Positions 1 to 64,000 of a DNA stretch of 64,000 nt are shown one piece after another. How positions within the stretch are numbered: position 1 is the first letter of the stretch; each line of letters begins with the position of its first letter. Where the stretch lies: NCBI RefSeq assembly GCF_900120195.1, contig NZ_LT635539.1:3030661-3094660 (forward strand), read 5' to 3'. A model generated the notes under the pieces. The model was not told the origin of the DNA. It did no database searches and saw only the letters and a program-made list of their open reading frames with translations. The position numbers were made by a program, and so were the translations under genes. The DNA is from Blautia sp. Marseille-P3087. GTDB lineage: Bacteria > Bacillota > Clostridia > Lachnospirales > Lachnospiraceae.

Positions 1-1
1 G

Positions 2-922
2 GTATCCGGTGACACGGTCGGAATCTATATGGAGACAGACGGTGTACTGGTGATTGATACCGGAGAAATTGTTTCGCAGGAGGGATTTACACAGGAACCG
101 GCAAAAAATATTGTGAAGCCGGGTGATTATATTGTGGCATTTAATGACCAGACGGTGCACAGTAAAAAAGAGCTGATCGAGGATCTTTCGAAGCTGGATG
201 ATTCACAGGTGACACTTGAGGTCATCAGAAACGGGGAAAAAATCCCTCTTTCGATTACTCCGGTAAAAGATGTCCGGGGAGAGTACAAGCTGGGAGTCTG
301 GGTGCGGGACAATACACAGGGAATTGGTACGCTGACTTTTGTGGATGAAAAGGGGAATTTCGGCGCACTCGGACATGGAATCAGCGATGTGGACACAGGA
401 GAACTTTTGCATATAAATGAAGGCGCACTGTATCAGGCAAAAATCATCGGGATACAGAAAGGCAGCAGCGGAAGTCCCGGCGAGATTTCAGGGATGATCC
501 ATTACGATGCGCAGCAGGTGATCGGTTCTATTGATAAGAATTGTGATCAGGGAATTTTCGGAACATTAAACATCGTTCCAAAGCCACTTTCACTGAAGAA
601 GATGGAAGTTGCATACAAGCAGGAACTGGAAACAGGACCGGCGACTGTTTTGTGCGGTATAGATGGTGAAGTGAAAGAATTTGAAGCAGAGATCACAAGA
701 ATTGATATGAATCATGAGGATTCGAATAAAAGTTTTGTGATCCAGGTGACCGATCAGGAACTTCTGGATATGACAGGAGGTATCGTGCAGGGCATGAGTG
801 GCAGTCCTGTGATCCAGAATGGAAAGTTTGCAGGTGCGATTACACATGTGTTCGTGCAGGATGCAGCCGGCGGTTATGGGATTTTTGCAGAAACGATGAT
901 AGAAAATGTGGAAAAAGAATAA
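2..922 (+). CDS. spoIVB: SpoIVB peptidase (stage IV sporulation protein B), 5' end outside window
   Basis: Serine peptidase of the S55 family, known to act in the intermembrane space of the forespore to trigger SpoIVFB and pro-sigma-K processing. The frame is open from base 2, so the N-terminal membrane anchor lies outside the window. The visible part has a PDZ-like domain (first ~100 residues, ending near VIRNGEKIPL) and then the peptidase domain. The catalytic His is in GHGISDVDTG and the catalytic Ser in QGMSGSPVI. It lies directly upstream of spo0A, the usual clostridial and Bacillus order, which supports the call. The first internal ATG is at 29, but upstream residues (GDTVGIY) match the family, so 29 is not the start. 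Confidence 0.95.
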   Translation, partial: VSGDTVGIYMETDGVLVIDTGEIVSQEGFTQEPAKNIVKPGDYIVAFNDQTVHSKKELIEDLSKLDDSQVTLEVIRNGEKIPLSITPVKDVRGEYKLGVWVRDNTQGIGTLTFVDEKGNFGALGHGISDVDTGELLHINEGALYQAKIIGIQKGSSGSPGEISGMIHYDAQQVIGSIDKNCDQGIFGTLNIVPKPLSLKKMEVAYKQELETGPATVLCGIDGEVKEFEAEITRIDMNHEDSNKSFVIQVTDQELLDMTGGIVQGMSGSPVIQNGKFAGAITHVFVQDAAGGYGIFAETMIENVEKE

Positions 923-945
923 AAAAATAATGGCAGAAAAAGTCA

Positions 946-952
946 TGTCGAA
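946..952 (+). promoter_or_regulatory. Candidate Spo0A box (TGTCGAA)
   Basis: TGTCGAA matches the core Spo0A-P binding site (TGNCGAA). It lies 24 bp after the spoIVB stop and about 100 bp upstream of the spo0A promoter, fitting autoregulation. A 7-mer alone is weak evidence; the location raises it. Confidence 0.45.
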
Positions 953-1052
953 GATGCGAAGAAAAAGAAAAAAGCAGAAAAATATGAAAAAAGAAGCTAG
1001 GAAAATGTCGCTTTCGGACGAACGAAAATGCTGTATTTCAGCCAGTTTCGGC

Positions 1053-1082
1053 TTGATTTCGCGAAGGCCTTTCCACTATAAT
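1053..1082 (+). promoter_or_regulatory. Sigma-A type promoter of spo0A
   Basis: TTGATT (1053-1058) and TATAAT (1077-1082) separated by 18 bp, 50 bp upstream of the spo0A start. The left arm of a perfect 10-bp inverted repeat (AGGCCTTTCC, 1065-1074) lies in the spacer. The right arm (1122-1131) lies between the ribosome site and the start codon. Confidence 0.6.
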
Positions 1083-1132
1083 GTCCTTGTTGTAAGGAAG
1101 TAGAATGCTGTAGGTTAGGAGGGAAAGGCCTC

Positions 1133-1939
1133 ATGGAAAAATTAAATGTGGCGATTGCAGATGATAATGAGAGAATGACAGACATACTTGGTCAGATGAT
1201 CGAAGAAGATAAAGAACTGGCGCTGGTCGGCAAAGCACATAACGGAGAAGAAATCTGTAATATCATAAGAGAAAAAGAACCGGATGTGGTGGTTCTGGAT
1301 ATGATCATGCCGAAAATGGACGGACTGACCGTTATGGAGCAGTGCAGTCATGATCAGACAGTCAAAAAGCAGCCGGCATTTATTGTGATCTCAGCAGTGG
1401 GACAGGAGAGAATCACAGAAGATGCATTTAATCTGGGGGCTTCCTACTACATGCTGAAACCTTTTGATAATCAGGTATTACTGAACCGCATCAAACATAT
1501 CCGCAAAAGCAGTGTAAAGAGATTTCGTGAGCCTGTACGCCAGACAGTACGGGAAGAGCCTGCACCGTATGGCAAACGTAATCTGGAGGCTGATGTCACC
1601 AATATTATCCACGAGATCGGAGTTCCGGCGCATATCAAGGGATACCAGTATCTGAGGGATGCGATCATCCTTGCAGTCAATGATATGGAGATGTTGAATT
1701 CTATCACGAAAGTCCTGTATCCGACGATCGCAAAAAAACATCAGACGACCCCGAGCAGGGTAGAACGTGCCATACGTCATGCAATCGAAGTTGCATGGAG
1801 CAGGGGCAAAATGGACACGATCGATGCACTTTTCGGCTATACGGTAAGCACCGGAAAAGGTAAGCCGACCAACTCGGAATTTATTGCTCTGATCGCAGAT
1901 AAAATACGTCTGGAATACAAAAATCACTCTTTCAATTAG
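1133..1939 (+). CDS. spo0A: Sporulation master response regulator Spo0A
   Basis: Phosphorelay-controlled transcription factor that commits the cell to sporulation. The N-terminal receiver domain (about 1-120) has the acidic pair D10/D11, the phosphoacceptor D56 in VVVLDMIMP and the conserved Lys in YMLKP (109). The C-terminal domain (about 150-268) carries the Spo0A-specific DNA-binding helices, including [17 protein letters not shown]. At 268 aa it has the normal family length. The start is set by AGGAGGG about 10 nt upstream of the ATG. Its position immediately after spoIVB is the conserved order. Confidence 0.98.
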
Positions 1940-1958
1940 AAGTGTTTTAGGGTATAAT
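1931..1958 (+). promoter_or_regulatory. Promoter of glgA
   Basis: TTCAAT (1931-1936) and TATAAT (1953-1958), 16-bp spacer; the -35 overlaps the end of spo0A. The leader contains a small hairpin GTCAGA/TCTGAC (1989-2006) with no T tract. Confidence 0.5.
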
Positions 1959-2034
1959 AAACATAAAAATCCGGCATAGACCGAGAAAGTCAGATAATTT
2001 TCTGACAGCGGGAATCAAGGAGGGGTATTTACAG

Positions 2035-3483
2035 ATGAAAAGAATCTTATTTGCAACATCAGAAGCAGTACCATTTATCAAGACAGGAGGTCTTGCAGAC
2101 GTAGCAGGTGCACTTCCGAAATGTTTCGATAAACGTTATTTCGATGTACGCGTGATTTTACCGAAATATGCCTGTATGAAGCAGGAATGGAAAGACAAAA
2201 TGGAATATATCACCCACTTCTATATGGATCTGGGATATAAGAATTGTTATGTTGGAATTCTTCATATGGAATATGACGGAATCCAGTTTTACTTTATTGA
2301 TAACGAATATTATTTCAGCGGTCCGAAACCGTATGACAGTGCACCATGGGATCTTGAGAAGTTTGCTTTCTTCTCAAAAGCAGTTCTCTCCGTGCTCCCG
2401 GTGATCGGATTCCGCCCGGATGTGATCCACTGCCACGACTGGCAGACAGGTCTTGTTCCGGTATATCTGCATGATTCTTTCCAGCAGAATGAATTTTTCT
2501 GGGGAATCAAGACGGTTATGACGATCCACAATCTGAAATTCCAGGGCGTATGGGATGTCAAGACCGTACAGGGTATCACAGGTCTTTCTGATTACTATTT
2601 TGCCCCGGATAAGCTGGAAGCATACAAAGATGCAAACTTCCTCAAAGGTGGAATTGTATTTGCAGATGCAGTAACAACAGTAAGTAATACTTATGCCGAA
2701 GAGATCAAGACACCGTTCTACGGAGAGAGACTGGACGGACTTCTCTGTGCGCGTGCCCATGACCTTCGCGGTATCGTCAACGGAATCGATTATGATGTAT
2801 TCAATCCGGAGACAGATAAATACATTACACAGAATTATAATGCAAAGACCTTCCGCAAGGAAAAAGTCAAAAACAAGCTTCAGCTTCAGCGTGACCTCGG
2901 GCTGAACGAAGATCCGAACGCAATGCTGATCGGTATCGTTTCCCGTCTGACAGACCAGAAAGGCTTTGACCTGATCGCATATATCATGGATGAACTGTGT
3001 CAGGATGCTGTTCAGATCGTCGTACTCGGTACCGGCGAAGAACGCTACGAAAATATGTTCCGCCACTTTGACTGGAAATATCATGGAAAGGTATCTGCTC
3101 AGATCTATTATGATGAGCCGATGTCCCACAGAATTTATGCAGCGTCAGATGCATTCCTGATGCCATCATTGTTTGAACCATGCGGTTTAAGTCAGCTGAT
3201 GAGTCTCCGTTACGGTACCTTACCAATCGTGCGTGAGACAGGCGGCCTGAAGGATACGGTAGAGCCATACAACCAGTACGAGGGAACCGGTACAGGATTC
3301 AGCTTTACAAACTACAATGCACATGAGATGCTTGCAACTGTCCGCAATGCCGAAAAGGTATTTTATGACAACAAACGCGAATGGAATAAAATGGTTGACC
3401 GTGCAATGGCAGCAGACTTCTCATGGAGTCATTCCGCACAGCAGTATGAAGAAATGTACAACTGGCTGATCGGGGACAAATAA
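2035..3483 (+). CDS. glgA: Glycogen (starch) synthase, ADP-glucose dependent
   Basis: GT5 glycosyltransferase that extends alpha-1,4-glucan from ADP-glucose. It starts with the typical KTGGLADVAGALP substrate-binding motif (residues 16-28) and has the C-terminal EPCGLSQL motif (about 381) of the GT-B fold. At 482 aa it matches bacterial GlgA. A strong AAGGAGGGG site precedes the ATG. No other glg gene is adjacent: it is a single transcription unit with its own promoter and terminator. Glycogen storage in spore formers is often tied to sporulation, so the location next to spo0A is suggestive only. Confidence 0.95.
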   Translation: MKRILFATSEAVPFIKTGGLADVAGALPKCFDKRYFDVRVILPKYACMKQEWKDKMEYITHFYMDLGYKNCYVGILHMEYDGIQFYFIDNEYYFSGPKPYDSAPWDLEKFAFFSKAVLSVLPVIGFRPDVIHCHDWQTGLVPVYLHDSFQQNEFFWGIKTVMTIHNLKFQGVWDVKTVQGITGLSDYYFAPDKLEAYKDANFLKGGIVFADAVTTVSNTYAEEIKTPFYGERLDGLLCARAHDLRGIVNGIDYDVFNPETDKYITQNYNAKTFRKEKVKNKLQLQRDLGLNEDPNAMLIGIVSRLTDQKGFDLIAYIMDELCQDAVQIVVLGTGEERYENMFRHFDWKYHGKVSAQIYYDEPMSHRIYAASDAFLMPSLFEPCGLSQLMSLRYGTLPIVRETGGLKDTVEPYNQYEGTGTGFSFTNYNAHEMLATVRNAEKVFYDNKREWNKMVDRAMAADFSWSHSAQQYEEMYNWLIGDK

Positions 3484-3499
3484 ATAATACAGATATCAG

Positions 3500-3529
3500 G
3501 AGGTATCGGGGAAACCCGGTACCTCTTTT
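3500..3529 (+). terminator. Rho-independent terminator of glgA
   Basis: GAGGTATCGGG pairs with CCCGGTACCTC (one G-T pair) across a GAAA tetraloop, followed by TTTT. Confidence 0.85.
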
Positions 3530-3560
3530 GCCATTTCAGGGAGAAAAATGTCAAAAAGTT

Positions 3561-3588
3561 TTGCTTGACTTTACAGGAGATTTATAAT
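3561..3588 (+). promoter_or_regulatory. recA promoter
   Basis: TTGCTT (3561-3566), 16-bp spacer, TATAAT (3583-3588). The LexA box begins 20 bp after the -10 hexamer. Confidence 0.65.
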
Positions 3589-3607
3589 AGCATATAAGAA
3601 GAAAACA

Positions 3608-3621
3608 CGAACATAGGTTTG
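3608..3621 (+). promoter_or_regulatory. LexA (SOS) box of recA
   Basis: CGAACATAGGTTTG fits the Gram-positive LexA/DinR consensus CGAACRNRYGTTYG at all but one position. Placement just downstream of the -10 fits repression of recA by LexA. Confidence 0.75.
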
Positions 3622-3669
3622 GTATTACGCATAAATAAAAATCAAAATAAAATTAAGGAGAATCCTGAA

Positions 3670-4713
3670 ATGATGAACGAAGAGAAACAGAAGGCGCTGG
3701 AAGCAGCCCTTGGACATATTGAGAAGCAGTACGGTAAAGGATCCGTTATGAAGCTTGGAGATTCCAGCTCTAATATGGTGGTAGAGGCAGTTCCGACCGG
3801 ATCTCTCGGACTTGACATTGCTCTTGGTGTGGGCGGTGTACCGAAGGGGAGAATCGTCGAGATCTACGGACCGGAGTCCAGTGGTAAGACGACTGTTGCC
3901 TTACATATGGTTGCAGAGGTACAGAAGCGTGGCGGAATCGCCGGATTTATTGATGCAGAGCATGCACTTGATCCGGTCTATGCGAAGAATATCGGTGTTG
4001 ACATCGATAACCTCTATATTTCACAGCCGGATAACGGTGAGCAGGCACTTGAAATCACCGAGACGATGGTACGTTCCGGTGCAGTTGACATCGTAATTGT
4101 AGACTCTGTTGCAGCACTTGTTCCGAAGGCAGAGATCGAGGGGGATATGGGAGACAGTCATGTAGGTCTTCATGCACGTCTGATGTCTCAGGCACTTCGT
4201 AAACTTACTGCAGCAATAAGCCGTTCGAACTGTGTGGTAATCTTTATCAATCAGCTCCGTGAAAAGGTTGGTGTTATGTTTGGCAACCCGGAGACAACGA
4301 CTGGTGGACGTGCTTTGAAGTTCTATGCTTCCGTACGTCTTGATGTCAGAAGGACAGAGACCCTGAAGCAAGGCGGCGAGATGGTCGGTAACCATGTAAA
4401 GGTTAAAGTTGTTAAGAATAAAGTTGCTCCGCCGTTTAAGCAGGCAGAGTTCGATATCATGTTCGGTACCGGTATCTCCAGAGAGGGTGAGATCCTTGAT
4501 CTTGCAGCAGAATGCAATGTAGTGAATAAGAGCGGTGCATGGTACTCTTACAATGGAGAGCGTATCGGGCAGGGACGTGAGAACGTCAAGATCTTCCTGA
4601 AAGATCATCCGGAGATCTGCGAAGAAATCGAGAAGAAAGTAAGAATCCAGTACCATCTGCTTCCGGGCGAAGAACCGGAGAACGCAGAACAGAACGGAGA
4701 AGAGCAGGAATAA
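3670..4713 (+). CDS. recA: Recombinase RecA
   Basis: ATP-dependent strand-exchange protein, also co-protease for LexA. Walker A GPESSGKT is at about residues 67-74, followed by the core signatures [10 protein letters not shown] and [11 protein letters not shown], and an acidic C-terminal tail typical of the family. An upstream in-frame extension exists (from 3619), but AAGGAG at 3655-3660 and the family N-terminus select the ATG at 3670 (MMNEEKQ). About 347 aa, normal. recX follows 4 bp after the stop, so the two are probably co-transcribed under the LexA box. Confidence 0.98.
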
Positions 4714-4717
4714 TTAA

Positions 4718-5200
4718 ATGACAGATATGGAACAGCAGAGAAAGGCCCGTAAGAAGGCACTGCGTCTTCTGGAACATATGGATCGTACGGAGAAGGGATT
4801 GACGGATCGCCTTCTCCGTGCCGGTTTTTCAGAAGAACTTGCAGAGGATGCCGTCTCTTATGTAAAGGATTATGGTTATATCAATGACCGGAGATACGCA
4901 CTGAATTATATCATGTACAGGATTCACGATAAGAGCCGTCAGAAGATATTTCAGGAGCTTTCCGGGAAGGGGATCGACCGTCAGACGATACAGGATGCAT
5001 GGGAGGAAGCAGAGGAGCTTGAGACACCGGATGAAAGGGCACTTCTCCGCCAGATGGTCGGGAAAAAGTACGAGCCCGGAGCAGAGCTTGATGAGCGTGA
5101 GATGCGCCGTCTTTACGGATATCTGGCACGGCGTGGATTCCGTTCCGGAGACATTTTTTCGGTGCTCGAAGAAATGGACATAACACAAATAAAAACTTGA
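4718..5200 (+). CDS. recX: RecX, modulator of RecA
   Basis: Small regulatory protein that binds RecA filaments and limits or reverses their extension. At 160 aa it is of normal size and has the helical RecX repeats, for example LLRAGFSEELAEDAVSYVKDYGYINDRRYA-type segments in the N-terminal half and RRLYGYLARRGFRSGDI near the end. It starts 4 bp after recA, a common operon in Firmicutes. The -35 of the next promoter overlaps its stop codon. Confidence 0.9.
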   Translation: MTDMEQQRKARKKALRLLEHMDRTEKGLTDRLLRAGFSEELAEDAVSYVKDYGYINDRRYALNYIMYRIHDKSRQKIFQELSGKGIDRQTIQDAWEEAEELETPDERALLRQMVGKKYEPGAELDEREMRRLYGYLARRGFRSGDIFSVLEEMDITQIKT

Positions 5201-5225
5201 CATAATTCTCAAAAACAGCTAAACT
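5197..5225 (+). promoter_or_regulatory. Promoter of rny
   Basis: TTGACA (5197-5202), 17-bp spacer, TAAACT (5220-5225), about 48 bp upstream of the rny start. Confidence 0.6.
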
Positions 5226-5272
5226 TGTATTGTTGTATTTGTACAATGAAAACTTAATAAGGAGGTGCTCCT

Positions 5273-6832
5273 GTGGCAATTACAATCATTGTAGCAATTG
5301 TCGCTGTAGCGGTCGCACTGCTTATTGCGGTTCCTATTACTTGCAAGGTTGCTGTTAACAACAAAGCACAGAAAGATGCAGAAGTTGTTGGCACAGCAGA
5401 AGACAGAGCAAGAAGCATCATAGATGAAGCTTTAAAAGCTGCTGAAACGAAAAAAAGAGAAGCTTTATTGGAAGTAAAGGAAGAATCCCTCAGAACGAAA
5501 AATGAACTTGAGAAGGAAACCAAGGAACGAAGATCAGAACTGCAGAAATACGAAAGACGTGTCCTGTCAAAAGAAGAATCTGTTGACAAGAAAGCGGATG
5601 CAGTAGAGAAGCGTGAAGCAGAGTGTACAGCAAAAGTTGCTGAGTTACAAAAAAGAGAAAAGAAAGTAGACGAACTTGAACAAAAAGGAGTACAGGAACT
5701 GGAAAGAATTTCCGGTCTGACCTCCGATCAGGCAAAAGACGAGTTACTCAGAAGTGTAGAAGACGATGTCAAAGTAGACGTGGCAAGACTCTACAAAGAG
5801 CTTGAGAGCCGCGCGAAAGAAGAAGCCGGTAAGAAGGCAAAGGAATACGTAGTAAATGCAATCCAGAAATGTGCAGTAGATCATGTTTCTGAAACTACAA
5901 TTTCCGTTGTACAGCTTCCAAGTGATGAGATGAAGGGAAGAATCATCGGCCGTGAAGGACGTAACATTCGTACCCTCGAAACACTGACAGGTGTTGATCT
6001 CATCATCGATGATACTCCGGAAGCAGTAGTTTTATCAGCATTTGACCCGATCCGACGTGAGATTGCCAGAGTTGCTCTGGAGAAATTAATCGTTGACGGA
6101 CGTATCCATCCGGCAAGAATCGAAGAAATGGTAGAGAAAGCACAGAAAGAAGTAGAAGCACAGATCCGTGAAGACGGTGAGAATGCAGCAATGGACGTTG
6201 GAGTTCATGGCATTCATCCGGAGCTTCTGAAACTTCTTGGACGTATGAAATTCCGTACCAGCTATGGACAGAATGCATTGAAACATTCTATCGAAGTAGC
6301 ACAGCTTTCCGGACTTCTTGCAGGAGAAGTCGGAGCAGATGTCCGCATGGCAAAACGTGCCGGACTGCTTCATGATATCGGTAAATCTATTGATCATGAA
6401 GTAGAAGGATCACATATTCAGATTGGTGTGGATCTTTGTAAGAAATACAAAGAGTCAGCAGTTGTTATCAATACTGTTGCATCACATCACGGAGATGTGG
6501 AACCTGAGTCTCTGGTTGCATGCATTGTACAGGCAGCTGATGCGATTTCCGCAGCAAGACCTGGTGCAAGACGTGAGACACTGGAAACCTATACTAACCG
6601 ATTGAAACAGCTTGAAGATATTACAAATGAATTCAAGGGTGTTGACAAGTCATTTGCTATTCAGGCAGGCAGAGAAATTCGTGTAATGGTAATACCGGAA
6701 CAGGTAAACGATGCAGATATGGTTCTGTTGGCACGTGATATTTCCAAACAGATCGAAGCTGAACTGGAATATCCGGGACAGATCAAGGTTAATGTCATCC
6801 GCGAGAGCCGCGCAGTAGATTACGCGAAATAA
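5273..6832 (+). CDS. rny: Ribonuclease Y (membrane-anchored endoribonuclease)
   Basis: Endonuclease that starts mRNA decay in Firmicutes. Order: N-terminal transmembrane helix (about 1-25), long charged coiled coil (about 30-200), KH domain with [12 protein letters not shown] (about 222-233), and an HD domain with the metal-binding HDIGK motif (about 365). At 519 aa it is typical. It uses a GTG start at 5273, placed by AAGGAGG 7-8 nt upstream. It has its own promoter, and the terminator after it isolates it from spoIIM. Confidence 0.97.
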
Positions 6833-6861
6833 TTCTTTCTGAAAAATAAACGTGAAAGTTC

Positions 6862-6902
6862 AAAAGAGTATGATGTCCATACAGGATGTCATACTCTTTT
6901 TT
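6862..6902 (+). terminator. Terminator of rny
   Basis: AAAAGAGTATGA (6862-6873) pairs with TCATACTCTTTT (6889-6900), followed by more T. A palindromic repeat begins immediately after. Confidence 0.85.
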
Positions 6903-6940
6903 ATGTAATAGGAAATTACTCCGTAATGTTCCTATTACAT
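6903..6940. repeat. Terminator-adjacent palindrome, copy 1 (complete)
   Basis: ATGTAATAGGAA (6903-6914) and TTCCTATTACAT (6929-6940) are perfect reverse complements. An inner ATTAC/GTAAT pair surrounds TCC, with one bulged base. Related copies occur at 22784-22823 and 33684-33699, each directly after the T tract of an intrinsic terminator. Confidence 0.8.
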
Positions 6941-7017
6941 TGTGTGTATGTAGAAGAGACTTTGGCTTTTGGTTCTATTCATACTTACGTGTTCGTAAAC
7001 TGATACGGGGTGAGGCA

Positions 7018-7611
7018 ATGAATCGTGAAATTGGAGTTTATGAAAGAAAAAAATATCCGGGTCAGTTTTTATTTGGAATGGGCTTTCTGATCGGAGTGAT
7101 TTTGCCAAATTTTATCTACCGCACACAGTGGCGCCAGAGTACTGTATCGTCTATGTATCTTATGGGGATTTTTTCAGGAGATAACAGTGCAGAGTATTTC
7201 TGGAAGGTACTTAAGATGAGAGGGGGAATCTTTCTGCTTGCAGCCTGCAGCGGTGTGACGATATTCGGAATGCCGCTGGCCATCATGGGGATGCTTGCAG
7301 GCGGTGTACTGATCGGAATGCTGCTCACTGTATCGGTTCTCCAATTTGGTCTGAATGGAGGTTTGGTTGGGGCGGGACTTCTTTTTCCGCAGTATCTTCT
7401 GTATCTTCCATGCATGTTTATCGGACTGGAACAGATTTACAGCTGTTCAAAAAGACTGTGGAAAAACCGATCTTTCTCGGCAGGACAGATTACCGGATAT
7501 CTTCTGAGAATGTTGTTATGCGCGGCACTCTGGCTGGCAGGGATTTTTCTGGAAGTATATTGTAACCCGAAAATTACAGAAATTCTGATAAAAAATTTAA
7601 AAATTTTTTGA
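7018..7611 (+). CDS. spoIIM: Stage II sporulation protein M (SpoIIM-like)
   Basis: Integral membrane protein of the SpoIIM/DUF95 family. SpoIIM works with SpoIID and SpoIIP in septal peptidoglycan remodelling and engulfment. The predicted 197-aa protein has four to five hydrophobic segments (for example FLFGMGFLIGVILPNFI near the start and FGMPLAIMGMLAGGVLIGMLL in the middle). GGGGTGAGG just upstream selects the ATG at 7018, not an upstream in-frame codon that lies in the terminator and palindrome. The spoIIM-xerD order is conserved in Bacillus and clostridia and supports the name. Confidence 0.8.
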   Translation: MNREIGVYERKKYPGQFLFGMGFLIGVILPNFIYRTQWRQSTVSSMYLMGIFSGDNSAEYFWKVLKMRGGIFLLAACSGVTIFGMPLAIMGMLAGGVLIGMLLTVSVLQFGLNGGLVGAGLLFPQYLLYLPCMFIGLEQIYSCSKRLWKNRSFSAGQITGYLLRMLLCAALWLAGIFLEVYCNPKITEILIKNLKIF

Positions 7612-7669
7612 GCGGATTTTACCAGATGTGGTGGTGGTTTACCATAAAATCTCGATATTTGGTGGAAGA

Positions 7670-7676
7670 TGTCGAA
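7670..7676 (+). promoter_or_regulatory. Candidate Spo0A box between spoIIM and xerD
   Basis: TGTCGAA followed by AA, in the intergenic region 45 bp upstream of the xerD promoter -35. Single motif; weak on its own. Confidence 0.35.
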
Positions 7677-7679
7677 AAT

Positions 7680-7698
7680 GCCTGTTTTGCAGGCTTTT
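7680..7698 (+). terminator. Weak terminator-like hairpin after spoIIM
   Basis: GCCTG, loop TTTTG, CAGGC, then TTTT. Short stem, so termination would be partial. Confidence 0.45.
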
Positions 7699-7714
7699 CA
7701 TGCAAAAATAGTGT

Positions 7715-7743
7715 TTGATTTTATGTAAAATAATCAGTATAAT
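7715..7743 (+). promoter_or_regulatory. Promoter of xerD
   Basis: TTGATT (7715-7720), 17-bp spacer, TATAAT (7738-7743), 52 bp upstream of the xerD start. Confidence 0.65.
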
Positions 7744-7795
7744 ACAGGTACATTTTCAGGAAAAATATGTAGAAACAGAGTTGGGATGAAGCAGA

Positions 7796-8680
7796 ATGGA
7801 AAGAGTAGTTGAGGATTTCATTTTATATTTACATGAGACGAAAAATACCTCTAAAAATACAGAAGTGTCGTATGAACGTGATCTGAAAAAATTGATTCGG
7901 TATTTACAGGAGCAGAATCTTATAGGCTTTTCAGAAGTGACATGCACAGATCTGCAGGGGTACTTAAATAAAATAAAAAGTGAAAATCTGGCGGCATCGA
8001 CGATTTCCAGAAATATTGCGTCGATCCGGGCTCTGTATCATTATCTGATAAAGACAGGAATTGTATCGGAAGATCCGACAGAGGCATTACATACACCGAA
8101 GATTGAGAAGAAACTGCCGGAGATTCTTTCTGTTGAGGAAGTAGACCGTCTGCTGAAACAGCCGGATATCCGGACCCCGAAAGGCATCCGCGACAATGCA
8201 ATGATGGAACTTCTGTATGCGACGGGCATGCGTGTCAGTGAACTGATTCATCTCAAGACTACTGACATCAATCTTCAGATGGGCTATGTGGTATGCCATG
8301 ACAGCGATAAGGAACGTATCATCCCGATCGGAAATGTCAGCAGGAATGCAATTTTGCAATATATGGAGCATTCCAGAGGCTTTTTTACAAAAGATACAAA
8401 AGAGAGTGCACTGTTTACGAACTGCTCGGGGAAATCCATGAGCAGACAGGGATTTTGGAAAGTACTGAAAGGATATGCGGCAGATGCCGGAATCCACAGA
8501 GATATCACACCGCATACACTTCGCCATTCTTTTGCGGCACATATGCTGCAGAACGGGGCGGATGTAAAGAGTGTACAGGAAATGCTGGGACATGCAGATG
8601 TTTCATCGACACAGATTTATCTGGGACTGAACGTTTCGAAGATGAGAGATGTGTATATGAAAGCACACCCGAGACATTGA
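7796..8680 (+). CDS. xerD: Tyrosine recombinase XerD
   Basis: Site-specific recombinase that resolves chromosome dimers at dif together with a partner Xer protein. An N-terminal SAM-like core-binding domain (about 1-90) is followed by the catalytic domain. The catalytic set is visible: Arg in ATGMRVSEL, HTLRHSFAAH, LGHADVSSTQ and the nucleophile Tyr in QIYLGL. At 294 aa it matches XerD. Synteny with spoIIM favours housekeeping XerD over a phage or ICE integrase, and no element borders it. Confidence 0.93.
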   Translation: MERVVEDFILYLHETKNTSKNTEVSYERDLKKLIRYLQEQNLIGFSEVTCTDLQGYLNKIKSENLAASTISRNIASIRALYHYLIKTGIVSEDPTEALHTPKIEKKLPEILSVEEVDRLLKQPDIRTPKGIRDNAMMELLYATGMRVSELIHLKTTDINLQMGYVVCHDSDKERIIPIGNVSRNAILQYMEHSRGFFTKDTKESALFTNCSGKSMSRQGFWKVLKGYAADAGIHRDITPHTLRHSFAAHMLQNGADVKSVQEMLGHADVSSTQIYLGLNVSKMRDVYMKAHPRH

Positions 8681-8690
8681 ATCATAATTA

Positions 8691-8717
8691 AGGACCTGCC
8701 GAATAGCAGGTCCTTTT
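8691..8717 (+). terminator. Terminator of xerD
   Basis: AGGACCTGC, loop CGAATA, GCAGGTCCT, then TTT. It sits between the convergent ends of xerD and aroF and may serve both. Confidence 0.85.
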
Positions 8718-8726
8718 GCTGATTTA

Positions 8727-9758
8727 TCAGCACATTTCCGCGATTGTGTAAAGCAGCTTTTCGGATTCTTCCCATCCAAGACAAGGGTCTGTGATGGATT
8801 TTCCGTAAATATGTGTACCACCGATCTTCTGGTTGCCTGGCTCAATGTAACTTTCAATCATGAAGCCTTTGACCAGTTTGTGAAGTTCCGGATCGACCAT
8901 ACGGCTGTGGAGAACTTCTTTTGCAATACGAACCTGCTGTTCATACTGTTTGTTGGAATTGGAGTGGTTGGTATCAACGATGACAGCAGGATTCTGCAGA
9001 TTTTTTTCCTGATATTTTTCCCACAGAAGACGGAGATCTTCGTAATGGTAGTTCGGAATCGCCTCTCCGTGTTTGTTTACGGCACCGCGAAGAATGGTGT
9101 GTGCCAGAGGATTTCCGGCTGTTTCAACTTCCCAGCTTCTGTAGATAAAGCGGTGAGATCCCTGAGCTGCAACAACGGAGTTGAGCATAACACTGTAGTC
9201 ACCACTGGTCGGGTTTTTCATTCCGGCAGGTACATCCATACCGCTGACGGTAAGTCGATGCTGCTGATCTTCTACGGAACGTGCACCTACAGCGACATAA
9301 GAGAGAATGTCGGAAAGATAACGGTAGTTTTCAGGATACAGCATTTCATCAGCACAGGTGAAACCACTTTCCTGGATGGCGTGGATGTGCATCTTACGGA
9401 TGGCAATCAGACCGGCAAGCATATCCGGAGCTTTTTCCGGATCCGGCTGGTGAACCATACCCTTGTAACCTTCGCCTGTTGTACGTGGCTTATTTGTATA
9501 AACTCTCGGAATGATCAGAACTTTATCCTCAATTTTTTCCTGAACTTTGCGGAGACGGAGAAGATAGTCACATACAGCATCTTCGTTGTCCGCAGAACAA
9601 GGTCCGATGATGGCAAGAAATTTATCGGATTTCCCGGTAAAAACATCACGGATTTCCTGATCTCTTTTTGCCTTTAATTCCTGAATGGCAGTATCAATGG
9701 GATACTGATTACGTATTTCGGCAGGTGTAGGCAGTTTCTTTAAAAAAGTGAATCCCAT
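8727..9758 (-). CDS. aroF: 3-deoxy-7-phosphoheptulonate (DAHP) synthase, class I
   Basis: First step of aromatic amino acid synthesis: phosphoenolpyruvate plus erythrose 4-phosphate to DAHP. Class I features are present: AIIGPCSADN near residue 50, metal and substrate segments around KPRTTGEGYKG and the C-terminal GGTHIYGKSITDPCLGW. At 343 aa it is close to E. coli AroF/G/H. The start is set by GAGGAGG 5 nt before the ATG. It is a lone aro gene with its own promoter and a striking dyad in its leader. Which aromatic amino acid inhibits it cannot be read here. Confidence 0.93.
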   Translation of the reverse strand: MGFTFLKKLPTPAEIRNQYPIDTAIQELKAKRDQEIRDVFTGKSDKFLAIIGPCSADNEDAVCDYLLRLRKVQEKIEDKVLIIPRVYTNKPRTTGEGYKGMVHQPDPEKAPDMLAGLIAIRKMHIHAIQESGFTCADEMLYPENYRYLSDILSYVAVGARSVEDQQHRLTVSGMDVPAGMKNPTSGDYSVMLNSVVAAQGSHRFIYRSWEVETAGNPLAHTILRGAVNKHGEAIPNYHYEDLRLLWEKYQEKNLQNPAVIVDTNHSNSNKQYEQQVRIAKEVLHSRMVDPELHKLVKGFMIESYIEPGNQKIGGTHIYGKSITDPCLGWEESEKLLYTIAEMC

Positions 9759-9771
9759 ATTTTCCTCCTCG

Positions 9772-9796
9772 TGTCCAATGCGTTTTCAATTGGACA
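9772..9796. promoter_or_regulatory. 8-bp perfect inverted repeat in the aroF leader
   Basis: TGTCCAAT (9772-9779) and ATTGGACA (9789-9796) flank a 9-nt spacer, between the aroF -10 and its ribosome-binding site. An operator or an RNA hairpin next to the ribosome site are both possible. No known regulator consensus recognised. Confidence 0.55.
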
Positions 9797-9806
9797 TATC
9801 AGGATT

Positions 9807-9835
9807 ATTATATATGATTGTTAAGTAATTGTCGA
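9807..9835 (-). promoter_or_regulatory. Promoter of aroF
   Basis: On the minus strand TCGACA (9835-9830), 17-bp spacer, TATAAT (9812-9807). A TGTCGAA (9855-9861), a possible Spo0A box, lies about 20 bp further upstream. Confidence 0.6.
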
Positions 9836-9865
9836 TAGGGAAAGGCGCGTATTTTGTCGAAATCC

Positions 9866-11179
9866 TCAGGATTTTATATGATAAAGTGAATAAATATGCA
9901 TAATACTTAAGAGTATTTCGCTGAGAAGCAATCCATAAAGATACCCATGTATACCAATCGGTGGAATTGCAAATAATACAAACAGGATGCGGATAAGGCT
10001 CCCTGCTGCATTGTGAAGCAGCGTTGCTCCGGTTTTCCCCAGGCCGTTAAGGATGCTTGTAAGCATGATGTTTGTATACAAAAAAGGACAGACAAAGGAA
10101 AGCGTACGGATACAGGTTCCGGCTGTAGCTTCATGAAACAGAAGTTCACCTGCAAACGGGCCGAAAAAATAAAAAAGCCCCGTGCAGGCGGCACCCGTCA
10201 GAAAACAGGCAGTACAGGCGCGGCTGGCTATATAGCGGATATGCCGGTGCGCTCCGAGCGCCTGCAATTCTGCGACAGACGGTGTGAGCATGACGGCAGC
10301 GGAATTTGTAACGGTGGATGGAAAAAGGATGCAGGGAAGTGCCATACCTGTAAAAATTCCGTACAGACTCAGCGCATTACTCCGGGAAAAGCCATACATA
10401 CGCAGCCTTTGCGGAATCAGTACGACTTCGATTGCGGCGAGAATCGAGAGAAGCAGACGGTTCAGCGTCAGCGGAAAAGCTGTGGCAGTGATTGCGGAGA
10501 GTTTGTGAAGTGGTGCTTTTATATGTAAAAAAGAGTAATTTTCTGCATGAAGATGCAGACTTAAAAAAAGCAACGAGGATAAAACAGCAGCAAATTCTGC
10601 TGCAAGAGCTCCCAGAGCGGCAATCCGGGCGGTAACAGCAATACCACGGGACAGAAAGATTTTTACAAGTATATAGGAAGAGAGGACGCGCACAGTCTGC
10701 TCGATGAGCTGGGTAGATGCCGGATAACCGGCGCTTTTTCGCCCGAAATAATAGCTGCTGATACAGGAATGCAGGGAAGCAAGCGGAAAACAGAATGATA
10801 TAATCCGGATCAGTGCTTCAGTTTCCGGCTCTTTCAGAATCTCTCCGGCAAACCATCCGGCGAAAGTGTAAAAGATCCACATAGCTGCAAGAGAAAGCCC
10901 GAGCGCAAAAAGTGTGCCGACACAAAAAGAATCGACTGCTTCTTTTTTCTGCTTTAAAGCAGTCTGGGAGGCAACTGTGCGTGAGAGCGCAGTCTGGATT
11001 CCTGAGGTTGTCACTGCAAGTACCATATGCTGAAGTGGAACGACAAGCTGGTACAGACCGATTCCTCTGGAACCAATCGTCTGAGAGAGGAATATCCTAT
11101 AGAAAAAGCCCATGATCCGGCTGATGACACCGACCGTGGACAGTAGAAAAGTTCCTGCAAAAAAATGCTTTTTTGACAT
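9866..11179 (-). CDS. SpoVB-like polysaccharide/lipid II flippase family membrane protein
   Basis: Member of the MOP (multidrug/oligosaccharidyl-lipid/polysaccharide) exporter superfamily, closest in appearance to SpoVB, which is needed for spore cortex synthesis. The N-terminus TFLLSTVGVISRIMGFFYRI is typical of SpoVB and MurJ-like proteins. About 12-14 hydrophobic segments run through its 437 aa, somewhat short of B. subtilis SpoVB. A possible Spo0A box lies near its 3' end but is on the wrong side to control it. It could also be a general O-antigen-type flippase, so spoVB is not assigned as symbol. Confidence 0.75.
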   Translation of the reverse strand: MSKKHFFAGTFLLSTVGVISRIMGFFYRIFLSQTIGSRGIGLYQLVVPLQHMVLAVTTSGIQTALSRTVASQTALKQKKEAVDSFCVGTLFALGLSLAAMWIFYTFAGWFAGEILKEPETEALIRIISFCFPLASLHSCISSYYFGRKSAGYPASTQLIEQTVRVLSSYILVKIFLSRGIAVTARIAALGALAAEFAAVLSSLLFLSLHLHAENYSFLHIKAPLHKLSAITATAFPLTLNRLLLSILAAIEVVLIPQRLRMYGFSRSNALSLYGIFTGMALPCILFPSTVTNSAAVMLTPSVAELQALGAHRHIRYIASRACTACFLTGAACTGLFYFFGPFAGELLFHEATAGTCIRTLSFVCPFLYTNIMLTSILNGLGKTGATLLHNAAGSLIRILFVLFAIPPIGIHGYLYGLLLSEILLSIMHIYSLYHIKS

Positions 11180-11225
11180 AAAAAAGACCTGATTGCTTTT
11201 TTGTCAGTATATGCGTAAAACCTCC

Positions 11226-11254
11226 TTGACAGACCGATTTCTTTCTGCTAAAGT
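11226..11254 (+). promoter_or_regulatory. Promoter of the Fe-S cluster operon
   Basis: TTGACA (11226-11231), 17-bp spacer, TAAAGT (11249-11254), about 50 bp before the Rrf2 gene. Confidence 0.65.
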
Positions 11255-11305
11255 ATGACTTGAAATAAATCCGACGAAAATACTGGGAATTAAAGAGGTG
11301 AGTGG

Positions 11306-11740
11306 ATGAAACTGTCAACAAGAGCAAGATATGGTCTGAAAGCACTGATCGATCTTGGGCTGCATTGTGAAACAGAAGCCGTTTCCATCCAGAGTATCGC
11401 GAGTCGGCAGAATATTTCGGACAGCTATCTCGAACAGCTTATGGCGAAACTTAAGAAGGCAGGTCTGGTGGAAAGCACCAGAGGTGCCGGAGGCGGATAT
11501 CGTCTGGGACGTCCGGCGGCAGAAATCTCTGTCGGCGATATCCTGAGAGTCCTTGAGGGAAGTCTTGAAGCGGCACAGTGTTCCGGCATGGAAGATGAGA
11601 GCAGCTGTGAGAATCACGATATATGTGTGACGAAATATGTATGGAAACGAATCAACGACAGTATCACACAGGCGGTAGATACCATGATGTTGGATCAGTT
11701 GATAGAAGAAAGTCGGAAAAAACAAAAAGAAAAAATGTAA
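11306..11740 (+). CDS. iscR: Rrf2-family Fe-S regulator, IscR-like
   Basis: Winged-helix transcription regulator with three Cys in the IscR arrangement (C92, C101, C107), expected to hold a [2Fe-2S] cluster and to sense cluster supply. The N-terminal part TRARYGLKALIDLGLH and the wing RGAGGGYRLGRP are diagnostic of Rrf2 proteins. At 144 aa it is typical. It lies 29 bp upstream of nifS and nifU and probably autoregulates that operon. CymR, the Rrf2 cysteine regulator, is the alternative, but CymR lacks these Cys. Confidence 0.88.
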   Translation: MKLSTRARYGLKALIDLGLHCETEAVSIQSIASRQNISDSYLEQLMAKLKKAGLVESTRGAGGGYRLGRPAAEISVGDILRVLEGSLEAAQCSGMEDESSCENHDICVTKYVWKRINDSITQAVDTMMLDQLIEESRKKQKEKM

Positions 11741-11769
11741 AATTCATTTTTTAAGCAGGAGGAAAAAAT

Positions 11770-12954
11770 ATGAGTAAATTAATATATCTGGATAACGCAG
11801 CCACAACAAAAACTGCACCGGAAGTCGTTGATGCAATGCTTCCGTATTTTTCTGAATTTTATGGAAACCCGTCCAGTATTTATGATTTTGCCCAGAAGAG
11901 CAAAGAAGCAGTGACAAAGGGAAGACAGCAGATCGCGGATGTTCTGAATGCAAAAAAAGAAGAAATTTATTTTACAGCAGGTGGAAGTGAAGCGGATAAC
12001 TGGGCACTGAAGGCTACTTTTGAAGCATACAAATCAAAAGGAAATCACATTATTACAACAAAGATTGAGCATCATGCTATTCTTCATACATGTGAATACC
12101 TCGAAAAAGAAAGAGGCGCAAAGATCACATATCTTGACGTAGATGAGAATGGTATCGTACGTCTGGACGAACTGGAAAAAGCAATTACACCGGAGACCAT
12201 TCTGATTTCCGTAATGTTTGCAAACAATGAGATCGGATCTATCCAGCCGATCAAAGAGATAGGACGTATTGCCAGAGAACACGGCATTCTGTTCCATACA
12301 GATGCAGTACAGGCATTCTGCCAGGTTCCGATCGATGTAGACGAATGCAATATTGATATGCTGAGCTCCAGCGGACACAAGATCAACGGACCAAAAGGAA
12401 TCGGTTTCCTTTATATCCGTAAAGGCGTAAAAATCAAATCTTTCGTACACGGCGGTGCACAGGAGCGTAAACGTCGTGCCGGTACAGAAAACGTTCCGGG
12501 AATCGTAGGATACGGCGCAGCAGCAGAACGTGCAATGAAAAACATGAAAGAACGTACCGAAAAAGAAATCGAACTGAGAGATTACCTGATCAATCGCCTT
12601 ACTACTGAGATCCCATACTCCAGACTAAACGGTGACAGAGTGAAGAGACTTCCAAACAACGTTAACGTAAGCTTCCAGTTCATCGAAGGTGAATCCATGC
12701 TTCTGATGCTTGATCAGAACGGTATCTGCGGCTCAAGCGGATCTGCATGCACATCCGGTTCTCTTGATCCGTCTCATGTACTTCTGGCAATTGGACTGCC
12801 TCATGAGATCGCACATGGTTCCCTGAGACTTACCTTAAGTGAAGAGACAACCAAAGAAGATCTGGACTTTACAGTAGATAAACTGAAAGAAATCGTACAG
12901 TATCTGAGAAGTATGTCTCCACTGTATGAAGACTTCATGAAACACCAGAAGTAA
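11770..12954 (+). CDS. nifS: Cysteine desulfurase, NifS/IscS type
   Basis: PLP enzyme that takes sulfur from cysteine and hands it to the scaffold NifU. The PLP lysine is in SSSGHKINGPKG (K204) and the catalytic Cys in GSACTSG (C327). At 394 aa it has the group I NifS/IscS length and loop, not the SufS form. GGAGG lies upstream of the ATG. The operon order iscR-nifS-nifU is common in clostridia lacking the full isc chaperone set. Confidence 0.95.
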   Translation: MSKLIYLDNAATTKTAPEVVDAMLPYFSEFYGNPSSIYDFAQKSKEAVTKGRQQIADVLNAKKEEIYFTAGGSEADNWALKATFEAYKSKGNHIITTKIEHHAILHTCEYLEKERGAKITYLDVDENGIVRLDELEKAITPETILISVMFANNEIGSIQPIKEIGRIAREHGILFHTDAVQAFCQVPIDVDECNIDMLSSSGHKINGPKGIGFLYIRKGVKIKSFVHGGAQERKRRAGTENVPGIVGYGAAAERAMKNMKERTEKEIELRDYLINRLTTEIPYSRLNGDRVKRLPNNVNVSFQFIEGESMLLMLDQNGICGSSGSACTSGSLDPSHVLLAIGLPHEIAHGSLRLTLSEETTKEDLDFTVDKLKEIVQYLRSMSPLYEDFMKHQK

Positions 12955-13016
12955 ATAACAGAATCTAAATAGTATTTACGGTAGATACAAGACAATAACA
13001 GGAGGAATTAAATATT

Positions 13017-13457
13017 ATGTACAGCGAAAAAGTAATGGATCATTTCCAGCATCCGAGAAATGTAGGAGAAATCGAAGACGCCAGCGGTGTAGGAACAGTT
13101 GGTAACGCAAAATGCGGAGATATCATGAGAATGTTCCTTGATATCGACGATGAGACACATATCATCAAAGAATGCAAATTCAAAACATTCGGCTGTGGTG
13201 CAGCTGTTGCAACAAGCAGTATGGCTACAGAAATGGTAAAAGGTAAGACTATCGAAGAAGCAATGCAGATTACGAACAAAGCTGTTATGGAAGCTCTGGA
13301 CGGACTTCCGCCGGTCAAAGTACACTGCTCACTTCTTGCAGAGGAAGCAATCCACGCTGCACTGTGGGATTATGCACAGAAACACGGCATTGTAATCGAA
13401 GGTCTGGACAAACCAAAGTCTGATATCAGCGAAGGAGAAGAGGAAGAAGAGTATTAA
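13017..13457 (+). CDS. nifU: Fe-S cluster assembly scaffold NifU/IscU
   Basis: Scaffold on which clusters are built from iron and NifS-derived sulfur. It has the three ligand Cys C33, C60 and C104 and the conserved Asp D35 in AKCGD. At 146 aa it corresponds to IscU plus a short acidic tail (EGEEEEEY) that is not part of the family core. It lies about 60 bp after nifS with a GGAGG site. Confidence 0.94.
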   Translation: MYSEKVMDHFQHPRNVGEIEDASGVGTVGNAKCGDIMRMFLDIDDETHIIKECKFKTFGCGAAVATSSMATEMVKGKTIEEAMQITNKAVMEALDGLPPVKVHCSLLAEEAIHAALWDYAQKHGIVIEGLDKPKSDISEGEEEEEY

Positions 13458-13485
13458 TAACTGCGGCTGATTGTGAGGTGAAAAG

Positions 13486-15936
13486 TTGACAGGACTTACA
13501 GACGAACAGGTAAATGCACGAATTGCAGAGGGGAAGGTCAATGCAGATGAAAATCCGAATACCCGAACCTATAAGCAGATCGTCAGAGAAAACACACTGA
13601 CATTTTTCAACTTTCTGAACCTTGTACTTCTGGTACTGGTTCTCCTGGTGGGCTCTTACAAGAATGCGTTCTTTGTATGTATCATTATCATTAATACGCT
13701 GATTGGTATTGCTCAGGAAATCCGTGCCAAAAAAACAATCGATAAGCTGGCAATTCTTACAGCCAGAAAATCCGTTGTTATCCGTGAAGGACAGAAATGG
13801 ACCGTTCCGACGGAAGAACTGGTACTTGATGATGTGGTCTGTCTTAAGACCGGTGATCAGGTGCCGGCAGATGCCCGTATACTGGAAGGCAGCCTGGAAG
13901 TAAACGAATCATTACTTACAGGAGAATCGGATAATCTTCCGAAGAATGAAGGAGACGAACTTTTTTCCGGAAGCTTTGTAACATCAGGAGAAGCGTGCTG
14001 TCAGATCATTCATGTAGGCAAGGATAATTACGCAGCACAGATCACCAGCGAAGCAAAGGAATTTAAACGACACAATTCCGAACTGAAAAATTCCCTGAAT
14101 GCGATCCTGAAAGTGATCAGTATTATTATTGTGCCGCTCGGTGCACTGCTGTTTTATAAGCAGTATTATATCGTAGGTGATACATTCAGAGACTCCGTAG
14201 TGAGCATGGTAGCCGGAGTCCTGGGAATGATTCCTGAGGGACTTGTCCTTCTGACCAGTGTTGCACTGACCCTCGGTGCTCTTGTACTTGCAAACAAAAA
14301 GACACTTGTACAGGAACTCTACTGTATCGAGACACTTGCAAGAGTCGATACGCTCTGTCTGGACAAGACCGGAACGATCACAGAAGGAACCATGTGCGTA
14401 GAGCGTGTGGAACCATATGTAAGTACAGGACGAGTTGAGACAGCTGCGACAGAATCTGAGCCCTCAGAAAGCCCGGAGGCAGAAGCGCAGGGACAGGTTG
14501 CAGCAGATCCTGCTTTCGGAGATGACATCAATACCGTCATGGGAAACATGATGTATGTGCTCAAAGATCAGAATGCGACGATAGATGCACTTCGTAAGTG
14601 CTTTCCGGCAAGGCAGGGCATGACGCTGGAACATGTGATTCCATTTTCTTCTGACCGTAAATACAGTGGTGCTGTTTTTGAAGAAAAAGGCACTTATCTG
14701 ATGGGAGCAGCGCAGTTTTTGTTTCCGGAGGATAATGAAGAACTGACGGAGAAATGTCAGGCTTATGCAGAAGAAGGACTGCGAGTGCTTGTACTTGCAC
14801 ACAGTTCTCAGAATGCGGAAGGGACAGAACTTCCGGAAGGACTGGAACCGCTGGCTCTGATGCTTCTTACCGATGTAATTCGTGAAGAAGCACCGGATAC
14901 GTTGGCTTTCTTTGACAGCCAGGAAGTCGACCTGAAAGTAATTTCCGGTGATGATCCGGTGACAGTTGCTGCGATTGCGAGACGTGCCGGACTTAAGAAT
15001 GCGGACAGCTATGTAGATGCGACAACACTGACAACTGAGGAAGAATTACAGGATGCAGTGGCACAGTACAGCGTGTTCGGACGTGTGACACCACAGCAGA
15101 AGAAAGCAATGGTCCAGGCATTGCAGTCTCAGGGGCATACAGTTGCGATGACCGGTGATGGTGTCAATGACGTACTTGCCCTGAAAGAAGCGGACTGCAG
15201 TATTGCAATGGCGCAGGGCAGTGATGCGGCAAAGAATATTGCGAATGTGGTACTTCTGGATTCCAATTTTGCTTCCATGCCACATATCGTAAATCAGGGG
15301 CGAAGAGTTGTAAACAACATTCGTACAGCAGCATCGATGTTCCTGATCAAGACGATGTTTTCGGTTATGTTGTCTCTGCTGACGATCTTTTTCGGAAATG
15401 CATATCCGTTCGAGCCGATTCAGATGTCACTGATCAGTGCATGTGCGGTTGGTATCCCGACATTTCTTCTTGCACAGGAGAATAACTACGAAAAGATTGA
15501 CCATACGTTTTTACGACATGTATTTATCAATGCTTTTCCGGCAGCGATTACGATCACATTCTGTGTATTTGCAGTAATGCTTGTCTGCCAGAATGTATAT
15601 CATTCTATGGCAATGCTGAATACCGCATGCGTCCTTGTGACAGGATGGAATTACATGGCAGCATTAAAAACAGTCTATGCACCGCTTAATACGTATCGCA
15701 AGGTGATTATCTACGGTATGCAGTTTATTTTCTTTGCAGCGGCTGTTATTTTCCAGAAACTGCTTTCACTTGGTTCTCTGGATTTCGGTATGATCATCCT
15801 TGTATTCATACTGATGACATTTGCACCGGTATTGATCGATGTGATTACGGTCTGGCTGAAAGGCATTTATGCCCGTTCCCTGGATCAGGAAAATCCGGGA
15901 CGCTTTACCGGATTCATCGACAAACTTCGTAAATAG
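13486..15936 (+). CDS. Cation-transporting P-type ATPase (HAD type)
   Basis: ATP-driven cation pump. The actuator has LLTGESDNLPK, membrane segment M4 has GMIPEGLVLL, the phosphorylated Asp is in CLDKTGTITEG (D293), and the hinge has MTGDGVNDVLALK. The PEGL motif is shared by calcium and related P2-type pumps, and overall look is near mycobacterial CtpE-like pumps, so Ca2+ is a reasonable but unproven substrate. At 816 aa it is shorter than SERCA types. After the phosphorylation site there is an acidic Ala/Glu/Ser-rich insert (about 310-345). It uses a TTG start behind GTGAGGTG. It follows nifU by 28 bp and may be co-transcribed. Confidence 0.85.
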   Translation: MTGLTDEQVNARIAEGKVNADENPNTRTYKQIVRENTLTFFNFLNLVLLVLVLLVGSYKNAFFVCIIIINTLIGIAQEIRAKKTIDKLAILTARKSVVIREGQKWTVPTEELVLDDVVCLKTGDQVPADARILEGSLEVNESLLTGESDNLPKNEGDELFSGSFVTSGEACCQIIHVGKDNYAAQITSEAKEFKRHNSELKNSLNAILKVISIIIVPLGALLFYKQYYIVGDTFRDSVVSMVAGVLGMIPEGLVLLTSVALTLGALVLANKKTLVQELYCIETLARVDTLCLDKTGTITEGTMCVERVEPYVSTGRVETAATESEPSESPEAEAQGQVAADPAFGDDINTVMGNMMYVLKDQNATIDALRKCFPARQGMTLEHVIPFSSDRKYSGAVFEEKGTYLMGAAQFLFPEDNEELTEKCQAYAEEGLRVLVLAHSSQNAEGTELPEGLEPLALMLLTDVIREEAPDTLAFFDSQEVDLKVISGDDPVTVAAIARRAGLKNADSYVDATTLTTEEELQDAVAQYSVFGRVTPQQKKAMVQALQSQGHTVAMTGDGVNDVLALKEADCSIAMAQGSDAAKNIANVVLLDSNFASMPHIVNQGRRVVNNIRTAASMFLIKTMFSVMLSLLTIFFGNAYPFEPIQMSLISACAVGIPTFLLAQENNYEKIDHTFLRHVFINAFPAAITITFCVFAVMLVCQNVYHSMAMLNTACVLVTGWNYMAALKTVYAPLNTYRKVIIYGMQFIFFAAAVIFQKLLSLGSLDFGMIILVFILMTFAPVLIDVITVWLKGIYARSLDQENPGRFTGFIDKLRK

Positions 15937-15983
15937 AATATATGATATCCAGAATAGGATATTAACAATAAGACATTAAGAAA

Positions 15984-16018
15984 GGCTCTGGTCATTATCA
16001 TTACGACCGGAGCCTTTT
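15984..16018. terminator. Bidirectional terminator between P-type ATPase and GH13 gene
   Basis: GGCTCTGGTC (15984-15993) pairs with GACCGGAGCC (16005-16014), T tract on the plus strand and AAA upstream giving U on the minus. Confidence 0.8.
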
Positions 16019-16041
16019 GGCATGGTTTTATGGAAAAACTT

Positions 16042-18324
16042 TTATTTTTTACTTCTGCACAGCCAGTAGCATCCGAATGCCGGAATCTGCACGCCTTTGG
16101 CTTCCAGTTCACGGCCGGAAATGAGGTCTGTGTACATGCCGTCTTCCTCATTGATCCAGGCTACTTTATCGTTTTCGCTGAAGTTGTAGATTCCGATAAA
16201 TTTCTCTTCATCATTTTCACGTACAAAAGCAAGAATTGAATTATCCCATGTGTCGATGGTATGAAACGGTACATTGCTGTTAAATACGCTGTGACTGGTA
16301 CGTATGTGTTCCAGCTTATCAAGTGCAGGGAAGAGTTTGCCCTGTACAGTAGCCGGATCATTACGGTTTTCAGCCAGTTTCCAGTCAAAGTTTCCTCTGT
16401 GGAGATAACGGGAATCGGCAGCTTTTTCCGGATCATCTTTGTAAGTATAATCATTTACCTGACCGATCTCGTCACCACTGTAAATTACCGGGATACCGGA
16501 CTGGGAAAGCATAAATGCATGCAGTGTAATGTCATAACGGACAGCTCTGTCTACACCCTCCTGATTTCCTTCAAATCCAAAACGTTCAATACCGCAGAGA
16601 GAAGCAGTAGTTCCACAGAGTCTTGCATCACCAAGACGTGGATCATCGTTATAAAGTTCTCCTCGTGCAAAGGAATTCGGATATTTTCCTGTAAGGAAAT
16701 CATTCAGGTATTTCTTATGAGGGACTTCCTGAATACCGAAGTTTTCCAGATATTCATAATCCAGTCCCCATCCGATATCGTCATGGCAGCGGAGATAATT
16801 TTGGAATACGTAGTCTCTTGGAAGGTTTGAGATGATATCCAGCTGGCGGCGCAGCAGAGAAACATCTTTGGTTGCAACTGTGTGCCAGGTGCTTGCCATA
16901 GTTGTTACATTGTACAGCAGATGACATTCTGGTTTCTCGACAGTTCCGAAGTATGGAACAACCTTTTCAGGAGCCATAACAACTTCTCCGAGAAGAAGTA
17001 TGCCCGGGCATACAATCTCACAGACCATACGCATGATACGTACAATGGTGTGAACCTGTGGAAGATTGCGGCAGTTGGTTCCAAGCTGTTTCCAGATATA
17101 TGGTACAGCATCCAGACGAACGATATCCACACCCTGGTTGGCAAGATACAGCATATTAAAGATCATTTCATTGAGAACAATCGGATTGCGGTAATTCAGA
17201 TCCCACTGATAAGGATAGAAGGTAGTCATAACATGTTTATGAAGATCTTCCAGCCAGGTAAAGTTGCCAGGTGCAGTAGTTGGGAAAACTTCCGGGCAGG
17301 TCTGCTCATATAAAGAAGGAATATCATAGTTGTCAAAGAAGAAGTAACGGTCTTGATATTCTTTTTCTCCATTTCGGGCACGTTTTGCCCATTCGTGATC
17401 TTCGGATGTATGGTTCATGACGAAATCCAGGCAGACGTTAATGCCGCGTTTGTGGCAGGCTGCAGTCAGATCTGCAAAATCATCCATGGTTCCGAGTTCT
17501 TCCTGGATTTTACGGAAATCAGCAACCGCATAACCGCCGTCGCTGCGTCCTTTCGGGGAGTCAAGAAGCGGCATCAGATGCAGATAATTAACATTGCATT
17601 CCTGAACATAATCCAGTTTGGATTCCAGATTGGAAAGAGTACCGGCAAATGCATTGACATACATCATCATACCGGTAAGATCATTGCGCTTGTACCATGT
17701 CGGATCTTTTTCGCGTTTCAGATCAGATTCTTTCAGGGCATCGCCACGCATGTCGTAGAACTTCTTGAGTACTTTCAGAAGATCGTTCAGGTGCATTGTG
17801 ACATATGGATTGTCCTGATACAGTTCACAGTAGAGCCATTTCAGTTCGTCGAGATGGCGGGCAAGACGCTCACAGTAAATTCTGTTATCATCGCGTTTAT
17901 TTTCAAGTCTGACCGGATCGGATTTTGCAGTCTCGACTTTGACAGCCTCGGTTTTCTTGGTTTCCACCTTAACCGGCTCAGTCTTTTTCGTCGCGACTTT
18001 AGCAGCCTCGGTTTTCTTAGTCTCAACTTTAATCGGCTCAGTCTTTTTTGTCTCAACTTTAACCGGCTCAGTCTTTTTTGTCTCGACTTTGACAGCTTCA
18101 GCCTTCTTGGTTTCAACTTTAACCGGCTCGGTCTTTTTTGTCTCAACTTTAATTGGTTCAGTCTTTTGGGTTTGCACCTTAACCGGCTCAACTTTCTTAG
18201 TCTCCACTTTTAACGGTTCGACAGTTTTAGTTACTTTTTTGATGGGTTCTGCTTTTGGTGCGGCAGTCTGTGCCGCAGAAGCTCTGGCAGCTTCACGCTT
18301 TTTCTGAAGACGTTTTTTTGCCAT
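16042..18324 (-). CDS. GH13 amylosucrase-like enzyme with N-terminal decapeptide repeats
   Basis: Glycoside hydrolase family 13, probably subfamily 4 (amylosucrase/sucrose hydrolase). After about residue 145 the protein follows that subfamily: LHLMPLLDSPKGRSDGGYAV, LDFVMNHTSEDHEWA, then nucleophile D405 in VRLDAVPYIW, acid/base E447 in LLGEVVMAP, and about D515 in RCHDDIGWG. The first 30 residues are basic and Ala-rich. Residues 31-140 are eleven in-phase decapeptides of the type KTEPVKVETK. No signal peptide is visible, so it is probably cytoplasmic. It follows the PHP phosphatase gene by about 46 bp on the same strand. The sucrose-versus-glucan choice cannot be settled by eye. Confidence 0.85.
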   Translation of the reverse strand: MAKKRLQKKREAARASAAQTAAPKAEPIKKVTKTVEPLKVETKKVEPVKVQTQKTEPIKVETKKTEPVKVETKKAEAVKVETKKTEPVKVETKKTEPIKVETKKTEAAKVATKKTEPVKVETKKTEAVKVETAKSDPVRLENKRDDNRIYCERLARHLDELKWLYCELYQDNPYVTMHLNDLLKVLKKFYDMRGDALKESDLKREKDPTWYKRNDLTGMMMYVNAFAGTLSNLESKLDYVQECNVNYLHLMPLLDSPKGRSDGGYAVADFRKIQEELGTMDDFADLTAACHKRGINVCLDFVMNHTSEDHEWAKRARNGEKEYQDRYFFFDNYDIPSLYEQTCPEVFPTTAPGNFTWLEDLHKHVMTTFYPYQWDLNYRNPIVLNEMIFNMLYLANQGVDIVRLDAVPYIWKQLGTNCRNLPQVHTIVRIMRMVCEIVCPGILLLGEVVMAPEKVVPYFGTVEKPECHLLYNVTTMASTWHTVATKDVSLLRRQLDIISNLPRDYVFQNYLRCHDDIGWGLDYEYLENFGIQEVPHKKYLNDFLTGKYPNSFARGELYNDDPRLGDARLCGTTASLCGIERFGFEGNQEGVDRAVRYDITLHAFMLSQSGIPVIYSGDEIGQVNDYTYKDDPEKAADSRYLHRGNFDWKLAENRNDPATVQGKLFPALDKLEHIRTSHSVFNSNVPFHTIDTWDNSILAFVRENDEEKFIGIYNFSENDKVAWINEEDGMYTDLISGRELEAKGVQIPAFGCYWLCRSKK
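17905..18234 (-). repeat. 30-bp tandem repeat encoding (K-T/V-E-P-V/I-K-V-E-T-K)n
   Basis: Eleven tandem 30-bp units inside the GH13 gene encode Lys/Glu/Thr/Pro-rich decapeptides. Units vary only at a few positions (P/A, V/I/A, E/Q), so copy number could change by slippage without shifting the frame. Confidence 0.9.
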
Positions 18325-18370
18325 AATAAATAGCCTCCTTTTGTATCTTTATCTGAAAATTAATTAATAG

Positions 18371-19189
18371 CTATAATTTAATAAATTCCGGCTTGCGGTT
18401 TTGGAATACAGTATAGTATTTAAAGCCGCTTTCTGCAAGTATGGCGGCAGCTTTGTCAAAATCATAGGCGATTTTGTCCGGAGCATGTGCATCGGCTCCG
18501 ACCGTGATGATTTCGCCGCCAAGTTCACGATAACGGCGGATGACGGCACGGCATGGATTCGGCTCCCCGAGACCATAATGAAAACCACCTGTATTCAGCT
18601 CGATTCCGAGATTTTTGTCAATGACTGTGCGCAGGATCTCATCCAGAATATCCTGATAACGTTCATAGGAATATTCTCTGTTCTGATTCGGACCATAGCG
18701 GACTATATAGTCAATATGTCCGTAAACATCCATTCCGGAAAAAGCGTTAAGATTCTCAAGAATAGATTCAAAATATTCACGGTAACACGCGGATTCCTCA
18801 CGATTTTCAAAAAAAACTCCATAATATGGATCATAACCATGAACCACATGAGAAGAACCAATCACGAAATCAAAAGGCATTGTCTTAAGAAGTTCGTTCA
18901 AAGAATCGGCAAGATGTGGCTGCAGTCCCAGCTCAATGCCGAAATGTATATTCAGTTTTGAACGGTATTTCTCCTGAAGTGAGCAAAGCGTTTCTCTGTA
19001 TGCATCCAGATCAAGTTCAAATGTTTCATTATCCGGTGTTGGTGGGTAATCAGGATCCAGATGTTCTGTAAAACAGATGCCGGAGAGATTTTGTCGGATC
19101 GCCTCATGAATCATATCTTCCATAGATGTGTCTGAGTCAGCAGAAAAAGAAGAATGCATATGGCAGTCCCATAAGATCTGATTTGACAT
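18371..19189 (-). CDS. PHP-domain phosphatase, histidinol-phosphatase (HisJ/HisK) family
   Basis: Metal-dependent PHP phosphoesterase. The opening WDCHMHSSFSAD gives the first metal motif; further His/Asp ligands lie in CFTEHLD, GSSHVVHG and TVGADAHAP near the end. The family is best known for the histidinol-phosphatase step of histidine synthesis, but no his genes are near, so the substrate is uncertain. An in-frame Met lies 30 bp upstream (19219), but AAGGAGG 8 nt before 19189 selects the latter (MSNQILW). About 272 aa, normal. Confidence 0.8.
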   Translation of the reverse strand: MSNQILWDCHMHSSFSADSDTSMEDMIHEAIRQNLSGICFTEHLDPDYPPTPDNETFELDLDAYRETLCSLQEKYRSKLNIHFGIELGLQPHLADSLNELLKTMPFDFVIGSSHVVHGYDPYYGVFFENREESACYREYFESILENLNAFSGMDVYGHIDYIVRYGPNQNREYSYERYQDILDEILRTVIDKNLGIELNTGGFHYGLGEPNPCRAVIRRYRELGGEIITVGADAHAPDKIAYDFDKAAAILAESGFKYYTVFQNRKPEFIKL

Positions 19190-19302
19190 TTTTGTATCCT
19201 CCTTTGCATGGACTGACATTATTATAGCATGTAAAAATAGTTCCTGCTATGGTTTCATTTCTATATTAAAACATTTTTATCATGTTTTTTTATAAAATGG
19301 TC

Positions 19303-19331
19303 TTGAATTTTTGTACAAGATTCGATACAAT
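19303..19331 (+). promoter_or_regulatory. gap promoter
   Basis: TTGAAT (19303-19308), 17-bp spacer, TACAAT (19326-19331), about 70 bp upstream of the gap start. Confidence 0.65.
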
Positions 19332-19400
19332 ATGCAATAGGTTGACGTTTCTTTAACAAACGCCATAAATCAACCATTTAATTCATAGGAGGAATTTATC

Positions 19401-20420
19401 ATGGCAGTAAAAGTTGCAATTAACGGATTTGGCCGTATCGGTCGTCTGGCTTTCCGTCAGATGTTTGGAGCAGAAGGATTTGAAATCGTTGCTATCAACG
19501 ACCTTACATCCCCGAAAATGCTGGCTCACTTATTAAAATATGACTCAACTCAGGGAAGATACGCTCTGGCTGACAAAGTAGAAGCAGGCGAAGATTCCAT
19601 CACAGTTGACGGAAAAGAAATCAAAATCTATGCAAAAGCTAACGCTGCAGAACTTCCTTGGGGAGAAATCGGTGTAGACGTAGTTCTTGAGTGCACAGGT
19701 TTCTATACATCCAAAGACAAAGCTCAGGCTCATATCGATGCAGGTGCTAAACACGTTGTTATTTCCGCTCCGGCTGGAAACGACCTTAAGACAATCGTTT
19801 ACAATGTAAACCATGAAGGTCTTACAAACGAAGATAAAATCATCTCCGCTGCATCCTGTACTACAAACTGCCTTGCACCAATGGCTAAGGCTCTTAACGA
19901 TCTTGCACCGATCAAATCCGGTATCATGTGCACAATCCACGCTTACACAGGTGATCAGATGACACTTGACGGACCGCAGAGAAAAGGCGATCTGAGAAGA
20001 TCCCGTGCAGCTGCAGTTAACATCGTTCCGAACAGCACAGGTGCTGCAAAAGCTATCGGTCTGGTTATCCCGGAACTGAACGGCAAACTTATCGGATCTG
20101 CTCAGCGTGTACCAACCCCAACAGGTTCTACAACAATTCTTACAGCAGTTGTTGAAGGAAACGTTACAAAAGAACAGATCAACGCAGCTATGAAAGCAGC
20201 TTCTAATGAATCCTTCGGATACAACGAAGACGAAATCGTATCCAGCGATATCGTTGGTATGAGATTTGGTTCTCTGTTCGATGCTACTCAGACAATGGTT
20301 CTTCCACTTGAGAATGGCACAACAGAAGTACAGGTTGTTTCATGGTATGACAATGAAAACTCCTACACAAGCCAGATGGTTCGTACAATCAAACACTTTG
20401 GCAAACTTCTGAACGCTTAA
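19401..20420 (+). CDS. gap: Glyceraldehyde-3-phosphate dehydrogenase, type I
   Basis: Glycolytic enzyme converting glyceraldehyde 3-phosphate to 1,3-bisphosphoglycerate with NAD. NAD-binding [14 protein letters not shown] opens the protein, the catalytic Cys is in [12 protein letters not shown] (about 155), and the substrate loop is present. 339 aa. Codon use is strongly biased, as expected of an abundant protein. It heads a gap-pgk-tpiA series; the leader has an AGGAGG site. Confidence 0.98.
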
Positions 20421-20442
20421 TTAGAAGCCGAGTAGCACTCAG

Positions 20443-20471
20443 ATGTGACAGATATCAGTTATCTGACACAT
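20443..20471. repeat. Long inverted repeat in the gap-pgk spacer
   Basis: ATGTGACAGATA (20443-20454) and TATCTGACACAT (20460-20471) pair over 12 positions with one mismatch and a 5-nt loop. No T tract follows, so it is not an intrinsic terminator. Could be an mRNA-stabilising hairpin. Confidence 0.6.
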
Positions 20472-20491
20472 ATGAATAAGACTCAGAGAAG

Positions 20492-20524
20492 GGTCCGGTC
20501 TTGAATAGGACCGGGCCTTTTTGT
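20492..20524 (+). terminator. Terminator between gap and pgk
   Basis: GGTCCGGTC pairs with GGACCGGGCC (wobbles) around a TTGAATA loop, followed by TTTTT. No good promoter is seen between it and pgk, so it may be leaky. Confidence 0.75.
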
Positions 20525-20562
20525 CTGTATAAAGTTAAATATTTATAAGGAGGCATAACAAG

Positions 20563-21756
20563 ATGCTGAATAAGAAATCTGTTGATGACATCAACGTAAA
20601 AGGCCAGAAAGTCCTCGTAAGATGTGACTTCAATGTACCTCTGCAGGACGGTAAAATTACAGATGAGAACCGTCTGGTAGCAGCTCTTCCTACAATCAAG
20701 AAGCTTGTTGCAGATGGTGGAAAGATTATCCTTTGCTCCCACCTCGGAAAACCGAAGGGAGAGCCGAAACCGGAACTTTCTCTCGCACCTGTTGCAAAAC
20801 GTCTCACAGAGCTTCTCGGCCAGGAAGTTAAATTCGTTCCGAGCCCGGTTGTTGTAGATGACACAGTAAAAGCAGCAGTAGCTGATATGAAAGACGGCGA
20901 GATTATTCTTCTTGAGAATACTCGTTATCGTGCAGAAGAGACAAAGAACGGTGATGAATTCAGCAAAGAACTTGCTTCTCTTTGTGATGTATTTGTAAAC
21001 GACGCATTTGGTACAGCTCACAGAGCTCACTGCTCTAACGTTGGTGTTACCAAATATGTAGATACAGCAGTAGTTGGATATCTGATGCAGAAAGAAATCG
21101 ATTTCCTTGGAAACGCTGTAAACAATCCGGAAAGACCATTCGTAGCTATCCTTGGCGGAGCTAAAGTTTCCAGCAAGATCTCTGTTATCAACAACCTTCT
21201 TGACAAAGTTGATACTCTGATCATCGGTGGTGGTATGTCCTACACATTCTCCAAAGCACTTGGCGGACATATCGGTAACTCCCTCTGCGAGGATGATTAC
21301 CTTCAGTATGCATTAGACATGCTTAAGAAAGCAGAAGAAAAAGGCGTTAAGCTTCTTCTTCCGGTTGACAACAGAATCGGAGATGATTTCTCCAATGACT
21401 GCAACATCCAGATCGTAAAACGTGGATGCATCCCGGATGGCTGGGAAGGAATGGACATCGGAACAGAAACAGAGAAAATCTTCTGTGATGCTGTAAAAGA
21501 TGCCAAGACAGTTGTCTGGAACGGACCGATGGGCTGTTTCGAAATGCCGAACTTTGCTCATGGTACAGAAGCAGTTGCAAAAGCTCTTGCTGAGACAGAT
21601 GCTACAACAATCATCGGTGGCGGTGATTCCGCAGCCGCAGTCAATATCCTTGGCTATGGCGACAAGATGACTCACATCTCCACAGGTGGCGGTGCTTCTC
21701 TGGAATTCCTCGAAGGTAAGGAGTTACCGGGCGTAGCAGCAGCTAACGATAAGTAA
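20563..21756 (+). CDS. pgk: Phosphoglycerate kinase
   Basis: Transfers phosphate from 1,3-bisphosphoglycerate to ADP. N-terminal motif [16 protein letters not shown] (about 15-30), [11 protein letters not shown], and C-terminal nucleotide site GGGDSAAAV with [16 protein letters not shown]. 397 aa, full length. It follows gap by about 140 bp that contain a hairpin and a terminator, so the gap:pgk ratio is probably set by attenuation or processing. Confidence 0.98.
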
Positions 21757-21757
21757 A

Positions 21758-21895
21758 AAGCTTAGTGATTGACAAGCCGTAGGCGCAGGCAGAGCTTAGC
21801 GTTTACTTAGTTCGCCGCTCTTAATGAACACAAGTCGCAGACGTAGTGTGAATTTAGTGCCAGGCGAACAATGGCTTGGCTCACAATTACTGCTT
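21758..21895. repeat. 138-nt nested-stem element between pgk and tpiA
   Basis: Four sets of complementary arms lie in nested order: AAGC/GCTT (21758-21761, 21892-21895), AGTGATTG/CAATTACT (21764-21771, 21884-21891, one G-U), CAAGCC/GGCTTG (21773-21778, 21873-21878) and GTTCGCC/GGCGAAC (21810-21816, 21863-21869). It has no ORF and no T tract. It looks like a structured RNA or a palindromic intergenic repeat, of unknown type. Confidence 0.6.
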
Positions 21896-21917
21896 CTTTG
21901 AATACAATATCTGATAG

Positions 21918-21945
21918 TTTGAGAAAAATCGAACTACCTTATAAT
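21918..21945 (+). promoter_or_regulatory. Possible tpiA promoter
   Basis: TTTGAG/TTGAGA at 21918-21924 and TATAAT at 21940-21945 with a 15-16 bp spacer. The spacer is short, so this is tentative. Confidence 0.4.
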
Positions 21946-21971
21946 ACTTACAAATTAAGGGAGATAAGAAA

Positions 21972-22721
21972 ATGGCAAGAAAGAAAATTATCGCTGGAAA
22001 CTGGAAAATGAACATGACTCCAAGCGAAGCAGTTAAATTAGTTGAAACCCTGAAACCACTTGTACAGAACGATGAAGTTGACGTAGTATTCGGTGTACCG
22101 GCTATCGACATCGTTCCTGTAGTTGAAGCTTGCAAAGGCACAAACATCGCTGTAGCAGCAGAAAACATGTACTTTGAAGAAAAAGGTGCATACACAGGTG
22201 AGATCGCTCCGGCTATGCTCGTGGATGCAGGCGTTAAATATGTTATCCTCGGACATTCCGAAAGAAGAGATTACTTCGGAGAAACAAACGAAGACGTTAA
22301 TAAGAAAGTCCTTAAAGCTTTCGAACACGGTATCACACCAATCATGTGCTGTGGAGAATCTCTTGAGCAGAGAGAACAGGGCATCACAATGGACTGGATT
22401 CGTCAGCAGGTTAAAGTTGGTCTTCAGAACGTAACAGCAGACCAGGCTAAAACTATGGTTATCGCATACGAGCCAATCTGGGCTATCGGAACAGGCAAAA
22501 CAGCTACAAGTGAACAGGCTCAGGAAATCTGCAAAGGTATCCGTGATTGTGTAGCAGAAATCTATGATACAGACACAGCAGCAGCTATCCGTATCCAGTA
22601 CGGCGGATCTGTAAATGCAGGAAATGCAGCAGAGCTGTTTGCAATGGGCGATATCGACGGTGGTCTTGTTGGTGGAGCTTCCCTCAAACCAGACTTCGGA
22701 AAGATCGTTAACTACAAATAA
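21972..22721 (+). CDS. tpiA: Triosephosphate isomerase
   Basis: Interconverts dihydroxyacetone phosphate and glyceraldehyde 3-phosphate. Active-site Lys in GNWKMN (about 13), His in ILGHSERRD (about 95) and Glu in [13 protein letters not shown] (about 165), with the phosphate-binding GGSV near the end. 249 aa, full length. It follows pgk across the nested-stem element and ends in its own terminator. Confidence 0.98.
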
Positions 22722-22740
22722 TTCATACAAAAACATACAG

Positions 22741-22783
22741 CCAGATACTTCAAACCGCATCGGTCAGAGGTATCTGGTTTTTT
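22741..22783 (+). terminator. Terminator of tpiA
   Basis: CCAGATAC (22741-22748) pairs with GTATCTGG (22770-22777), followed by six T. Confidence 0.85.
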
Positions 22784-22823
22784 GATGTATTATGAAATTG
22801 CTCCGTAATGTTCCTATTACATC
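22784..22823. repeat. Terminator-adjacent palindrome, copy 2
   Basis: The right half GTAATGTTCCTATTACAT is identical to that of the copy at 6903-6940. The left half has several changes, so pairing is weaker. It starts directly at the end of the tpiA terminator T tract. Confidence 0.75.
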
Positions 22824-22856
22824 AAAAATTTTTCATACACGCACAAATGTCCGCGC

Positions 22857-22885
22857 TTGACAAAATCCATTTTATACCATACTAT
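22857..22885 (+). promoter_or_regulatory. Promoter of hom
   Basis: TTGACA (22857-22862), 17-bp spacer, TACTAT (22880-22885), about 60 bp upstream of hom. Confidence 0.7.
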
Positions 22886-22947
22886 TAGACACATGGTAGA
22901 AATAATCCCTGAACTTTAAGGGACGAGGAGAAAGGAGCCATTCCAAA

Positions 22948-24243
22948 ATGGAGAAAAAAGTGATTCGTGCAGCCCTCCTGGGATTTGGTACAGTAGGAAC
23001 CGGCGTATATAAAGTACTGGAGAAGCAGAAAGAGGAGATGATTCCGAAGCTTGGAAGTCAGCTTGAAATCAGCAAGATTCTGGTACGTAATCTGCAAAAA
23101 GCAGCATCAAAGGTAAAAAATCCTGAGATTCTGACAAACAACTGGGACGAGATCGTAAAAGATCCTGAAATAGATATTGTAATTGAGCTGATTGGCGGAA
23201 TCGAACCGGCAAGAACCTACATACTTGACGCATTAAATGCCGGCAAACATGTAGTAACAGCCAACAAAGACCTGATTGCAGCTCATGGAAAAGAACTTCT
23301 CGATGCAGCAGAAGCAAACCATGTGGATTTCCTGTTTGAGGCAGCAGTAGCCGGTGGAATTCCGATCATCCGTCCGCTGAAAGAATGTCTGGCAGGCAAT
23401 CATATGGCAGAAGTAATGGGAATCGTCAACGGAACGACCAACTTTATCCTCACAAAGATGACACAGGATGGTATGGAATTTAAAGATGCCCTTGCCCTTG
23501 CTACAGAGCTGGGTTATGCCGAGGCAGACCCGACTGCAGATATCGAAGGTTTTGATGCCGGACGTAAGGTGGCAATCCTTGCATCCGTAGCGTTTAATTC
23601 CAGAGTTGTATTTGATGATGTTTATATCGAGGGAATCACAAAGATCACAGCCAAAGATATCAAATATGCTAAAGAAATGGGATGTGACATAAAACTTCTG
23701 GGAGTTGCAAAGAATACAGAAGACGGAGTAGAAGCTTATGTATGCCCGATGCTGATTCCGAGCAGCCATCCGCTTGCATCTGTCAATGATTCCTACAATG
23801 CAGTATTTGTAAACGGTGACGCAGTAGAGAATGCAATGTTCTATGGTCGTGGTGCTGGAGAATTCCCGACAGCAAGTGCGGTAGTTGGGGATCTTTTTGA
23901 GATCGTAAGAAACATTCAGGCAAATTGTTGTGCACGTATCGGATGTACCTGCTACAAAGAACTTCCGGTCAAAAAAATGGCAGATACCTGCAACCGTTAC
24001 TTTATGAGACTGATCGTAGAAGACCGCTGTGGTGTACTGGCTGAGATGACCGCAGTATTTGCAAAATATGGTGTCAGTGTGGCTCAGATCATCCAGAAAG
24101 CAGCAAGAGATGAAGGAAGCGCAGAAGTTGTTGTGATCACTGCAAAAGTTCGAGAGGGAGATTTCCGTACTGCAATGGAAGAACTGAGTGGAAGAAGCTC
24201 TGTACGTAAGATCAGCAGCATGCTTCGTGTGTACGGAGAATAA
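22948..24243 (+). CDS. hom: Homoserine dehydrogenase
   Basis: NAD(P)-dependent step from aspartate semialdehyde to homoserine, for threonine and methionine. Rossmann motif ALLGFGTVGTGVYK (about 9-22), catalytic region IVNGTTNFILTKM and EADPTADIEGFDAGRK. A C-terminal ACT domain (about 350-431) points to feedback control, usually by threonine. 431 aa, typical monofunctional form. It has its own promoter inside a glycolytic gene cluster; no thrB or thrC is adjacent. Confidence 0.96.
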   Translation: MEKKVIRAALLGFGTVGTGVYKVLEKQKEEMIPKLGSQLEISKILVRNLQKAASKVKNPEILTNNWDEIVKDPEIDIVIELIGGIEPARTYILDALNAGKHVVTANKDLIAAHGKELLDAAEANHVDFLFEAAVAGGIPIIRPLKECLAGNHMAEVMGIVNGTTNFILTKMTQDGMEFKDALALATELGYAEADPTADIEGFDAGRKVAILASVAFNSRVVFDDVYIEGITKITAKDIKYAKEMGCDIKLLGVAKNTEDGVEAYVCPMLIPSSHPLASVNDSYNAVFVNGDAVENAMFYGRGAGEFPTASAVVGDLFEIVRNIQANCCARIGCTCYKELPVKKMADTCNRYFMRLIVEDRCGVLAEMTAVFAKYGVSVAQIIQKAARDEGSAEVVVITAKVREGDFRTAMEELSGRSSVRKISSMLRVYGE

Positions 24244-24286
24244 AATATAAATCATACCTTAAGTTATTTTCGAGAAGGAGAAGCTT

Positions 24287-25435
24287 ATGGGAAATATTAT
24301 GGATTATATCAGCTGGAGAGGTGACCTTACTTTTGCACAGTCTCCATTTAATGAGGTGGATAACCTGATTCTTGCCTGTTTTTCGTATGTGAATCTTGAC
24401 AGGATTCCGGCGGTGACCAGACAAAAAGGAATAGAACTTAAAAAACTGGTCAAAGAATTTAAGAAATTACACACGATAAAAGAACTGGAGGCGGATAAAT
24501 CATTTATCCGCCTGGCTCCGTTTATGATGTTTGAAATGGCAGAATCCGTCCGGTTTGGTAATTGTGTGATCCGAAACTATGTCAATGAGATCGTTACAGA
24601 AGCGGAACAGCAGTTTTCGGCTGTGGAGATCGTGCTGGAAGACGGAACTTCTTATATTTCTTTCCGTGGCACGGATGATACCATTATAGGCTGGAAAGAA
24701 GACTTCAATTTAAGTACCGGTGTCGTTCCGGCTCAGGAACGTGCAGTTGAATATATGCAGCGGATTTCTGACAAAGCCTCCGGGATGCTGCGAGTAGGAG
24801 GACACTCAAAAGGTGGAAATCTTGCAATTTATGGCTCTGTCATGTGCAAAAGTGTGCATGATAAGATTCTGGAAATATATTCGAACGACGGGCCGGGATT
24901 TTCAAAGGAATTTCAGGATTCTCCTGAGACAGCAGAGATGATGCCGAAGATTATCCGGATCATCCCGGAATATTCCATCATAGGAACACTTCTCGAACAT
25001 GAGAAAAAGCCGATTATCGTGGCAAGTACCAGCAGAGGACTTCTTCAGCATGATGGTTTTTCATGGGAAGTGCAGGGGCCGGGTCTTGTCAGACGAGACA
25101 GCCTGAATAAAACAGCGCTACGTTTTATCGAGATCCTTCACAAATGGATCGACGGAATGGACACGGAGCAGAAGCGACTTTTAATTGAAGACCTTTTTGC
25201 AACACTGCAGGCATCCGGCTGCGAAAACTTAAGTGAAGTACAGTCGGGCGGAATCAAGAGCCTTGCGGCCATGGTGAAACGACTGGATAAATTTGCACCG
25301 GAATCAAGGGGAATGATGCAGGAACTTCTGACCGCGATCTGTGGCGGCTGGCTGGAACAGCTTCAGGAGAATACAAAGGATAGGATATCTGCGATTCCAC
25401 AGAGCTTTTCCGATAAAATCCTTGAAAAATTCTAA
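24287..25435 (+). CDS. DUF2974 (Mbeg1-like) alpha/beta-hydrolase family protein
   Basis: Resembles the DUF2974 family seen widely in Lachnospiraceae and streptococci, thought to be lipase-like alpha/beta hydrolases but without an established function. The nucleophile-elbow motif GGHSKGGNLA is at about residues 175-184. The opening DYISWRGDLTFAQSPFNEVDNLILA is characteristic. No signal peptide or transmembrane helix is visible, so probably cytoplasmic. It lies 43 bp after hom with an AAGGAG site and is probably co-transcribed. Confidence 0.8.
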   Translation: MGNIMDYISWRGDLTFAQSPFNEVDNLILACFSYVNLDRIPAVTRQKGIELKKLVKEFKKLHTIKELEADKSFIRLAPFMMFEMAESVRFGNCVIRNYVNEIVTEAEQQFSAVEIVLEDGTSYISFRGTDDTIIGWKEDFNLSTGVVPAQERAVEYMQRISDKASGMLRVGGHSKGGNLAIYGSVMCKSVHDKILEIYSNDGPGFSKEFQDSPETAEMMPKIIRIIPEYSIIGTLLEHEKKPIIVASTSRGLLQHDGFSWEVQGPGLVRRDSLNKTALRFIEILHKWIDGMDTEQKRLLIEDLFATLQASGCENLSEVQSGGIKSLAAMVKRLDKFAPESRGMMQELLTAICGGWLEQLQENTKDRISAIPQSFSDKILEKF

Positions 25436-25521
25436 ATTTTTGGTACTATATAATAGGAAAAAACATACAAGCTGACACTGCATGAATATGCAGAAAAACT
25501 ATACAATAGAAGGAGAATATT

Positions 25522-27063
25522 ATGAGTAAAAAACCAACCGTTTTAATGATCCTGGATGGTTATGGCCTGAATGACAAACATGAGGGAAATGCAATCTACG
25601 AAGCAAAGACTCCTGTTATGGATAAATTAATGGCAGAATATCCATTTGTAAAGGGAAATGCCAGCGGACTTGCAGTTGGTCTTCCGGACGGACAGATGGG
25701 TAACTCTGAGGTAGGTCATATGAATATGGGCGCAGGCCGTATCGTATATCAGGAACTTACCAGAATCACAAAAGAGATCAACGATGGTGATTTCTTCAAG
25801 AATGAAGCACTTCTTGCAGCAATGAAGAATGCAAAAGACAATGATTCTGCTGTTCACTTCATGGGGCTTCTTTCCGATGGTGGTGTACACAGCCACAATA
25901 CTCATCTCTATGCACTGCTTGAGATGGCTAAAAGAGAGGGACTTAAGAAAGTTTATGTACATTGCTTCCTTGACGGACGTGATACTCCTCCGGCATCCGG
26001 TAAAGAATTCATCGAACAGCTTGAAGCAAAGATGAAAGAAATCGGCGTTGGTGAGATCGGTGTTGTTTCCGGACGTTACTATGCAATGGACAGAGATAAC
26101 CGCTGGGATCGTGTAGAACTTGCATACAAAGCACTGACAGAAGGCGAAGGTGTCAAAGGCACAGACGCAGCAGCAGCAGTTCAGGCTTCCTACGATGCTG
26201 ACAAGACTGATGAATTCGTACTTCCGACTGTAATCGAAAAAGACGGCAAACCGGTTGCAACTATTCAGGACAAAGATTCCGTTGTTTTCTTCAACTTCCG
26301 TCCTGACCGTGCACGTGAGATTACCAGGGCATTCTGCGATGATGAATTCAAAGGCTTCGAGAGAGCAAAGAAACTTGACCTCACATATGTTTGCTTCACA
26401 GACTATGATGAGACGATCCAGAACAAACTGGTTGCCTTCCACAAAGTACTTCTTAAGAATACATTTGGCGAATACCTTGCAGCTCATGATATGACACAGG
26501 TTCGTATCGCTGAGACAGAGAAATATGCTCACGTTACTTTCTTCTTCAACGGTGGAGTAGAAGAGCCAAACAAAGGCGAGGACAGAATCCTTGTAAAATC
26601 TCCAAAGGTTGCTACTTATGACCTTCAGCCGGAAATGAGTGCGCCGGAAGTTTGTGACAAACTTGTAGATGCGATCAAATCTGACAAATACGATGTGATC
26701 ATTATCAACTTTGCAAACCCGGATATGGTTGGCCATACCGGTGTACAGGCTGCAGCAGTAAAAGCAATCGAGACTGTTGACGGTTGTGTGGGCAAAGCAG
26801 TAGAAGCCCTCAAAGAAGTTGACGGACAGATGTTCATTTGTGCTGACCATGGTAACGCAGAGCAGCTGATCGATTATGAGACAGGCGAACCATGGACCGC
26901 TCATACAACAAACCCGGTTCCGTTCATCCTCGTAAATGCAGATCCGAAATACACCTTAAGAGAGAACGGATGCCTTGCAGACATCATTCCTACACTGATC
27001 CAGCTTATGGGAATGGAACAGCCGGCAGACATGACAGGAGAAAGTCTTCTGATTGAAAAATAA
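25522..27063 (+). CDS. gpmI: 2,3-bisphosphoglycerate-independent phosphoglycerate mutase
   Basis: Converts 3-phosphoglycerate to 2-phosphoglycerate using two Mn2+ and a phosphoserine intermediate. It starts with PTVLMILDGYGLND, has the catalytic Ser in GNSEVGHMNMGAGR (about 62), and metal ligands near MFICADHGNAEQ. 513 aa, full length. Possible promoter TTGAAA (25422) and TACTAT (25444) overlaps the end of the previous gene. A strong terminator follows. Confidence 0.97.
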   Translation: MSKKPTVLMILDGYGLNDKHEGNAIYEAKTPVMDKLMAEYPFVKGNASGLAVGLPDGQMGNSEVGHMNMGAGRIVYQELTRITKEINDGDFFKNEALLAAMKNAKDNDSAVHFMGLLSDGGVHSHNTHLYALLEMAKREGLKKVYVHCFLDGRDTPPASGKEFIEQLEAKMKEIGVGEIGVVSGRYYAMDRDNRWDRVELAYKALTEGEGVKGTDAAAAVQASYDADKTDEFVLPTVIEKDGKPVATIQDKDSVVFFNFRPDRAREITRAFCDDEFKGFERAKKLDLTYVCFTDYDETIQNKLVAFHKVLLKNTFGEYLAAHDMTQVRIAETEKYAHVTFFFNGGVEEPNKGEDRILVKSPKVATYDLQPEMSAPEVCDKLVDAIKSDKYDVIIINFANPDMVGHTGVQAAAVKAIETVDGCVGKAVEALKEVDGQMFICADHGNAEQLIDYETGEPWTAHTTNPVPFILVNADPKYTLRENGCLADIIPTLIQLMGMEQPADMTGESLLIEK

Positions 27064-27100
27064 AGACTGAAACTAATCTGAATATAAGTAAATAATGAAA

Positions 27101-27147
27101 TCCCCGGATGGTTATGGTGATTGCCAAAATTGTCCGGGGACTTTTTT
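27101..27147 (+). terminator. Terminator of gpmI
   Basis: TCCCCGGA (27101-27108) and TCCGGGGA (27133-27140) enclose a 24-nt loop, followed by CTTTTTT. Confidence 0.85.
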
Positions 27148-27296
27148 ACCTAATTTTAAAGCGGAAAACTGGTGAAAAGTCACAAAAAATATTCTACGAT
27201 ATGGAAAAGAATCGCTGTTTTTTCGTGCCTTCTTTATACTTGTACTATATATTCTGAGAAAAATAAAAGTAGTCAGAAAAAGAAGGAAGAAGGCGA

Positions 27297-28301
27297 ATGA
27301 AACCAAAAGGACGATAAATGATGGCATGGCTGCTGACGGCAACAGTAACCCTAAGTGGCAATTCCTTTACGGTACTTGCGAATGAGATGGATGTGCAGGT
27401 ACAGCAGGAAACATCAGAAAATGAAGAAGAAATTTTTGCAGCAGAAGAGGCAGAAACCGTACAGGATGAGGCAGCAGAGAAGATGAGTTTACTACAATGA
27501 CAGACCTGCCGGATAATATGATTTTCTGGTCAGAAACTGCTGAGAATAACAGCGTTCTTAAAATCACTGGATTAGACATGACTACATCTGTTATGTAGAA
27601 AATAAGGATCATTGGAAAGGTGATAATGTTCCTTTTGAAGTAACAGACGTATCCATTGAAAATTCATGGGAAGAAGAGGACGAAACACCGGTCCTGATAG
27701 TTGAGCCGATGGAAGATGGCTGGAATATTCGGGCAAATAGATTAGGAACAGCAGTAGTAGAACTTGCTTATATTGATATTTCCGGCGAAGTACAGCATTA
27801 TAGTTATAAGATTGATGTAAATGAAGATAAATTTACTCTGGAACTTAATCCGGATGAGAGCGTCAGACTTCATATGGAATACGATGAAACAGTATGGAAA
27901 GCTGCTATTTCCCTACATCATATAACAAAGACGAAAAATGTAGTCATCTCTGGGAAACTGTTATTGATGTCAAAGGAAACTGTGGAAAAGCAGAAAAACG
28001 TCATCAGATTTGTACTGTCTGCCAGGAGCGGAAAGCTCCTTCAGATATTCCAGCAACCGGTAAACATAAATGGAGTAAATATATTGTAACTAAAAAAGCA
28101 ACCGTATTTGCACAGGGACAGGAAAACGGAGACATCAGACTTACAGCTCAGAGAAGCACAAACAGAAGAGCAGTAAAAGTAAAAGTACTTGTAACTGTAG
28201 ATGCAAGGGGCAGAGTAAAAGGAATAAGAACAGGAAGTGCTGTGATTACAGTAAAAACAGGAAGGGCGGTATACAGAACTGTCATAAAAGTTACAAAATA
28301 A
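27297..28301 (+). pseudogene. Decayed gene for a secreted surface protein
   Basis: ATG at 27297 after GGAAGAAGG reads MKPKGR then a TAA (27315-27317). The same frame resumes as a signal peptide (MMAWLLTATVTLSGNSFTVLANE) and an acidic stretch up to 27500. Coding sense then moves to another frame near 27480 (DEFTTMTDLPDNMIF), shifts again near 27580 (CYVENKDHWKGDN) and again near 27895. The last frame contains a Cys/His repeat of the kind found in Lachnospiraceae surface proteins (CSHLWETVID, CTVCQERKAPSDIPATG) and a bacterial Ig-like end (RTGSAVITVKTGRAVYRTVIKVTK). At least one nonsense and three frameshift changes are needed, so no full product is expected. Confidence 0.75.
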
Positions 28302-28312
28302 TTGAGTATTTG

Positions 28313-28346
28313 AAGCGCGGGCTGCAGAAATGTATCCCGCGCTTTG
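28313..28346 (+). terminator. Hairpin after the pseudogene
   Basis: AAGCGCGGG and CCCGCGCTT form a perfect 9-bp stem (28313-28321, 28336-28344) with only TTT behind it. Probably a terminator with a weak tract. Confidence 0.5.
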
Positions 28347-28507
28347 AATGTCGGTGACAGAAATTTGACATTTCATAAAAAAAGAGATAATTTAAGATGC
28401 AAAAATACAGAAGTATGTTATAATGGAAACGTTACAGGAAAATCATCTTAAAATGTTAGGATTTGGATGGTTGGACGCAGGTATTGATATTCAGGAGAGT
28501 ATAATAA

Positions 28508-30319
28508 ATGAGTAACAAAGAAATTAAGGATAGATTATCTGACGGTGAAGGGGCACCGGGTGAGCGCACAGATATGGAAGAACATATTGATGCGGTTATG
28601 GACAGACTGACAGACCCACCGGACGACGATGAAGGGTTGGATGATCTGGGCGAGTATGATGATTCAAGAGAAGAATATGAAGATACAGAGCCGGATGAGG
28701 AGAATCCTGATAATGGTGAAGAATTTACTGAGGATGACGAAGAATCCATAGAAGATACAGAACCGTATGATGAGGCTGAAGAAGTGTATGAGGAGAGACC
28801 TCATCCTGCAAGACATAAATCGGCACGTCCCGGTCCGGTCGTGTATGTTCCAGTAGATGATATGGATGAACAGCCGGTACAGAAAAAGAAAGGAAGCAAA
28901 AAGAAACACAAAGGTGGGCGTATCTTTGGGCTTCTGCTTCTGATGGTGCTTGTGGTTGGTGGCTGTGCCTATGCAGGAGCAAGCTACTACTTCTCGGATC
29001 GGTTTTTTGAGGGAACATGGATCAATGGTGTGAACTGTTCACGTATGACGGCATATGAAGTAGAGAATCTGTTCAAACAGAAATTCCAGAATTATTCCAT
29101 TGAGGTTTCTTCGAGAGGACTGGATCCGCAGACAATTGCAGGAGATCAGATTGATTATCAGTATCTTTCTACCGGGGAAGTGCTGAATCTTCTGAAACAG
29201 CAGAAGCCGTATGAATGGATCAAAGGCATGTATGAGCAGAAGAGCTATACTGTTTCCGAGAATACAGGATACAACAAGACCAGGCTTCAGGAACAGCTCA
29301 AATCACTGAACTGTGCACAGGCAGAGAATCAGACCGCACCGGAGAATGCATATGTGGCATTTAAGGATGGACAGTTTGTGATCGTTCCGGAGACGGAAGG
29401 TAGCAAGCTTAATATCAAACAGGCATATCAGGTATTGGATGCAGCTGTTGCGGCCGGTCAGACAAGCGTTAATTTTGCAGATACACCGGAAGCATACGTA
29501 AGTGCGGATGTTACACAGAATGATCAGGCACTGCAGTCTGCTCTGGAAGCATGCAATAACTACACGAGAGCAAGTATCACCTATACTTTTGGCGACCGTA
29601 CAGAAACGCTCGATGGCAATACCATCAAAGACTGGCTGCAGTTTGACGAGAAGGGTCAGCTTGTATGGGATGACAATTCTTTCCAGCAGCATGTGGCTGA
29701 TTACGTGGCACAGCTTGCAGCAACTTATGATACAGTCGGTACGGAGAGAGAATTTCAGACGACAAGCGGCAGAACTGTTTATGTATCCAGTTCCGTATAC
29801 GGATGGAAGATTGACCAGAGCGCGGAGACAGCGCAGCTGAGTAAGGAGATTCAGTCCGGTACGCAGACGACGAGAGAGCCGGTCTTCTCACAGACAGCAA
29901 ATGCCTACGGAGTAAATGATCTCGGTAACACTTATATCGAAGTTGATTTAAGTGAACAGCATATGTACTATTATCAGAACGGTGCAGATATTTTTGAATC
30001 TGATTTCGTTTCCGGTAATATGAGTTACGCAGATCGCCAGACACATGCCGGTATCTTTACGCTCTATTATAAGAAGAGCCCGGATGTACTCAGAGGAACA
30101 ATGAAAGCGGATGGTACTTACGAGTACGAATCAAAGGTTGAATACTGGATGCCGTTTGATGGCGGAATCGGATTCCATGATGCTTCATGGAGAGATGAGT
30201 TCGGCGGCGATATTTACCTGACAGACGGTTCACACGGCTGTATCAACATGCCACCGGAAAATGCGGGTGTTCTGTATGATCTGATACAGTATGATGTGCC
30301 AATCGTATGCTTTTACTAA
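28508..30319 (+). CDS. Membrane-anchored L,D-transpeptidase (YkuD) with acidic cytoplasmic tail
   Basis: Peptidoglycan cross-linking enzyme making 3-3 links. Order: very acidic N-terminal segment (about 1-110), basic stretch, one transmembrane helix (about 139-162), two putative peptidoglycan-binding (PF12229-like) domains (about 165-460), then a C-terminal YkuD domain. The catalytic Cys is C578 in SHGCINMPP. At 603 aa it belongs to the long clostridial class. The acidic cytoplasmic tail is the odd part; it may bind partners or be phosphorylated. A monocistronic or two-gene unit with the following small membrane protein. Confidence 0.9.
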   Translation: MSNKEIKDRLSDGEGAPGERTDMEEHIDAVMDRLTDPPDDDEGLDDLGEYDDSREEYEDTEPDEENPDNGEEFTEDDEESIEDTEPYDEAEEVYEERPHPARHKSARPGPVVYVPVDDMDEQPVQKKKGSKKKHKGGRIFGLLLLMVLVVGGCAYAGASYYFSDRFFEGTWINGVNCSRMTAYEVENLFKQKFQNYSIEVSSRGLDPQTIAGDQIDYQYLSTGEVLNLLKQQKPYEWIKGMYEQKSYTVSENTGYNKTRLQEQLKSLNCAQAENQTAPENAYVAFKDGQFVIVPETEGSKLNIKQAYQVLDAAVAAGQTSVNFADTPEAYVSADVTQNDQALQSALEACNNYTRASITYTFGDRTETLDGNTIKDWLQFDEKGQLVWDDNSFQQHVADYVAQLAATYDTVGTEREFQTTSGRTVYVSSSVYGWKIDQSAETAQLSKEIQSGTQTTREPVFSQTANAYGVNDLGNTYIEVDLSEQHMYYYQNGADIFESDFVSGNMSYADRQTHAGIFTLYYKKSPDVLRGTMKADGTYEYESKVEYWMPFDGGIGFHDASWRDEFGGDIYLTDGSHGCINMPPENAGVLYDLIQYDVPIVCFY

Positions 30320-30340
30320 AACACAGGAGAAAGAATAATT

Positions 30341-30640
30341 ATGATGGATAAATCTTTTGGCCTTATTTTGGCCGTGATAGCATTAATTGCCGGAGTCATG
30401 CTTCTGACAGGACATGGAGACATCCTGTTGAAAGGCGGCAATGCAAAGCTTCGCAAAGAAAAATATGATGAGAAAAAAATGACATGGGGATCAGGTGTTG
30501 CCCTGCTTCTGATCGGCGTTGCAACCCTTATAGACAGCTATACGACAAGTCTTGCAGCGGAGGTTGCTTATATCGTTGTACTGCTTGCAATTCTTGCATG
30601 GCTGGTATTCTATCTGAAAACCAAATGTGTTAAGAAATAA
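30341..30640 (+). CDS. Small membrane protein, DUF3784-like
   Basis: A 99-aa protein with three hydrophobic segments (about 6-24, 47-67, 72-92) and a basic loop KLRKEKYDEKKM between the first two. It resembles the DUF3784 family of small membrane proteins, whose function is unknown. AGGAG precedes the ATG, and it follows the transpeptidase gene by 21 bp, so the two are probably co-transcribed. Confidence 0.65.
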   Translation: MMDKSFGLILAVIALIAGVMLLTGHGDILLKGGNAKLRKEKYDEKKMTWGSGVALLLIGVATLIDSYTTSLAAEVAYIVVLLAILAWLVFYLKTKCVKK

Positions 30641-30683
30641 TAATTACAGAAAATCTGAAAATAAATTTATACTTACACAAAAG

Positions 30684-30726
30684 AAGAGCATGGAAGAAAT
30701 CAAAATCGAATCTTCCATGCTCTTTT
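30684..30726. terminator. Bidirectional terminator
   Basis: AAGAGCATGGAAGA (30684-30697) pairs perfectly with TCTTCCATGCTCTT (30711-30724), with TTTT on one side and AAA on the other, between convergent genes. Confidence 0.9.
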
Positions 30727-30767
30727 CGCCTTAAGTATAAGAGTAAATAGTTTATGACGTCTTTTCA

Positions 30768-31388
30768 TTAACAAAACAGTGTAATGAGATCCATTGGTTT
30801 ACTGATCCGCATATCCGGCTCCGGAACCTCACCGAAACCATATTCCGCAAGGACAAACGGAACTCCGGCTTTGCGGCATGCCTCGAAGTCTCCCATTGTA
30901 TCACCGACATAGACCGGATCCTTCAAACCATTCTGATCAGTAATCTGGCGGATGTTGGAACCTTTATCAAGACCGGTATCTCCATTACAGAGATGTCCAT
31001 GGAAATATTTGGCGAATCCGGTTTTTGCAAGGAAAAGTTCGATATAACCACACTGACTGTTGCTGACGATATAAAGAGGATATTGTGCGGACAGAATCTG
31101 CAGGGCTTTTTCCAGATCCTCATAGAGAGGTGCACCGGTAATATGAAGAAGTGCATGTTCTGCCTCGCAGCAGCCATCGATCAGGCGAAGCTGTTCATTC
31201 TCCGGATATTGGGGAAAGACCAGAGCTGCAATTTCTGCCAGGGGCTTTCCGAAAAGTGTTTTGAGCTGACCAGCTGTGATGGTAAGGTCTATCTGTTCTT
31301 TTTGCCGGAGATAATCAGTCCAGGCTTTTGCAACGACATCTGTAGAGTCCCACAAAGTACCGTCTACGTCAAAAATGATACTGTCCAT
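30768..31388 (-). CDS. HAD-superfamily hydrolase (phosphoglycolate phosphatase/beta-PGM-like)
   Basis: Haloacid-dehalogenase fold phosphatase. Motif I IIFDVDGTLWDST (about 4-16), motif II IVSNSQ, motif III lysine near LDKGSNI, motif IV YVGDTMGDFEA. It has a helical cap between motifs I and II, as in subclass I. 206 aa. The substrate cannot be told by eye; small sugar phosphates or phosphoglycolate are usual. Single gene, divergent from mutY. Confidence 0.8.
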   Translation of the reverse strand: MDSIIFDVDGTLWDSTDVVAKAWTDYLRQKEQIDLTITAGQLKTLFGKPLAEIAALVFPQYPENEQLRLIDGCCEAEHALLHITGAPLYEDLEKALQILSAQYPLYIVSNSQCGYIELFLAKTGFAKYFHGHLCNGDTGLDKGSNIRQITDQNGLKDPVYVGDTMGDFEACRKAGVPFVLAEYGFGEVPEPDMRISKPMDLITLFC

Positions 31389-31571
31389 AGTACAAATCCT
31401 TTCGATAAATTCATCTGAAGTGTTATTTATGTTACCATGTCTGATATTCTATCTGTTATAATAAAAAAAATCAACTGTCTTTTGGCAGGATTTATGTTAT
31501 ACTTAAGCAGTATTGAAAAATAATCTGGCATTGTTTACAGTAACAATATTCCATCAGATCCGGAGGATTTT

Positions 31572-32630
31572 ATGCTAAATGAGATTGTACAGCCGCTTAT
31601 AAGCTGGTACAGACAAAATAAACGGATCCTTCCGTGGAGAGATCAGAAGAATGCTTATTATACTTGGGTGTCGGAGATTATGCTTCAGCAGACCAGAGTA
31701 GAAGCTGTAAAGCCGTATTTTCTCCGTTTTATCGGAGAACTCCCGGATGTGAAGGCTCTTGCAGAGTGTCCCGAAGAGAAGCTTATGAAGCTGTGGGAGG
31801 GACTTGGATATTATAATCGAGTAAGGAATATGCAGAGCGCAGCGCAGGTCGTTGTCGCAGAATACGGAGGCGTTTTGCCGGCATCTTATGATGAGCTGCT
31901 CGCCTTAAAGGGAATCGGCAGTTACACCGCAGGCGCGATCGCATCGATTGCTTATGATATTCCGGTTCCGGCAGTCGATGGAAATGTCCTTCGTGTTTTT
32001 TCGAGGATCACCGAAGACCGTCAGGATATCATGAAACAATCTGTTCGCAGTCAGGTCGAAGAGAAACTGCTGGGGATTATGCCGAAAGATGCTCCCGGAG
32101 ATTTTAATCAGGCACTGATGGAACTTGGAGCAGTGGTGTGTGTACCCAACGGACCGGCGCGGTGTATGGAATGTCCGGTTGCAGCATTGTGTAAGGCGTA
32201 TCATCATGGCACGGTTGATGAACTTCCGGTAAAAGCACCAAAGAAAAAGCGAACTATCGAAAACAAAACGGTTCTTGTGATTCAGGACGGAGAGTGCACT
32301 GCAATTCGCAAACGACCACAGGAGGGGCTTCTTGCAGGGCTTTATGAACTGCCGAATGTCGAAGGTCATCTGAGTATGGATGAAGCACTTCAGAAGGTAA
32401 AAGAGATGAATCTGGAGCCGCTTCATATCGAAGTACTGCCTGAGGCGAAGCATATTTTTTCTCACATTGAATGGAGAATGATTGGTTATCGTATCCATGT
32501 ATCTTCACTGGAGGAACGAAAGGAAGCACCATTTATTTTTATAGAAAAGAAACAGTCTGAAAAGCAGTATGCGATACCGTCTGCTTTCCGGGCATATATA
32601 AAATACATGAAGGAGAAACCAGGAAAATGA
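31572..32630 (+). CDS. mutY: A/G-specific adenine DNA glycosylase
   Basis: Removes adenine mispaired with 8-oxoguanine. Catalytic Glu E35 in WVSEIMLQQTRVE, helix-hairpin-helix LLALKGIGSYTAGAIASIAY, catalytic Asp in PAVDGNVLRVFSR, then a four-Cys [4Fe-4S] site (CVPNGPARCMECPVAALC) and a C-terminal NUDIX-like recognition domain (about 225-345). 352 aa, full length. It overlaps the next gene by 4 bp (ATGA), so the two are coupled. Confidence 0.96.
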   Translation: MLNEIVQPLISWYRQNKRILPWRDQKNAYYTWVSEIMLQQTRVEAVKPYFLRFIGELPDVKALAECPEEKLMKLWEGLGYYNRVRNMQSAAQVVVAEYGGVLPASYDELLALKGIGSYTAGAIASIAYDIPVPAVDGNVLRVFSRITEDRQDIMKQSVRSQVEEKLLGIMPKDAPGDFNQALMELGAVVCVPNGPARCMECPVAALCKAYHHGTVDELPVKAPKKKRTIENKTVLVIQDGECTAIRKRPQEGLLAGLYELPNVEGHLSMDEALQKVKEMNLEPLHIEVLPEAKHIFSHIEWRMIGYRIHVSSLEERKEAPFIFIEKKQSEKQYAIPSAFRAYIKYMKEKPGK

Positions 32631-33640
32631 AATTACTGAGTATTGCAATTCCCTGTTATAATTCAGAAGCATATATGGAAAAATGTATCGAGTCTCTTTT
32701 AAAGGGTGGAGAAGATGTGGAGATTCTTGTAGTAAATGACGGATCTTCCGACCGTACTGCAGAGATCGCAGATGCATATGCAGAGAAATATCCGACGATT
32801 ATTAAGGCTGTCCATCAGGAAAACGGCGGACATGGAGAAGCTGTCAATGCCGGCATCCGTAATGCCACAGGCCTTTATTTCAAGGTTGTAGACAGCGATG
32901 ACTGGGTAAATGAAGAAGCTTATGCAAAGATTCTGCATACACTGGGAGAACTCGTGCGTGGACCGGAGACAGTAGATATGCTGATCAGCAATTTTGTTTA
33001 TGAGAAGCAGGGTGCAGCCCGCAAGAAAGTTATGCAGTACCGTCATTGCCTGCCGGTAAATGAGATTTTCGGATGGGACAGCGTGCATATGTCGAAGGGA
33101 AAATACCTTTTGATGCATTCGATTATTTACCGTACCAAACTCCTGCATGAATGCGGAATGGAGCTTCCGAAGCATACATTCTATGTGGATAATATCTTTG
33201 CATTTGAGCCGCTTCCGTTTGTGAAGAAAATGTATTATCTGGATGTGAATTTTTATCGTTACTTTATCGGAAGAGATGACCAGTCTGTAAACGAAAAGGT
33301 AATGATAAAAAGAATCGACCAACAGATCAGAGTAAATAAACTGATGACAGATATCTTCCATAATTGTCAGTTTGACAATAAATATGTGAAGAAATATATG
33401 TTGAGTTATCTGGACATCATCACGACAGTTTCTTCCATTATGCTGGTGCGTGCCGGTACACAGGAAGCCCTTGATAAGAAAAGAGAACTGCTGGATTATA
33501 TCCGTGAGCAGGATCTGTGGCTTTATCACAAATTGCGTTACAGCATCCTCGGACGTGCGGCAAATCTGCCGGGAAGAGGCGGACGTAAGATGTTTGTGGC
33601 TGCGTATAAAATATGTCAGAAATTCTACGGATTTAACTAA
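32627..33640 (+). CDS. Family 2 glycosyltransferase
   Basis: GT-A fold transferase. Opening LLSIAIPCYNSEAYMEKCIESL, nucleotide-binding VVNDGSSDRT and the DXD-type VVDSDDW (about 89) mark GT2. The C-terminal half (about 200-337) is helical and basic with no clear transmembrane segment. 337 aa. Acceptor unknown; cell-wall or exopolysaccharide glycans are usual. It overlaps mutY by 4 bp, an odd pairing that is probably only transcriptional. Confidence 0.85.
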   Translation: MKLLSIAIPCYNSEAYMEKCIESLLKGGEDVEILVVNDGSSDRTAEIADAYAEKYPTIIKAVHQENGGHGEAVNAGIRNATGLYFKVVDSDDWVNEEAYAKILHTLGELVRGPETVDMLISNFVYEKQGAARKKVMQYRHCLPVNEIFGWDSVHMSKGKYLLMHSIIYRTKLLHECGMELPKHTFYVDNIFAFEPLPFVKKMYYLDVNFYRYFIGRDDQSVNEKVMIKRIDQQIRVNKLMTDIFHNCQFDNKYVKKYMLSYLDIITTVSSIMLVRAGTQEALDKKRELLDYIREQDLWLYHKLRYSILGRAANLPGRGGRKMFVAAYKICQKFYGFN

Positions 33641-33650
33641 AATCAAAATA

Positions 33651-33684
33651 AAACTTCTGCTGAGTGACCGGCAGAAGTTTTTTA
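33651..33684 (+). terminator. Terminator of the mutY-glycosyltransferase unit
   Basis: AAACTTCTGC (33651-33660) pairs perfectly with GCAGAAGTTT (33671-33680), then more T. Confidence 0.9.
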
Positions 33685-33699
33685 TGTAATAGGAAATTA
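33684..33699. repeat. Terminator-adjacent palindrome, copy 3 (left half only)
   Basis: ATGTAATAGGAAATTA is identical to the left half of the copy at 6903. It starts in the terminator T tract and runs into the stop codon of the minus-strand lipid kinase gene, where the rest of the palindrome is missing. Confidence 0.7.
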
Positions 33700-34620
33700 T
33701 GAGATCATGCGCACCTGCCTGGAGCCGATGGATACGGAAAAATCTTTCAGGATTCCGGCGGATTCTCCGTCTTTGTGCACCGGCAGTGCGAGATCACTGT
33801 GGATATCTATTTTTTTACAGCGGAAAATGTGGATACCATGAAAAATCGTGTGTTTTCCGAAAAATGCTGTCGGAAGACAACACAGGACTTTGGGCTTGCT
33901 TAAGCCATCGACTACGATGACATCGAGATATCCGTCAGACGGACTGGCATTGGGACAAAATTTAAATCCACCGCCTTCGTATTTCTGATTCATGACCGCA
34001 GTAAAATATACTTTGGAAAATTGCTGCACGTTGTCATCGTCCATGATAAGTGTCATAGGAGATGGTTTCAGAAAAAGAAGCTGTTTTAATGCAACAAAAA
34101 GATAGACCAGCTTTCCGAGTCCGATACGGTTAAGAACTTTTTTCATCGGTGTGACACTGACTTCATGGCATACTCCGGCATCGAAGCCGATTCCGCAGCT
34201 TATCGCAAAGTGGCTGCTTCCCGTACTGCAGGTGAGTATCGGAACATCCATCGGATGAGGCCGGCAGTCGGAAAGAATCAGATTAAGTGCCTCGGTGGGT
34301 TCTGTCGGAAGTTTCATTCCGCGGCAGAAATCATTTCCGGATCCGGTAGGGATATAGCCGAAAGTAATATATGACAGATCGTGTACGCCGCTTAATACTT
34401 CCTGAATCGTGCCGTCTCCTCCGACTGCAATGAGGGTTACCGGGTTTTCCGGGGCAGCATCGGAAGTAATGGACTCAGACAGAAGAACGGCATGTCCTCT
34501 GTATTCTGTAAAAAATATTTTATATTCAACATTTCGCTCATTTAAGATGCCTTCGAGTCCTTTCCAGATCAGGGCACCTTTTCCAGAGCGGGAATTAGGA
34601 TTTACGATAAAATAATACAT
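33697..34620 (-). CDS. Diacylglycerol/lipid kinase, YegS-DgkB family
   Basis: ATP-dependent lipid kinase with a DAGK catalytic domain. FIVNPNSRSGKG (about 4-15) opens the protein; the nucleotide motif AVGGDGTIQEVL and the GSGNDFCRG motif follow. A C-terminal beta-rich domain completes the family layout; about 307 aa. In-frame Met at 34650 is passed over because GGGAGG sits 6 nt before the ATG at 34620 (MYYFIV). Diacylglycerol recycling is likely but not proven. Its stop codon lies in a palindrome remnant, so its last residues may have been reshaped by that insertion. Confidence 0.85.
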   Translation of the reverse strand: MYYFIVNPNSRSGKGALIWKGLEGILNERNVEYKIFFTEYRGHAVLLSESITSDAAPENPVTLIAVGGDGTIQEVLSGVHDLSYITFGYIPTGSGNDFCRGMKLPTEPTEALNLILSDCRPHPMDVPILTCSTGSSHFAISCGIGFDAGVCHEVSVTPMKKVLNRIGLGKLVYLFVALKQLLFLKPSPMTLIMDDDNVQQFSKVYFTAVMNQKYEGGGFKFCPNASPSDGYLDVIVVDGLSKPKVLCCLPTAFFGKHTIFHGIHIFRCKKIDIHSDLALPVHKDGESAGILKDFSVSIGSRQVRMIS

Positions 34621-34696
34621 AATTTCCTCCCTTACGTTCCTGTTTATCATAGCATGACCGACAGAAATTTACAAATATTTCAGCTATTTATTATCA

Positions 34697-34728
34697 TTGA
34701 AAGGAAGAGTAGTTATCTTCCTTTTTTT
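34697..34728 (+). terminator. Terminator-like hairpin upstream of topB
   Basis: AAAGGAAGA and TCTTCCTTT enclose GTAGTTA and are followed by a T tract. No plus-strand gene lies just upstream. It may act as a leader attenuator or stop antisense transcription from the lipid kinase gene. The presumed topB -10 (TATACT, 34741-34746) comes right after. Confidence 0.45.
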
Positions 34729-34795
34729 GTTAGGATATGTTATACTCACATCAAAGAAAATTCAGAAAATATCAACTTGAGAAAGAGGAACATCT

Positions 34796-36985
34796 ATGAA
34801 GTCATTGGTAATTGCAGAGAAACCATCTGTAGCACGGGATATTGCGAGAGTTCTCCACTGTAACCAGAAGGGAAACGGAATTCTGGAAGGGAAAGAATAC
34901 GTGGTGACATGGGCACTTGGACATCTTGTGACGCTTGCAGATCCTGAAGAATATGATAAGAAATATGTGAAATGGGATATGGAGACTCTGCCGATGATGC
35001 CGGAGAAGATGAAACTCGTGGTCATCCGTCAGACCTCCAAACAATATCAGGCAGTTAAAGCTCAACTGTTTCGAAAGGATATCGGGGATATCATCATTGC
35101 TACAGATGCTGGCAGAGAAGGAGAGCTTGTGGCGCGCTGGATTCTGGATAAATCCGGATGCCGCAAACCGATCCGTCGTCTCTGGATCTCCTCTGTGACA
35201 GATAAGGCGATCCGTGATGGGTTCCATAATCTGAAAGACGGCAGAGAATATGATAATCTTTATCGCGCAGCGGTAGCCAGAGCAGAAGCTGACTGGCTGG
35301 TTGGTATCAATGGCACGAGAGCGCTGACATGCAGGCACAATGCCCAGCTTTCCTGCGGAAGAGTGCAGACACCGACACTGGCGATTATTGCAAGAAGAGA
35401 AGCGGAGATCCGTAAATTCCAGCCGGAAGAATATTATGGTGTTACCCTGCAGGCGGGTGGCATACAGTGGACATGGAAAGATACCAGAAGCGGCAGTTAC
35501 CGTACATTCCAGAAAGACTGTGCAGAAGACATACGCAAAAATATTTCAGACGGTGTACTGGAAATCACCTCTGTAGCAAAGAAACCGAAGAAAACATATG
35601 CACCAGGTCTGTATGATCTGACGACGCTTCAGAGAGAGGCAAATCAGAAATACGGATTTTCCGCAAAAGAAACTCTGAATATTATGCAGCGGCTTTATGA
35701 AAATCATAAGGTACTTACATATCCGCGAACGGATTCACGTTATATCGGAAAGGATGTTGTACCGACGATTAAAGAACGTCTGAAAGCCTGTGGAACAGGC
35801 CCGTACAGAAAGCTTGCCGGAGTACTGATCAGCAAACCGATTCAGACAAACGGAAGCTTTGTGGATGATAAAAAGGTCAGTGACCATCATGCAATCATTC
35901 CGACGGAACAGTTTGTACAGCTCGATCATATGACGAACGAAGAACGCAAAATATATGATATGGTCGTGCGTCGGTTCTTGAGTGTGCTTTATCCTGCATT
36001 TGAATATGAGCAGACTTCTCTTGAAGCAAAGGCAGCAGGACAGACTTTTGCAGCAAATGGAAAAACAGTTATAAGTGCCGGATGGAAAGCTGTCTATGAG
36101 GAGGGCATGCAGGAAGAAGATACGGAGGACAATGCACTGAAAGATCAGAAACTTCCTGTGTTCCGTCAAGGAGAAAAAATCCATATAGACAGTGTAAGGC
36201 TCACTAACGGCAAGACAAAACCACCGGCACATTTTACCGAGGCAACACTTCTTGCTGCGATGGAAAATCCGGTAAAATATATGTCGACGAAAGACTCACA
36301 GGCGGCAAAGACGCTGGGAGAGACCGGCGGACTTGGCACTGTTGCCACAAGAGCCGATATCATTGAGAAACTATTTCACACATTCCTTATGGAAAAACGT
36401 GGAAATGAGATTTATCTGACATCGAAGGCAAAACAGCTTCTGGAACTGGTACCGGAAGACTTGAAGAAACCGGAGCTGACAGCAGACTGGGAAAAGAAAC
36501 TTTCTGATATTTCAAAGGGAAAGCTGAAGCAAAAAGTATTTCTTGACGGAATCCGGGAATATACAGAAGAAATTGTTGGTGAGATAAAGACAGGAACAGG
36601 TACATTCCGTCACGACAATCTGACAAATAAAATCTGTCCGAACTGTGGAAAACGTCTTCTTGCAGTAAATGGTAAAAACAGTAAGATGCTGGTATGCCAG
36701 GACAGAGAATGTGGATACAGAGAGACTATTTCCCGTACGACCAATGCGCGCTGTCCGAAGTGCCACAAACGTATGGAGATGCTGGTCAAAGGGAAAGAAG
36801 AAACTTTCGTATGTGCATGTGGCTATAAAGAAAAGCTTTCTTCCTTCCAGGCAAGACGTGCAAAAGAAGGCGCAGGCGTAAATAAAAGAGACGTGCAGAA
36901 ATATTTGAAAAAGCAGCAAAAAGAGGCGGCAGAGCCGGTAAATAATGCATTTGCACAGGCGCTGGCAGGCATTAAGCTGGATTGA
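34796..36985 (+). CDS. topB: DNA topoisomerase III
   Basis: Type IA topoisomerase for decatenation and recombination intermediates. TOPRIM domain first (SLVIAEKPSVARDIA; ATDAGREGELVAR), catalytic Tyr Y309 in VLTYPRTDSRYIG, then two C-terminal zinc-ribbon-like motifs (CPNCGKRL...CQDRECGY and CPKCHKRM...CACGYKE, about 620-685) and a basic tail. 729 aa, matching chromosomal TopB of Firmicutes. Type IA enzymes of this form also occur on ICEs, but nothing else here suggests an element. Confidence 0.93.
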   Translation: MKSLVIAEKPSVARDIARVLHCNQKGNGILEGKEYVVTWALGHLVTLADPEEYDKKYVKWDMETLPMMPEKMKLVVIRQTSKQYQAVKAQLFRKDIGDIIIATDAGREGELVARWILDKSGCRKPIRRLWISSVTDKAIRDGFHNLKDGREYDNLYRAAVARAEADWLVGINGTRALTCRHNAQLSCGRVQTPTLAIIARREAEIRKFQPEEYYGVTLQAGGIQWTWKDTRSGSYRTFQKDCAEDIRKNISDGVLEITSVAKKPKKTYAPGLYDLTTLQREANQKYGFSAKETLNIMQRLYENHKVLTYPRTDSRYIGKDVVPTIKERLKACGTGPYRKLAGVLISKPIQTNGSFVDDKKVSDHHAIIPTEQFVQLDHMTNEERKIYDMVVRRFLSVLYPAFEYEQTSLEAKAAGQTFAANGKTVISAGWKAVYEEGMQEEDTEDNALKDQKLPVFRQGEKIHIDSVRLTNGKTKPPAHFTEATLLAAMENPVKYMSTKDSQAAKTLGETGGLGTVATRADIIEKLFHTFLMEKRGNEIYLTSKAKQLLELVPEDLKKPELTADWEKKLSDISKGKLKQKVFLDGIREYTEEIVGEIKTGTGTFRHDNLTNKICPNCGKRLLAVNGKNSKMLVCQDRECGYRETISRTTNARCPKCHKRMEMLVKGKEETFVCACGYKEKLSSFQARRAKEGAGVNKRDVQKYLKKQQKEAAEPVNNAFAQALAGIKLD

Positions 36986-37055
36986 GAAATCAGGTGCATA
37001 AAGCACTGGCAGAATTTAAAAACAAGGTAAAACAGAATAAAAGGAGAGTGGGCTT

Positions 37056-38759
37056 ATGAAGTTACAGAAGTATCAAAAATGTTCAGAAGTTACCCGTGGA
37101 CTGGAAAAAGCAGAACTTGTACTGAAAAATGCCCGTATTGTGAATGTTTTTACCAGAGAGATCCTGAAAGGGGACATTGCGATAGAAGAGGGTCTGATTT
37201 CAGGAATCGGAAGTTACGAAGGAAAACGAGAAATTGATCTGGAAGGCAGGTACGTCTGTCCGGGACTGATCGACAGTCATCTGCATCTGGAATCAACTCT
37301 TGTGACACCGGCAGAGCTTGTAACAGTGGCTGCCCGCCATGGGACAACGACGTTTATTGTGGATCCGCATGAATCTGCAAATGTGTCCGGTTTAAAGGGC
37401 ATTGATTATATCCTGAATCAGACAGAAGATGTAGAGGCAAATGTATTTGTGATGATGCCGTCGTGTGTACCGGCAACTGCAATTGACGACAATGGATGTA
37501 CCATTACTGCATCGGATATGGTGCCGTATCTTAGCAACAGAAGGATACTGGGTCTGGGAGAAGTAATGGACTATATATCTGTAGTGAATGCTGATGAAGC
37601 CATGCACAGCAAACTGGATCTGTTCAGAGAAAGAGTGAGAGACGGGCATGCACCGTTTCTGGCTGAAGCGGATTTGCAGGCTTATGTGATGGCTGGAATC
37701 ACGACAGATCATGAGTGTTCGGATTTTGATTATGCAATGCAGGAGCGGCGCTGTGGAATGACGGTACATATCCGTGAAGGCAGTGCGGCAAGAAACCTCA
37801 AGGCAATTGTATCCGGCATTGTCAGGCATCAGATGAACGGAGAAGGCTTCTGCTTCTGTACCGATGATAAACATATCGAAGATATTGAAAAAGAAGGACA
37901 TATCGATCATAATGTACGTAAGGCAATAAAGCTCGGCATGGATCCGATCGATGCTATTTGCATGGCCACGATCAATTCTGCGAAATGCTATGGACTCAGA
38001 AGACTTGGTGCAGTTGCAACAGGATATCAGGCGGATCTTCTGGTTCTGGATGATATTGAAAATATGACAATTCATGATGTCTATTATAACGGACAGAGAA
38101 TCGATCAGGACAGCGAGATTACGATAAGAGAATGTCCGGTCGAATTAAAAAATACAGTTCATGTCGGAAACTTTACAGTAGATGATCTGACACTGGAATC
38201 ACCAGACGGAAGTTTTTATGTAATTGAAATGCAGGAAGGTGAGATTACAACTGTCCGTAAAAGAGTACAGCTATTTGACGGACCGGGTGTGTTCCGGGCA
38301 GATGAGGATTATCAGAAAATTGCGGTGATCGAGCGTCACAAAGCAACCGGTAAAACGGGAGTGGGTATTGTAAGTGGCTTTGGAATCCGCGGCGGAGCGA
38401 TTGCGTCCAGTGTTTCACATGATTCTCACAACATTATCGTGATAGGTGACAATGATCAGGATATGGCACTTGCAGTACAGGAACTGATCCGTACGCAGGG
38501 AGGCTATACGCTTATTGCAGACCATAAGGTTTTTGATACACTGGAATTACCGGTGATGGGACTGATGAGTGATGCCGGTTTCCGGTATAGTCACATCAAA
38601 CTGAAAAGAATGATTGAAAAAGCCCATGAAATGGGTGTACCGGATGGAATCGCACCATTTATCACACTGTCATTTATGGCGCTTCCGGTCATTCCGGAGA
38701 TTCGTATTACACCGCGAGGCATCTATGATGTATGTACAGGTGAATTTTATAAATACTAA
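37056..38759 (+). CDS. ade: Adenine deaminase
   Basis: Metal-dependent amidohydrolase converting adenine to hypoxanthine. Metal motif GLIDSHLHLEST (about 70-81), TTFIVDPHE and the DDKH motif (about 272) match Ade. 567 aa, normal. AAGGAGAG precedes the ATG. The next gene, a Lon-like AAA protein, starts 20 bp after it. It belongs to purine salvage, a theme shared with the nucleoside hydrolase farther on, but that one has its own riboswitch. Confidence 0.95.
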   Translation: MKLQKYQKCSEVTRGLEKAELVLKNARIVNVFTREILKGDIAIEEGLISGIGSYEGKREIDLEGRYVCPGLIDSHLHLESTLVTPAELVTVAARHGTTTFIVDPHESANVSGLKGIDYILNQTEDVEANVFVMMPSCVPATAIDDNGCTITASDMVPYLSNRRILGLGEVMDYISVVNADEAMHSKLDLFRERVRDGHAPFLAEADLQAYVMAGITTDHECSDFDYAMQERRCGMTVHIREGSAARNLKAIVSGIVRHQMNGEGFCFCTDDKHIEDIEKEGHIDHNVRKAIKLGMDPIDAICMATINSAKCYGLRRLGAVATGYQADLLVLDDIENMTIHDVYYNGQRIDQDSEITIRECPVELKNTVHVGNFTVDDLTLESPDGSFYVIEMQEGEITTVRKRVQLFDGPGVFRADEDYQKIAVIERHKATGKTGVGIVSGFGIRGGAIASSVSHDSHNIIVIGDNDQDMALAVQELIRTQGGYTLIADHKVFDTLELPVMGLMSDAGFRYSHIKLKRMIEKAHEMGVPDGIAPFITLSFMALPVIPEIRITPRGIYDVCTGEFYKY

Positions 38760-38779
38760 AAGAGGAGTAACAGTTTATT

Positions 38780-40264
38780 ATGCCAGTATTTGATTTCAGC
38801 AATACAAAAACAGAGAAAAAAGATCCGGAATGTACTTATACGACGTTCCAGTCCAATGAAAAAGTACCTTCAGCAGAAAAACCGATTCTGGTTATTGAGA
38901 ACAGAAACCGTCAGTGGAAACATCATTCCTGTGGTGTATTTTCCAACCCAAACCAGAAATCATCCTTCGAGTTTAAAGAGGATGATGGCGTGTTTCCGGC
39001 AGATATCTTAAAGATTGATGCACGTTTTGTGAGCCTTGTAAAATGGCTTGGCGAAAATCATATCAGTGTACGATTATCGGGACAGAATAATGAAGGGGGT
39101 TATGCGGTTTATAAGATTCGTGAGACAGCATTTGGAGGCGGAACGAAGCTTTCAGCAGAGGATGGATTCCTGCAGTTTATGATCGAACGACTTCTTGCAA
39201 GTAATGCACCGACGGAACTTCCGGAAAACGATGAGGAAGATGAAGATGGTGACGATATGAAACTCACCAGTATACAGAGTATTACGGACTTTATGACCTG
39301 TGCCGGAAGAACCATGCCGGACAACATCCGCCTCTGGGCAAGAAGAAACCTTGCAGTGGCACGCTCTCATGAAGTTTCGCAGGAAGAGCGGAGACATGCA
39401 CAGAGAGCTCTGTCCATTATGATGAATATTCAGTGGAAAAACAATTATTTCGAATCCATTGATCCGGTAGAGGCACGCCGCATTCTCGACGAAGAACTCT
39501 ATGGAATGGAAAAAGTAAAACAGAGAATCATTGAGACGATCATCCAGATCAACCGTACACACACCCTTCCGGCATATGGTCTGCTTCTCGTAGGACCGGC
39601 AGGTACCGGTAAGTCCCAGATCGCCTATGCTGTGGCACGTATTCTGAAACTTCCATGGACAACACTTGACATGAGTTCTATCAACGATCCAGAGCAGCTG
39701 ACAGGAAGTTCCCGTGTTTATGCAAATGCAAAGCCGGGTATCATCATGGAAGCTTTTTCTATGGCGGGTGAGTCAAATCTGGTATTTATCATCAATGAGC
39801 TTGACAAGGCGACGAATGGTAAAGGAAACGGCAACCCGGCCGATGTCCTTCTGACGCTTCTTGACAATCTCGGATTTACAGACAACTATATGGAATGTAT
39901 GGTTCCGACCGTCGGTGTATATCCGATCGCCACAGCAAATGACAAGGCACAGATCAGTGCGCCGTTAATGTCCCGTTTTGCGGTTATTGAACTTCCGGAT
40001 TACACAGCAGAAGAAAAGAAAGTGATTTTTTCGAAATTTGCTCTTCCGAAAGTCCTGAAACGAATGAGCCTGAAAGCGGAAGAGTGTGTGGTGGCATCGG
40101 ACGGTCTGGATGCAGTCATTGAGCAGTTTGCCGATACGACCGGTATCCGTGATCTTGAACAGGCGGCTGAGCACATTGCAGCAAATGCACTGTATCAGAT
40201 TGAAGTCAATCATGTATCTTCTGTAACATTTGATGCAGAGATGGTAAAGAAACTGTTTGAATAA
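38780..40264 (+). CDS. Lon-like AAA+ ATPase without a protease domain
   Basis: The C-terminal half (about 235-494) follows the ATPase module of Lon protease: LYGMEKVKQRIIE, Walker A GPAGTGKSQ (about 272), a Walker B region VFIINELDK, then sensor 1 ATANDKAQISAPLMSRF and sensor 2 GIRDLEQAAEHI. The Ser-Lys protease domain of Lon is absent: the protein ends right after the ATPase lid. In Walker B, Lon has DE; here it reads NE, so the metal-binding Asp is replaced. The first 165 residues match nothing I know, and an acidic patch NDEEDEDGDD (about 153-162) divides the halves. Role unknown; an unfoldase or remodelling factor is an inference. Probably co-transcribed with ade. Confidence 0.75.
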   Translation: MPVFDFSNTKTEKKDPECTYTTFQSNEKVPSAEKPILVIENRNRQWKHHSCGVFSNPNQKSSFEFKEDDGVFPADILKIDARFVSLVKWLGENHISVRLSGQNNEGGYAVYKIRETAFGGGTKLSAEDGFLQFMIERLLASNAPTELPENDEEDEDGDDMKLTSIQSITDFMTCAGRTMPDNIRLWARRNLAVARSHEVSQEERRHAQRALSIMMNIQWKNNYFESIDPVEARRILDEELYGMEKVKQRIIETIIQINRTHTLPAYGLLLVGPAGTGKSQIAYAVARILKLPWTTLDMSSINDPEQLTGSSRVYANAKPGIIMEAFSMAGESNLVFIINELDKATNGKGNGNPADVLLTLLDNLGFTDNYMECMVPTVGVYPIATANDKAQISAPLMSRFAVIELPDYTAEEKKVIFSKFALPKVLKRMSLKAEECVVASDGLDAVIEQFADTTGIRDLEQAAEHIAANALYQIEVNHVSSVTFDAEMVKKLFE

Positions 40265-40273
40265 GAATAAACG

Positions 40274-40309
40274 CTGTTACTGTTCACAGGATACTATCTG
40301 TGAACAGTA
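40274..40309. repeat. Long perfect dyad downstream of the AAA gene
   Basis: GTTACTGTTCACAG (40274-40287) and CTGTGAACAGTAAC (40296-40309) are perfect complements around an 8-nt loop. No T tract follows. Either a terminator variant or a dispersed palindrome. Confidence 0.65.
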
Positions 40310-40316
40310 ACTAAAT

Positions 40317-40361
40317 GCCCGGAATGCAGGATTGTTTTACAAAATAGACTTGCATTTCGGG
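40317..40361. repeat. Second inverted repeat, overlapping the -35 of the queK promoter
   Basis: CCCGGAATGCA and TGCATTTCGGG pair over 11 positions with one wobble. The right arm contains the -35 (TTGCAT), so it could be an operator. Confidence 0.45.
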
Positions 40362-40378
40362 AATTCTTTTGTTATACT
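40350..40378 (+). promoter_or_regulatory. Promoter of the queK-qrtT operon
   Basis: TTGCAT (40350-40355), 17-bp spacer, TATACT (40373-40378). Transcription would begin about 20 nt before the riboswitch. Confidence 0.65.
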
Positions 40379-40404
40379 ACAGAAAGTTTCATAGAAATTA
40401 AATA

Positions 40405-40440
40405 ACTGGTTCGAAACCCTCCCAGTATAAAAAACTAGGT
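40405..40440 (+). promoter_or_regulatory. PreQ1-I riboswitch
   Basis: ACTGG (40405-40409) and CCAGT (40422-40426) form stem P1 around the loop TTCGAAACCCTC, followed by the A-rich tail TATAAAAAACTAGG. This matches the preQ1-I consensus (stem, GUUC..ACCCUC loop, AUAAAAAACUA(A/G)G tail). The tail can pair with the loop C-run to make the known pseudoknot. It senses the queuosine precursor 7-aminomethyl-7-deazaguanine. Confidence 0.85.
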
Positions 40441-40445
40441 CATTT

Positions 40446-40473
40446 AGGTATCTTCCGATCGTTGATACCTTTT
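40446..40473 (+). terminator. Riboswitch expression-platform terminator
   Basis: AGGTATC (40446-40452) pairs with GATACCT (40464-40470), followed by TTT. It starts right after the aptamer, consistent with preQ1-induced termination. Confidence 0.6.
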
Positions 40474-40520
40474 CTGTGGAGGATTTTTACATAGAAAAGG
40501 GAAAGGTTGGAAGTTTTTTT

Positions 40521-41504
40521 ATGCGTAAAATTATTATAGACTGTGATCCGGGGATCGATGACGCACTTGCCATCATGCTTGCGGTCAATTCTCCGGAGCT
40601 GGAGATTGTGGCGATTACGACTGTATCAGGAAATGTACCTTCTGATATGGGAGCAGTCAATGCAAAAAAAGTCCTCAAACAGTTAAACAGACTGGATATT
40701 CCGGTCTATATCGGAGAAGATGCACCACTTCGGGAAGAATATATCGATGCACGTGATACACATGGAATGGACGGACTTGGGGAAAGTTTTCTCCCGGAAG
40801 TTTCCAGCGGGTGTGAAAAGCAGAGTGCGGTGGATTTTCTGACAGAGATTCTGGAAAAAGAAAAGATCTCGATCATTGCTCTTGGTCCGATGACAAATCT
40901 TGCAAAAGTATTTTCGAAGAAGCCACACCTTATCCGAAATGTGGAAGAACTGGTGTCTATGGGAGGCAATTTCAGAAGTCACGGAAACTGTTCACCGGTG
41001 GCGGAGTACAATTACTGGTGTGACCCGGATGCGGCTGCCATTGTATATGATCTTTTTGAAAAAGAAGGCAATATCATTCATATGATCGGTTTGGATGTCA
41101 CCAGAGAAATCGTGCTGACACCGAATCGTCTGGAATATATGTGCCGCCTCGACAAAGAAAATGGTGAGTTCATCCGCAAGATCACAGGATTTTATATGGA
41201 TTTTCACTGGGATCAGGAAGGCATCATCGGATGCGTGATCAATGATCCACTTGCAGTGGCATATTTCATTGACAGGTCAATGTGTAGTGGATTTGACAGC
41301 TTTACAGCCGTTGCAACCGATGGTATCTGTCGTGGACAGACGGTAGTAGACTCTATGGATTTCTGGAAAAAAGAACCGAACAGTCATATTCTTACAGAGA
41401 CGGATCCGGAGAAGTTTTTCCGCTTCTTTATGGTACGTGTGCTTAAGAAAGAAGATGGCAGCAAATGGAACGACGAGGACTTAAAACTTCTGCATGAACT
41501 GTGA
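40521..41504 (+). CDS. queK: Nucleoside hydrolase family protein, probable queuosine hydrolase
   Basis: IUNH-fold N-ribohydrolase. The Ca2+-binding motif IIDCDPGIDDALA is at the N-terminus (about 4-16), and NYWCDPDAAAIV (about 170) and the C-terminal DPLAVAY segment complete the site. About 327 aa. In-frame GTG at 40476 is disregarded since it lies in the riboswitch platform; ATG at 40521 gives the family start (MRKIIID). Members named QueK in clostridia release queuine from queuosine or its 5'-phosphate. That identity is inferred from the preQ1-I riboswitch upstream and the ECF S component downstream. A plain inosine-uridine hydrolase is the alternative. Confidence 0.75.
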   Translation: MRKIIIDCDPGIDDALAIMLAVNSPELEIVAITTVSGNVPSDMGAVNAKKVLKQLNRLDIPVYIGEDAPLREEYIDARDTHGMDGLGESFLPEVSSGCEKQSAVDFLTEILEKEKISIIALGPMTNLAKVFSKKPHLIRNVEELVSMGGNFRSHGNCSPVAEYNYWCDPDAAAIVYDLFEKEGNIIHMIGLDVTREIVLTPNRLEYMCRLDKENGEFIRKITGFYMDFHWDQEGIIGCVINDPLAVAYFIDRSMCSGFDSFTAVATDGICRGQTVVDSMDFWKKEPNSHILTETDPEKFFRFFMVRVLKKEDGSKWNDEDLKLLHEL

Positions 41505-41517
41505 AAGGGGAAGAAAA

Positions 41518-42144
41518 ATGAGCGCAAACATGGAAGCGAACAACGTAAATAACACAAAGAAAAATACTGCCGGCAGCAAGATCAATGCCTATCAGATCTG
41601 TCTGGTAGCGCTGGCAGTCGGAATTAATATTGCCGGAGGACAGATCGCACTTCTTCTGAAACTTCCGGTTTATCTGGATAGCATTGGTACGATTCTGACC
41701 GGTGCACTTCTGGGACCATGGTTTGGAATGCTTCCAAATCTGATCAGCGGAATCTTCATGGGAATGACAGTCGATATTTATTCCCTGTATTTTGCGCCGG
41801 TAGGAATGATCACCGGTATTATGAGTGGTCTTGTATTTCGCAAACTGTCCGTAAAGAGAGTAAAAGTGCTGGCGGCAGCTGCAATGATCACTGTCCCGGG
41901 AACAGTGGTAAGTTCTGTAATCAACGCAGTGCTGTTTGGTGGAGTTACTTCTTCCGGATCTTCAATTCTGGTGCAGCTTCTTTCACATACACCACTTGGC
42001 CTGACCGGAAGCATTTTTGTAGTTCAGTTCCTGACCGATTATCTCGATCGCTGCATCGCAGTTTTTGTAGTCAGTGTATTTGTGACCATGCTTGGTGGAG
42101 AAATGAAGCAGAGACTGACAGGAAGTGTGAATAACAGAGCGTAA
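41518..42144 (+). CDS. qrtT: ECF transporter S component, probable queuosine/queuine carrier (QrtT type)
   Basis: Membrane substrate-binding subunit of an energy-coupling-factor transporter, about 208 aa with six hydrophobic segments. The stretch LPVYLDSIGTILTGALLGPW is typical of S components. The A and T subunits are not encoded here and would be shared. It starts 13 bp after queK (ATG after AAAGGGG), so both are under the preQ1-I riboswitch. That linkage, also known from clostridial queuosine salvage loci, suggests uptake of queuosine or queuine. The paired QueL lyase gene is not in this window. Confidence 0.72.
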   Translation: MSANMEANNVNNTKKNTAGSKINAYQICLVALAVGINIAGGQIALLLKLPVYLDSIGTILTGALLGPWFGMLPNLISGIFMGMTVDIYSLYFAPVGMITGIMSGLVFRKLSVKRVKVLAAAAMITVPGTVVSSVINAVLFGGVTSSGSSILVQLLSHTPLGLTGSIFVVQFLTDYLDRCIAVFVVSVFVTMLGGEMKQRLTGSVNNRA

Positions 42145-42156
42145 AAATTATAAAAT

Positions 42157-42214
42157 AAGAGCTGTCGTACCTGACGAGATTATGATCTCGCGGTGGTACG
42201 CAGCTCTTTTTTTT
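42157..42214 (+). terminator. Terminator of queK-qrtT
   Basis: AGAGCTG and the arms GTACC/GGTAC, with an inner GAGAT/ATCTC stem, close with CAGCTCT and eight T. Long, strong and close to the convergent GH13 gene. Confidence 0.85.
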
Positions 42215-42239
42215 GCATTGCCTCAAAAAGGAAAGAATA

Positions 42240-43856
42240 TCAACGGAAACTCTTTAACCAGTTGACAAGGGAATCATGCCAGATGTTTTCATTGACAGTT
42301 TTCTTCATCTGATCGCTAACCGGACCGTTGTTTGCCATTTTGGCAAGGATGGTTGACTGTAATTCTGCAACAGACATGTCTTCCGGCGACTTGTTCGGAT
42401 CGAAATGAACCGGTTCTGTGGCGGAGGATGGTGCTTCAGAATCAGCCGGTATGGATTCTTCATCTGTCACTGTTTCCTCTTTCACCGAAATCTCAACCTT
42501 AAATGGTTTATACTCAGGCATATCGCCGGCAGGTACCCAGATCTCGCCACTGTTTGCCGGAACAGTTACATTGATACGGCCATCCTGTACAGCGACTTTC
42601 TGACCGGACAGTGCACCGATGTATTCCACAGAGTTTCCAGCAGGAAGATCCATGGAAGCAGCATTGTCATCGTTATTGACTGTTACAACGACACGCACAT
42701 CGTTCAGATCACGTGCAAATGCAAACTGACGGTTTGTAAGGTGCAGTTCTGCATAGCTTCCGTAACTTAATGCAGGTGTGTGCTGTCTGATCTGTCCGAG
42801 AGCTGCAATAAGGGCAGTACATGGATTGTCTCCCAGAGCAGTTTCATAATCATCAAGTGAAAGGGCAGGGCGGAGACTGTCATCAGAAGAACGCTCCTTG
42901 CGGCCCTCAATTCCGAACTCAGAACCATAATAAATACTCGGAACTCCCGGAAGAGTATAGAGCAAAATATGAACCGGTGTAAAGTGCGCTTTATTGGACA
43001 GTTTTGTATAAATTCGCTCGACATCATGATTGTCCACAAAATTATAAAGATCGAGATTTCCCATATTCTGTAAATATTTGACCGTATGGGCAATCTCAAA
43101 ATAGTTGTGGTCATTATGACCGCTGTAGAGTGCCTTGTGAAGCGCGTAATTCGTGACACTGTGCAGCGTCTCACCGTTTACCCAGCGGCTGTAATCACCG
43201 TGGATAACCTCGCCCATCAGCCAGAAATCCGGCTTGACTTCCTCGGCAGTACGACGGAGCATACGCATAAAATCAAAATCAAGGACATCGGCAGCATCAA
43301 GACGGATGCCATCTACATCAAATTCAGAAACCCAGTAACGGATCACATCACAGATATAATTCTGAACATCCGGATTGCGCTGGTTAAGTTTGACGAGCAG
43401 ATTATATCCACCCCAGTTGTCATAGGAAAATCCATCATTGTATTCGTTGTTTCCATAGAAATTGACATTGCAGTACCAGTTAAGATATGGCGAATGCTCC
43501 CTGTTTTTCCGGATATCTTTAAAGGCGAAAAAATCACGTCCGGTATGGTTGAATACACCGTCAAAAATAACTTTGATTCCTTTTTCGTGGCAGACTTTTA
43601 CAAAAGTTGTCAGATCCTCGTTGGTTCCAAGACGGGAATCCAGTTTTTTGTAATCGGTTGTTTCATAACCATGTCCGACACTTTCAAAAAGAGGCCCGAT
43701 GTACAGGGCAGTGCAGCCGATTGCTTTAATATGGTCAATCCATGGAAGAAGAGTGTTCAGGCGATGTACCGGTGTACTGTAGTCGTTCTGCTTCGGTGCT
43801 CCGGAAAGACCAAGCGGATAAATGTGATAAAAAATAGCTTCGTTGTACCAACTCAT
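42240..43856 (-). CDS. GH13 alpha-amylase family glycosidase
   Basis: Alpha-glucan-active GH13 enzyme. FYHIYPLGLSGAP near the start, VIFDGVFNHTG (region I), GIRLDAADVL with the nucleophile Asp, LMGEVIHGD with the acid/base Glu, and FVDNHDVERI. A C-terminal beta domain is followed by a Glu/Ser/Pro linker (about 440-475) and a helical tail of about 55 residues that is not in usual amylases. No signal peptide, so probably intracellular. ATG at 43877 is an in-frame alternative; 43856 fits family N-termini better (MSWYNEAIFYH). About 538 aa. Substrate likely maltodextrin or glycogen. Confidence 0.85.
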   Translation of the reverse strand: MSWYNEAIFYHIYPLGLSGAPKQNDYSTPVHRLNTLLPWIDHIKAIGCTALYIGPLFESVGHGYETTDYKKLDSRLGTNEDLTTFVKVCHEKGIKVIFDGVFNHTGRDFFAFKDIRKNREHSPYLNWYCNVNFYGNNEYNDGFSYDNWGGYNLLVKLNQRNPDVQNYICDVIRYWVSEFDVDGIRLDAADVLDFDFMRMLRRTAEEVKPDFWLMGEVIHGDYSRWVNGETLHSVTNYALHKALYSGHNDHNYFEIAHTVKYLQNMGNLDLYNFVDNHDVERIYTKLSNKAHFTPVHILLYTLPGVPSIYYGSEFGIEGRKERSSDDSLRPALSLDDYETALGDNPCTALIAALGQIRQHTPALSYGSYAELHLTNRQFAFARDLNDVRVVVTVNNDDNAASMDLPAGNSVEYIGALSGQKVAVQDGRINVTVPANSGEIWVPAGDMPEYKPFKVEISVKEETVTDEESIPADSEAPSSATEPVHFDPNKSPEDMSVAELQSTILAKMANNGPVSDQMKKTVNENIWHDSLVNWLKSFR

Positions 43857-43887
43857 GTTGTTATCATCTCGTTTCATATAAAATTAT

Positions 43888-43912
43888 GGGGCTGTCGTAA
43901 AACGGCAGCCCC
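43888..43912 (-). terminator. Terminator of pckA
   Basis: GGGGCTGTCGT and ACGGCAGCCCC (one G-U) close a short loop; on the minus strand it is followed by a T-rich run. Confidence 0.8.
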
Positions 43913-43935
43913 TGAAATTGCTTTCGATTATGAAA

Positions 43936-45540
43936 TTATGCCTGAGGACCAGCAGCAACAAGTGCTTTACCAGCAGCATTTCCTTCGTATTTAGCAAAAT
44001 TCTTAACGAATCTTGCAGCAAGATCTTTTGCTTTTTCTTCCCACTGTGCAGCATCTGCATATGTGTCACGTGGATCAAGGATTCCTGCATCAACACCCGG
44101 GAGTTCTGTAGGAACTTCGAAGTTGAAGTATGGAATTGTCTTTGTAGGAGCGTTCAGAATGGCTCCGCTCAGGATAGCATCGATGATACCACGGGTATCT
44201 TTGATGGAGATACGTTTGCCTGTTCCGTTCCATCCTGTATTAACGAGGTAAGCTTTTGCTCCGCTCTTTTCCATTTTCTTAACAAGTTCTTCTGCATATT
44301 TGGTCGGATGCAGTTCAAGGAATGCCTGACCGAAGCAAGCAGAGAATGTAGGTGTAGGCTCTGTGATTCCACGCTCTGTACCAGCAAGTTTAGCTGTGAA
44401 TCCGGACAGGAAGTAGTACTGTGTCTGAGCTTCTGTCAGGATAGATACTGGCGGCAGTACACCGAATGCATCTGCGGACAGGAAGATTACGTTCTTAGCT
44501 GCCGGTGCAGAAGAAATCGGGCGAACGATTTTTTCGATGTGGTCGATTGGGTAGGAAACACGAGTGTTTTCTGTTACGCTCTTATCAGCGAAATCGATCT
44601 TACCGTTTGCATCAACTGTTACGTTCTCAAGAAGAGCGTTACGTTTGATTGCATTGTAGATATCCGGTTCAGATTCTTTGTCAAGGTTGATAACCTTAGC
44701 GTAGCATCCGCCTTCAAAGTTGAATACACCGTTGTCATCCCAGCCGTGTTCGTCATCACCGATCAGGAGACGTTTCGGGTCTGTGGAAAGAGTTGTTTTA
44801 CCTGTTCCGGAAAGTCCGAAGAAGATAGCGGTGTTTTCACCATTCATATCTGTGTTAGCGGAGCAGTGCATAGCTGCGATGCCTTTCAGTGGAAGGAAGT
44901 AGTTCATCATAGAGAACATACCTTTCTTCATTTCTCCGCCGTACCATGTGTTGATGATAACCTGCTCTTTGGATGTAATGTTGAACATTACAGCTGTTTC
45001 AGAGTTCAGGCCAAGTTCTTTGTAGTTTGTAACTTTTGCTTTGGAAGCATTGTATACAACAAAATCCGGCTCAAATGTTTCCAGTTCTTCAGCTGTTGGC
45101 TGGATGAACATGTTTGTAACAAAGTGTGCCTGCCATGCAACTTCAACGATGAAACGGATAGCCATACGAGTATCAGCGTTAGCACCGCAGAATGCGTCAA
45201 CTACGAAAAGTTTCTTGTTGGAAAGTTCTTTCTTGGCAAGTTCTTTACAAGCTGCCCAAGCTTCCTGTGTTGCAGGATGGTTGTCGTTCTTGTATTCATC
45301 AGAAGTCCACCAAACAGTATCTTTGGAATTTTCATCCATAACGATGTATTTGTCTTTTGGGGAACGTCCTGTGTAGATACCAGTCATTACGTTAACAGCG
45401 CCAAGTTCTGTTTCCTGGCCTACTTCAAATCCTTCAAGACCTGCTTTGGTCTCTTCTTCGAATAAAACTTCGTAAGAAGGATTGTACACAATTTCAGTTG
45501 TACCAGTGATGCCATACTTAGTTAAATCGATTTTTGCCAT
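43936..45540 (-). CDS. pckA: Phosphoenolpyruvate carboxykinase (ATP)
   Basis: Interconverts oxaloacetate and phosphoenolpyruvate with ATP/ADP; in gut Firmicutes it often runs toward oxaloacetate. Kinase 1a P-loop [12 protein letters not shown] (about 245-256), Mg site [11 protein letters not shown] and [11 protein letters not shown] near residue 65. 534 aa, typical. An in-frame ATG 33 bp upstream gives an extension not seen in the family; GAGAGG just before 45540 (MAKIDLT) sets the start. The leader has two hairpins. Codon use is strongly biased, as in the glycolytic genes. Confidence 0.97.
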
Positions 45541-45569
45541 CTTACATTTACCTCTCTTCTTTAATAGAG

Positions 45570-45625
45570 CCATCTACACGATGGCTTTCTTTAACCTTTA
45601 AGAAGTAGAATGCTCCTACTTCCCA
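45570..45625 (-). promoter_or_regulatory. Two tandem hairpins in the pckA leader
   Basis: AGCCATC/GATGGCT (about 45570-45588) and GAAGTAG/CTACTTC (about 45601-45625), both between the promoter and the ribosome site. A regulatory or RNA-stabilising role is possible; no known riboswitch recognised. Confidence 0.45.
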
Positions 45626-45633
45626 TAGAGTTA

Positions 45634-45661
45634 ATTATACATAATTCATCAATAAAAGCAA
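45634..45661 (-). promoter_or_regulatory. pckA promoter
   Basis: Minus-strand TTGCTT (45661-45656), 16-bp spacer, TATAAT (45639-45634). Same hexamers and spacing as the recA promoter. Confidence 0.6.
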
Positions 45662-45698
45662 TAAAAAAACAATGAAAATTTAAAAAAATGACAATTAT

Positions 45699-47057
45699 TT
45701 AACATTTCAGTTTCCGATAGCTGATAATAAAATAAATGATTTCTGCGGCTGAAGTGATAAGCCACGAAAAAACATACAGCAGATAAAGTGACGGAATGGT
45801 ATGAATCCAGGCAAAGATCGTGTAGATCCATATGATACGGAATGCACAGGAACCGAGGAGTATGATAATGGTCGGGACAATCGTTTTGCCGATTCCACGT
45901 GATGCTGCAGTTGTGCAGTCCATAAATACGGATACAGCATAGGAAAAAGCCATGATCCGTATCCTCTGCATGCCGGCATCGATGACTGCCGCGTCAGTGG
46001 CAAACAATGAAAGAAACTGATGACCAAAAACAAACAGCAACACACCCAGAAGGACACTGGCAAAGAAAGAGTAAAAAAGGCAGACAAAATAGCTTTTTAA
46101 AACTCTTTTTTTGTTTCTGGCACCGTAATTCTGACTCATGAAACTGGAACAGCCTGTATAAAAAGCATATAACACGTTAAAAATCAATGAATCCGCATTG
46201 GTGGCGGCTGCATTTCCGGAGACTGTAATAGTATTAAAGGAGTTAACCCCTGCCTGTACAAAAAGATTGGCAATGGCGAAAACTGCGCTCTGGATTCCGG
46301 CGGGAATACCGATCATCAGTACCCGGACACCCGCATCTCTGTGAAATCGGATATTTTTTAAGGAAACATGACATTCATCTTTTCGCTGTACGAGATGAAT
46401 CATGATAAGGCCGGCAGAAACGTACTGGGCAATCGCAGTTGCAGTTGCCACACCTGCAGCCGCCATATGAAATACAATGACAAAAAACAGGTTCAGAAGT
46501 ACGTTTAACACACCGGCAATCGCGAGATAATAAAGAGGTCGCTTCGTTTCGCCACGGGCACTCAAAACACCATTACCAAAATTATAGATTCCCATTGCCG
46601 GCATACAGAGAGCATAAATCCGAAGGTAGAGTGAAGCCTGATCGATCAGATCATCTTTTGTATTTAAAAGTCGGAGCATTCCTCCTGAAAAGAAGAAACA
46701 GACTGTTCCGATCAGAAGCCCGATCAATGTACAGAGAAAAAGAGAAGTCTGTATGGTCTCTACGGTATTTTCGTGATTTTTTGCACCAAGCGCGTGCGCG
46801 ACGCGGACATTGACACCACTGCCCATACCGATCAGAAATCCGGTAAACAAGGTGACCAGAAGTGTAGTGGAACCAACAGCACCGAGTGCTTTGTAATCGG
46901 CAAAATGTCCGACAACAGCAACATCGCTTAAATTGAACATGACCTCCAGAAGCTGGGAGCACATCAGCGGAATGCTGAAGAAAAGAATATTTTTCCACAA
47001 AGAACCCGTTACCATCTCAATGGAACGGGCTTTCTTTTTTGTATTTTTACGTATCAT
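45699..47057 (-). CDS. MATE family efflux transporter
   Basis: Na+ or H+ coupled exporter of the MOP superfamily with twelve predicted membrane segments in 452 aa. The two homologous halves are visible; IPLMCSQLLEVMFNLSDVAVVGHFA and GMGSGVNVRVAHALGAK are MATE signatures. Substrate unknown (cationic drugs or metabolites). Its start is 18 bp after the AraC gene on the same strand, so the regulator and exporter may share a transcript. Confidence 0.88.
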   Translation of the reverse strand: MIRKNTKKKARSIEMVTGSLWKNILFFSIPLMCSQLLEVMFNLSDVAVVGHFADYKALGAVGSTTLLVTLFTGFLIGMGSGVNVRVAHALGAKNHENTVETIQTSLFLCTLIGLLIGTVCFFFSGGMLRLLNTKDDLIDQASLYLRIYALCMPAMGIYNFGNGVLSARGETKRPLYYLAIAGVLNVLLNLFFVIVFHMAAAGVATATAIAQYVSAGLIMIHLVQRKDECHVSLKNIRFHRDAGVRVLMIGIPAGIQSAVFAIANLFVQAGVNSFNTITVSGNAAATNADSLIFNVLYAFYTGCSSFMSQNYGARNKKRVLKSYFVCLFYSFFASVLLGVLLFVFGHQFLSLFATDAAVIDAGMQRIRIMAFSYAVSVFMDCTTAASRGIGKTIVPTIIILLGSCAFRIIWIYTIFAWIHTIPSLYLLYVFSWLITSAAEIIYFIISYRKLKC

Positions 47058-47075
47058 ATAAACCTCAATAATAAA

Positions 47076-48128
47076 TTAAATTTTATGTTTTTTGCGGTAT
47101 TCACCCGGAGTGATCCCGTAGGCTTTCTTAAAAGTCCGCATAAAATGTTCCGGTGATTCATAGCCGACCAGATCACAGATCGCGTGGTTGCTGAGTTTGG
47201 TTTCACGGAGCGCGCGGCATGCCTGGTTCAGCTTAATGTCACGGATGATCTGAAGAAAAGTCTGGCCGGTTCCTTCCTTTATCAGTGTACTGAAATGCGA
47301 AGTACTGTAGCCAAAATGTTCCGCGGTGCTTCCAAGAGTAGCATTCTGATAATGATGATTCAGATAATTCAGAATTTCTGTCATAGAGCCGCTTCCGGTA
47401 TCTTTTGTGAGAATGGACTCAATCTCATTTTCGTGATAGCGAAGAAGCATTGCCCAAAACATGATCAGCATGGAATTCAGGAAGGTGTAGCTGTATTTTT
47501 CATGCCCGAGATATTCGATATAAAGATTTTCCAGCATATCACGGATGCGGATATCATCAAAAGTATGGAAAATCAGATAATTCCCCTCAGTTTTACGATA
47601 AAGTACGTGTGCAAAAAAATGGGCAAGTGCGCTGTCGGCAGTCAGCGACTGGAAAAAAGTGGACTGAAAAGTAGAGCCACGGACCAGGATATTAAAAGCG
47701 AGACTGTCATCAAAAATTCCGATACTGTGCGTGGTATGAGGCGGTATGATGCAGATATCTCCGGTATGGAGTTCATGAGCCATTCCCTGGATTGTTGTAT
47801 GGGCAGTTCCGTTATATACGCAGATAATTTCAAAAAACTCATGCTCATGATCAAATATCGGTGTATACCGGTAATGCTTTGAGAACATGATATTTCCGGT
47901 CAGATCACCGAAGAGGTCTTTTTCCTCCATATAGGGGTACCATGCTTCTTTTTGAAGCTCCGGAACAAAAAGACGGTGGTTGGAAATAAACTGCCGGTCC
48001 AGATTCAGACAGTAGTCATGAAAAGCTTCCGGATGATTTTTTTCCTGAAAATATAAATCTCTGTAAAAAATTTCGTCATCATTATAGTCTTTAATATAAT
48101 TTCGAAAATCCTCTCTTGTAAGTTTCAT
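47076..48128 (-). CDS. AraC-family transcription regulator
   Basis: N-terminal cupin-like sensing domain (about 70-190, with HDHEFFEIICVYNGTAHT) and a C-terminal pair of HTH motifs (about 255-350, ending RTFKKAYGITPGEYRKKHK). 350 aa. It faces the glycoside operon beginning at 48321 across about 190 bp, so it most likely controls that operon in response to a sugar. The MATE gene follows on the same strand. Confidence 0.88.
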   Translation of the reverse strand: MKLTREDFRNYIKDYNDDEIFYRDLYFQEKNHPEAFHDYCLNLDRQFISNHRLFVPELQKEAWYPYMEEKDLFGDLTGNIMFSKHYRYTPIFDHEHEFFEIICVYNGTAHTTIQGMAHELHTGDICIIPPHTTHSIGIFDDSLAFNILVRGSTFQSTFFQSLTADSALAHFFAHVLYRKTEGNYLIFHTFDDIRIRDMLENLYIEYLGHEKYSYTFLNSMLIMFWAMLLRYHENEIESILTKDTGSGSMTEILNYLNHHYQNATLGSTAEHFGYSTSHFSTLIKEGTGQTFLQIIRDIKLNQACRALRETKLSNHAICDLVGYESPEHFMRTFKKAYGITPGEYRKKHKI

Positions 48129-48320
48129 AAATGCCCCTCAAAATATTGATAGATCAGAATTATTTCTTTATATAATAGATCTCGTTTTGCAATTCGATAT
48201 TTTCAGTATAGCATCATCTGAATCGAAAAAAAAGTCAGTGTTTTACAAAAAAAATCACAATTGGAAGAAATGTAAAAAAGAAGTAAAGTAATGGCAGAAA
48301 GAAATTTGGAGGTTATAAAA

Positions 48321-48656
48321 ATGAACGAAGTTGAAATGCAGCCTGACCCGGTTGATTATGGTGAATGGAAAAGCGGTGTCAACACAGCCGGAACTCTTTC
48401 TGCAGTAAATGGCTTTGTAGGTAAAGCTGGTATGGCAATTGCAAGCAGTGTCGGAGCTGCTATGCTTCAGTTTGGTGGATTTGATGCAACTCAGACGATC
48501 CAGACAGTGACAGCACAGCACTATATTACTGCCATGTACATCTGGGTTCCGATTATCACAAATATTGCAACAATTGTTACTATGATGTTCTATGATCTGG
48601 ATAAGATTTATCCACAGATTATCAAAGAACTTGATGAAAGGAGAGCAAACGCATAA
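48321..48656 (+). pseudogene. C-terminal remnant of a GPH-family sugar:cation symporter
   Basis: Codes for about 111 aa that match only the last quarter of MelB/UidB-type symporters: DPVDYGEWKSGVNTAGTLSAVNGFVGK is a typical loop before TM11, followed by two membrane segments and FYDLDKIYPQIIKELDERR. The first ~340 residues are missing. Even so, it has a good GGAGG site and ATG, and its stop overlaps the next start (TAATG). It is probably translated, perhaps only to couple translation into the GH78-like gene. Transport function is not expected. Confidence 0.75.
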
Positions 48657-50224
48657 TGGCAGAGGTAAGTATAGATCTTAACATGGTCCGTGTGACCAAT
48701 GATGCATTTGTTGCAAAAGCAGAGGCGTGTGCACCGAAGCTTCTGGAGACAGTGGTTCGCCCTGTTTCCATCGTAGATATCGTAAAAACAGAAAATGTAT
48801 ATCCGGATGTTAATAAGAAGGACGACATCAAAAATCTCTCTTCCTATCATCTTGCAAAAGGAGATAAGATCTGTCTGGATTTCGGTGATCATCAGGTAGG
48901 ATATGTTACACTGAAATTAAACTCTGTAGGGAGTCCGCAGGATGCACCGGCATTTTTCAGACTGAAATTTGCAGAGATTGCAAAAGAAATCACAGAGGAT
49001 TCCAAAGATTATGACGGATGGATCAGCCGTGGCTGGATTCAGGAAGAATTTATCCATGTAGATGTCCTTCCGGCAGAACTGAAACTTCCGAGAAGATATG
49101 CATTCCGTTACATGGAGATTGAGGCAATTGATACCTCCCTGAAATGGCAGCTCGTTGTCGAAGATGTAAGCTGCACCAGTGTTTCCGCAGTTCGTATCGA
49201 AGATGTGGAGCCGGTAAAAAGTGATGACGAGATGATCAGAAGACTTGACCGTGTTAGCCTCCGCACGCTGCAAAACTGCATGCAGTCTGTATTTGAGGAC
49301 GGACCGAAGAGAGACCGTCGTCTCTGGCTCGGAGACCTTCGTCTGCAGGCACTTGCAAATTATGAAACATTCCATAACATGGATCTCGTAAAAAGATGTC
49401 TGTATCTCTTTGCAGCGCAGACGAAAGATAATGGACAGGTAAGTGCATGTCTCTTCACAGAACCGAAATTCATCGTAGATGACACCTTCCTTCTTGATTA
49501 TTCTATGTTCTTCGGTGCAACGCTTTACGATTATTATGAAGCGTCCGGTGACAAAGAAACCTTAAAAGATTTAAGTGCCTGCGCATATCGTCAGATGGAA
49601 ATCGCAGAAGAGTGGTTTGATGAAAAAAATCTGCTGAAAAACGGCGAAGGTTTCTGGGGATTTATTGACTGGACCGATGGACTTAATAAACAGAGTGCCA
49701 TGCAGGGCGTATACATCTACTGCGCAGGGAAAGTACAGAAGATCGCGGAAGTACTTGGTGATACAGAAAAGGCTGCTTATTTTGCAACAGAAGCAAAAGA
49801 AAAGACAGAATCTGCAAGGAAATATCTTCTGGATCCGGAGAGCGGCCTGTTTGTAAGCGGAGAGGAAAAACAGCTCAATTACGCGAGCCAGGTGTGGATG
49901 ATACTTGCCGGTGCAGTATCCGCAGAAGAAGGAGCAGAAATCCTTGATAAAGTCATTGCACTGAATCCGGAAAAAGGAATGGTTTCTCCGTATATGACCC
50001 ATCATTTTGTGGAAGCACTTCTTAAGTGCGGCAAAAAAGAACAGGCAATGGATTATATGAAATATTACTGGGGCGGCATGCTGAGCCATGGAGCAGATAC
50101 CTTCTGGGAACTTTACAATCCGGAAAATCCGGCAGAATCTCCGTATGGCGGAAGTATTGTCAACAGCTACTGTCATGCATGGAGCTGTACCCCGACTTAC
50201 CTTCTCAGAAAATATTTTATCTGA
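48656..50224 (+). CDS. GH78-like (alpha-L-rhamnosidase) glycoside hydrolase
   Basis: An (alpha/alpha)6-barrel hydrolase resembling GH78. A beta-sandwich N-terminal domain (about 1-185) comes first, then FEDGPKRDRRLWLGDLRLQALANYETF (about 225), which corresponds to the acid-site region of rhamnosidases (DCPQRDER). The candidate general base lies in GADTFWELYNP near the end. 522 aa, shorter than usual GH78 enzymes, which carry extra N-terminal modules; no signal peptide, so probably acts on imported sugars. Overlaps the symporter remnant (TAATG). Confidence 0.75.
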   Translation: MAEVSIDLNMVRVTNDAFVAKAEACAPKLLETVVRPVSIVDIVKTENVYPDVNKKDDIKNLSSYHLAKGDKICLDFGDHQVGYVTLKLNSVGSPQDAPAFFRLKFAEIAKEITEDSKDYDGWISRGWIQEEFIHVDVLPAELKLPRRYAFRYMEIEAIDTSLKWQLVVEDVSCTSVSAVRIEDVEPVKSDDEMIRRLDRVSLRTLQNCMQSVFEDGPKRDRRLWLGDLRLQALANYETFHNMDLVKRCLYLFAAQTKDNGQVSACLFTEPKFIVDDTFLLDYSMFFGATLYDYYEASGDKETLKDLSACAYRQMEIAEEWFDEKNLLKNGEGFWGFIDWTDGLNKQSAMQGVYIYCAGKVQKIAEVLGDTEKAAYFATEAKEKTESARKYLLDPESGLFVSGEEKQLNYASQVWMILAGAVSAEEGAEILDKVIALNPEKGMVSPYMTHHFVEALLKCGKKEQAMDYMKYYWGGMLSHGADTFWELYNPENPAESPYGGSIVNSYCHAWSCTPTYLLRKYFI

Positions 50225-50295
50225 AAAATGGATTACGAAAAAGGTTTTCGAATATCCGCACGAATATGATTAGAAATGGAAAAAGGAGTCAGATT

Positions 50296-50529
50296 ATGGT
50301 AAAATTAACAGTAAAGATCGTATCCATGCAGGATGCGGACAAATTTAACAAGCTTTGCAGCAAATTTGACTGTGACATGAATCTGCAGAGTGGAAAATAT
50401 TACGTAGATGCAAAATCCATTATGGGAATTTTCAGTCTGGATCTCAGCAAACCGCTGATTCTGAATGCAGATACAGACGATGAGGCAAAAGTAAAAGAAA
50501 CATTTGCAGATTTTGTCGGAGAGGAATAA
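50296..50529 (+). CDS. HPr/Crh-like domain protein lacking the active His
   Basis: A 77-aa protein with the HPr fold pattern. YYVDAKSIMGIFSLDLSKPL keeps the regulatory Ser46 region (KSIMG), but the GLHARPA motif with His15 is replaced by SMQDADKFNK. It therefore cannot carry phosphate from enzyme I, while HPr kinase could still modify the Ser, as for Crh. An open frame extends upstream to 50026, but AAGGAG and the family N-terminus set the start at 50296. It lies between two glycosidase genes, 2 bp before the GH3 gene. Confidence 0.8.
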   Translation: MVKLTVKIVSMQDADKFNKLCSKFDCDMNLQSGKYYVDAKSIMGIFSLDLSKPLILNADTDDEAKVKETFADFVGEE

Positions 50530-50531
50530 TC

Positions 50532-53042
50532 ATGACACGTACTTTAAAAGAAAGAACATTTTCCGGTACAATGAATCCGGAAATCCAGCCATGGGAAACA
50601 GAGCACCGTAAAGTCGCAAGACGTGCAGCAGCAGAAGGAATGGTTCTTCTGAAAAATGAAGATCATATCCTTCCGCTGAAAGCGGGCAGCGCGGTAGCCC
50701 TCTATGGAGCAGGTGCAGGTAAGACGATCAAAGGTGGCACCGGTTCCGGAGACGTCAACGAAAGAGAAAAGGTTTCCATCTGTGAGGGCATGAAAAATGC
50801 CGGATTCCAGATTACTACAGGAGCATGGATCAATTGATACAACGATATTTATGACAAAGCCCGTCAGGACTGGAAAAATGATATTTTATCCAGAACCGGA
50901 TATGGTGCGGACACCATGAGTTTCTTTGAGGTCTACAGTACGACGCCATTTATCATGCCGGCAGGAGACAAGATTAAGAAATCAGCAGGTGACGAAGCAG
51001 AGACTGCAATTTATGTGCCCAGCCGCATTGCCGGTGAAGGTGCGGATCGTCAGGCAGACAAGAGCGATTATTATCTGAAAGATGAAGAATACAAGATGCT
51101 GGCAGATATCTGTGCAAATTACGAAAATGTCATCGTTGTGATCAATGCAGGTGCACAGGTAGATCTTTCTTTTATGGATGAGTTTACCAATATTAAAGCA
51201 CTTCTGACGATCGTACAGCCTGGTATGGAAGGCGGAAATGCATTTGCGGATGTTGTTTCCGGTAAGGTGAATCCATCCGGAAAGCTCACCGATACATGGG
51301 CATATAAATACGAAGATTATCCGAATGCAGAGACATTTTCCCACAATAATGGAAATGTTGAGACGGAAGTTTATGAAGAAGGTATGTATGTCGGCTATCG
51401 TTATTTTGATACTTTTGACGTGCCGGTACGTTATGGCTTCGGATTTGGCCTTTCCTATACGGACTTTGAGATAAACGACTACTGTCTGGAAAGTCTGGAC
51501 AATAAAAAACTGACTGTCTCCGTACAGGTGAAAAATATCGGCAAAGTTTCCGGTAAAGAGGTCGTTCAGGTGTACACATCTCTTCCGGGCGGCATCCTCG
51601 AAAAAGAGGCACATCGTCTCGTGGCTTATGCCAAAACATCTGAACTTAAACCGGATGAAAGCGAAAAGATCACTGTAGAAATTTCTCTGGAACATCTGAC
51701 TTCCTATGATGAAAAGAGAGCCGCATGGATTCTGGAAAGTGGATTCTATGGAATCTGGATCGGCAACAGCCTTGCAGATGCAAAACTGTGCGGCGGTGTA
51801 AAACTTGATAACGAAGTGATTCTTCGTCAGGTAAAAAATCTTTTCCCGCTGAAGCAGGAACTGGATGAAAAAACACAGACTTCCGGAAAAACTTCATCCC
51901 GCGAAAAAGAAGCAGAGAAACTGGCAGCAGAACAGAATCTGAACGTTGCGCAGCTGTATGCGGCAGATTTTACGACAGAAGTCATCGAATATAAGAAAAA
52001 CAGTGAACTCTGTGAAAAAGATGCGCTGGATTTTGTCAACACACTGACAGAAAAAGAGCTGATCGATCTGGCAGCCGGAGATCCGGGCAAAGCACAGGGC
52101 GGAAACCTCGGTGTGGCAGGTATTTCTGTTCCGGGATCCGCAGGTGAAACACACCGCTGTGCAATCGACAAAGGCCTGGCAAGTATCGTACTGGCAGACG
52201 GTCCGGCGGGACTTCGTCTCATGAAATACTACCACGTGAACGATGGAAGCATTGTGACCATGCCGTTTGAATTCAGTCTGGAAGGCGGCCTTTTCTACGA
52301 TGATTCCAGAGAACTTCCGGGCGAGAGATACTATCAGTACTGTACCGCGATTCCTGTAGGAACCCTGCTTGCACAGACATGGAATCGTGCACTGATCCGT
52401 GAAGTTGGTGCGATGATCGGTACAGAGATGGAATATTTCGGTGTGACACTCTGGCTGGCACCGGGAATGAACATTCACAGAAATCCGCTCTGTGGAAGAA
52501 ACTTCGAATATTATTCTGAAGATCCGTATGTGGCAGGAACCATCGCAGCAGCAATGACAGAAGGTGTACAGTCCAACTATGGATGTGGCACAACCATTAA
52601 GCATTTCGCATGTAACAACCAGGAAGACAACCGTATGGGATCTGACAGTGTGATTTCCGAGCGTACACTCCGCGAAGTATACCTTAAAGGATTTGAAATC
52701 GCAGTCAGAGAATCTCAGCCACTGTCTATCATGACAAGCTATAACCTGATCAACGGTGTTCATGCAGCGAATAATTATGATCTCTGTACAGAGACCGCAC
52801 GTAATGAATGGGGGTTCAAGGGTATGATCATGACAGACTGGACAACAACAGAAGTTGATGAGAAATGCACCGCATCCGGATGTATGAGAGCCGGAAACGA
52901 CCTCGTGATGCCGGGATGTTTCGGAGACCATGACAACATGCATAAAGAACTGGCAGAAGGAACCTTAAAGATCGAAGACCTGAAAGCATGTATTGCACGA
53001 CTGGTAAGTGTGATCTGGAAATCCAACCAGTACCTTCAGTAA
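50532..53042 (+). pseudogene. Circularly permuted GH3 beta-glycosidase interrupted by one in-frame TGA
   Basis: One continuous reading frame interrupted by a single TGA at 50835-50837 (AAT TGA TAC). Before it are 101 residues, and after it the same frame runs to 53042 with no other stop. Domain order is inverted compared with usual GH3: the alpha/beta C-type domain first (AEGMVLLKNEDHILPLK, about 35-51), an Fn3-like part, then the catalytic barrel at the end with KHFACNNQE and nucleophile Asp in GMIMTDWTT. Permuted GH3 enzymes are known in gut clostridia. ATG at 50916 could give a 708-aa piece lacking the first lobe, with the barrel intact, but no ribosome site is evident. Stop suppression, strain-level loss or sequencing error are open. 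Confidence 0.8.
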
Positions 53043-53046
53043 AGCT

Positions 53047-54291
53047 ATGAATCGTTTAATTTTTCATATTGATGTAAACAGTGCGTTCCTTTCATGGGAA
53101 TCGGTACGCAGAGTGAAACAGGGACTTCCGGATCTCCGGAGTGTCCCTGCTTGCATTGGAGGAGATCCGAAAAAGCGTACGGGAATCGTTGTGGCGAAGT
53201 CCATTCCGGCAAAAAAATACGGAGTTCAGACAGGAGAACCTGTGGCAATGGCACTCCGAAAATGTCCGGACCTCGTCATTGCAAAAAGTGATTTTGAACT
53301 GTATATCAAATGCTCCAGAGCGTTCAAAGAGATCTGTGCATCCTATGCGCCTGTAATGGAATCTTTTTCAATTGATGAAGTTTTTCTGGACATGACAGGC
53401 ACTTCATTGATTTATCCTGATCCGGTTCGGACGGCTCACGAGATCAAAGACAAGATACGAAATGAGCTTGGTTTTACAGTAAATGTGGGGATTTCTGCGA
53501 ACAAACTTCTGGCAAAAATGGCATCTGATTTTGAGAAACCGGATAAGGTGCATACTCTTTTTCCAGAGGAGATTCCGACGAAGATGTGGCCGCTTCCGGT
53601 ACGTGATCTTCTGTTCTTGGGTAAAGCTTCCGAGAAGAAACTGACAGAAGCAGGCATTCATACGATCGGTGATATGGCACATGCAAGAGAGGCGGAAATC
53701 CAGACTTTACTCGGGAACAAAGCTGGCCATCAGCTTTGGCAGTATGCGCGCGGAATTGATGATTCTCCGGTCAGGGCACAGCCGGAAGAAGCAAAAGGTT
53801 TCAGTGTGGAAACAACCTTTAATGATGATATTGTTTCCGTAGAACAGGTGCTTCCGATCCTTCTGGAACAGTGCGATGTTGTAGCGACAAGGATGCGCAG
53901 AAAAGAGAAAAAATGTACCTCCGTATCGGTAACTTTCCGCACACTGGATTTCCGAAACAAATCGCATCAGACAACTCTTCCGAATGCAACGGACATGACA
54001 GATGAGATATACAAAAATGCGAAAAAACTGTTTATCGAATCATGGAAGGGGGAGCCACTTCGGCTGATCGGGGTGGCACTTACAAACCTTACGGACGAGA
54101 GCTTTGAACAGATGTCTCTGTTCGAAGACAATGAGCAGAAAGAGCGCCACAGAAAGCTGGATGCTACGATGGATGCAATCCGTCAGAAGTTCGGCAATGA
54201 CAAAATTACCCGTGCGAGTATCATGAACAGCAACACCGGAATTGCGCGAAAAGCACGCGCACAGATGAAAAATGAGGACGAGAATAAATAG
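53047..54291 (+). CDS. dinB: DNA polymerase IV (Y-family)
   Basis: Error-prone lesion-bypass polymerase. Catalytic acids in FHIDVNSAFLSWE (D9) and SFSIDEVFLDMTG (about 103-104), little-finger domain in the C-terminal third, and a clamp-binding motif EQMSLFED (about 356-363). 414 aa. It begins only 4 bp after the GH3 gene and no LexA box is visible next to it, so its expression may follow the glycoside operon, which is unusual for a DNA-damage polymerase. Confidence 0.92.
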   Translation: MNRLIFHIDVNSAFLSWESVRRVKQGLPDLRSVPACIGGDPKKRTGIVVAKSIPAKKYGVQTGEPVAMALRKCPDLVIAKSDFELYIKCSRAFKEICASYAPVMESFSIDEVFLDMTGTSLIYPDPVRTAHEIKDKIRNELGFTVNVGISANKLLAKMASDFEKPDKVHTLFPEEIPTKMWPLPVRDLLFLGKASEKKLTEAGIHTIGDMAHAREAEIQTLLGNKAGHQLWQYARGIDDSPVRAQPEEAKGFSVETTFNDDIVSVEQVLPILLEQCDVVATRMRRKEKKCTSVSVTFRTLDFRNKSHQTTLPNATDMTDEIYKNAKKLFIESWKGEPLRLIGVALTNLTDESFEQMSLFEDNEQKERHRKLDATMDAIRQKFGNDKITRASIMNSNTGIARKARAQMKNEDENK

Positions 54292-54304
54292 AGGGAGAAC
54301 CATA

Positions 54305-54967
54305 ATGAGAGTACTAATTACAGGGACGAGCTCCGGTATCGGAAAAGGAATTGCAGAAAAATTTCTGAAAGAAGGACACAATGTTACAGGCATTGACCGT
54401 AAAGATGCATCAATACAGCATAAGAATTATACGCATATCTGCATGGATATCCGGGCAAAAGAGCAGTATCCGGAATTGGAGCCGTTTGATATTGTGATTA
54501 ACAATGCAGGTGTACAGAACGAAGAAGATATTGATGTAAACTTAAAAGGGACCATAGGCATTACAGAAAAATACGGGATTCGTCCGGGCATCCGATCGGT
54601 ACTGATGATCGGATCTGCCAGCGGACACAACGGCTCGGAATTTCCTGAATATGTAGCAAGCAAGGGAGGAGTTCTTTCCTATACAAAAAATGTTGCCCTG
54701 CGCATTGCAAAATACGGTGCAGTATGCAACAGTCTTGATTTTGGCGGAGTCCTTACAGAATTGAACAAACCTGTCATGGAAGATAAAGCTTTGTGGGACG
54801 AGATCATGGAGCAGACGCCGCTTAAGAGATGGATGACTGTAGAAGAGACTGCTGACTGGGCATATTTTATGACCGTGACCAACCGTTTCTGCACCGGCCA
54901 GAATATCCTGATCGATGGACTCGAAGCCGGAAATGCGCATTTCGTATGGCCGGAGACAGACAACTGA
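54305..54967 (+). CDS. Short-chain dehydrogenase/reductase
   Basis: NAD(P)-dependent SDR. Cofactor motif ITGTSSGIGKGIAE (about 5-18), NNAG at about 78, catalytic Ser in MIGSASGHNGS and the Tyr-x3-Lys in EYVASKGG. About 220 aa. GAGGGAG sets the ATG at 54305. It follows dinB by 13 bp and is the last gene of the series. FabG-like annotation is common, but the substrate is unknown. Confidence 0.85.
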   Translation: MRVLITGTSSGIGKGIAEKFLKEGHNVTGIDRKDASIQHKNYTHICMDIRAKEQYPELEPFDIVINNAGVQNEEDIDVNLKGTIGITEKYGIRPGIRSVLMIGSASGHNGSEFPEYVASKGGVLSYTKNVALRIAKYGAVCNSLDFGGVLTELNKPVMEDKALWDEIMEQTPLKRWMTVEETADWAYFMTVTNRFCTGQNILIDGLEAGNAHFVWPETDN

Positions 54968-54984
54968 AAAAGAATGATAAGTGA

Positions 54985-55013
54985 CCGGATCCGAAGAGGA
55001 TTCGGTTTTTTTT
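54985..55013 (+). terminator. Terminator after the SDR gene
   Basis: CCGGATCC (54985-54992) pairs with GGATTCGG (54998-55005, one G-U), followed by eight T. Confidence 0.9.
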
Positions 55014-55109
55014 GAGCCTTTTTGAGATTGACGTTTTTTTGTCAAAATGCTACAATGGTGGAAACTGAAAAACTTAAAAGAGTTTCCGGGTTTCCAAATG
55101 GAGGATTGA

Positions 55110-55673
55110 ATGCGGGAAAAAATTATTGATGCAACGGTTGAGGAATTTAAACAGAACGGTTTGAAATTTACAATGAACGATCTGGCGAAACGGCTGGGAA
55201 TCAGTAAAAAGACAATCTATACCGTTTTTGAAAGCAAACAGGCAGTTCTGGTAGCGGTGGCTGACCGTTATGCAGCAGATTTATACAGTATGCAGGAAGA
55301 ACTGGAGGCGGACGTAAGCCTGAATGTGGTACAGAAACTGGAGAAGCTTTTGTGCGCGCTTCCGGAGAAATATTCCAACATTGGACTGAGCCGGATTTAC
55401 GAACTTGCGGAGAAATATCCGAAGCCATACAGACATCTGATGCGGTCAGTAAACAATGGATGGGAACAGGCAGAACAGTACCTGAGGAAAGGCATGGAAG
55501 AAGGTCTGATACGGGAAGTTTCCATTCCGGTAGTCATGGCAATGGTAAAAGGTACTGTAATCCGTTTTATGGAGTCAGATGTTCTGTACCAGAATGAACT
55601 GACCTATGAACAGGCCAAAAAAGAAATGGTGGAAATATTAATGAAAGGAATAAAAGCAGGTGGAAAAAGTTAG
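55110..55673 (+). CDS. TetR-family transcription regulator
   Basis: N-terminal HTH of TetR type (MNDLAKRLGISKKTIYTVFESKQAVLVAVADRYA within about 22-55) and a helical ligand-binding part. 187 aa. It opens a five-gene operon: the hypB start lies inside its last codons (14-bp overlap), so it probably autoregulates the nickel-chaperone/flavoprotein genes. The ligand is unknown and could indicate the operon's substrate. Confidence 0.88.
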   Translation: MREKIIDATVEEFKQNGLKFTMNDLAKRLGISKKTIYTVFESKQAVLVAVADRYAADLYSMQEELEADVSLNVVQKLEKLLCALPEKYSNIGLSRIYELAEKYPKPYRHLMRSVNNGWEQAEQYLRKGMEEGLIREVSIPVVMAMVKGTVIRFMESDVLYQNELTYEQAKKEMVEILMKGIKAGGKS

Positions 55674-56328
55674 AATTCTTGAGATTAAAGAAAGCGTGTT
55701 TGCAGACAATGACAGACAGGCTGACCAGCTTCGAGCCAGGCTGAAAGAAAAAGGCGTATTCCTGATGAACCTGATGTCATCACCCGGTTCCGGTAAGACG
55801 ACAACACTGAAAAAAACGATAGAAGCACTGAAAAATGATTTCCGTATCGGTGTTATGGAGGCAGATATTGATTCGGATGTGGACGCACTTGCGATTGCAG
55901 AAACAGGTGCAAAAGCAATCCAGTTACATACCGGCGGCATGTGTCATCTGGATGCAAAAATGACAGAGCAGGGGATCGAAGGATTGGGCATTGAAGATGT
56001 AGATCTGGCAATTCTTGAAAATGTGGGAAACCTCGTCTGTCCTGCCGAGTTTGACACAGGTGCATCCAAAAATGTGATGATTCTTTCCGTTCCGGAGGGA
56101 CATGACAAACCGCTGAAATACCCCTTGATGTTTGAAGTATGCGATGCTGTTCTGATCAATAAGATTGATGTACTTCCATACTTTGATTTCGATATGGAAC
56201 TGGTGAAAAAATACATTCATCAGAGAAATCCCAAAGCAGAGATTTTCCCGGTCAGTGCAAAGACAGGAGAAGGTATAGAGGCATGGACAACATGGCTGAA
56301 AAAGCAGGTTGCTGACTGGAAATCATAA
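55660..56328 (+). CDS. hypB: Nickel-insertion GTPase HypB
   Basis: SIMIBI-class GTPase that delivers Ni2+ to hydrogenase or related enzymes with HypA. P-loop SSPGSGKTT (40-48); the metal site of the G domain is present: C95, H96 and C127 in TGGMCHLD and NLVCPAE. The N-terminal CxxCGC motif and His-rich store of some HypB proteins are absent. 222 aa; GTG start overlapping tetR. No NiFe hydrogenase, urease or hypC-F genes are in this window, so the client is not evident. Confidence 0.92.
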   Translation: MEKVRILEIKESVFADNDRQADQLRARLKEKGVFLMNLMSSPGSGKTTTLKKTIEALKNDFRIGVMEADIDSDVDALAIAETGAKAIQLHTGGMCHLDAKMTEQGIEGLGIEDVDLAILENVGNLVCPAEFDTGASKNVMILSVPEGHDKPLKYPLMFEVCDAVLINKIDVLPYFDFDMELVKKYIHQRNPKAEIFPVSAKTGEGIEAWTTWLKKQVADWKS

Positions 56329-56360
56329 AAAGAAACAGAGAGAAGGGAAAGGAAAGAGAG

Positions 56361-59147
56361 ATGAAAAAAGGACTCGACAAAGAACTTTATCCGGATTATG
56401 TTTACCCGGAATTTACGCCTGATCCGAATGAACCATTTCGTGAACCAATTGCGAAACTGGGTAAAAAGATCACGGACCGTATTCCGCAGAAACTGGGCCT
56501 TAAAAAGATCACCAGAAACGATCCGGAGTATTGGGGACTGGCCGGAGTGCTTTCCGATGAGGAAGCAGAACTGGCACTGAAACTTGGGGTGAGAAAGCCA
56601 AAAACACTGCCGGAGATCGTGAAATTATCTGGTATGGAAGAGAAAAAATGTGAGGCGCTTCTGGAAGAAATGTCACGCAAAGGCCTTCTCGAATACAACT
56701 GGGAAAACGCTGCACATGAGAAGCAGTATGTCCTGCCGATGTATGTACCGGGATGCGCAGAATTTTTTAATATGAATGCAAAAATTCTGGAATCCAATCC
56801 GGAGATGGGAACATTTTTTGAGCATATGTCCCGCCTGCCGCTGGAAAAAATCACCCCATTTGTACCGGAGGGCGGTGCCGGAATAGGCATGCATGTCATC
56901 CCTGTAGAAAAAGCAATTGAGATGGAAAATGAGTCTGTAGATCTGGAACACATTTCCTACTGGCTCAGTAAATACGAGGGAAAATATGCTGCAAGTCCAT
57001 GTTCCTGCCGTCGTTCCAGACTGACACATAACGAAGGCTGTGCAGATGATCCGGAAGGCTGGTGCATTGCGATCGGAGACATGGCGGACTACGTTGTGGA
57101 GACGCAGAAAGACGGACGTTATATTACGAAAGAAGAAGCTCTGGATATTTTCAGACAGGCAGAAGAAAACGGCTTTGTACATCAGATCACAAATATTGAT
57201 GGCAAAGATAAAATTTTTGCTATCTGTAACTGTAACGTAAATGTCTGTTATGCGCTTCGTACATCACAGCTTTTTAATACACCGAATATGTCCCGTTCTG
57301 CATACATTGCAAAAGTTGAGAAACAGAACTGTGTTGCATGCGGCAAATGTGTGGAGGCCTGTCCGGCAGGTGCTGTCAAACTGGGACAGAAACTCTGTGA
57401 TAAAGAAGGCTGTGAGATTACATATCCACGTATCCCGCTTCCGGGTGATCAGCCATGGGGCGAACATATGTGGTCACACAACTACCGCGATACGAACCGC
57501 ATCAACTGCTATGATACAGGTACTGCACCGTGCAAAACAGCCTGTCCGGCACATATTGGCATACAGGGATATCTGCAGCTCGCAAAAGAAGGTCGCTACG
57601 AGGATGCACTTGCGCTGATCAAAAAAGACAATCCACTTCCGGCTGTCTGCGGACATGTATGTAACCGCCGCTGTGAAGATGCCTGCACAAGAGGCACGAT
57701 CGACGAAGCGGTAGCAATTGATGAAGTTAAACGCTTTATCGCAGAACGTGATCTGAATGCAGAGACACGCTTCATTCCGAAAAAAACAATTCCGTCACTG
57801 AAAGGTGGATTTAAAGAAAAAATCGCGATTATCGGCGCAGGACCGGCTGGTTTATCATGTGCATATTTCCTTGCACTGACCGGATACAAACCGACGATTT
57901 TTGAAAAAAATGCAGAACCGGGCGGCATGCTTCGCTATGGAATTCCGTCCTACAAACTGGAAAAAGATCTTCTTGCTGCAGAGATCGATGTGATCCGTCA
58001 GCTTGGCGTAGAGATCCGCTGTGGTGTAGAAGTCGGAAAAGACGTTACAATCGAAGATTTACGAGAGCAGGGTTATAAAGGATTTTATGCTGCAATCGGA
58101 TGTCAGAGAGGAAGAAAACCGGGAATCAGTGGAGAAAATGCCGAAGGTGCATATACGGCGGTGGATTTCTTAAGAAAAGCAGGTGGATCAGAAAGCTTCC
58201 CGCTTGAAGGTGATGTGGTCGTGGTCGGCGGCGGAAACGTAGCCATTGATGCGGCAAGAGTCAGCAGCAGATGTACCGATGCGAAGATTTCCATGTTCTG
58301 TCTGGAAACAAGAGAAAAAATGCCGGCGAGCAACGAAGAAATCGAAGAAGCTCTCGAAGAAGGAATTGAGCTGAACTGTGGCTGGGGACCGAAAGAAATT
58401 CTGGAAGAAGACGGTCATGTAAGAGGCGCCGTTTTCAAAAAATGTACTCGTGTGTTTGATGCACAGGGCAGATTTTCACCTGAATATGATGAGAATGATA
58501 CAGTGACAGTGCCGTGTCGTCATGTGATCTTTTCCGTAGGACAGGCAATCGACTGGGGCCATATGCTGGACAATCTTCATGTGGAACTTCGCCCGAACGG
58601 CGGCGCACTTGCCAACAAACTGACTTACCAGACTTCCGAACCGGATATTTTTGTAGGCGGTGACGTCTATACAGGTCCGAAATTTGCTATCGATGCGATC
58701 GCAGCCGGACGTGAAGGCGCGGTTTCTCTGCATCGTTATGTGCATGAGAATTGTACACTGACCATCGGACGTAACCGACGCGATTTCATTGAACTGGATA
58801 AAGAAAATATTAAAGTGGAAACTTACGACTCATCCAGCCGTCAGATTCCGCCGAAAGCCGATGTAAAAGAACAGGCAAAAACTTTCCGTGATCTGTCACA
58901 GAGCCTGAGCGAAGAGCAGGTGAAAAAAGAAACTTCACGATGCCTGTCCTGTGGCGCATCTGTCGTGGATCCGAATAAATGTATCGGTTGTGGTATCTGT
59001 ACTACGAAATGTATGTTTGATGCAATACATCTGCACAGAGGACTGCCGGGAGCATCTGTGATGCATACATCCGAAGAAAAACTGAAATACATTCTTCCGA
59101 ATATGGTGAAGCAGTCGATCAAAGTGAAATTCAAAAAGAAAAAATAA
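56361..59147 (+). CDS. Multi-cluster FAD-dependent NAD(P) oxidoreductase (GltD/NfnB-like) with N-terminal Fe-S module
   Basis: A 928-aa flavoprotein. Residues 1-110 look like a helical winged-helix part. At about 214-295 lies a Cys-rich region (SPCSCRRSR, CADDPEGWC, AICNCNVNVC). A 4Fe-4S ferredoxin motif CVACGKCVEAC follows (324-334). Then a GltD-type dicluster region (C391 to C442), FAD motif IGAGPAGLSCAYFLALTGY (about 491-509), an NAD(P) motif VVVGGGNVAIDAARV (about 620-635), and a C-terminal ferredoxin motif CIGCGICTTKC (about 883-893). This layout suits electron transfer between NAD(P)H and ferredoxin or a bound substrate. Lies between hypB and hypA. Function unknown; not a simple glutamate synthase, as no GltA partner is present. 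Confidence 0.8.
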   Translation: MKKGLDKELYPDYVYPEFTPDPNEPFREPIAKLGKKITDRIPQKLGLKKITRNDPEYWGLAGVLSDEEAELALKLGVRKPKTLPEIVKLSGMEEKKCEALLEEMSRKGLLEYNWENAAHEKQYVLPMYVPGCAEFFNMNAKILESNPEMGTFFEHMSRLPLEKITPFVPEGGAGIGMHVIPVEKAIEMENESVDLEHISYWLSKYEGKYAASPCSCRRSRLTHNEGCADDPEGWCIAIGDMADYVVETQKDGRYITKEEALDIFRQAEENGFVHQITNIDGKDKIFAICNCNVNVCYALRTSQLFNTPNMSRSAYIAKVEKQNCVACGKCVEACPAGAVKLGQKLCDKEGCEITYPRIPLPGDQPWGEHMWSHNYRDTNRINCYDTGTAPCKTACPAHIGIQGYLQLAKEGRYEDALALIKKDNPLPAVCGHVCNRRCEDACTRGTIDEAVAIDEVKRFIAERDLNAETRFIPKKTIPSLKGGFKEKIAIIGAGPAGLSCAYFLALTGYKPTIFEKNAEPGGMLRYGIPSYKLEKDLLAAEIDVIRQLGVEIRCGVEVGKDVTIEDLREQGYKGFYAAIGCQRGRKPGISGENAEGAYTAVDFLRKAGGSESFPLEGDVVVVGGGNVAIDAARVSSRCTDAKISMFCLETREKMPASNEEIEEALEEGIELNCGWGPKEILEEDGHVRGAVFKKCTRVFDAQGRFSPEYDENDTVTVPCRHVIFSVGQAIDWGHMLDNLHVELRPNGGALANKLTYQTSEPDIFVGGDVYTGPKFAIDAIAAGREGAVSLHRYVHENCTLTIGRNRRDFIELDKENIKVETYDSSSRQIPPKADVKEQAKTFRDLSQSLSEEQVKKETSRCLSCGASVVDPNKCIGCGICTTKCMFDAIHLHRGLPGASVMHTSEEKLKYILPNMVKQSIKVKFKKKK

Positions 59148-59184
59148 GAGCTGTGCAGCAGCTCTCGGGTAAAGGAGAAGCGTT

Positions 59185-59529
59185 ATGCACGAGCTTGGAG
59201 TAACATTTCATATCATGGACCACCTTGAAAAGGTGGCCGAAGAAAATAAGGTGACACATATTCGTAAAGTCACCCTTGAGCTGGGGGAGGTCTCGACAGT
59301 GATCGAGTCCTATCTGCAGAATTGCTGGACGTGGGCGGCCCAAAAACGGCCGCTGTTCAATGAATCTGAATTAGTGGTGGAAACATTACCTGCAGTTACA
59401 TACTGTGAAGACTGTCAGAAGACATATCCGACCGTGGAGCATGGCAGGATCTGCCCACATTGCGGAAGCGAGCACACATATTTACTGCAGGGAAATGAGT
59501 TCAACATTAAGGAAATAGAAGTAGAGTAA
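59185..59529 (+). CDS. hypA: Nickel metallochaperone HypA
   Basis: Carries Ni2+ through the N-terminal Met-His-Glu (MHELGV) and holds a structural zinc with two CxxC pairs (C74/C77, C90/C93). 114 aa, the family length. Start set by AAAGGAG before the ATG. It is separated from its partner hypB by the flavoprotein gene, an unusual order; HypA and HypB usually sit side by side in hyp or urease clusters. Confidence 0.92.
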   Translation: MHELGVTFHIMDHLEKVAEENKVTHIRKVTLELGEVSTVIESYLQNCWTWAAQKRPLFNESELVVETLPAVTYCEDCQKTYPTVEHGRICPHCGSEHTYLLQGNEFNIKEIEVE

Positions 59530-59551
59530 AGGAAAGAAAGAGGGAGAGAGT

Positions 59552-60586
59552 ATGTTTTTTCAAATCTATGGAGAGACAGCCGGATGGCAGCTTCTTGGAT
59601 GGCTGCTGGTATTTACCGGACTTGTCGTAATGAATGAAATCGCAAGAAGATCCAAAGCAGGCGGCATTGCATGTTTTCTGATTCTTCCTGCAGCACTTAC
59701 CGTGTATTTTATTGCTATCTATGTCGGTGCAGCAATGGGAGCTGAATGGGCACTTAATAATGATACGTACGTGCATATGAACAGCTGGTTCCATTATGCA
59801 AAACTGTATGCTGCAACAGCCGGCTGTATCGGATTTATGATTCTTAAGTATCACTGGGGAAAACTCGGAAAATCTCATGGATTTAAAGCGTTTCCGTTTA
59901 TTATCGTTGCAATCAACATCCTGATCGCGGTAGTATCAGACTTTGAATCAGCAGTCCGTGCCGGTTCTCTGGCAGGTGGCTGGTGGCTTTCTTCCGAAGG
60001 CGTATGGCTTTACGGCGGCTGGTGGAACGTATTAAACGGACTGGCCGGTCTTTTGAATATTTTCTGTATGACAGGCTGGTGGGGAATCTACTCCTCAAAA
60101 GACAAAAAAGATATGCTTTGGCCGGACATGATCTGGGTATATGTCCTTGCATATGACATCTGGAATTTCCAGTATACATATCTGAACCTGCCTATACATT
60201 CCTGGTACTGCGGTCTCGCACTTCTGCTCGCACCGACCTTTGCAGCAGCACTCTGGAACAAAGGCGGCTGGATACAGAACCGTGCCAACACGCTGGCACT
60301 CTGGTGCATGTTCGCACAGGTATTCCCGCTGTTCCAGAATGCAAGCCGTTTTACAACAGTCACTTCCGTATACGGACAGGGCGGCATCGCAGCAGCAATG
60401 GGAAGCAGTATGCCGACTACCGCAGAACCGACCGCACAGGGAATTATTTCCGTACTGTCATTTGCAGTGAATGTATTCGTCTTCGCATACATCCTGAAAC
60501 GTGCAAAAGTACAGAAAAAGAATCCGTGGAAGAACGAGATTTTTACAGATACAAAAGACTACAAAGAAGCAATGGAAAGAGCATAA
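59552..60586 (+). CDS. Polytopic membrane protein, DUF5692-like
   Basis: 344-aa membrane protein with about eight to nine hydrophobic segments, Trp-rich (WWLSSEGVWLYGGWW) and with conserved-looking charged or polar patches in loops (GAEWALNNDTYVHMNSWFHYAKLY). It resembles the DUF5692 family; no transport family signature is apparent. Last gene of the tetR-hypB-flavoprotein-hypA series, 22 bp after hypA, with a terminator behind it. Could be a nickel or substrate permease, or a membrane partner of the flavoprotein; this is inference from context. Confidence 0.7.
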   Translation: MFFQIYGETAGWQLLGWLLVFTGLVVMNEIARRSKAGGIACFLILPAALTVYFIAIYVGAAMGAEWALNNDTYVHMNSWFHYAKLYAATAGCIGFMILKYHWGKLGKSHGFKAFPFIIVAINILIAVVSDFESAVRAGSLAGGWWLSSEGVWLYGGWWNVLNGLAGLLNIFCMTGWWGIYSSKDKKDMLWPDMIWVYVLAYDIWNFQYTYLNLPIHSWYCGLALLLAPTFAAALWNKGGWIQNRANTLALWCMFAQVFPLFQNASRFTTVTSVYGQGGIAAAMGSSMPTTAEPTAQGIISVLSFAVNVFVFAYILKRAKVQKKNPWKNEIFTDTKDYKEAMERA

Positions 60587-60596
60587 AGAAGAGAAG

Positions 60597-60625
60597 GGCA
60601 CTGACGGAGGGCAGTGTCTTTTTTT
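60597..60625 (+). terminator. Terminator of the hyp operon
   Basis: GGCACTG (60597-60603) pairs with CAGTGTC (60612-60618), followed by seven T. Its sequence is nearly duplicated at 63226-63252. Confidence 0.85.
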
Positions 60626-60934
60626 GCATAAGATAAAGAGATATAACTCAAGATAGAAGAAGCTAATATTTAAGCATAAAATATTTTAGAATATAAACAC
60701 TATTCGCAAAATTCATGAATATACGTACTAATATTCGGTTAATATTACGAGTTGTATGATTGATGAAAACGACATATAATGACCTTATACTAAGGATGAA
60801 GGGGGAATGAGGGAATCAGACTTTCTAAATATAAGATTTGGAAAATCGAAGAATCCGTTTGAAGTTGTAATTGAAGATAAAGAATGTCTATGGTACAATA
60901 AGAACAAAAATTTGATATTAAAGAGGGAAAATAT
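60626..60934 (+). promoter_or_regulatory. AT-rich control region of the ATPase-DUF4276 cassette
   Basis: No convincing gene. Holds an inverted repeat TAATATT/AATATTA (60729-60747), a promoter TTGTAT-17-TATAAT (60752-60780) and a second TTGAAG-17-TACAAT (60871-60899) just before the HTH gene. A 54-codon frame at 60807-60971 has a GGGGG site but overlaps the second promoter and the next gene, so I regard it as doubtful. Confidence 0.5.
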
Positions 60935-61159
60935 ATGGCAGTATCATACAACGGATTATGGAAATTATTGATCGATAAAAACATGAAAAAAGTTGATTTG
61001 ATGAACCGTATTGAAATCAGCAGCAGTACCATGGCAAAAATGACAAAAGAAGAACTGGTGTCTCTAAAAGTCCTGGAAAAAATCTGTGCAGAACTGGACT
61101 GTGACTTCGGAGATATTATCCATTATGAAAAAGTGCAGAATAAGGATAGTGTACAGTAA
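60935..61159 (+). CDS. Small XRE/Cro-type HTH regulator
   Basis: 74 aa, nearly all a Cro/CI-like helix-turn-helix of the short HTH_26 type (DKNMKKVDLMNRIEISSSTMAKM, ending with ELDCDFGDIIHYE). Such proteins often control adjacent defence or mobile genes. AGAGGG precedes the ATG, and its own promoter lies 36 bp upstream. It precedes the ATPase gene by about 60 bp on the same strand, so it probably regulates this cassette. Confidence 0.85.
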   Translation: MAVSYNGLWKLLIDKNMKKVDLMNRIEISSSTMAKMTKEELVSLKVLEKICAELDCDFGDIIHYEKVQNKDSVQ

Positions 61160-61219
61160 TGGAATACATCTATTATGGTAATTGAAAATATGTGTGTAGA
61201 AAGGAATAAAGAGGTCAAT

Positions 61220-62440
61220 ATGGGAAAAATTGAAGGTGTTCAGATTAAAAATTTTGGTCCACTTAGAGATATTGTAATGGGAAAAACTTTAAACTATCAA
61301 CAGGGGGATGCTCTTGGAAATGTTACAGCCATCATTGGGCCGAGTGGTAATGGAAAGAGTACACTTGCAGATGCATTTGGATTTTTGGCCGATTGTTTGG
61401 AGATGGGTGTAGAAGAAGCTTGTGATACAAAAAACAGAGGTGGTTTCCAGCAAATTCGTTCACAGGGAGTTGAAGAACCTGTAAAATTTGAATTATATTA
61501 TCGAGAAAAGAGTAACACACGTCCAATCACATATGAACTGGAAATAGATGAAGATTCTATGGGCCGTCCATATGTAAAAGAGGAACGTCTGCGTCAACGC
61601 GTAACCAAGAGAGGGCGACCGTTATCTTTTTTACTTCTTCAAAATGGGCGCGGTTATGCGTATGAGGGAAAAGAAGGCGGTGCAGATGATGATGGACGTA
61701 GCGTGCAGGGAGAAAAAGTAGATGTAGAATTGGCTGATATCAGAAAACTTGGTATTGTAACTTTGGGAGCAATGAAACAATATGAGCGAATTGAAAAATT
61801 TTTGAATTTTTTAAAAAGCTGGTATCTCTGTTATTTTTCACCAGATGCTGCGCGTACTTTGCAAACAGCGGCACCACAGCCATATTTGAATCGTACGGGA
61901 AGTAACATAAATAATGTTGCGCAGTATATGTATCGAGAAAATAAAAGGGAGTTTACGAAAGTCTTAAAAGAAATTCAAACAAAACTGCCCAATATTGAGA
62001 AAATTGAGCCGGTCAAATTTGACAATGGACAAATGATGCTTAAATTTTGGGAAAAAGGATTTGAGAAAGCGATTTATTCTCCGAAGATGTCTGATGGTAC
62101 TCTGAAATTGTTTGCTTACTATTTATTATTGCACGAAAGTAATCCACGTCAGCTAGTATTTATTGAAGAACCGGAAAACGGATTATATCATCAATATTTA
62201 AAACTTCTGGCAGATGAAATGGTGAAAAGTGTTGGGACGGGATTTTCAAAGCAGTTGTTCGTTACTACACATAGTCCTTTTTTTGTAAATGCGTTATCTC
62301 CAGAAAATGTGTGGGTACTTGAAAAGGGTGATGATGGCTTTTCAAAAGTTAAACGAGCGTCAGAATATGCATTTGTAAAAGAACTTTCAGAAGAAGGAAT
62401 TCCGTTAGGGGACATGTGGTATAGCAAATATTTCGGATGA
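61220..62440 (+). CDS. AAA_21/OLD-like ATPase of a probable defence pair
   Basis: ABC/SMC-type ATPase of the kind found in OLD, PARIS and related systems. Walker A IIGPSGNGKSTLA is at 39-51, a long variable middle (about 90-270) follows, and a C-terminal Walker B LVFIEEPENGLYHQ with the D-loop/H-loop TTHSPFFVNAL completes it. About 406 aa. The start at 61220 has AAAGAGG; an in-frame ATG at 61175 lacks one. The DUF4276 gene begins 12 bp after it. AT-richer than the neighbourhood, which suggests acquisition by transfer. Confidence 0.82.
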   Translation: MGKIEGVQIKNFGPLRDIVMGKTLNYQQGDALGNVTAIIGPSGNGKSTLADAFGFLADCLEMGVEEACDTKNRGGFQQIRSQGVEEPVKFELYYREKSNTRPITYELEIDEDSMGRPYVKEERLRQRVTKRGRPLSFLLLQNGRGYAYEGKEGGADDDGRSVQGEKVDVELADIRKLGIVTLGAMKQYERIEKFLNFLKSWYLCYFSPDAARTLQTAAPQPYLNRTGSNINNVAQYMYRENKREFTKVLKEIQTKLPNIEKIEPVKFDNGQMMLKFWEKGFEKAIYSPKMSDGTLKLFAYYLLLHESNPRQLVFIEEPENGLYHQYLKLLADEMVKSVGTGFSKQLFVTTHSPFFVNALSPENVWVLEKGDDGFSKVKRASEYAFVKELSEEGIPLGDMWYSKYFG

Positions 62441-62452
62441 TGGGAGAGAACT

Positions 62453-63121
62453 ATGTATTTTCAGTTTTTGATAGAAGATAAATCAACAGAGATTTTGGTA
62501 AATCATATCATGGAAAAAATAAAGGAAATGTATCCAGATATATTTATTGATTTCAATATAAAATCATTTAACGGGATTGGACATTTATCAACACATGGAA
62601 GTCTACAGGAACGCAAAGGAAGCGGATTGTTGAATAATCTTCCTTTATATTTGAGAGGGTTTGATCGTTCTCTGGCGCAAATGCCGCAGGCAGTTATTGT
62701 TGTTGTGTTGGACAATGATAAACGTGATTGCACAGAATTCCAAAATGCGTTAGACAAAATTGCAAAAGAATCTGTGCAATTAATTGACTGGGTAGTTTGT
62801 ATTGCTGTAAAAGAAATGGAGGCGTGGTTATTAGGAGATGAGAATGCTATTACCAGTGCCTACCCAAATGCAAAGAAAAAATATTTGAAAGCCTATGAGC
62901 AGGATGGCATATGTGATACATGGGAAGTGTTGGCAAACATGTTATATCCCGGTGGACTGGCAGCTTTAAAGAAAAAGTCTAAGAATAGCTATAGTGTAAC
63001 CGGAAGTGCAAAGTGCGAATGGGCAGATAAAATTGGTAAAGAGTTAAATCTGGAATGCAATCTTTCTCCAAGCTTTAATAGATTTTTACGGTCACTTCAA
63101 TTGCGAATTGATGCTGCATAA
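62453..63121 (+). CDS. DUF4276 protein, TOPRIM-like nuclease candidate
   Basis: 222 aa. It starts with FLIEDKSTEIL (Glu at residue 8 in the place of the TOPRIM Glu), has a DxD pair in VVVLDNDKRD (D87, D89), and EMEAWLLGDE (E121/E123), the layout of DUF4276/TOPRIM proteins. Such domains cut or nick nucleic acid in OLD-family and PARIS-like systems. It follows the ATPase gene by 12 bp, so the pair is one unit. Antiphage function is inferred from family logic and context, not shown here. Confidence 0.75.
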   Translation: MYFQFLIEDKSTEILVNHIMEKIKEMYPDIFIDFNIKSFNGIGHLSTHGSLQERKGSGLLNNLPLYLRGFDRSLAQMPQAVIVVVLDNDKRDCTEFQNALDKIAKESVQLIDWVVCIAVKEMEAWLLGDENAITSAYPNAKKKYLKAYEQDGICDTWEVLANMLYPGGLAALKKKSKNSYSVTGSAKCEWADKIGKELNLECNLSPSFNRFLRSLQLRIDAA

Positions 63122-63223
63122 TACATATTAGGAGAGAGGACAAAGAGACTTGTAAAATATACAAAGGATGTGAAGACATAGAATCTTATTGATGAGATGA
63201 TTTGCTATTTGTGAATATTGAGA

Positions 63224-63253
63224 AAGACACTGACGGCGGTCGGTGTCTTTTTT
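63224..63253 (+). terminator. Terminator of the ATPase-DUF4276 cassette
   Basis: AAGACACTGAC (63224-63234) pairs with GTCGGTGTCTT (63239-63249, one wobble), followed by T tract. Confidence 0.85.
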
Positions 63254-63255
63254 GG

Positions 63256-63640
63256 GCTAAAAATACAGGTATCAGAGTTGTAAATATTGTAGCGGCTTGG
63301 TGGAAAAAGTAAGAATAAATGAATTAATTCCTGTCTGGGAAGAAGAACACCATATTAAAATAGAGTATGTAAAACGGACCGATACATTGTATGTGTGAAC
63401 AAAAATTCCGAAAACGAAACACCAGACAGGCACGACAGAGAATGGAAGAGCTGTTTCGAAATATTGAAAATGAAAATCCAGAGATAAAGAAACTGGCATT
63501 TTGCTGAGAGAGAATGGTTATTTTGGAGAATATAAGAAATATTACAGAATAACGTGTAAAGCATGAAATTGTATTAGTATAATCTGGCTGTTATGCTATA
63601 ATTAAAAATAACAGTTCATAAAAGTAAACGTACCTTCGGA
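63256..63640 (+). other. Non-coding stretch with short decayed coding pieces
   Basis: No intact gene. One frame at about 63310-63400 reads VRINELIPVWEEEHHIKIEYV and stops; another from ATG 63390 reads MCEQKFRKRNTRQARQR and stops at about 63506. They look like remnants of one or more lost genes, not recognised. Two TATAAT sequences (63578-63583, 63597-63602) precede the lipoprotein gene, each without a convincing -35. Confidence 0.45.
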
Positions 63641-63647
63641 GGAAACC

Positions 63648-64000
63648 ATGTGTAAAAAGAACTATGCTACAAAATTATGTGCAGTAATGACTGCAATGTC
63701 CATAGTATTGTCAGGATGTGCTCAAAGTACGGGGACAGATGTAAATGACAATTCATCATCAACATCTGAAAATCAAATAACTGAAGAAGCGAATAATAAA
63801 ATTGCAGAGGATATCGAAGCAGAAGCGGACGATATCATTGATTCTGAAGACGTAGAAGAATCAAGTTTAACTCCTACACAGCGAAATTCTGTTAATATGT
63901 TGAACTATATGTCCGCACTAACCCAAGAAATAAATGCATCAAGTGGAAATCAGATGTTTTTGGAAGAGGCATATTCTTCGCTGGTTAATGATATTTATCC
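63648..64000 (+). CDS. Putative lipoprotein, 3' end outside window
   Basis: ATG after CGGAGGAAACC begins a type II signal peptide: MCKKNYATKLCAVMTAMSIV followed by the lipobox LSGC (Cys at about 24). After it comes a Ser/Thr/Asn-rich and acidic linker (about 25-70), then a helical segment that leaves the window. No family recognised from the 117 visible residues; anchored outside the membrane is a safe reading. Confidence 0.75.
   Translation, partial: MCKKNYATKLCAVMTAMSIVLSGCAQSTGTDVNDNSSSTSENQITEEANNKIAEDIEAEADDIIDSEDVEESSLTPTQRNSVNMLNYMSALTQEINASSGNQMFLEEAYSSLVNDIY

Follow-up and report, generated by a model that had tools for sequence, protein, structure and literature searches.

A DUF5692-bearing relative of the IsrA-type operons in Blautia sp. 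Marseille-P3087, with a HypA tied to a multi-cluster flavoprotein

The five-gene operon described here, located in a 64,000-nucleotide stretch of the genome of Blautia sp. Marseille-P3087 (the whole stretch analysed, hereafter the window), is related to the published IsrA-type family, carries DUF5692 and forms a real, conserved unit; its best-supported reading, strengthened by the present results, is that HypA and HypB load nickel into the 928-residue flavoprotein encoded between them. A preliminary description of the locus had put this flavoprotein forward as the leading candidate for the nickel client, and the proposal is favoured by the co-occurrence with HypA in 30 of 31 genomes and by the grouping of the HypA sequences. 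The same description had also considered a nickel-using redox pathway not yet described; the role of the flavoprotein as nickel client has, however, already been proposed by Kronen et al. (2023; PMC10134865) for IsrA and its homologues. Both the gene neighbourhood and the idea of the nickel client are thus already in print, and what is new here is the co-occurrence of the flavoprotein and HypA independent of HypD, together with the split of the HypA sequences according to gene context.

Concerning the anatomy of the operon, the open reading frames of the window place tetR, hypB, the flavoprotein gene, hypA and the DUF5692 gene on the forward strand at 55110–60586, with spacings between successive genes of −14, 32, 37 and 22 bp, so that the single unit of five tightly spaced genes noticed previously is borne out, its end being corrected from 60625 to 60586, where the last gene stops. 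The first gene (55110–55673) codes for a TetR-family regulator of 187 residues (PF00440, 46 bits) and its end is overlapped by 14 bp by the GTG start of hypB (55660–56328), whose product, a nickel GTPase of 222 residues, exceeds the cut-off of TIGR00073 (254.5 versus 121.2 bits) and has the CHxnC metal site of the G-domain. The flavoprotein gene (56361–59147) is followed by hypA (59185–59529; 114 residues), the product of which matches PF01155 with 110.5 bits, over the cut-off, and lies below the equivalog cut-off of TIGR00100 (74.6 versus 88.1 bits). The nickel residues named beforehand—C95, H96 and C127 of HypB, the MHE motif and two CxxC motifs of HypA—are all intact. The last gene (59552–60586) encodes a membrane protein of 344 residues matching PF18948 end to end (461 bits).

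The flavoprotein itself, already recognised from its GltD-like fold and two ferredoxin motifs, consists of an N-terminal cysteine domain (residues 1–315), two Fer4 CxxCxxCxxxC motifs (residues 324–334 and 874–884, by profile and motif) and, between these, a GltD/NfnB-like core at residues of about 387–797 (PF14691, PF07992 and fold matches), the stretch of about 386–890 having the fold of NfnABC/StnABC and GltD. The matches to the cores of NfnB, GltD and dihydropyrimidine dehydrogenase leave out residues 1–315, and no PDB sequence match at E ≤ 0.01 was found for this N-terminal domain.

IsrA has been described as an isoprene-induced flavoprotein of 901 residues, a putative isoprene reductase encoded together with HypA and HypB (Kronen et al. 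2023; PMC10134865), the authors arguing that it is the target of the nickel and discussing a six-cysteine (Cys6) site. According to the same source, the neighbourhoods of 988 IsrA homologues contain HypA, HypB, DUF5692 and TetR at frequencies of 0.73, 0.56, 0.40 and 0.21, respectively. IsrA and the flavoprotein of the window are alike in their size of about 900 residues, the FAD/NAD(P)H core, four [4Fe-4S] sites and two N-terminal CxC motifs, IsrA being likened here from its published description and the cysteines equated by their order and spacing. The features used to define clade 9, i.e. PF07992, PF14691, two further 4Fe-4S domains, the CxC motifs and the adjacency of hypA and hypB, are all found in the window. 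As in Acetobacterium wieringae ISORED-2 and strain Y, the two chaperone genes adjoin the flavoprotein gene in a genome lacking NiFe hydrogenase structural genes. The two operons differ, however: in the isr operon, as described, hypA occurs twice and a stand-alone ferredoxin (ENOG4105DQ9) is encoded, DUF5692 and tetR being absent, whereas the second hypA and the ferredoxin are missing from the operon of the window; moreover, the isr genome is stated to be without hypCDEF, whereas the Blautia genome has hypF-C-D-E.

The relationship between the flavoprotein and the nickel chaperones was followed in 150 genomes from 150 genera of the family to which the window belongs, its own genome included, which were searched for DUF5692, HypA, HypD, the NiFe hydrogenase large subunit (PF00374), the N-terminal 314 residues of the flavoprotein and HydG. 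Only clear matches entered the cross-tabulation, the removals before counting being a DUF5692 match of 31 residues (G092), a weak HypA (G131), HypA below the cut-off, HypD below the cut-off in two genomes (G002 and G022) and 12 genomes with the flavoprotein domain at less than 100 bits. HypA was present in 30 of the 31 genomes possessing the flavoprotein N-terminal domain (Fisher test, 1e-20), the only one without it (G001) being 74% complete. HypD was found in five of these 31 and PF00374 in four, the flavoprotein domain being independent of both; it should be noted that the PF00374 matches in 15 of 16 genomes cover profile positions 1–70 only, so that NiFe hydrogenase is to be understood there as hydrogenase-like. 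Of 48 HypA matches, 31 are no more than 5 kb away from the flavoprotein domain. Wherever a genome has the flavoprotein as well as PF00374, which is the case in four, it contains two HypA genes, one of them adjoining the flavoprotein gene. The pair of flavoprotein and HypA occurs without HypD in 25 of its 30 genomes, and HypA without the flavoprotein in 12, ten of which have HypD. DUF5692 was seen in 21 of the 150 genomes, all 21 having both the flavoprotein and HypA, and is absent from ten of the 31 flavoprotein genomes.

The evolutionary tree of HypA comprises 37 sequences, i.e. the one from the window, 16 of 49 operon HypA and 20 of the 48 family matches, among them 14 of the 17 that do not adjoin a flavoprotein gene. 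The 23 sequences from the flavoprotein side, including that of the window, and the 14 others are found on opposite sides of a single branch, recovered in 92% of 200 bootstrap trees with a support of 93/83, a value short of the level starred by the tool, in a tree with five long branches, several of them among the 14. All of these 14 come from HypD-bearing genomes, and the HypA pairs from four genomes that have two of them are separated in the tree by gene context. The HypA and HypB of the window belong to the same families as those of [NiFe]-hydrogenase maturation, with their nickel residues intact, but the HypA is placed in a group of its own, which goes with the flavoprotein and mostly occurs without HypD, and the PF00374 client is absent from its own genome.

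As a whole, the operon is best explained, with a probability that we judge to be about even, as encoding a nickel-assisted reductase of conjugated dienes of the IsrA type, dependent on FAD and Fe-S clusters and provided with its substrate by DUF5692. We infer that Ni(II) would be delivered to the flavoprotein by HypB and the dedicated HypA paralogue, while electrons from NAD(P)H would enter at the GltD/NfnB-like FAD core and reach, by way of four [4Fe-4S] clusters, a metal centre within the N-terminal cysteine domain, at which one C=C bond of the conjugated diene of a lipophilic compound would be reduced. The DUF5692 protein, residing in the membrane, would supply the substrate, either as a partner presenting it or, as we propose, by isomerising a methylene-interrupted diene, such as linoleate, to the conjugated form; in the presence of this substrate, the TetR protein would derepress the operon. 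The activity towards conjugated dienes is transferred here by analogy from the published behaviour of a strain carrying a relative of the flavoprotein: strain Y (A. wieringae) has been reported to reduce isoprene and 1,3-butadiene to mono-enes but not to reduce ethene, propene or fumarate (Jin et al. 2022; PMC9765523), IsrA being the induced candidate enzyme.

Concerning the DUF5692 protein, at least 578 relatives exist, and the best 80 of these, which were kept, include sequences from Lachnospiraceae, Oscillospiraceae, Limosilactobacillus, Collinsella, Treponema and Bacteroidales; the habitat, where given in the titles of these best 80, is gut, faeces or rumen. The exact order hypB-flavoprotein-hypA-DUF5692, whose recurrence in relatives had been proposed as a check on the operon, is seen in 27 of the best 80. 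The flavoprotein gene shares the locus with DUF5692 in 53 of them, being on the opposite strand in five (three from Bacteroidales, two from Collinsella), which indicates that rearrangement has not broken up the association. Among 25 genomes with a flavoprotein-free DUF5692 locus, some of these loci being short contigs (L070 and L077 were left out), 21 had the flavoprotein and HypA elsewhere, the former in pieces in three, and the remaining four, all from Limosilactobacillus, yielded neither protein when searched. A DUF5692 protein with 37% identity is present in Latilactobacillus curvatus, and a Subdoligranulum plasmid carries the genes for both DUF5692 and the flavoprotein. The structure model of DUF5692 is confident (pLDDT 92); a fold search with it revealed no relative, either isomerase or transporter, and the only work found to name the domain in the literature searched was that of Kronen et al. 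(2023; PMC10134865).

The most probable natural substrates under the explanation given above would be dietary polyunsaturated fatty acids, taken from linoleate over rumenate to vaccenate. Stated in full, and only tentatively, the operon may be the missing set for the biohydrogenation of polyunsaturated fat in the gut, with DUF5692 as the membrane linoleate cis-12/trans-11 isomerase forming conjugated linoleate (CLA) and the flavoprotein as a nickel-dependent CLA reductase that is loaded by the HypA and HypB of the operon, Limosilactobacillus having the isomerase only. A reduction of the type seen in strain Y, stopping at the mono-ene, is what the step from CLA to vaccenate needs. Oleate hydratase is present in the neighbourhoods of the IsrA homologues of Acetobacterium woodii and A. 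fimetarium (PMC10134865). The proposed reactions are the same as those of linoleate isomerase and CLA reductase, likened here by description only, and the hosts overlap, in Roseburia inulinivorans and, by genus, in Pseudobutyrivibrio. Formation of vaccenic acid from linoleate has been reported for R. inulinivorans and R. hominis, and that of hydroxy fatty acids, but not of CLA, for R. intestinalis and R. faecis. In R. inulinivorans DSM 16841, DUF5692 is present (L045), and a 71% flavoprotein adjoined by HypA is encoded on a different contig; all three proteins are present in a Pseudobutyrivibrio MAG (L066), from a clade reported to stop at vaccenate, so that the link to the vaccenate phenotype covers one species and one genus. 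The occurrence of DUF5692 without the flavoprotein and HypA in Limosilactobacillus, and its presence in L. curvatus, for which a weak conversion of linoleate to CLA has been reported, fit an isomerase operating without the reductase. The c9,t11-forming isomerases of Butyrivibrio fibrisolvens and L. reuteri have been described as membrane-bound; on the other hand, CLA may arise in lactobacilli by a multi-enzyme hydratase route, and the L. reuteri isomerase sequence is presumably of the hydratase type. For B. fibrisolvens, a 2018 genome paper reported that no linoleate isomerase gene was found (PMC6249431). If the fatty-acid assignment is true, the operon would provide the genes for both steps by which rumen and gut bacteria convert linoleate to vaccenate, and would thereby bear on how much CLA and trans fat milk and meat contain as well as on fatty-acid chemistry in the gut.

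It is conceivable, though less probable than the explanation given above, that the nickel-dependent flavoprotein reduces a lipophilic compound with conjugated double bonds other than fatty acids, such as terpenes, isoprene, plant polyenes, a steroid or a pigment, DUF5692 being its partner for uptake or membrane docking. IsrA was discovered through isoprene, and its authors suggested terpenes as substrates of the homologues (PMC10134865). Ten of the 31 flavoprotein genomes are without DUF5692, so that different lineages may have different substrates. In the window, the operon has no clear fatty-acid gene next to it, and none was noticed by eye beside it in relatives, the neighbours there having been clustered and not annotated singly. 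Against this, fatty acids agree better with the occurrence of DUF5692 without the flavoprotein in lactobacilli and with the formation of vaccenate by R. inulinivorans.

The place of the metal has to be sought in the N-terminal domain, where the motifs CSC (214–216) and CNC (289–291) together with C235 and C296 make up two CxC motifs and a site of six cysteines. All six—Cys214, Cys216, Cys235, Cys289, Cys291 and Cys296—are invariant in 33 flavoprotein rows representing 31 distinct proteins, 34–100% identical to the domain of the window (L154 was left out), 30 of the 31 originating from HypA-bearing genomes, while Cys227 varies. The six are, however, also preserved in nine of nine stand-alone homologues with 24–28% identity, whose genomes have no HypA exceeding the cut-off; the explanation of the need for nickel by the Cys6 set alone was therefore rejected, as these cysteines do not by themselves account for the need for HypA, and the exact metal site proposed in print appears, from this comparison of sequences, questionable. 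Residue 274 is His in 33 of 33 flavoprotein rows and Gln in nine of nine HypA-free homologues, the two sets being likewise separated by Glu268 and Arg300, and His274 may accordingly be viewed as a candidate for an additional ligand or a catalytic acid. No distances were drawn from the AlphaFold model, which is weak for this part of the protein (pLDDT below 50 at residues 176–192 and 300–312). The retention of the Cys6 site in HypA-free homologues, as well as the score of the HypA below the TIGR00100 cut-off, would also suit HypA and HypB inserting another metal, e.g. zinc, or aiding the assembly of the iron-sulfur clusters of the flavoprotein, but the intact nickel residues of both chaperones make this rather improbable. 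If the flavoprotein carries nickel, as preferred here, it would be one more of the few nickel enzymes and, to our knowledge, the first alkene reductase among them.

The conserved residues of DUF5692 invite a different assignment. In 79 rows of the protein, His81, His216, Asp130, Asp187, Asp192, Asp202, Cys92, Cys172, Cys220 and Cys252 are nearly invariant, which, for a membrane protein encoded together with nickel chaperones, might indicate an importer of nickel or another divalent metal feeding HypB and HypA, with the flavoprotein as the client. This possibility is considered unlikely: ten Trp and nine Tyr residues are equally conserved, pointing rather to an organic ligand, DUF5692 is found without HypA and the flavoprotein in all four Limosilactobacillus genomes searched, and it is missing from about a third of the flavoprotein genomes (10/31).

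The genome of the window contains a single HypA, and its hypF, hypC, hypD and hypE are located at about 1,584,350–1,589,220 (G000:C2), approximately 1.5 Mb from the operon, their neighbours on the flanks being two NifH/NifD/NifK-like sets and a gene of the TM1266 family. The earlier statement that hypC–F are lacking is thus right for the window and does not extend to the genome. Searches for the clients it had proposed to look for revealed neither a NiFe hydrogenase large subunit (PF00374, profile search) nor urease alpha nor lactate racemase (LarA) in this genome, and the complete NiFe hydrogenase operon elsewhere that it had named as evidence to the contrary was likewise not seen, the large subunit not having been found. 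Among the 150 genomes, HypD without PF00374 (as hydrogenase-like matches) occurs in eight, of which seven have no HypA exceeding the cut-off, the eighth being the genome of the window. Because HypD is present without such a HypA in these seven genomes, and the flavoprotein-HypA pair without HypD in 25 genomes, hypF-C-D-E and the operon are taken as separate systems. For the same two reasons, and with hydrogenase, urease and LarA not found in the genome, it is hardly probable that HypA and HypB serve another enzyme elsewhere, the linkage to the flavoprotein being regulatory or historical, even if the distant hypF-C-D-E could be cited in its favour.

Upstream of the operon, a terminator-like hairpin of ten pairs followed by a T run (54983–55007, forward strand) lies 3′ of a gene for a short-chain dehydrogenase (SDR), being a match to consensus only, with 14 such sites in the window versus 4.3 expected. 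With this hairpin and 142 bp in between, the SDR gene, which matches models of 3-oxoacyl-ACP reductase with scores far below the cut-offs, was rejected as a member of the operon. A promoter-like site, TTGACG-17-TACAAT with TG before the −10 element (55028–55056, forward strand), agrees with the consensus in 10 of 12 positions and is supported mainly by its location, since there are 13 such sites in the window versus 10.5 expected. It is followed by the palindrome GGAAAC-N16-GTTTCC (55060–55087), which a pattern comparison across loci suggests as the putative operator of the TetR protein. It should be pointed out that the palindrome was absent from all 28 other loci examined, none led by a tetR homologue, and was therefore rejected as a general element of these operons. 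It is present 50–100 bp before the first gene in all three loci led by a tetR homologue (the window, L026 and L029), and within the window it has two matches versus 0.06 expected, the second one, at 53808–53838, being situated inside a coding frame.

The genome of Blautia sp. Marseille-P3087 carries, on its contig C2 at about 1,580,100-1,592,350 (positions 4119-16344 of locus L136, minus strand), a cluster in which genes for NifH-, NifD- and NifK-like proteins are grouped with hypF-hypC-hypD-hypE and a gene of the TM1266 family. A related hyp/nif-like gene cluster is present in the loci of its relatives (L137-L142), two nif-like sets being found in each of L136, L137 and L140, and a single set, or parts of it, in L138, L139 and L141; in L142, a locus lying at a contig start, no nif-like set is visible in the hyp cluster. 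The genes for HydF and/or HydE adjoin the cluster in L137, L138 and L139.

HydG over the cut-off is missing in seven of the eight family genomes that possess HypD but lack the NiFe hydrogenase large subunit (PF00374), and in 77 of all 150 family genomes. Together with the make-up of the cluster, its absence from these seven suggests that HypCDEF and the nitrogenase-like proteins replace HydG as the source of CN/CO for the H-cluster of a putative [FeFe]-hydrogenase. A literature search on such a replacement turned up only a proteomics paper on Methanococcus. The chromid-borne HypD, HypE and HypF of Butyrivibrio fibrisolvens INBov1, which are reported to form a NiFe hydrogenase maturation system (PMC6249431), may instead belong to a candidate nitrogenase-like/hyp cluster of the L136 type.

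Concerning the N-terminal Cys domain of the IsrA-like flavoprotein, its stand-alone homologues (L200-L208; about 430-500 residues) are found where no HypA of the genome passes the cut-off, hydG being located within about 6 kb of the homologue in two genomes (G057 and G140). With regard to DUF5692, [Ruminococcus] faecis has, in addition to the copy in L061, a second one, 41% identical, positioned directly 3' of its flavoprotein gene (L144:4891-5832). Since DUF5692 and flavoprotein genes are also present in Subdoligranulum variabile on a 267-kb plasmid record (OY725877.1, 190290-205321; L213), typed as mobilizable, this module may be transferred among gut bacteria.

The operon is adjoined by genes for an AAA_21 ATPase and a DUF4276 protein (window positions 61175-63121), a candidate anti-phage defence pair, with the top PADLOC matches being HEC-01A (565 bits) and HEC-01B (313 bits).
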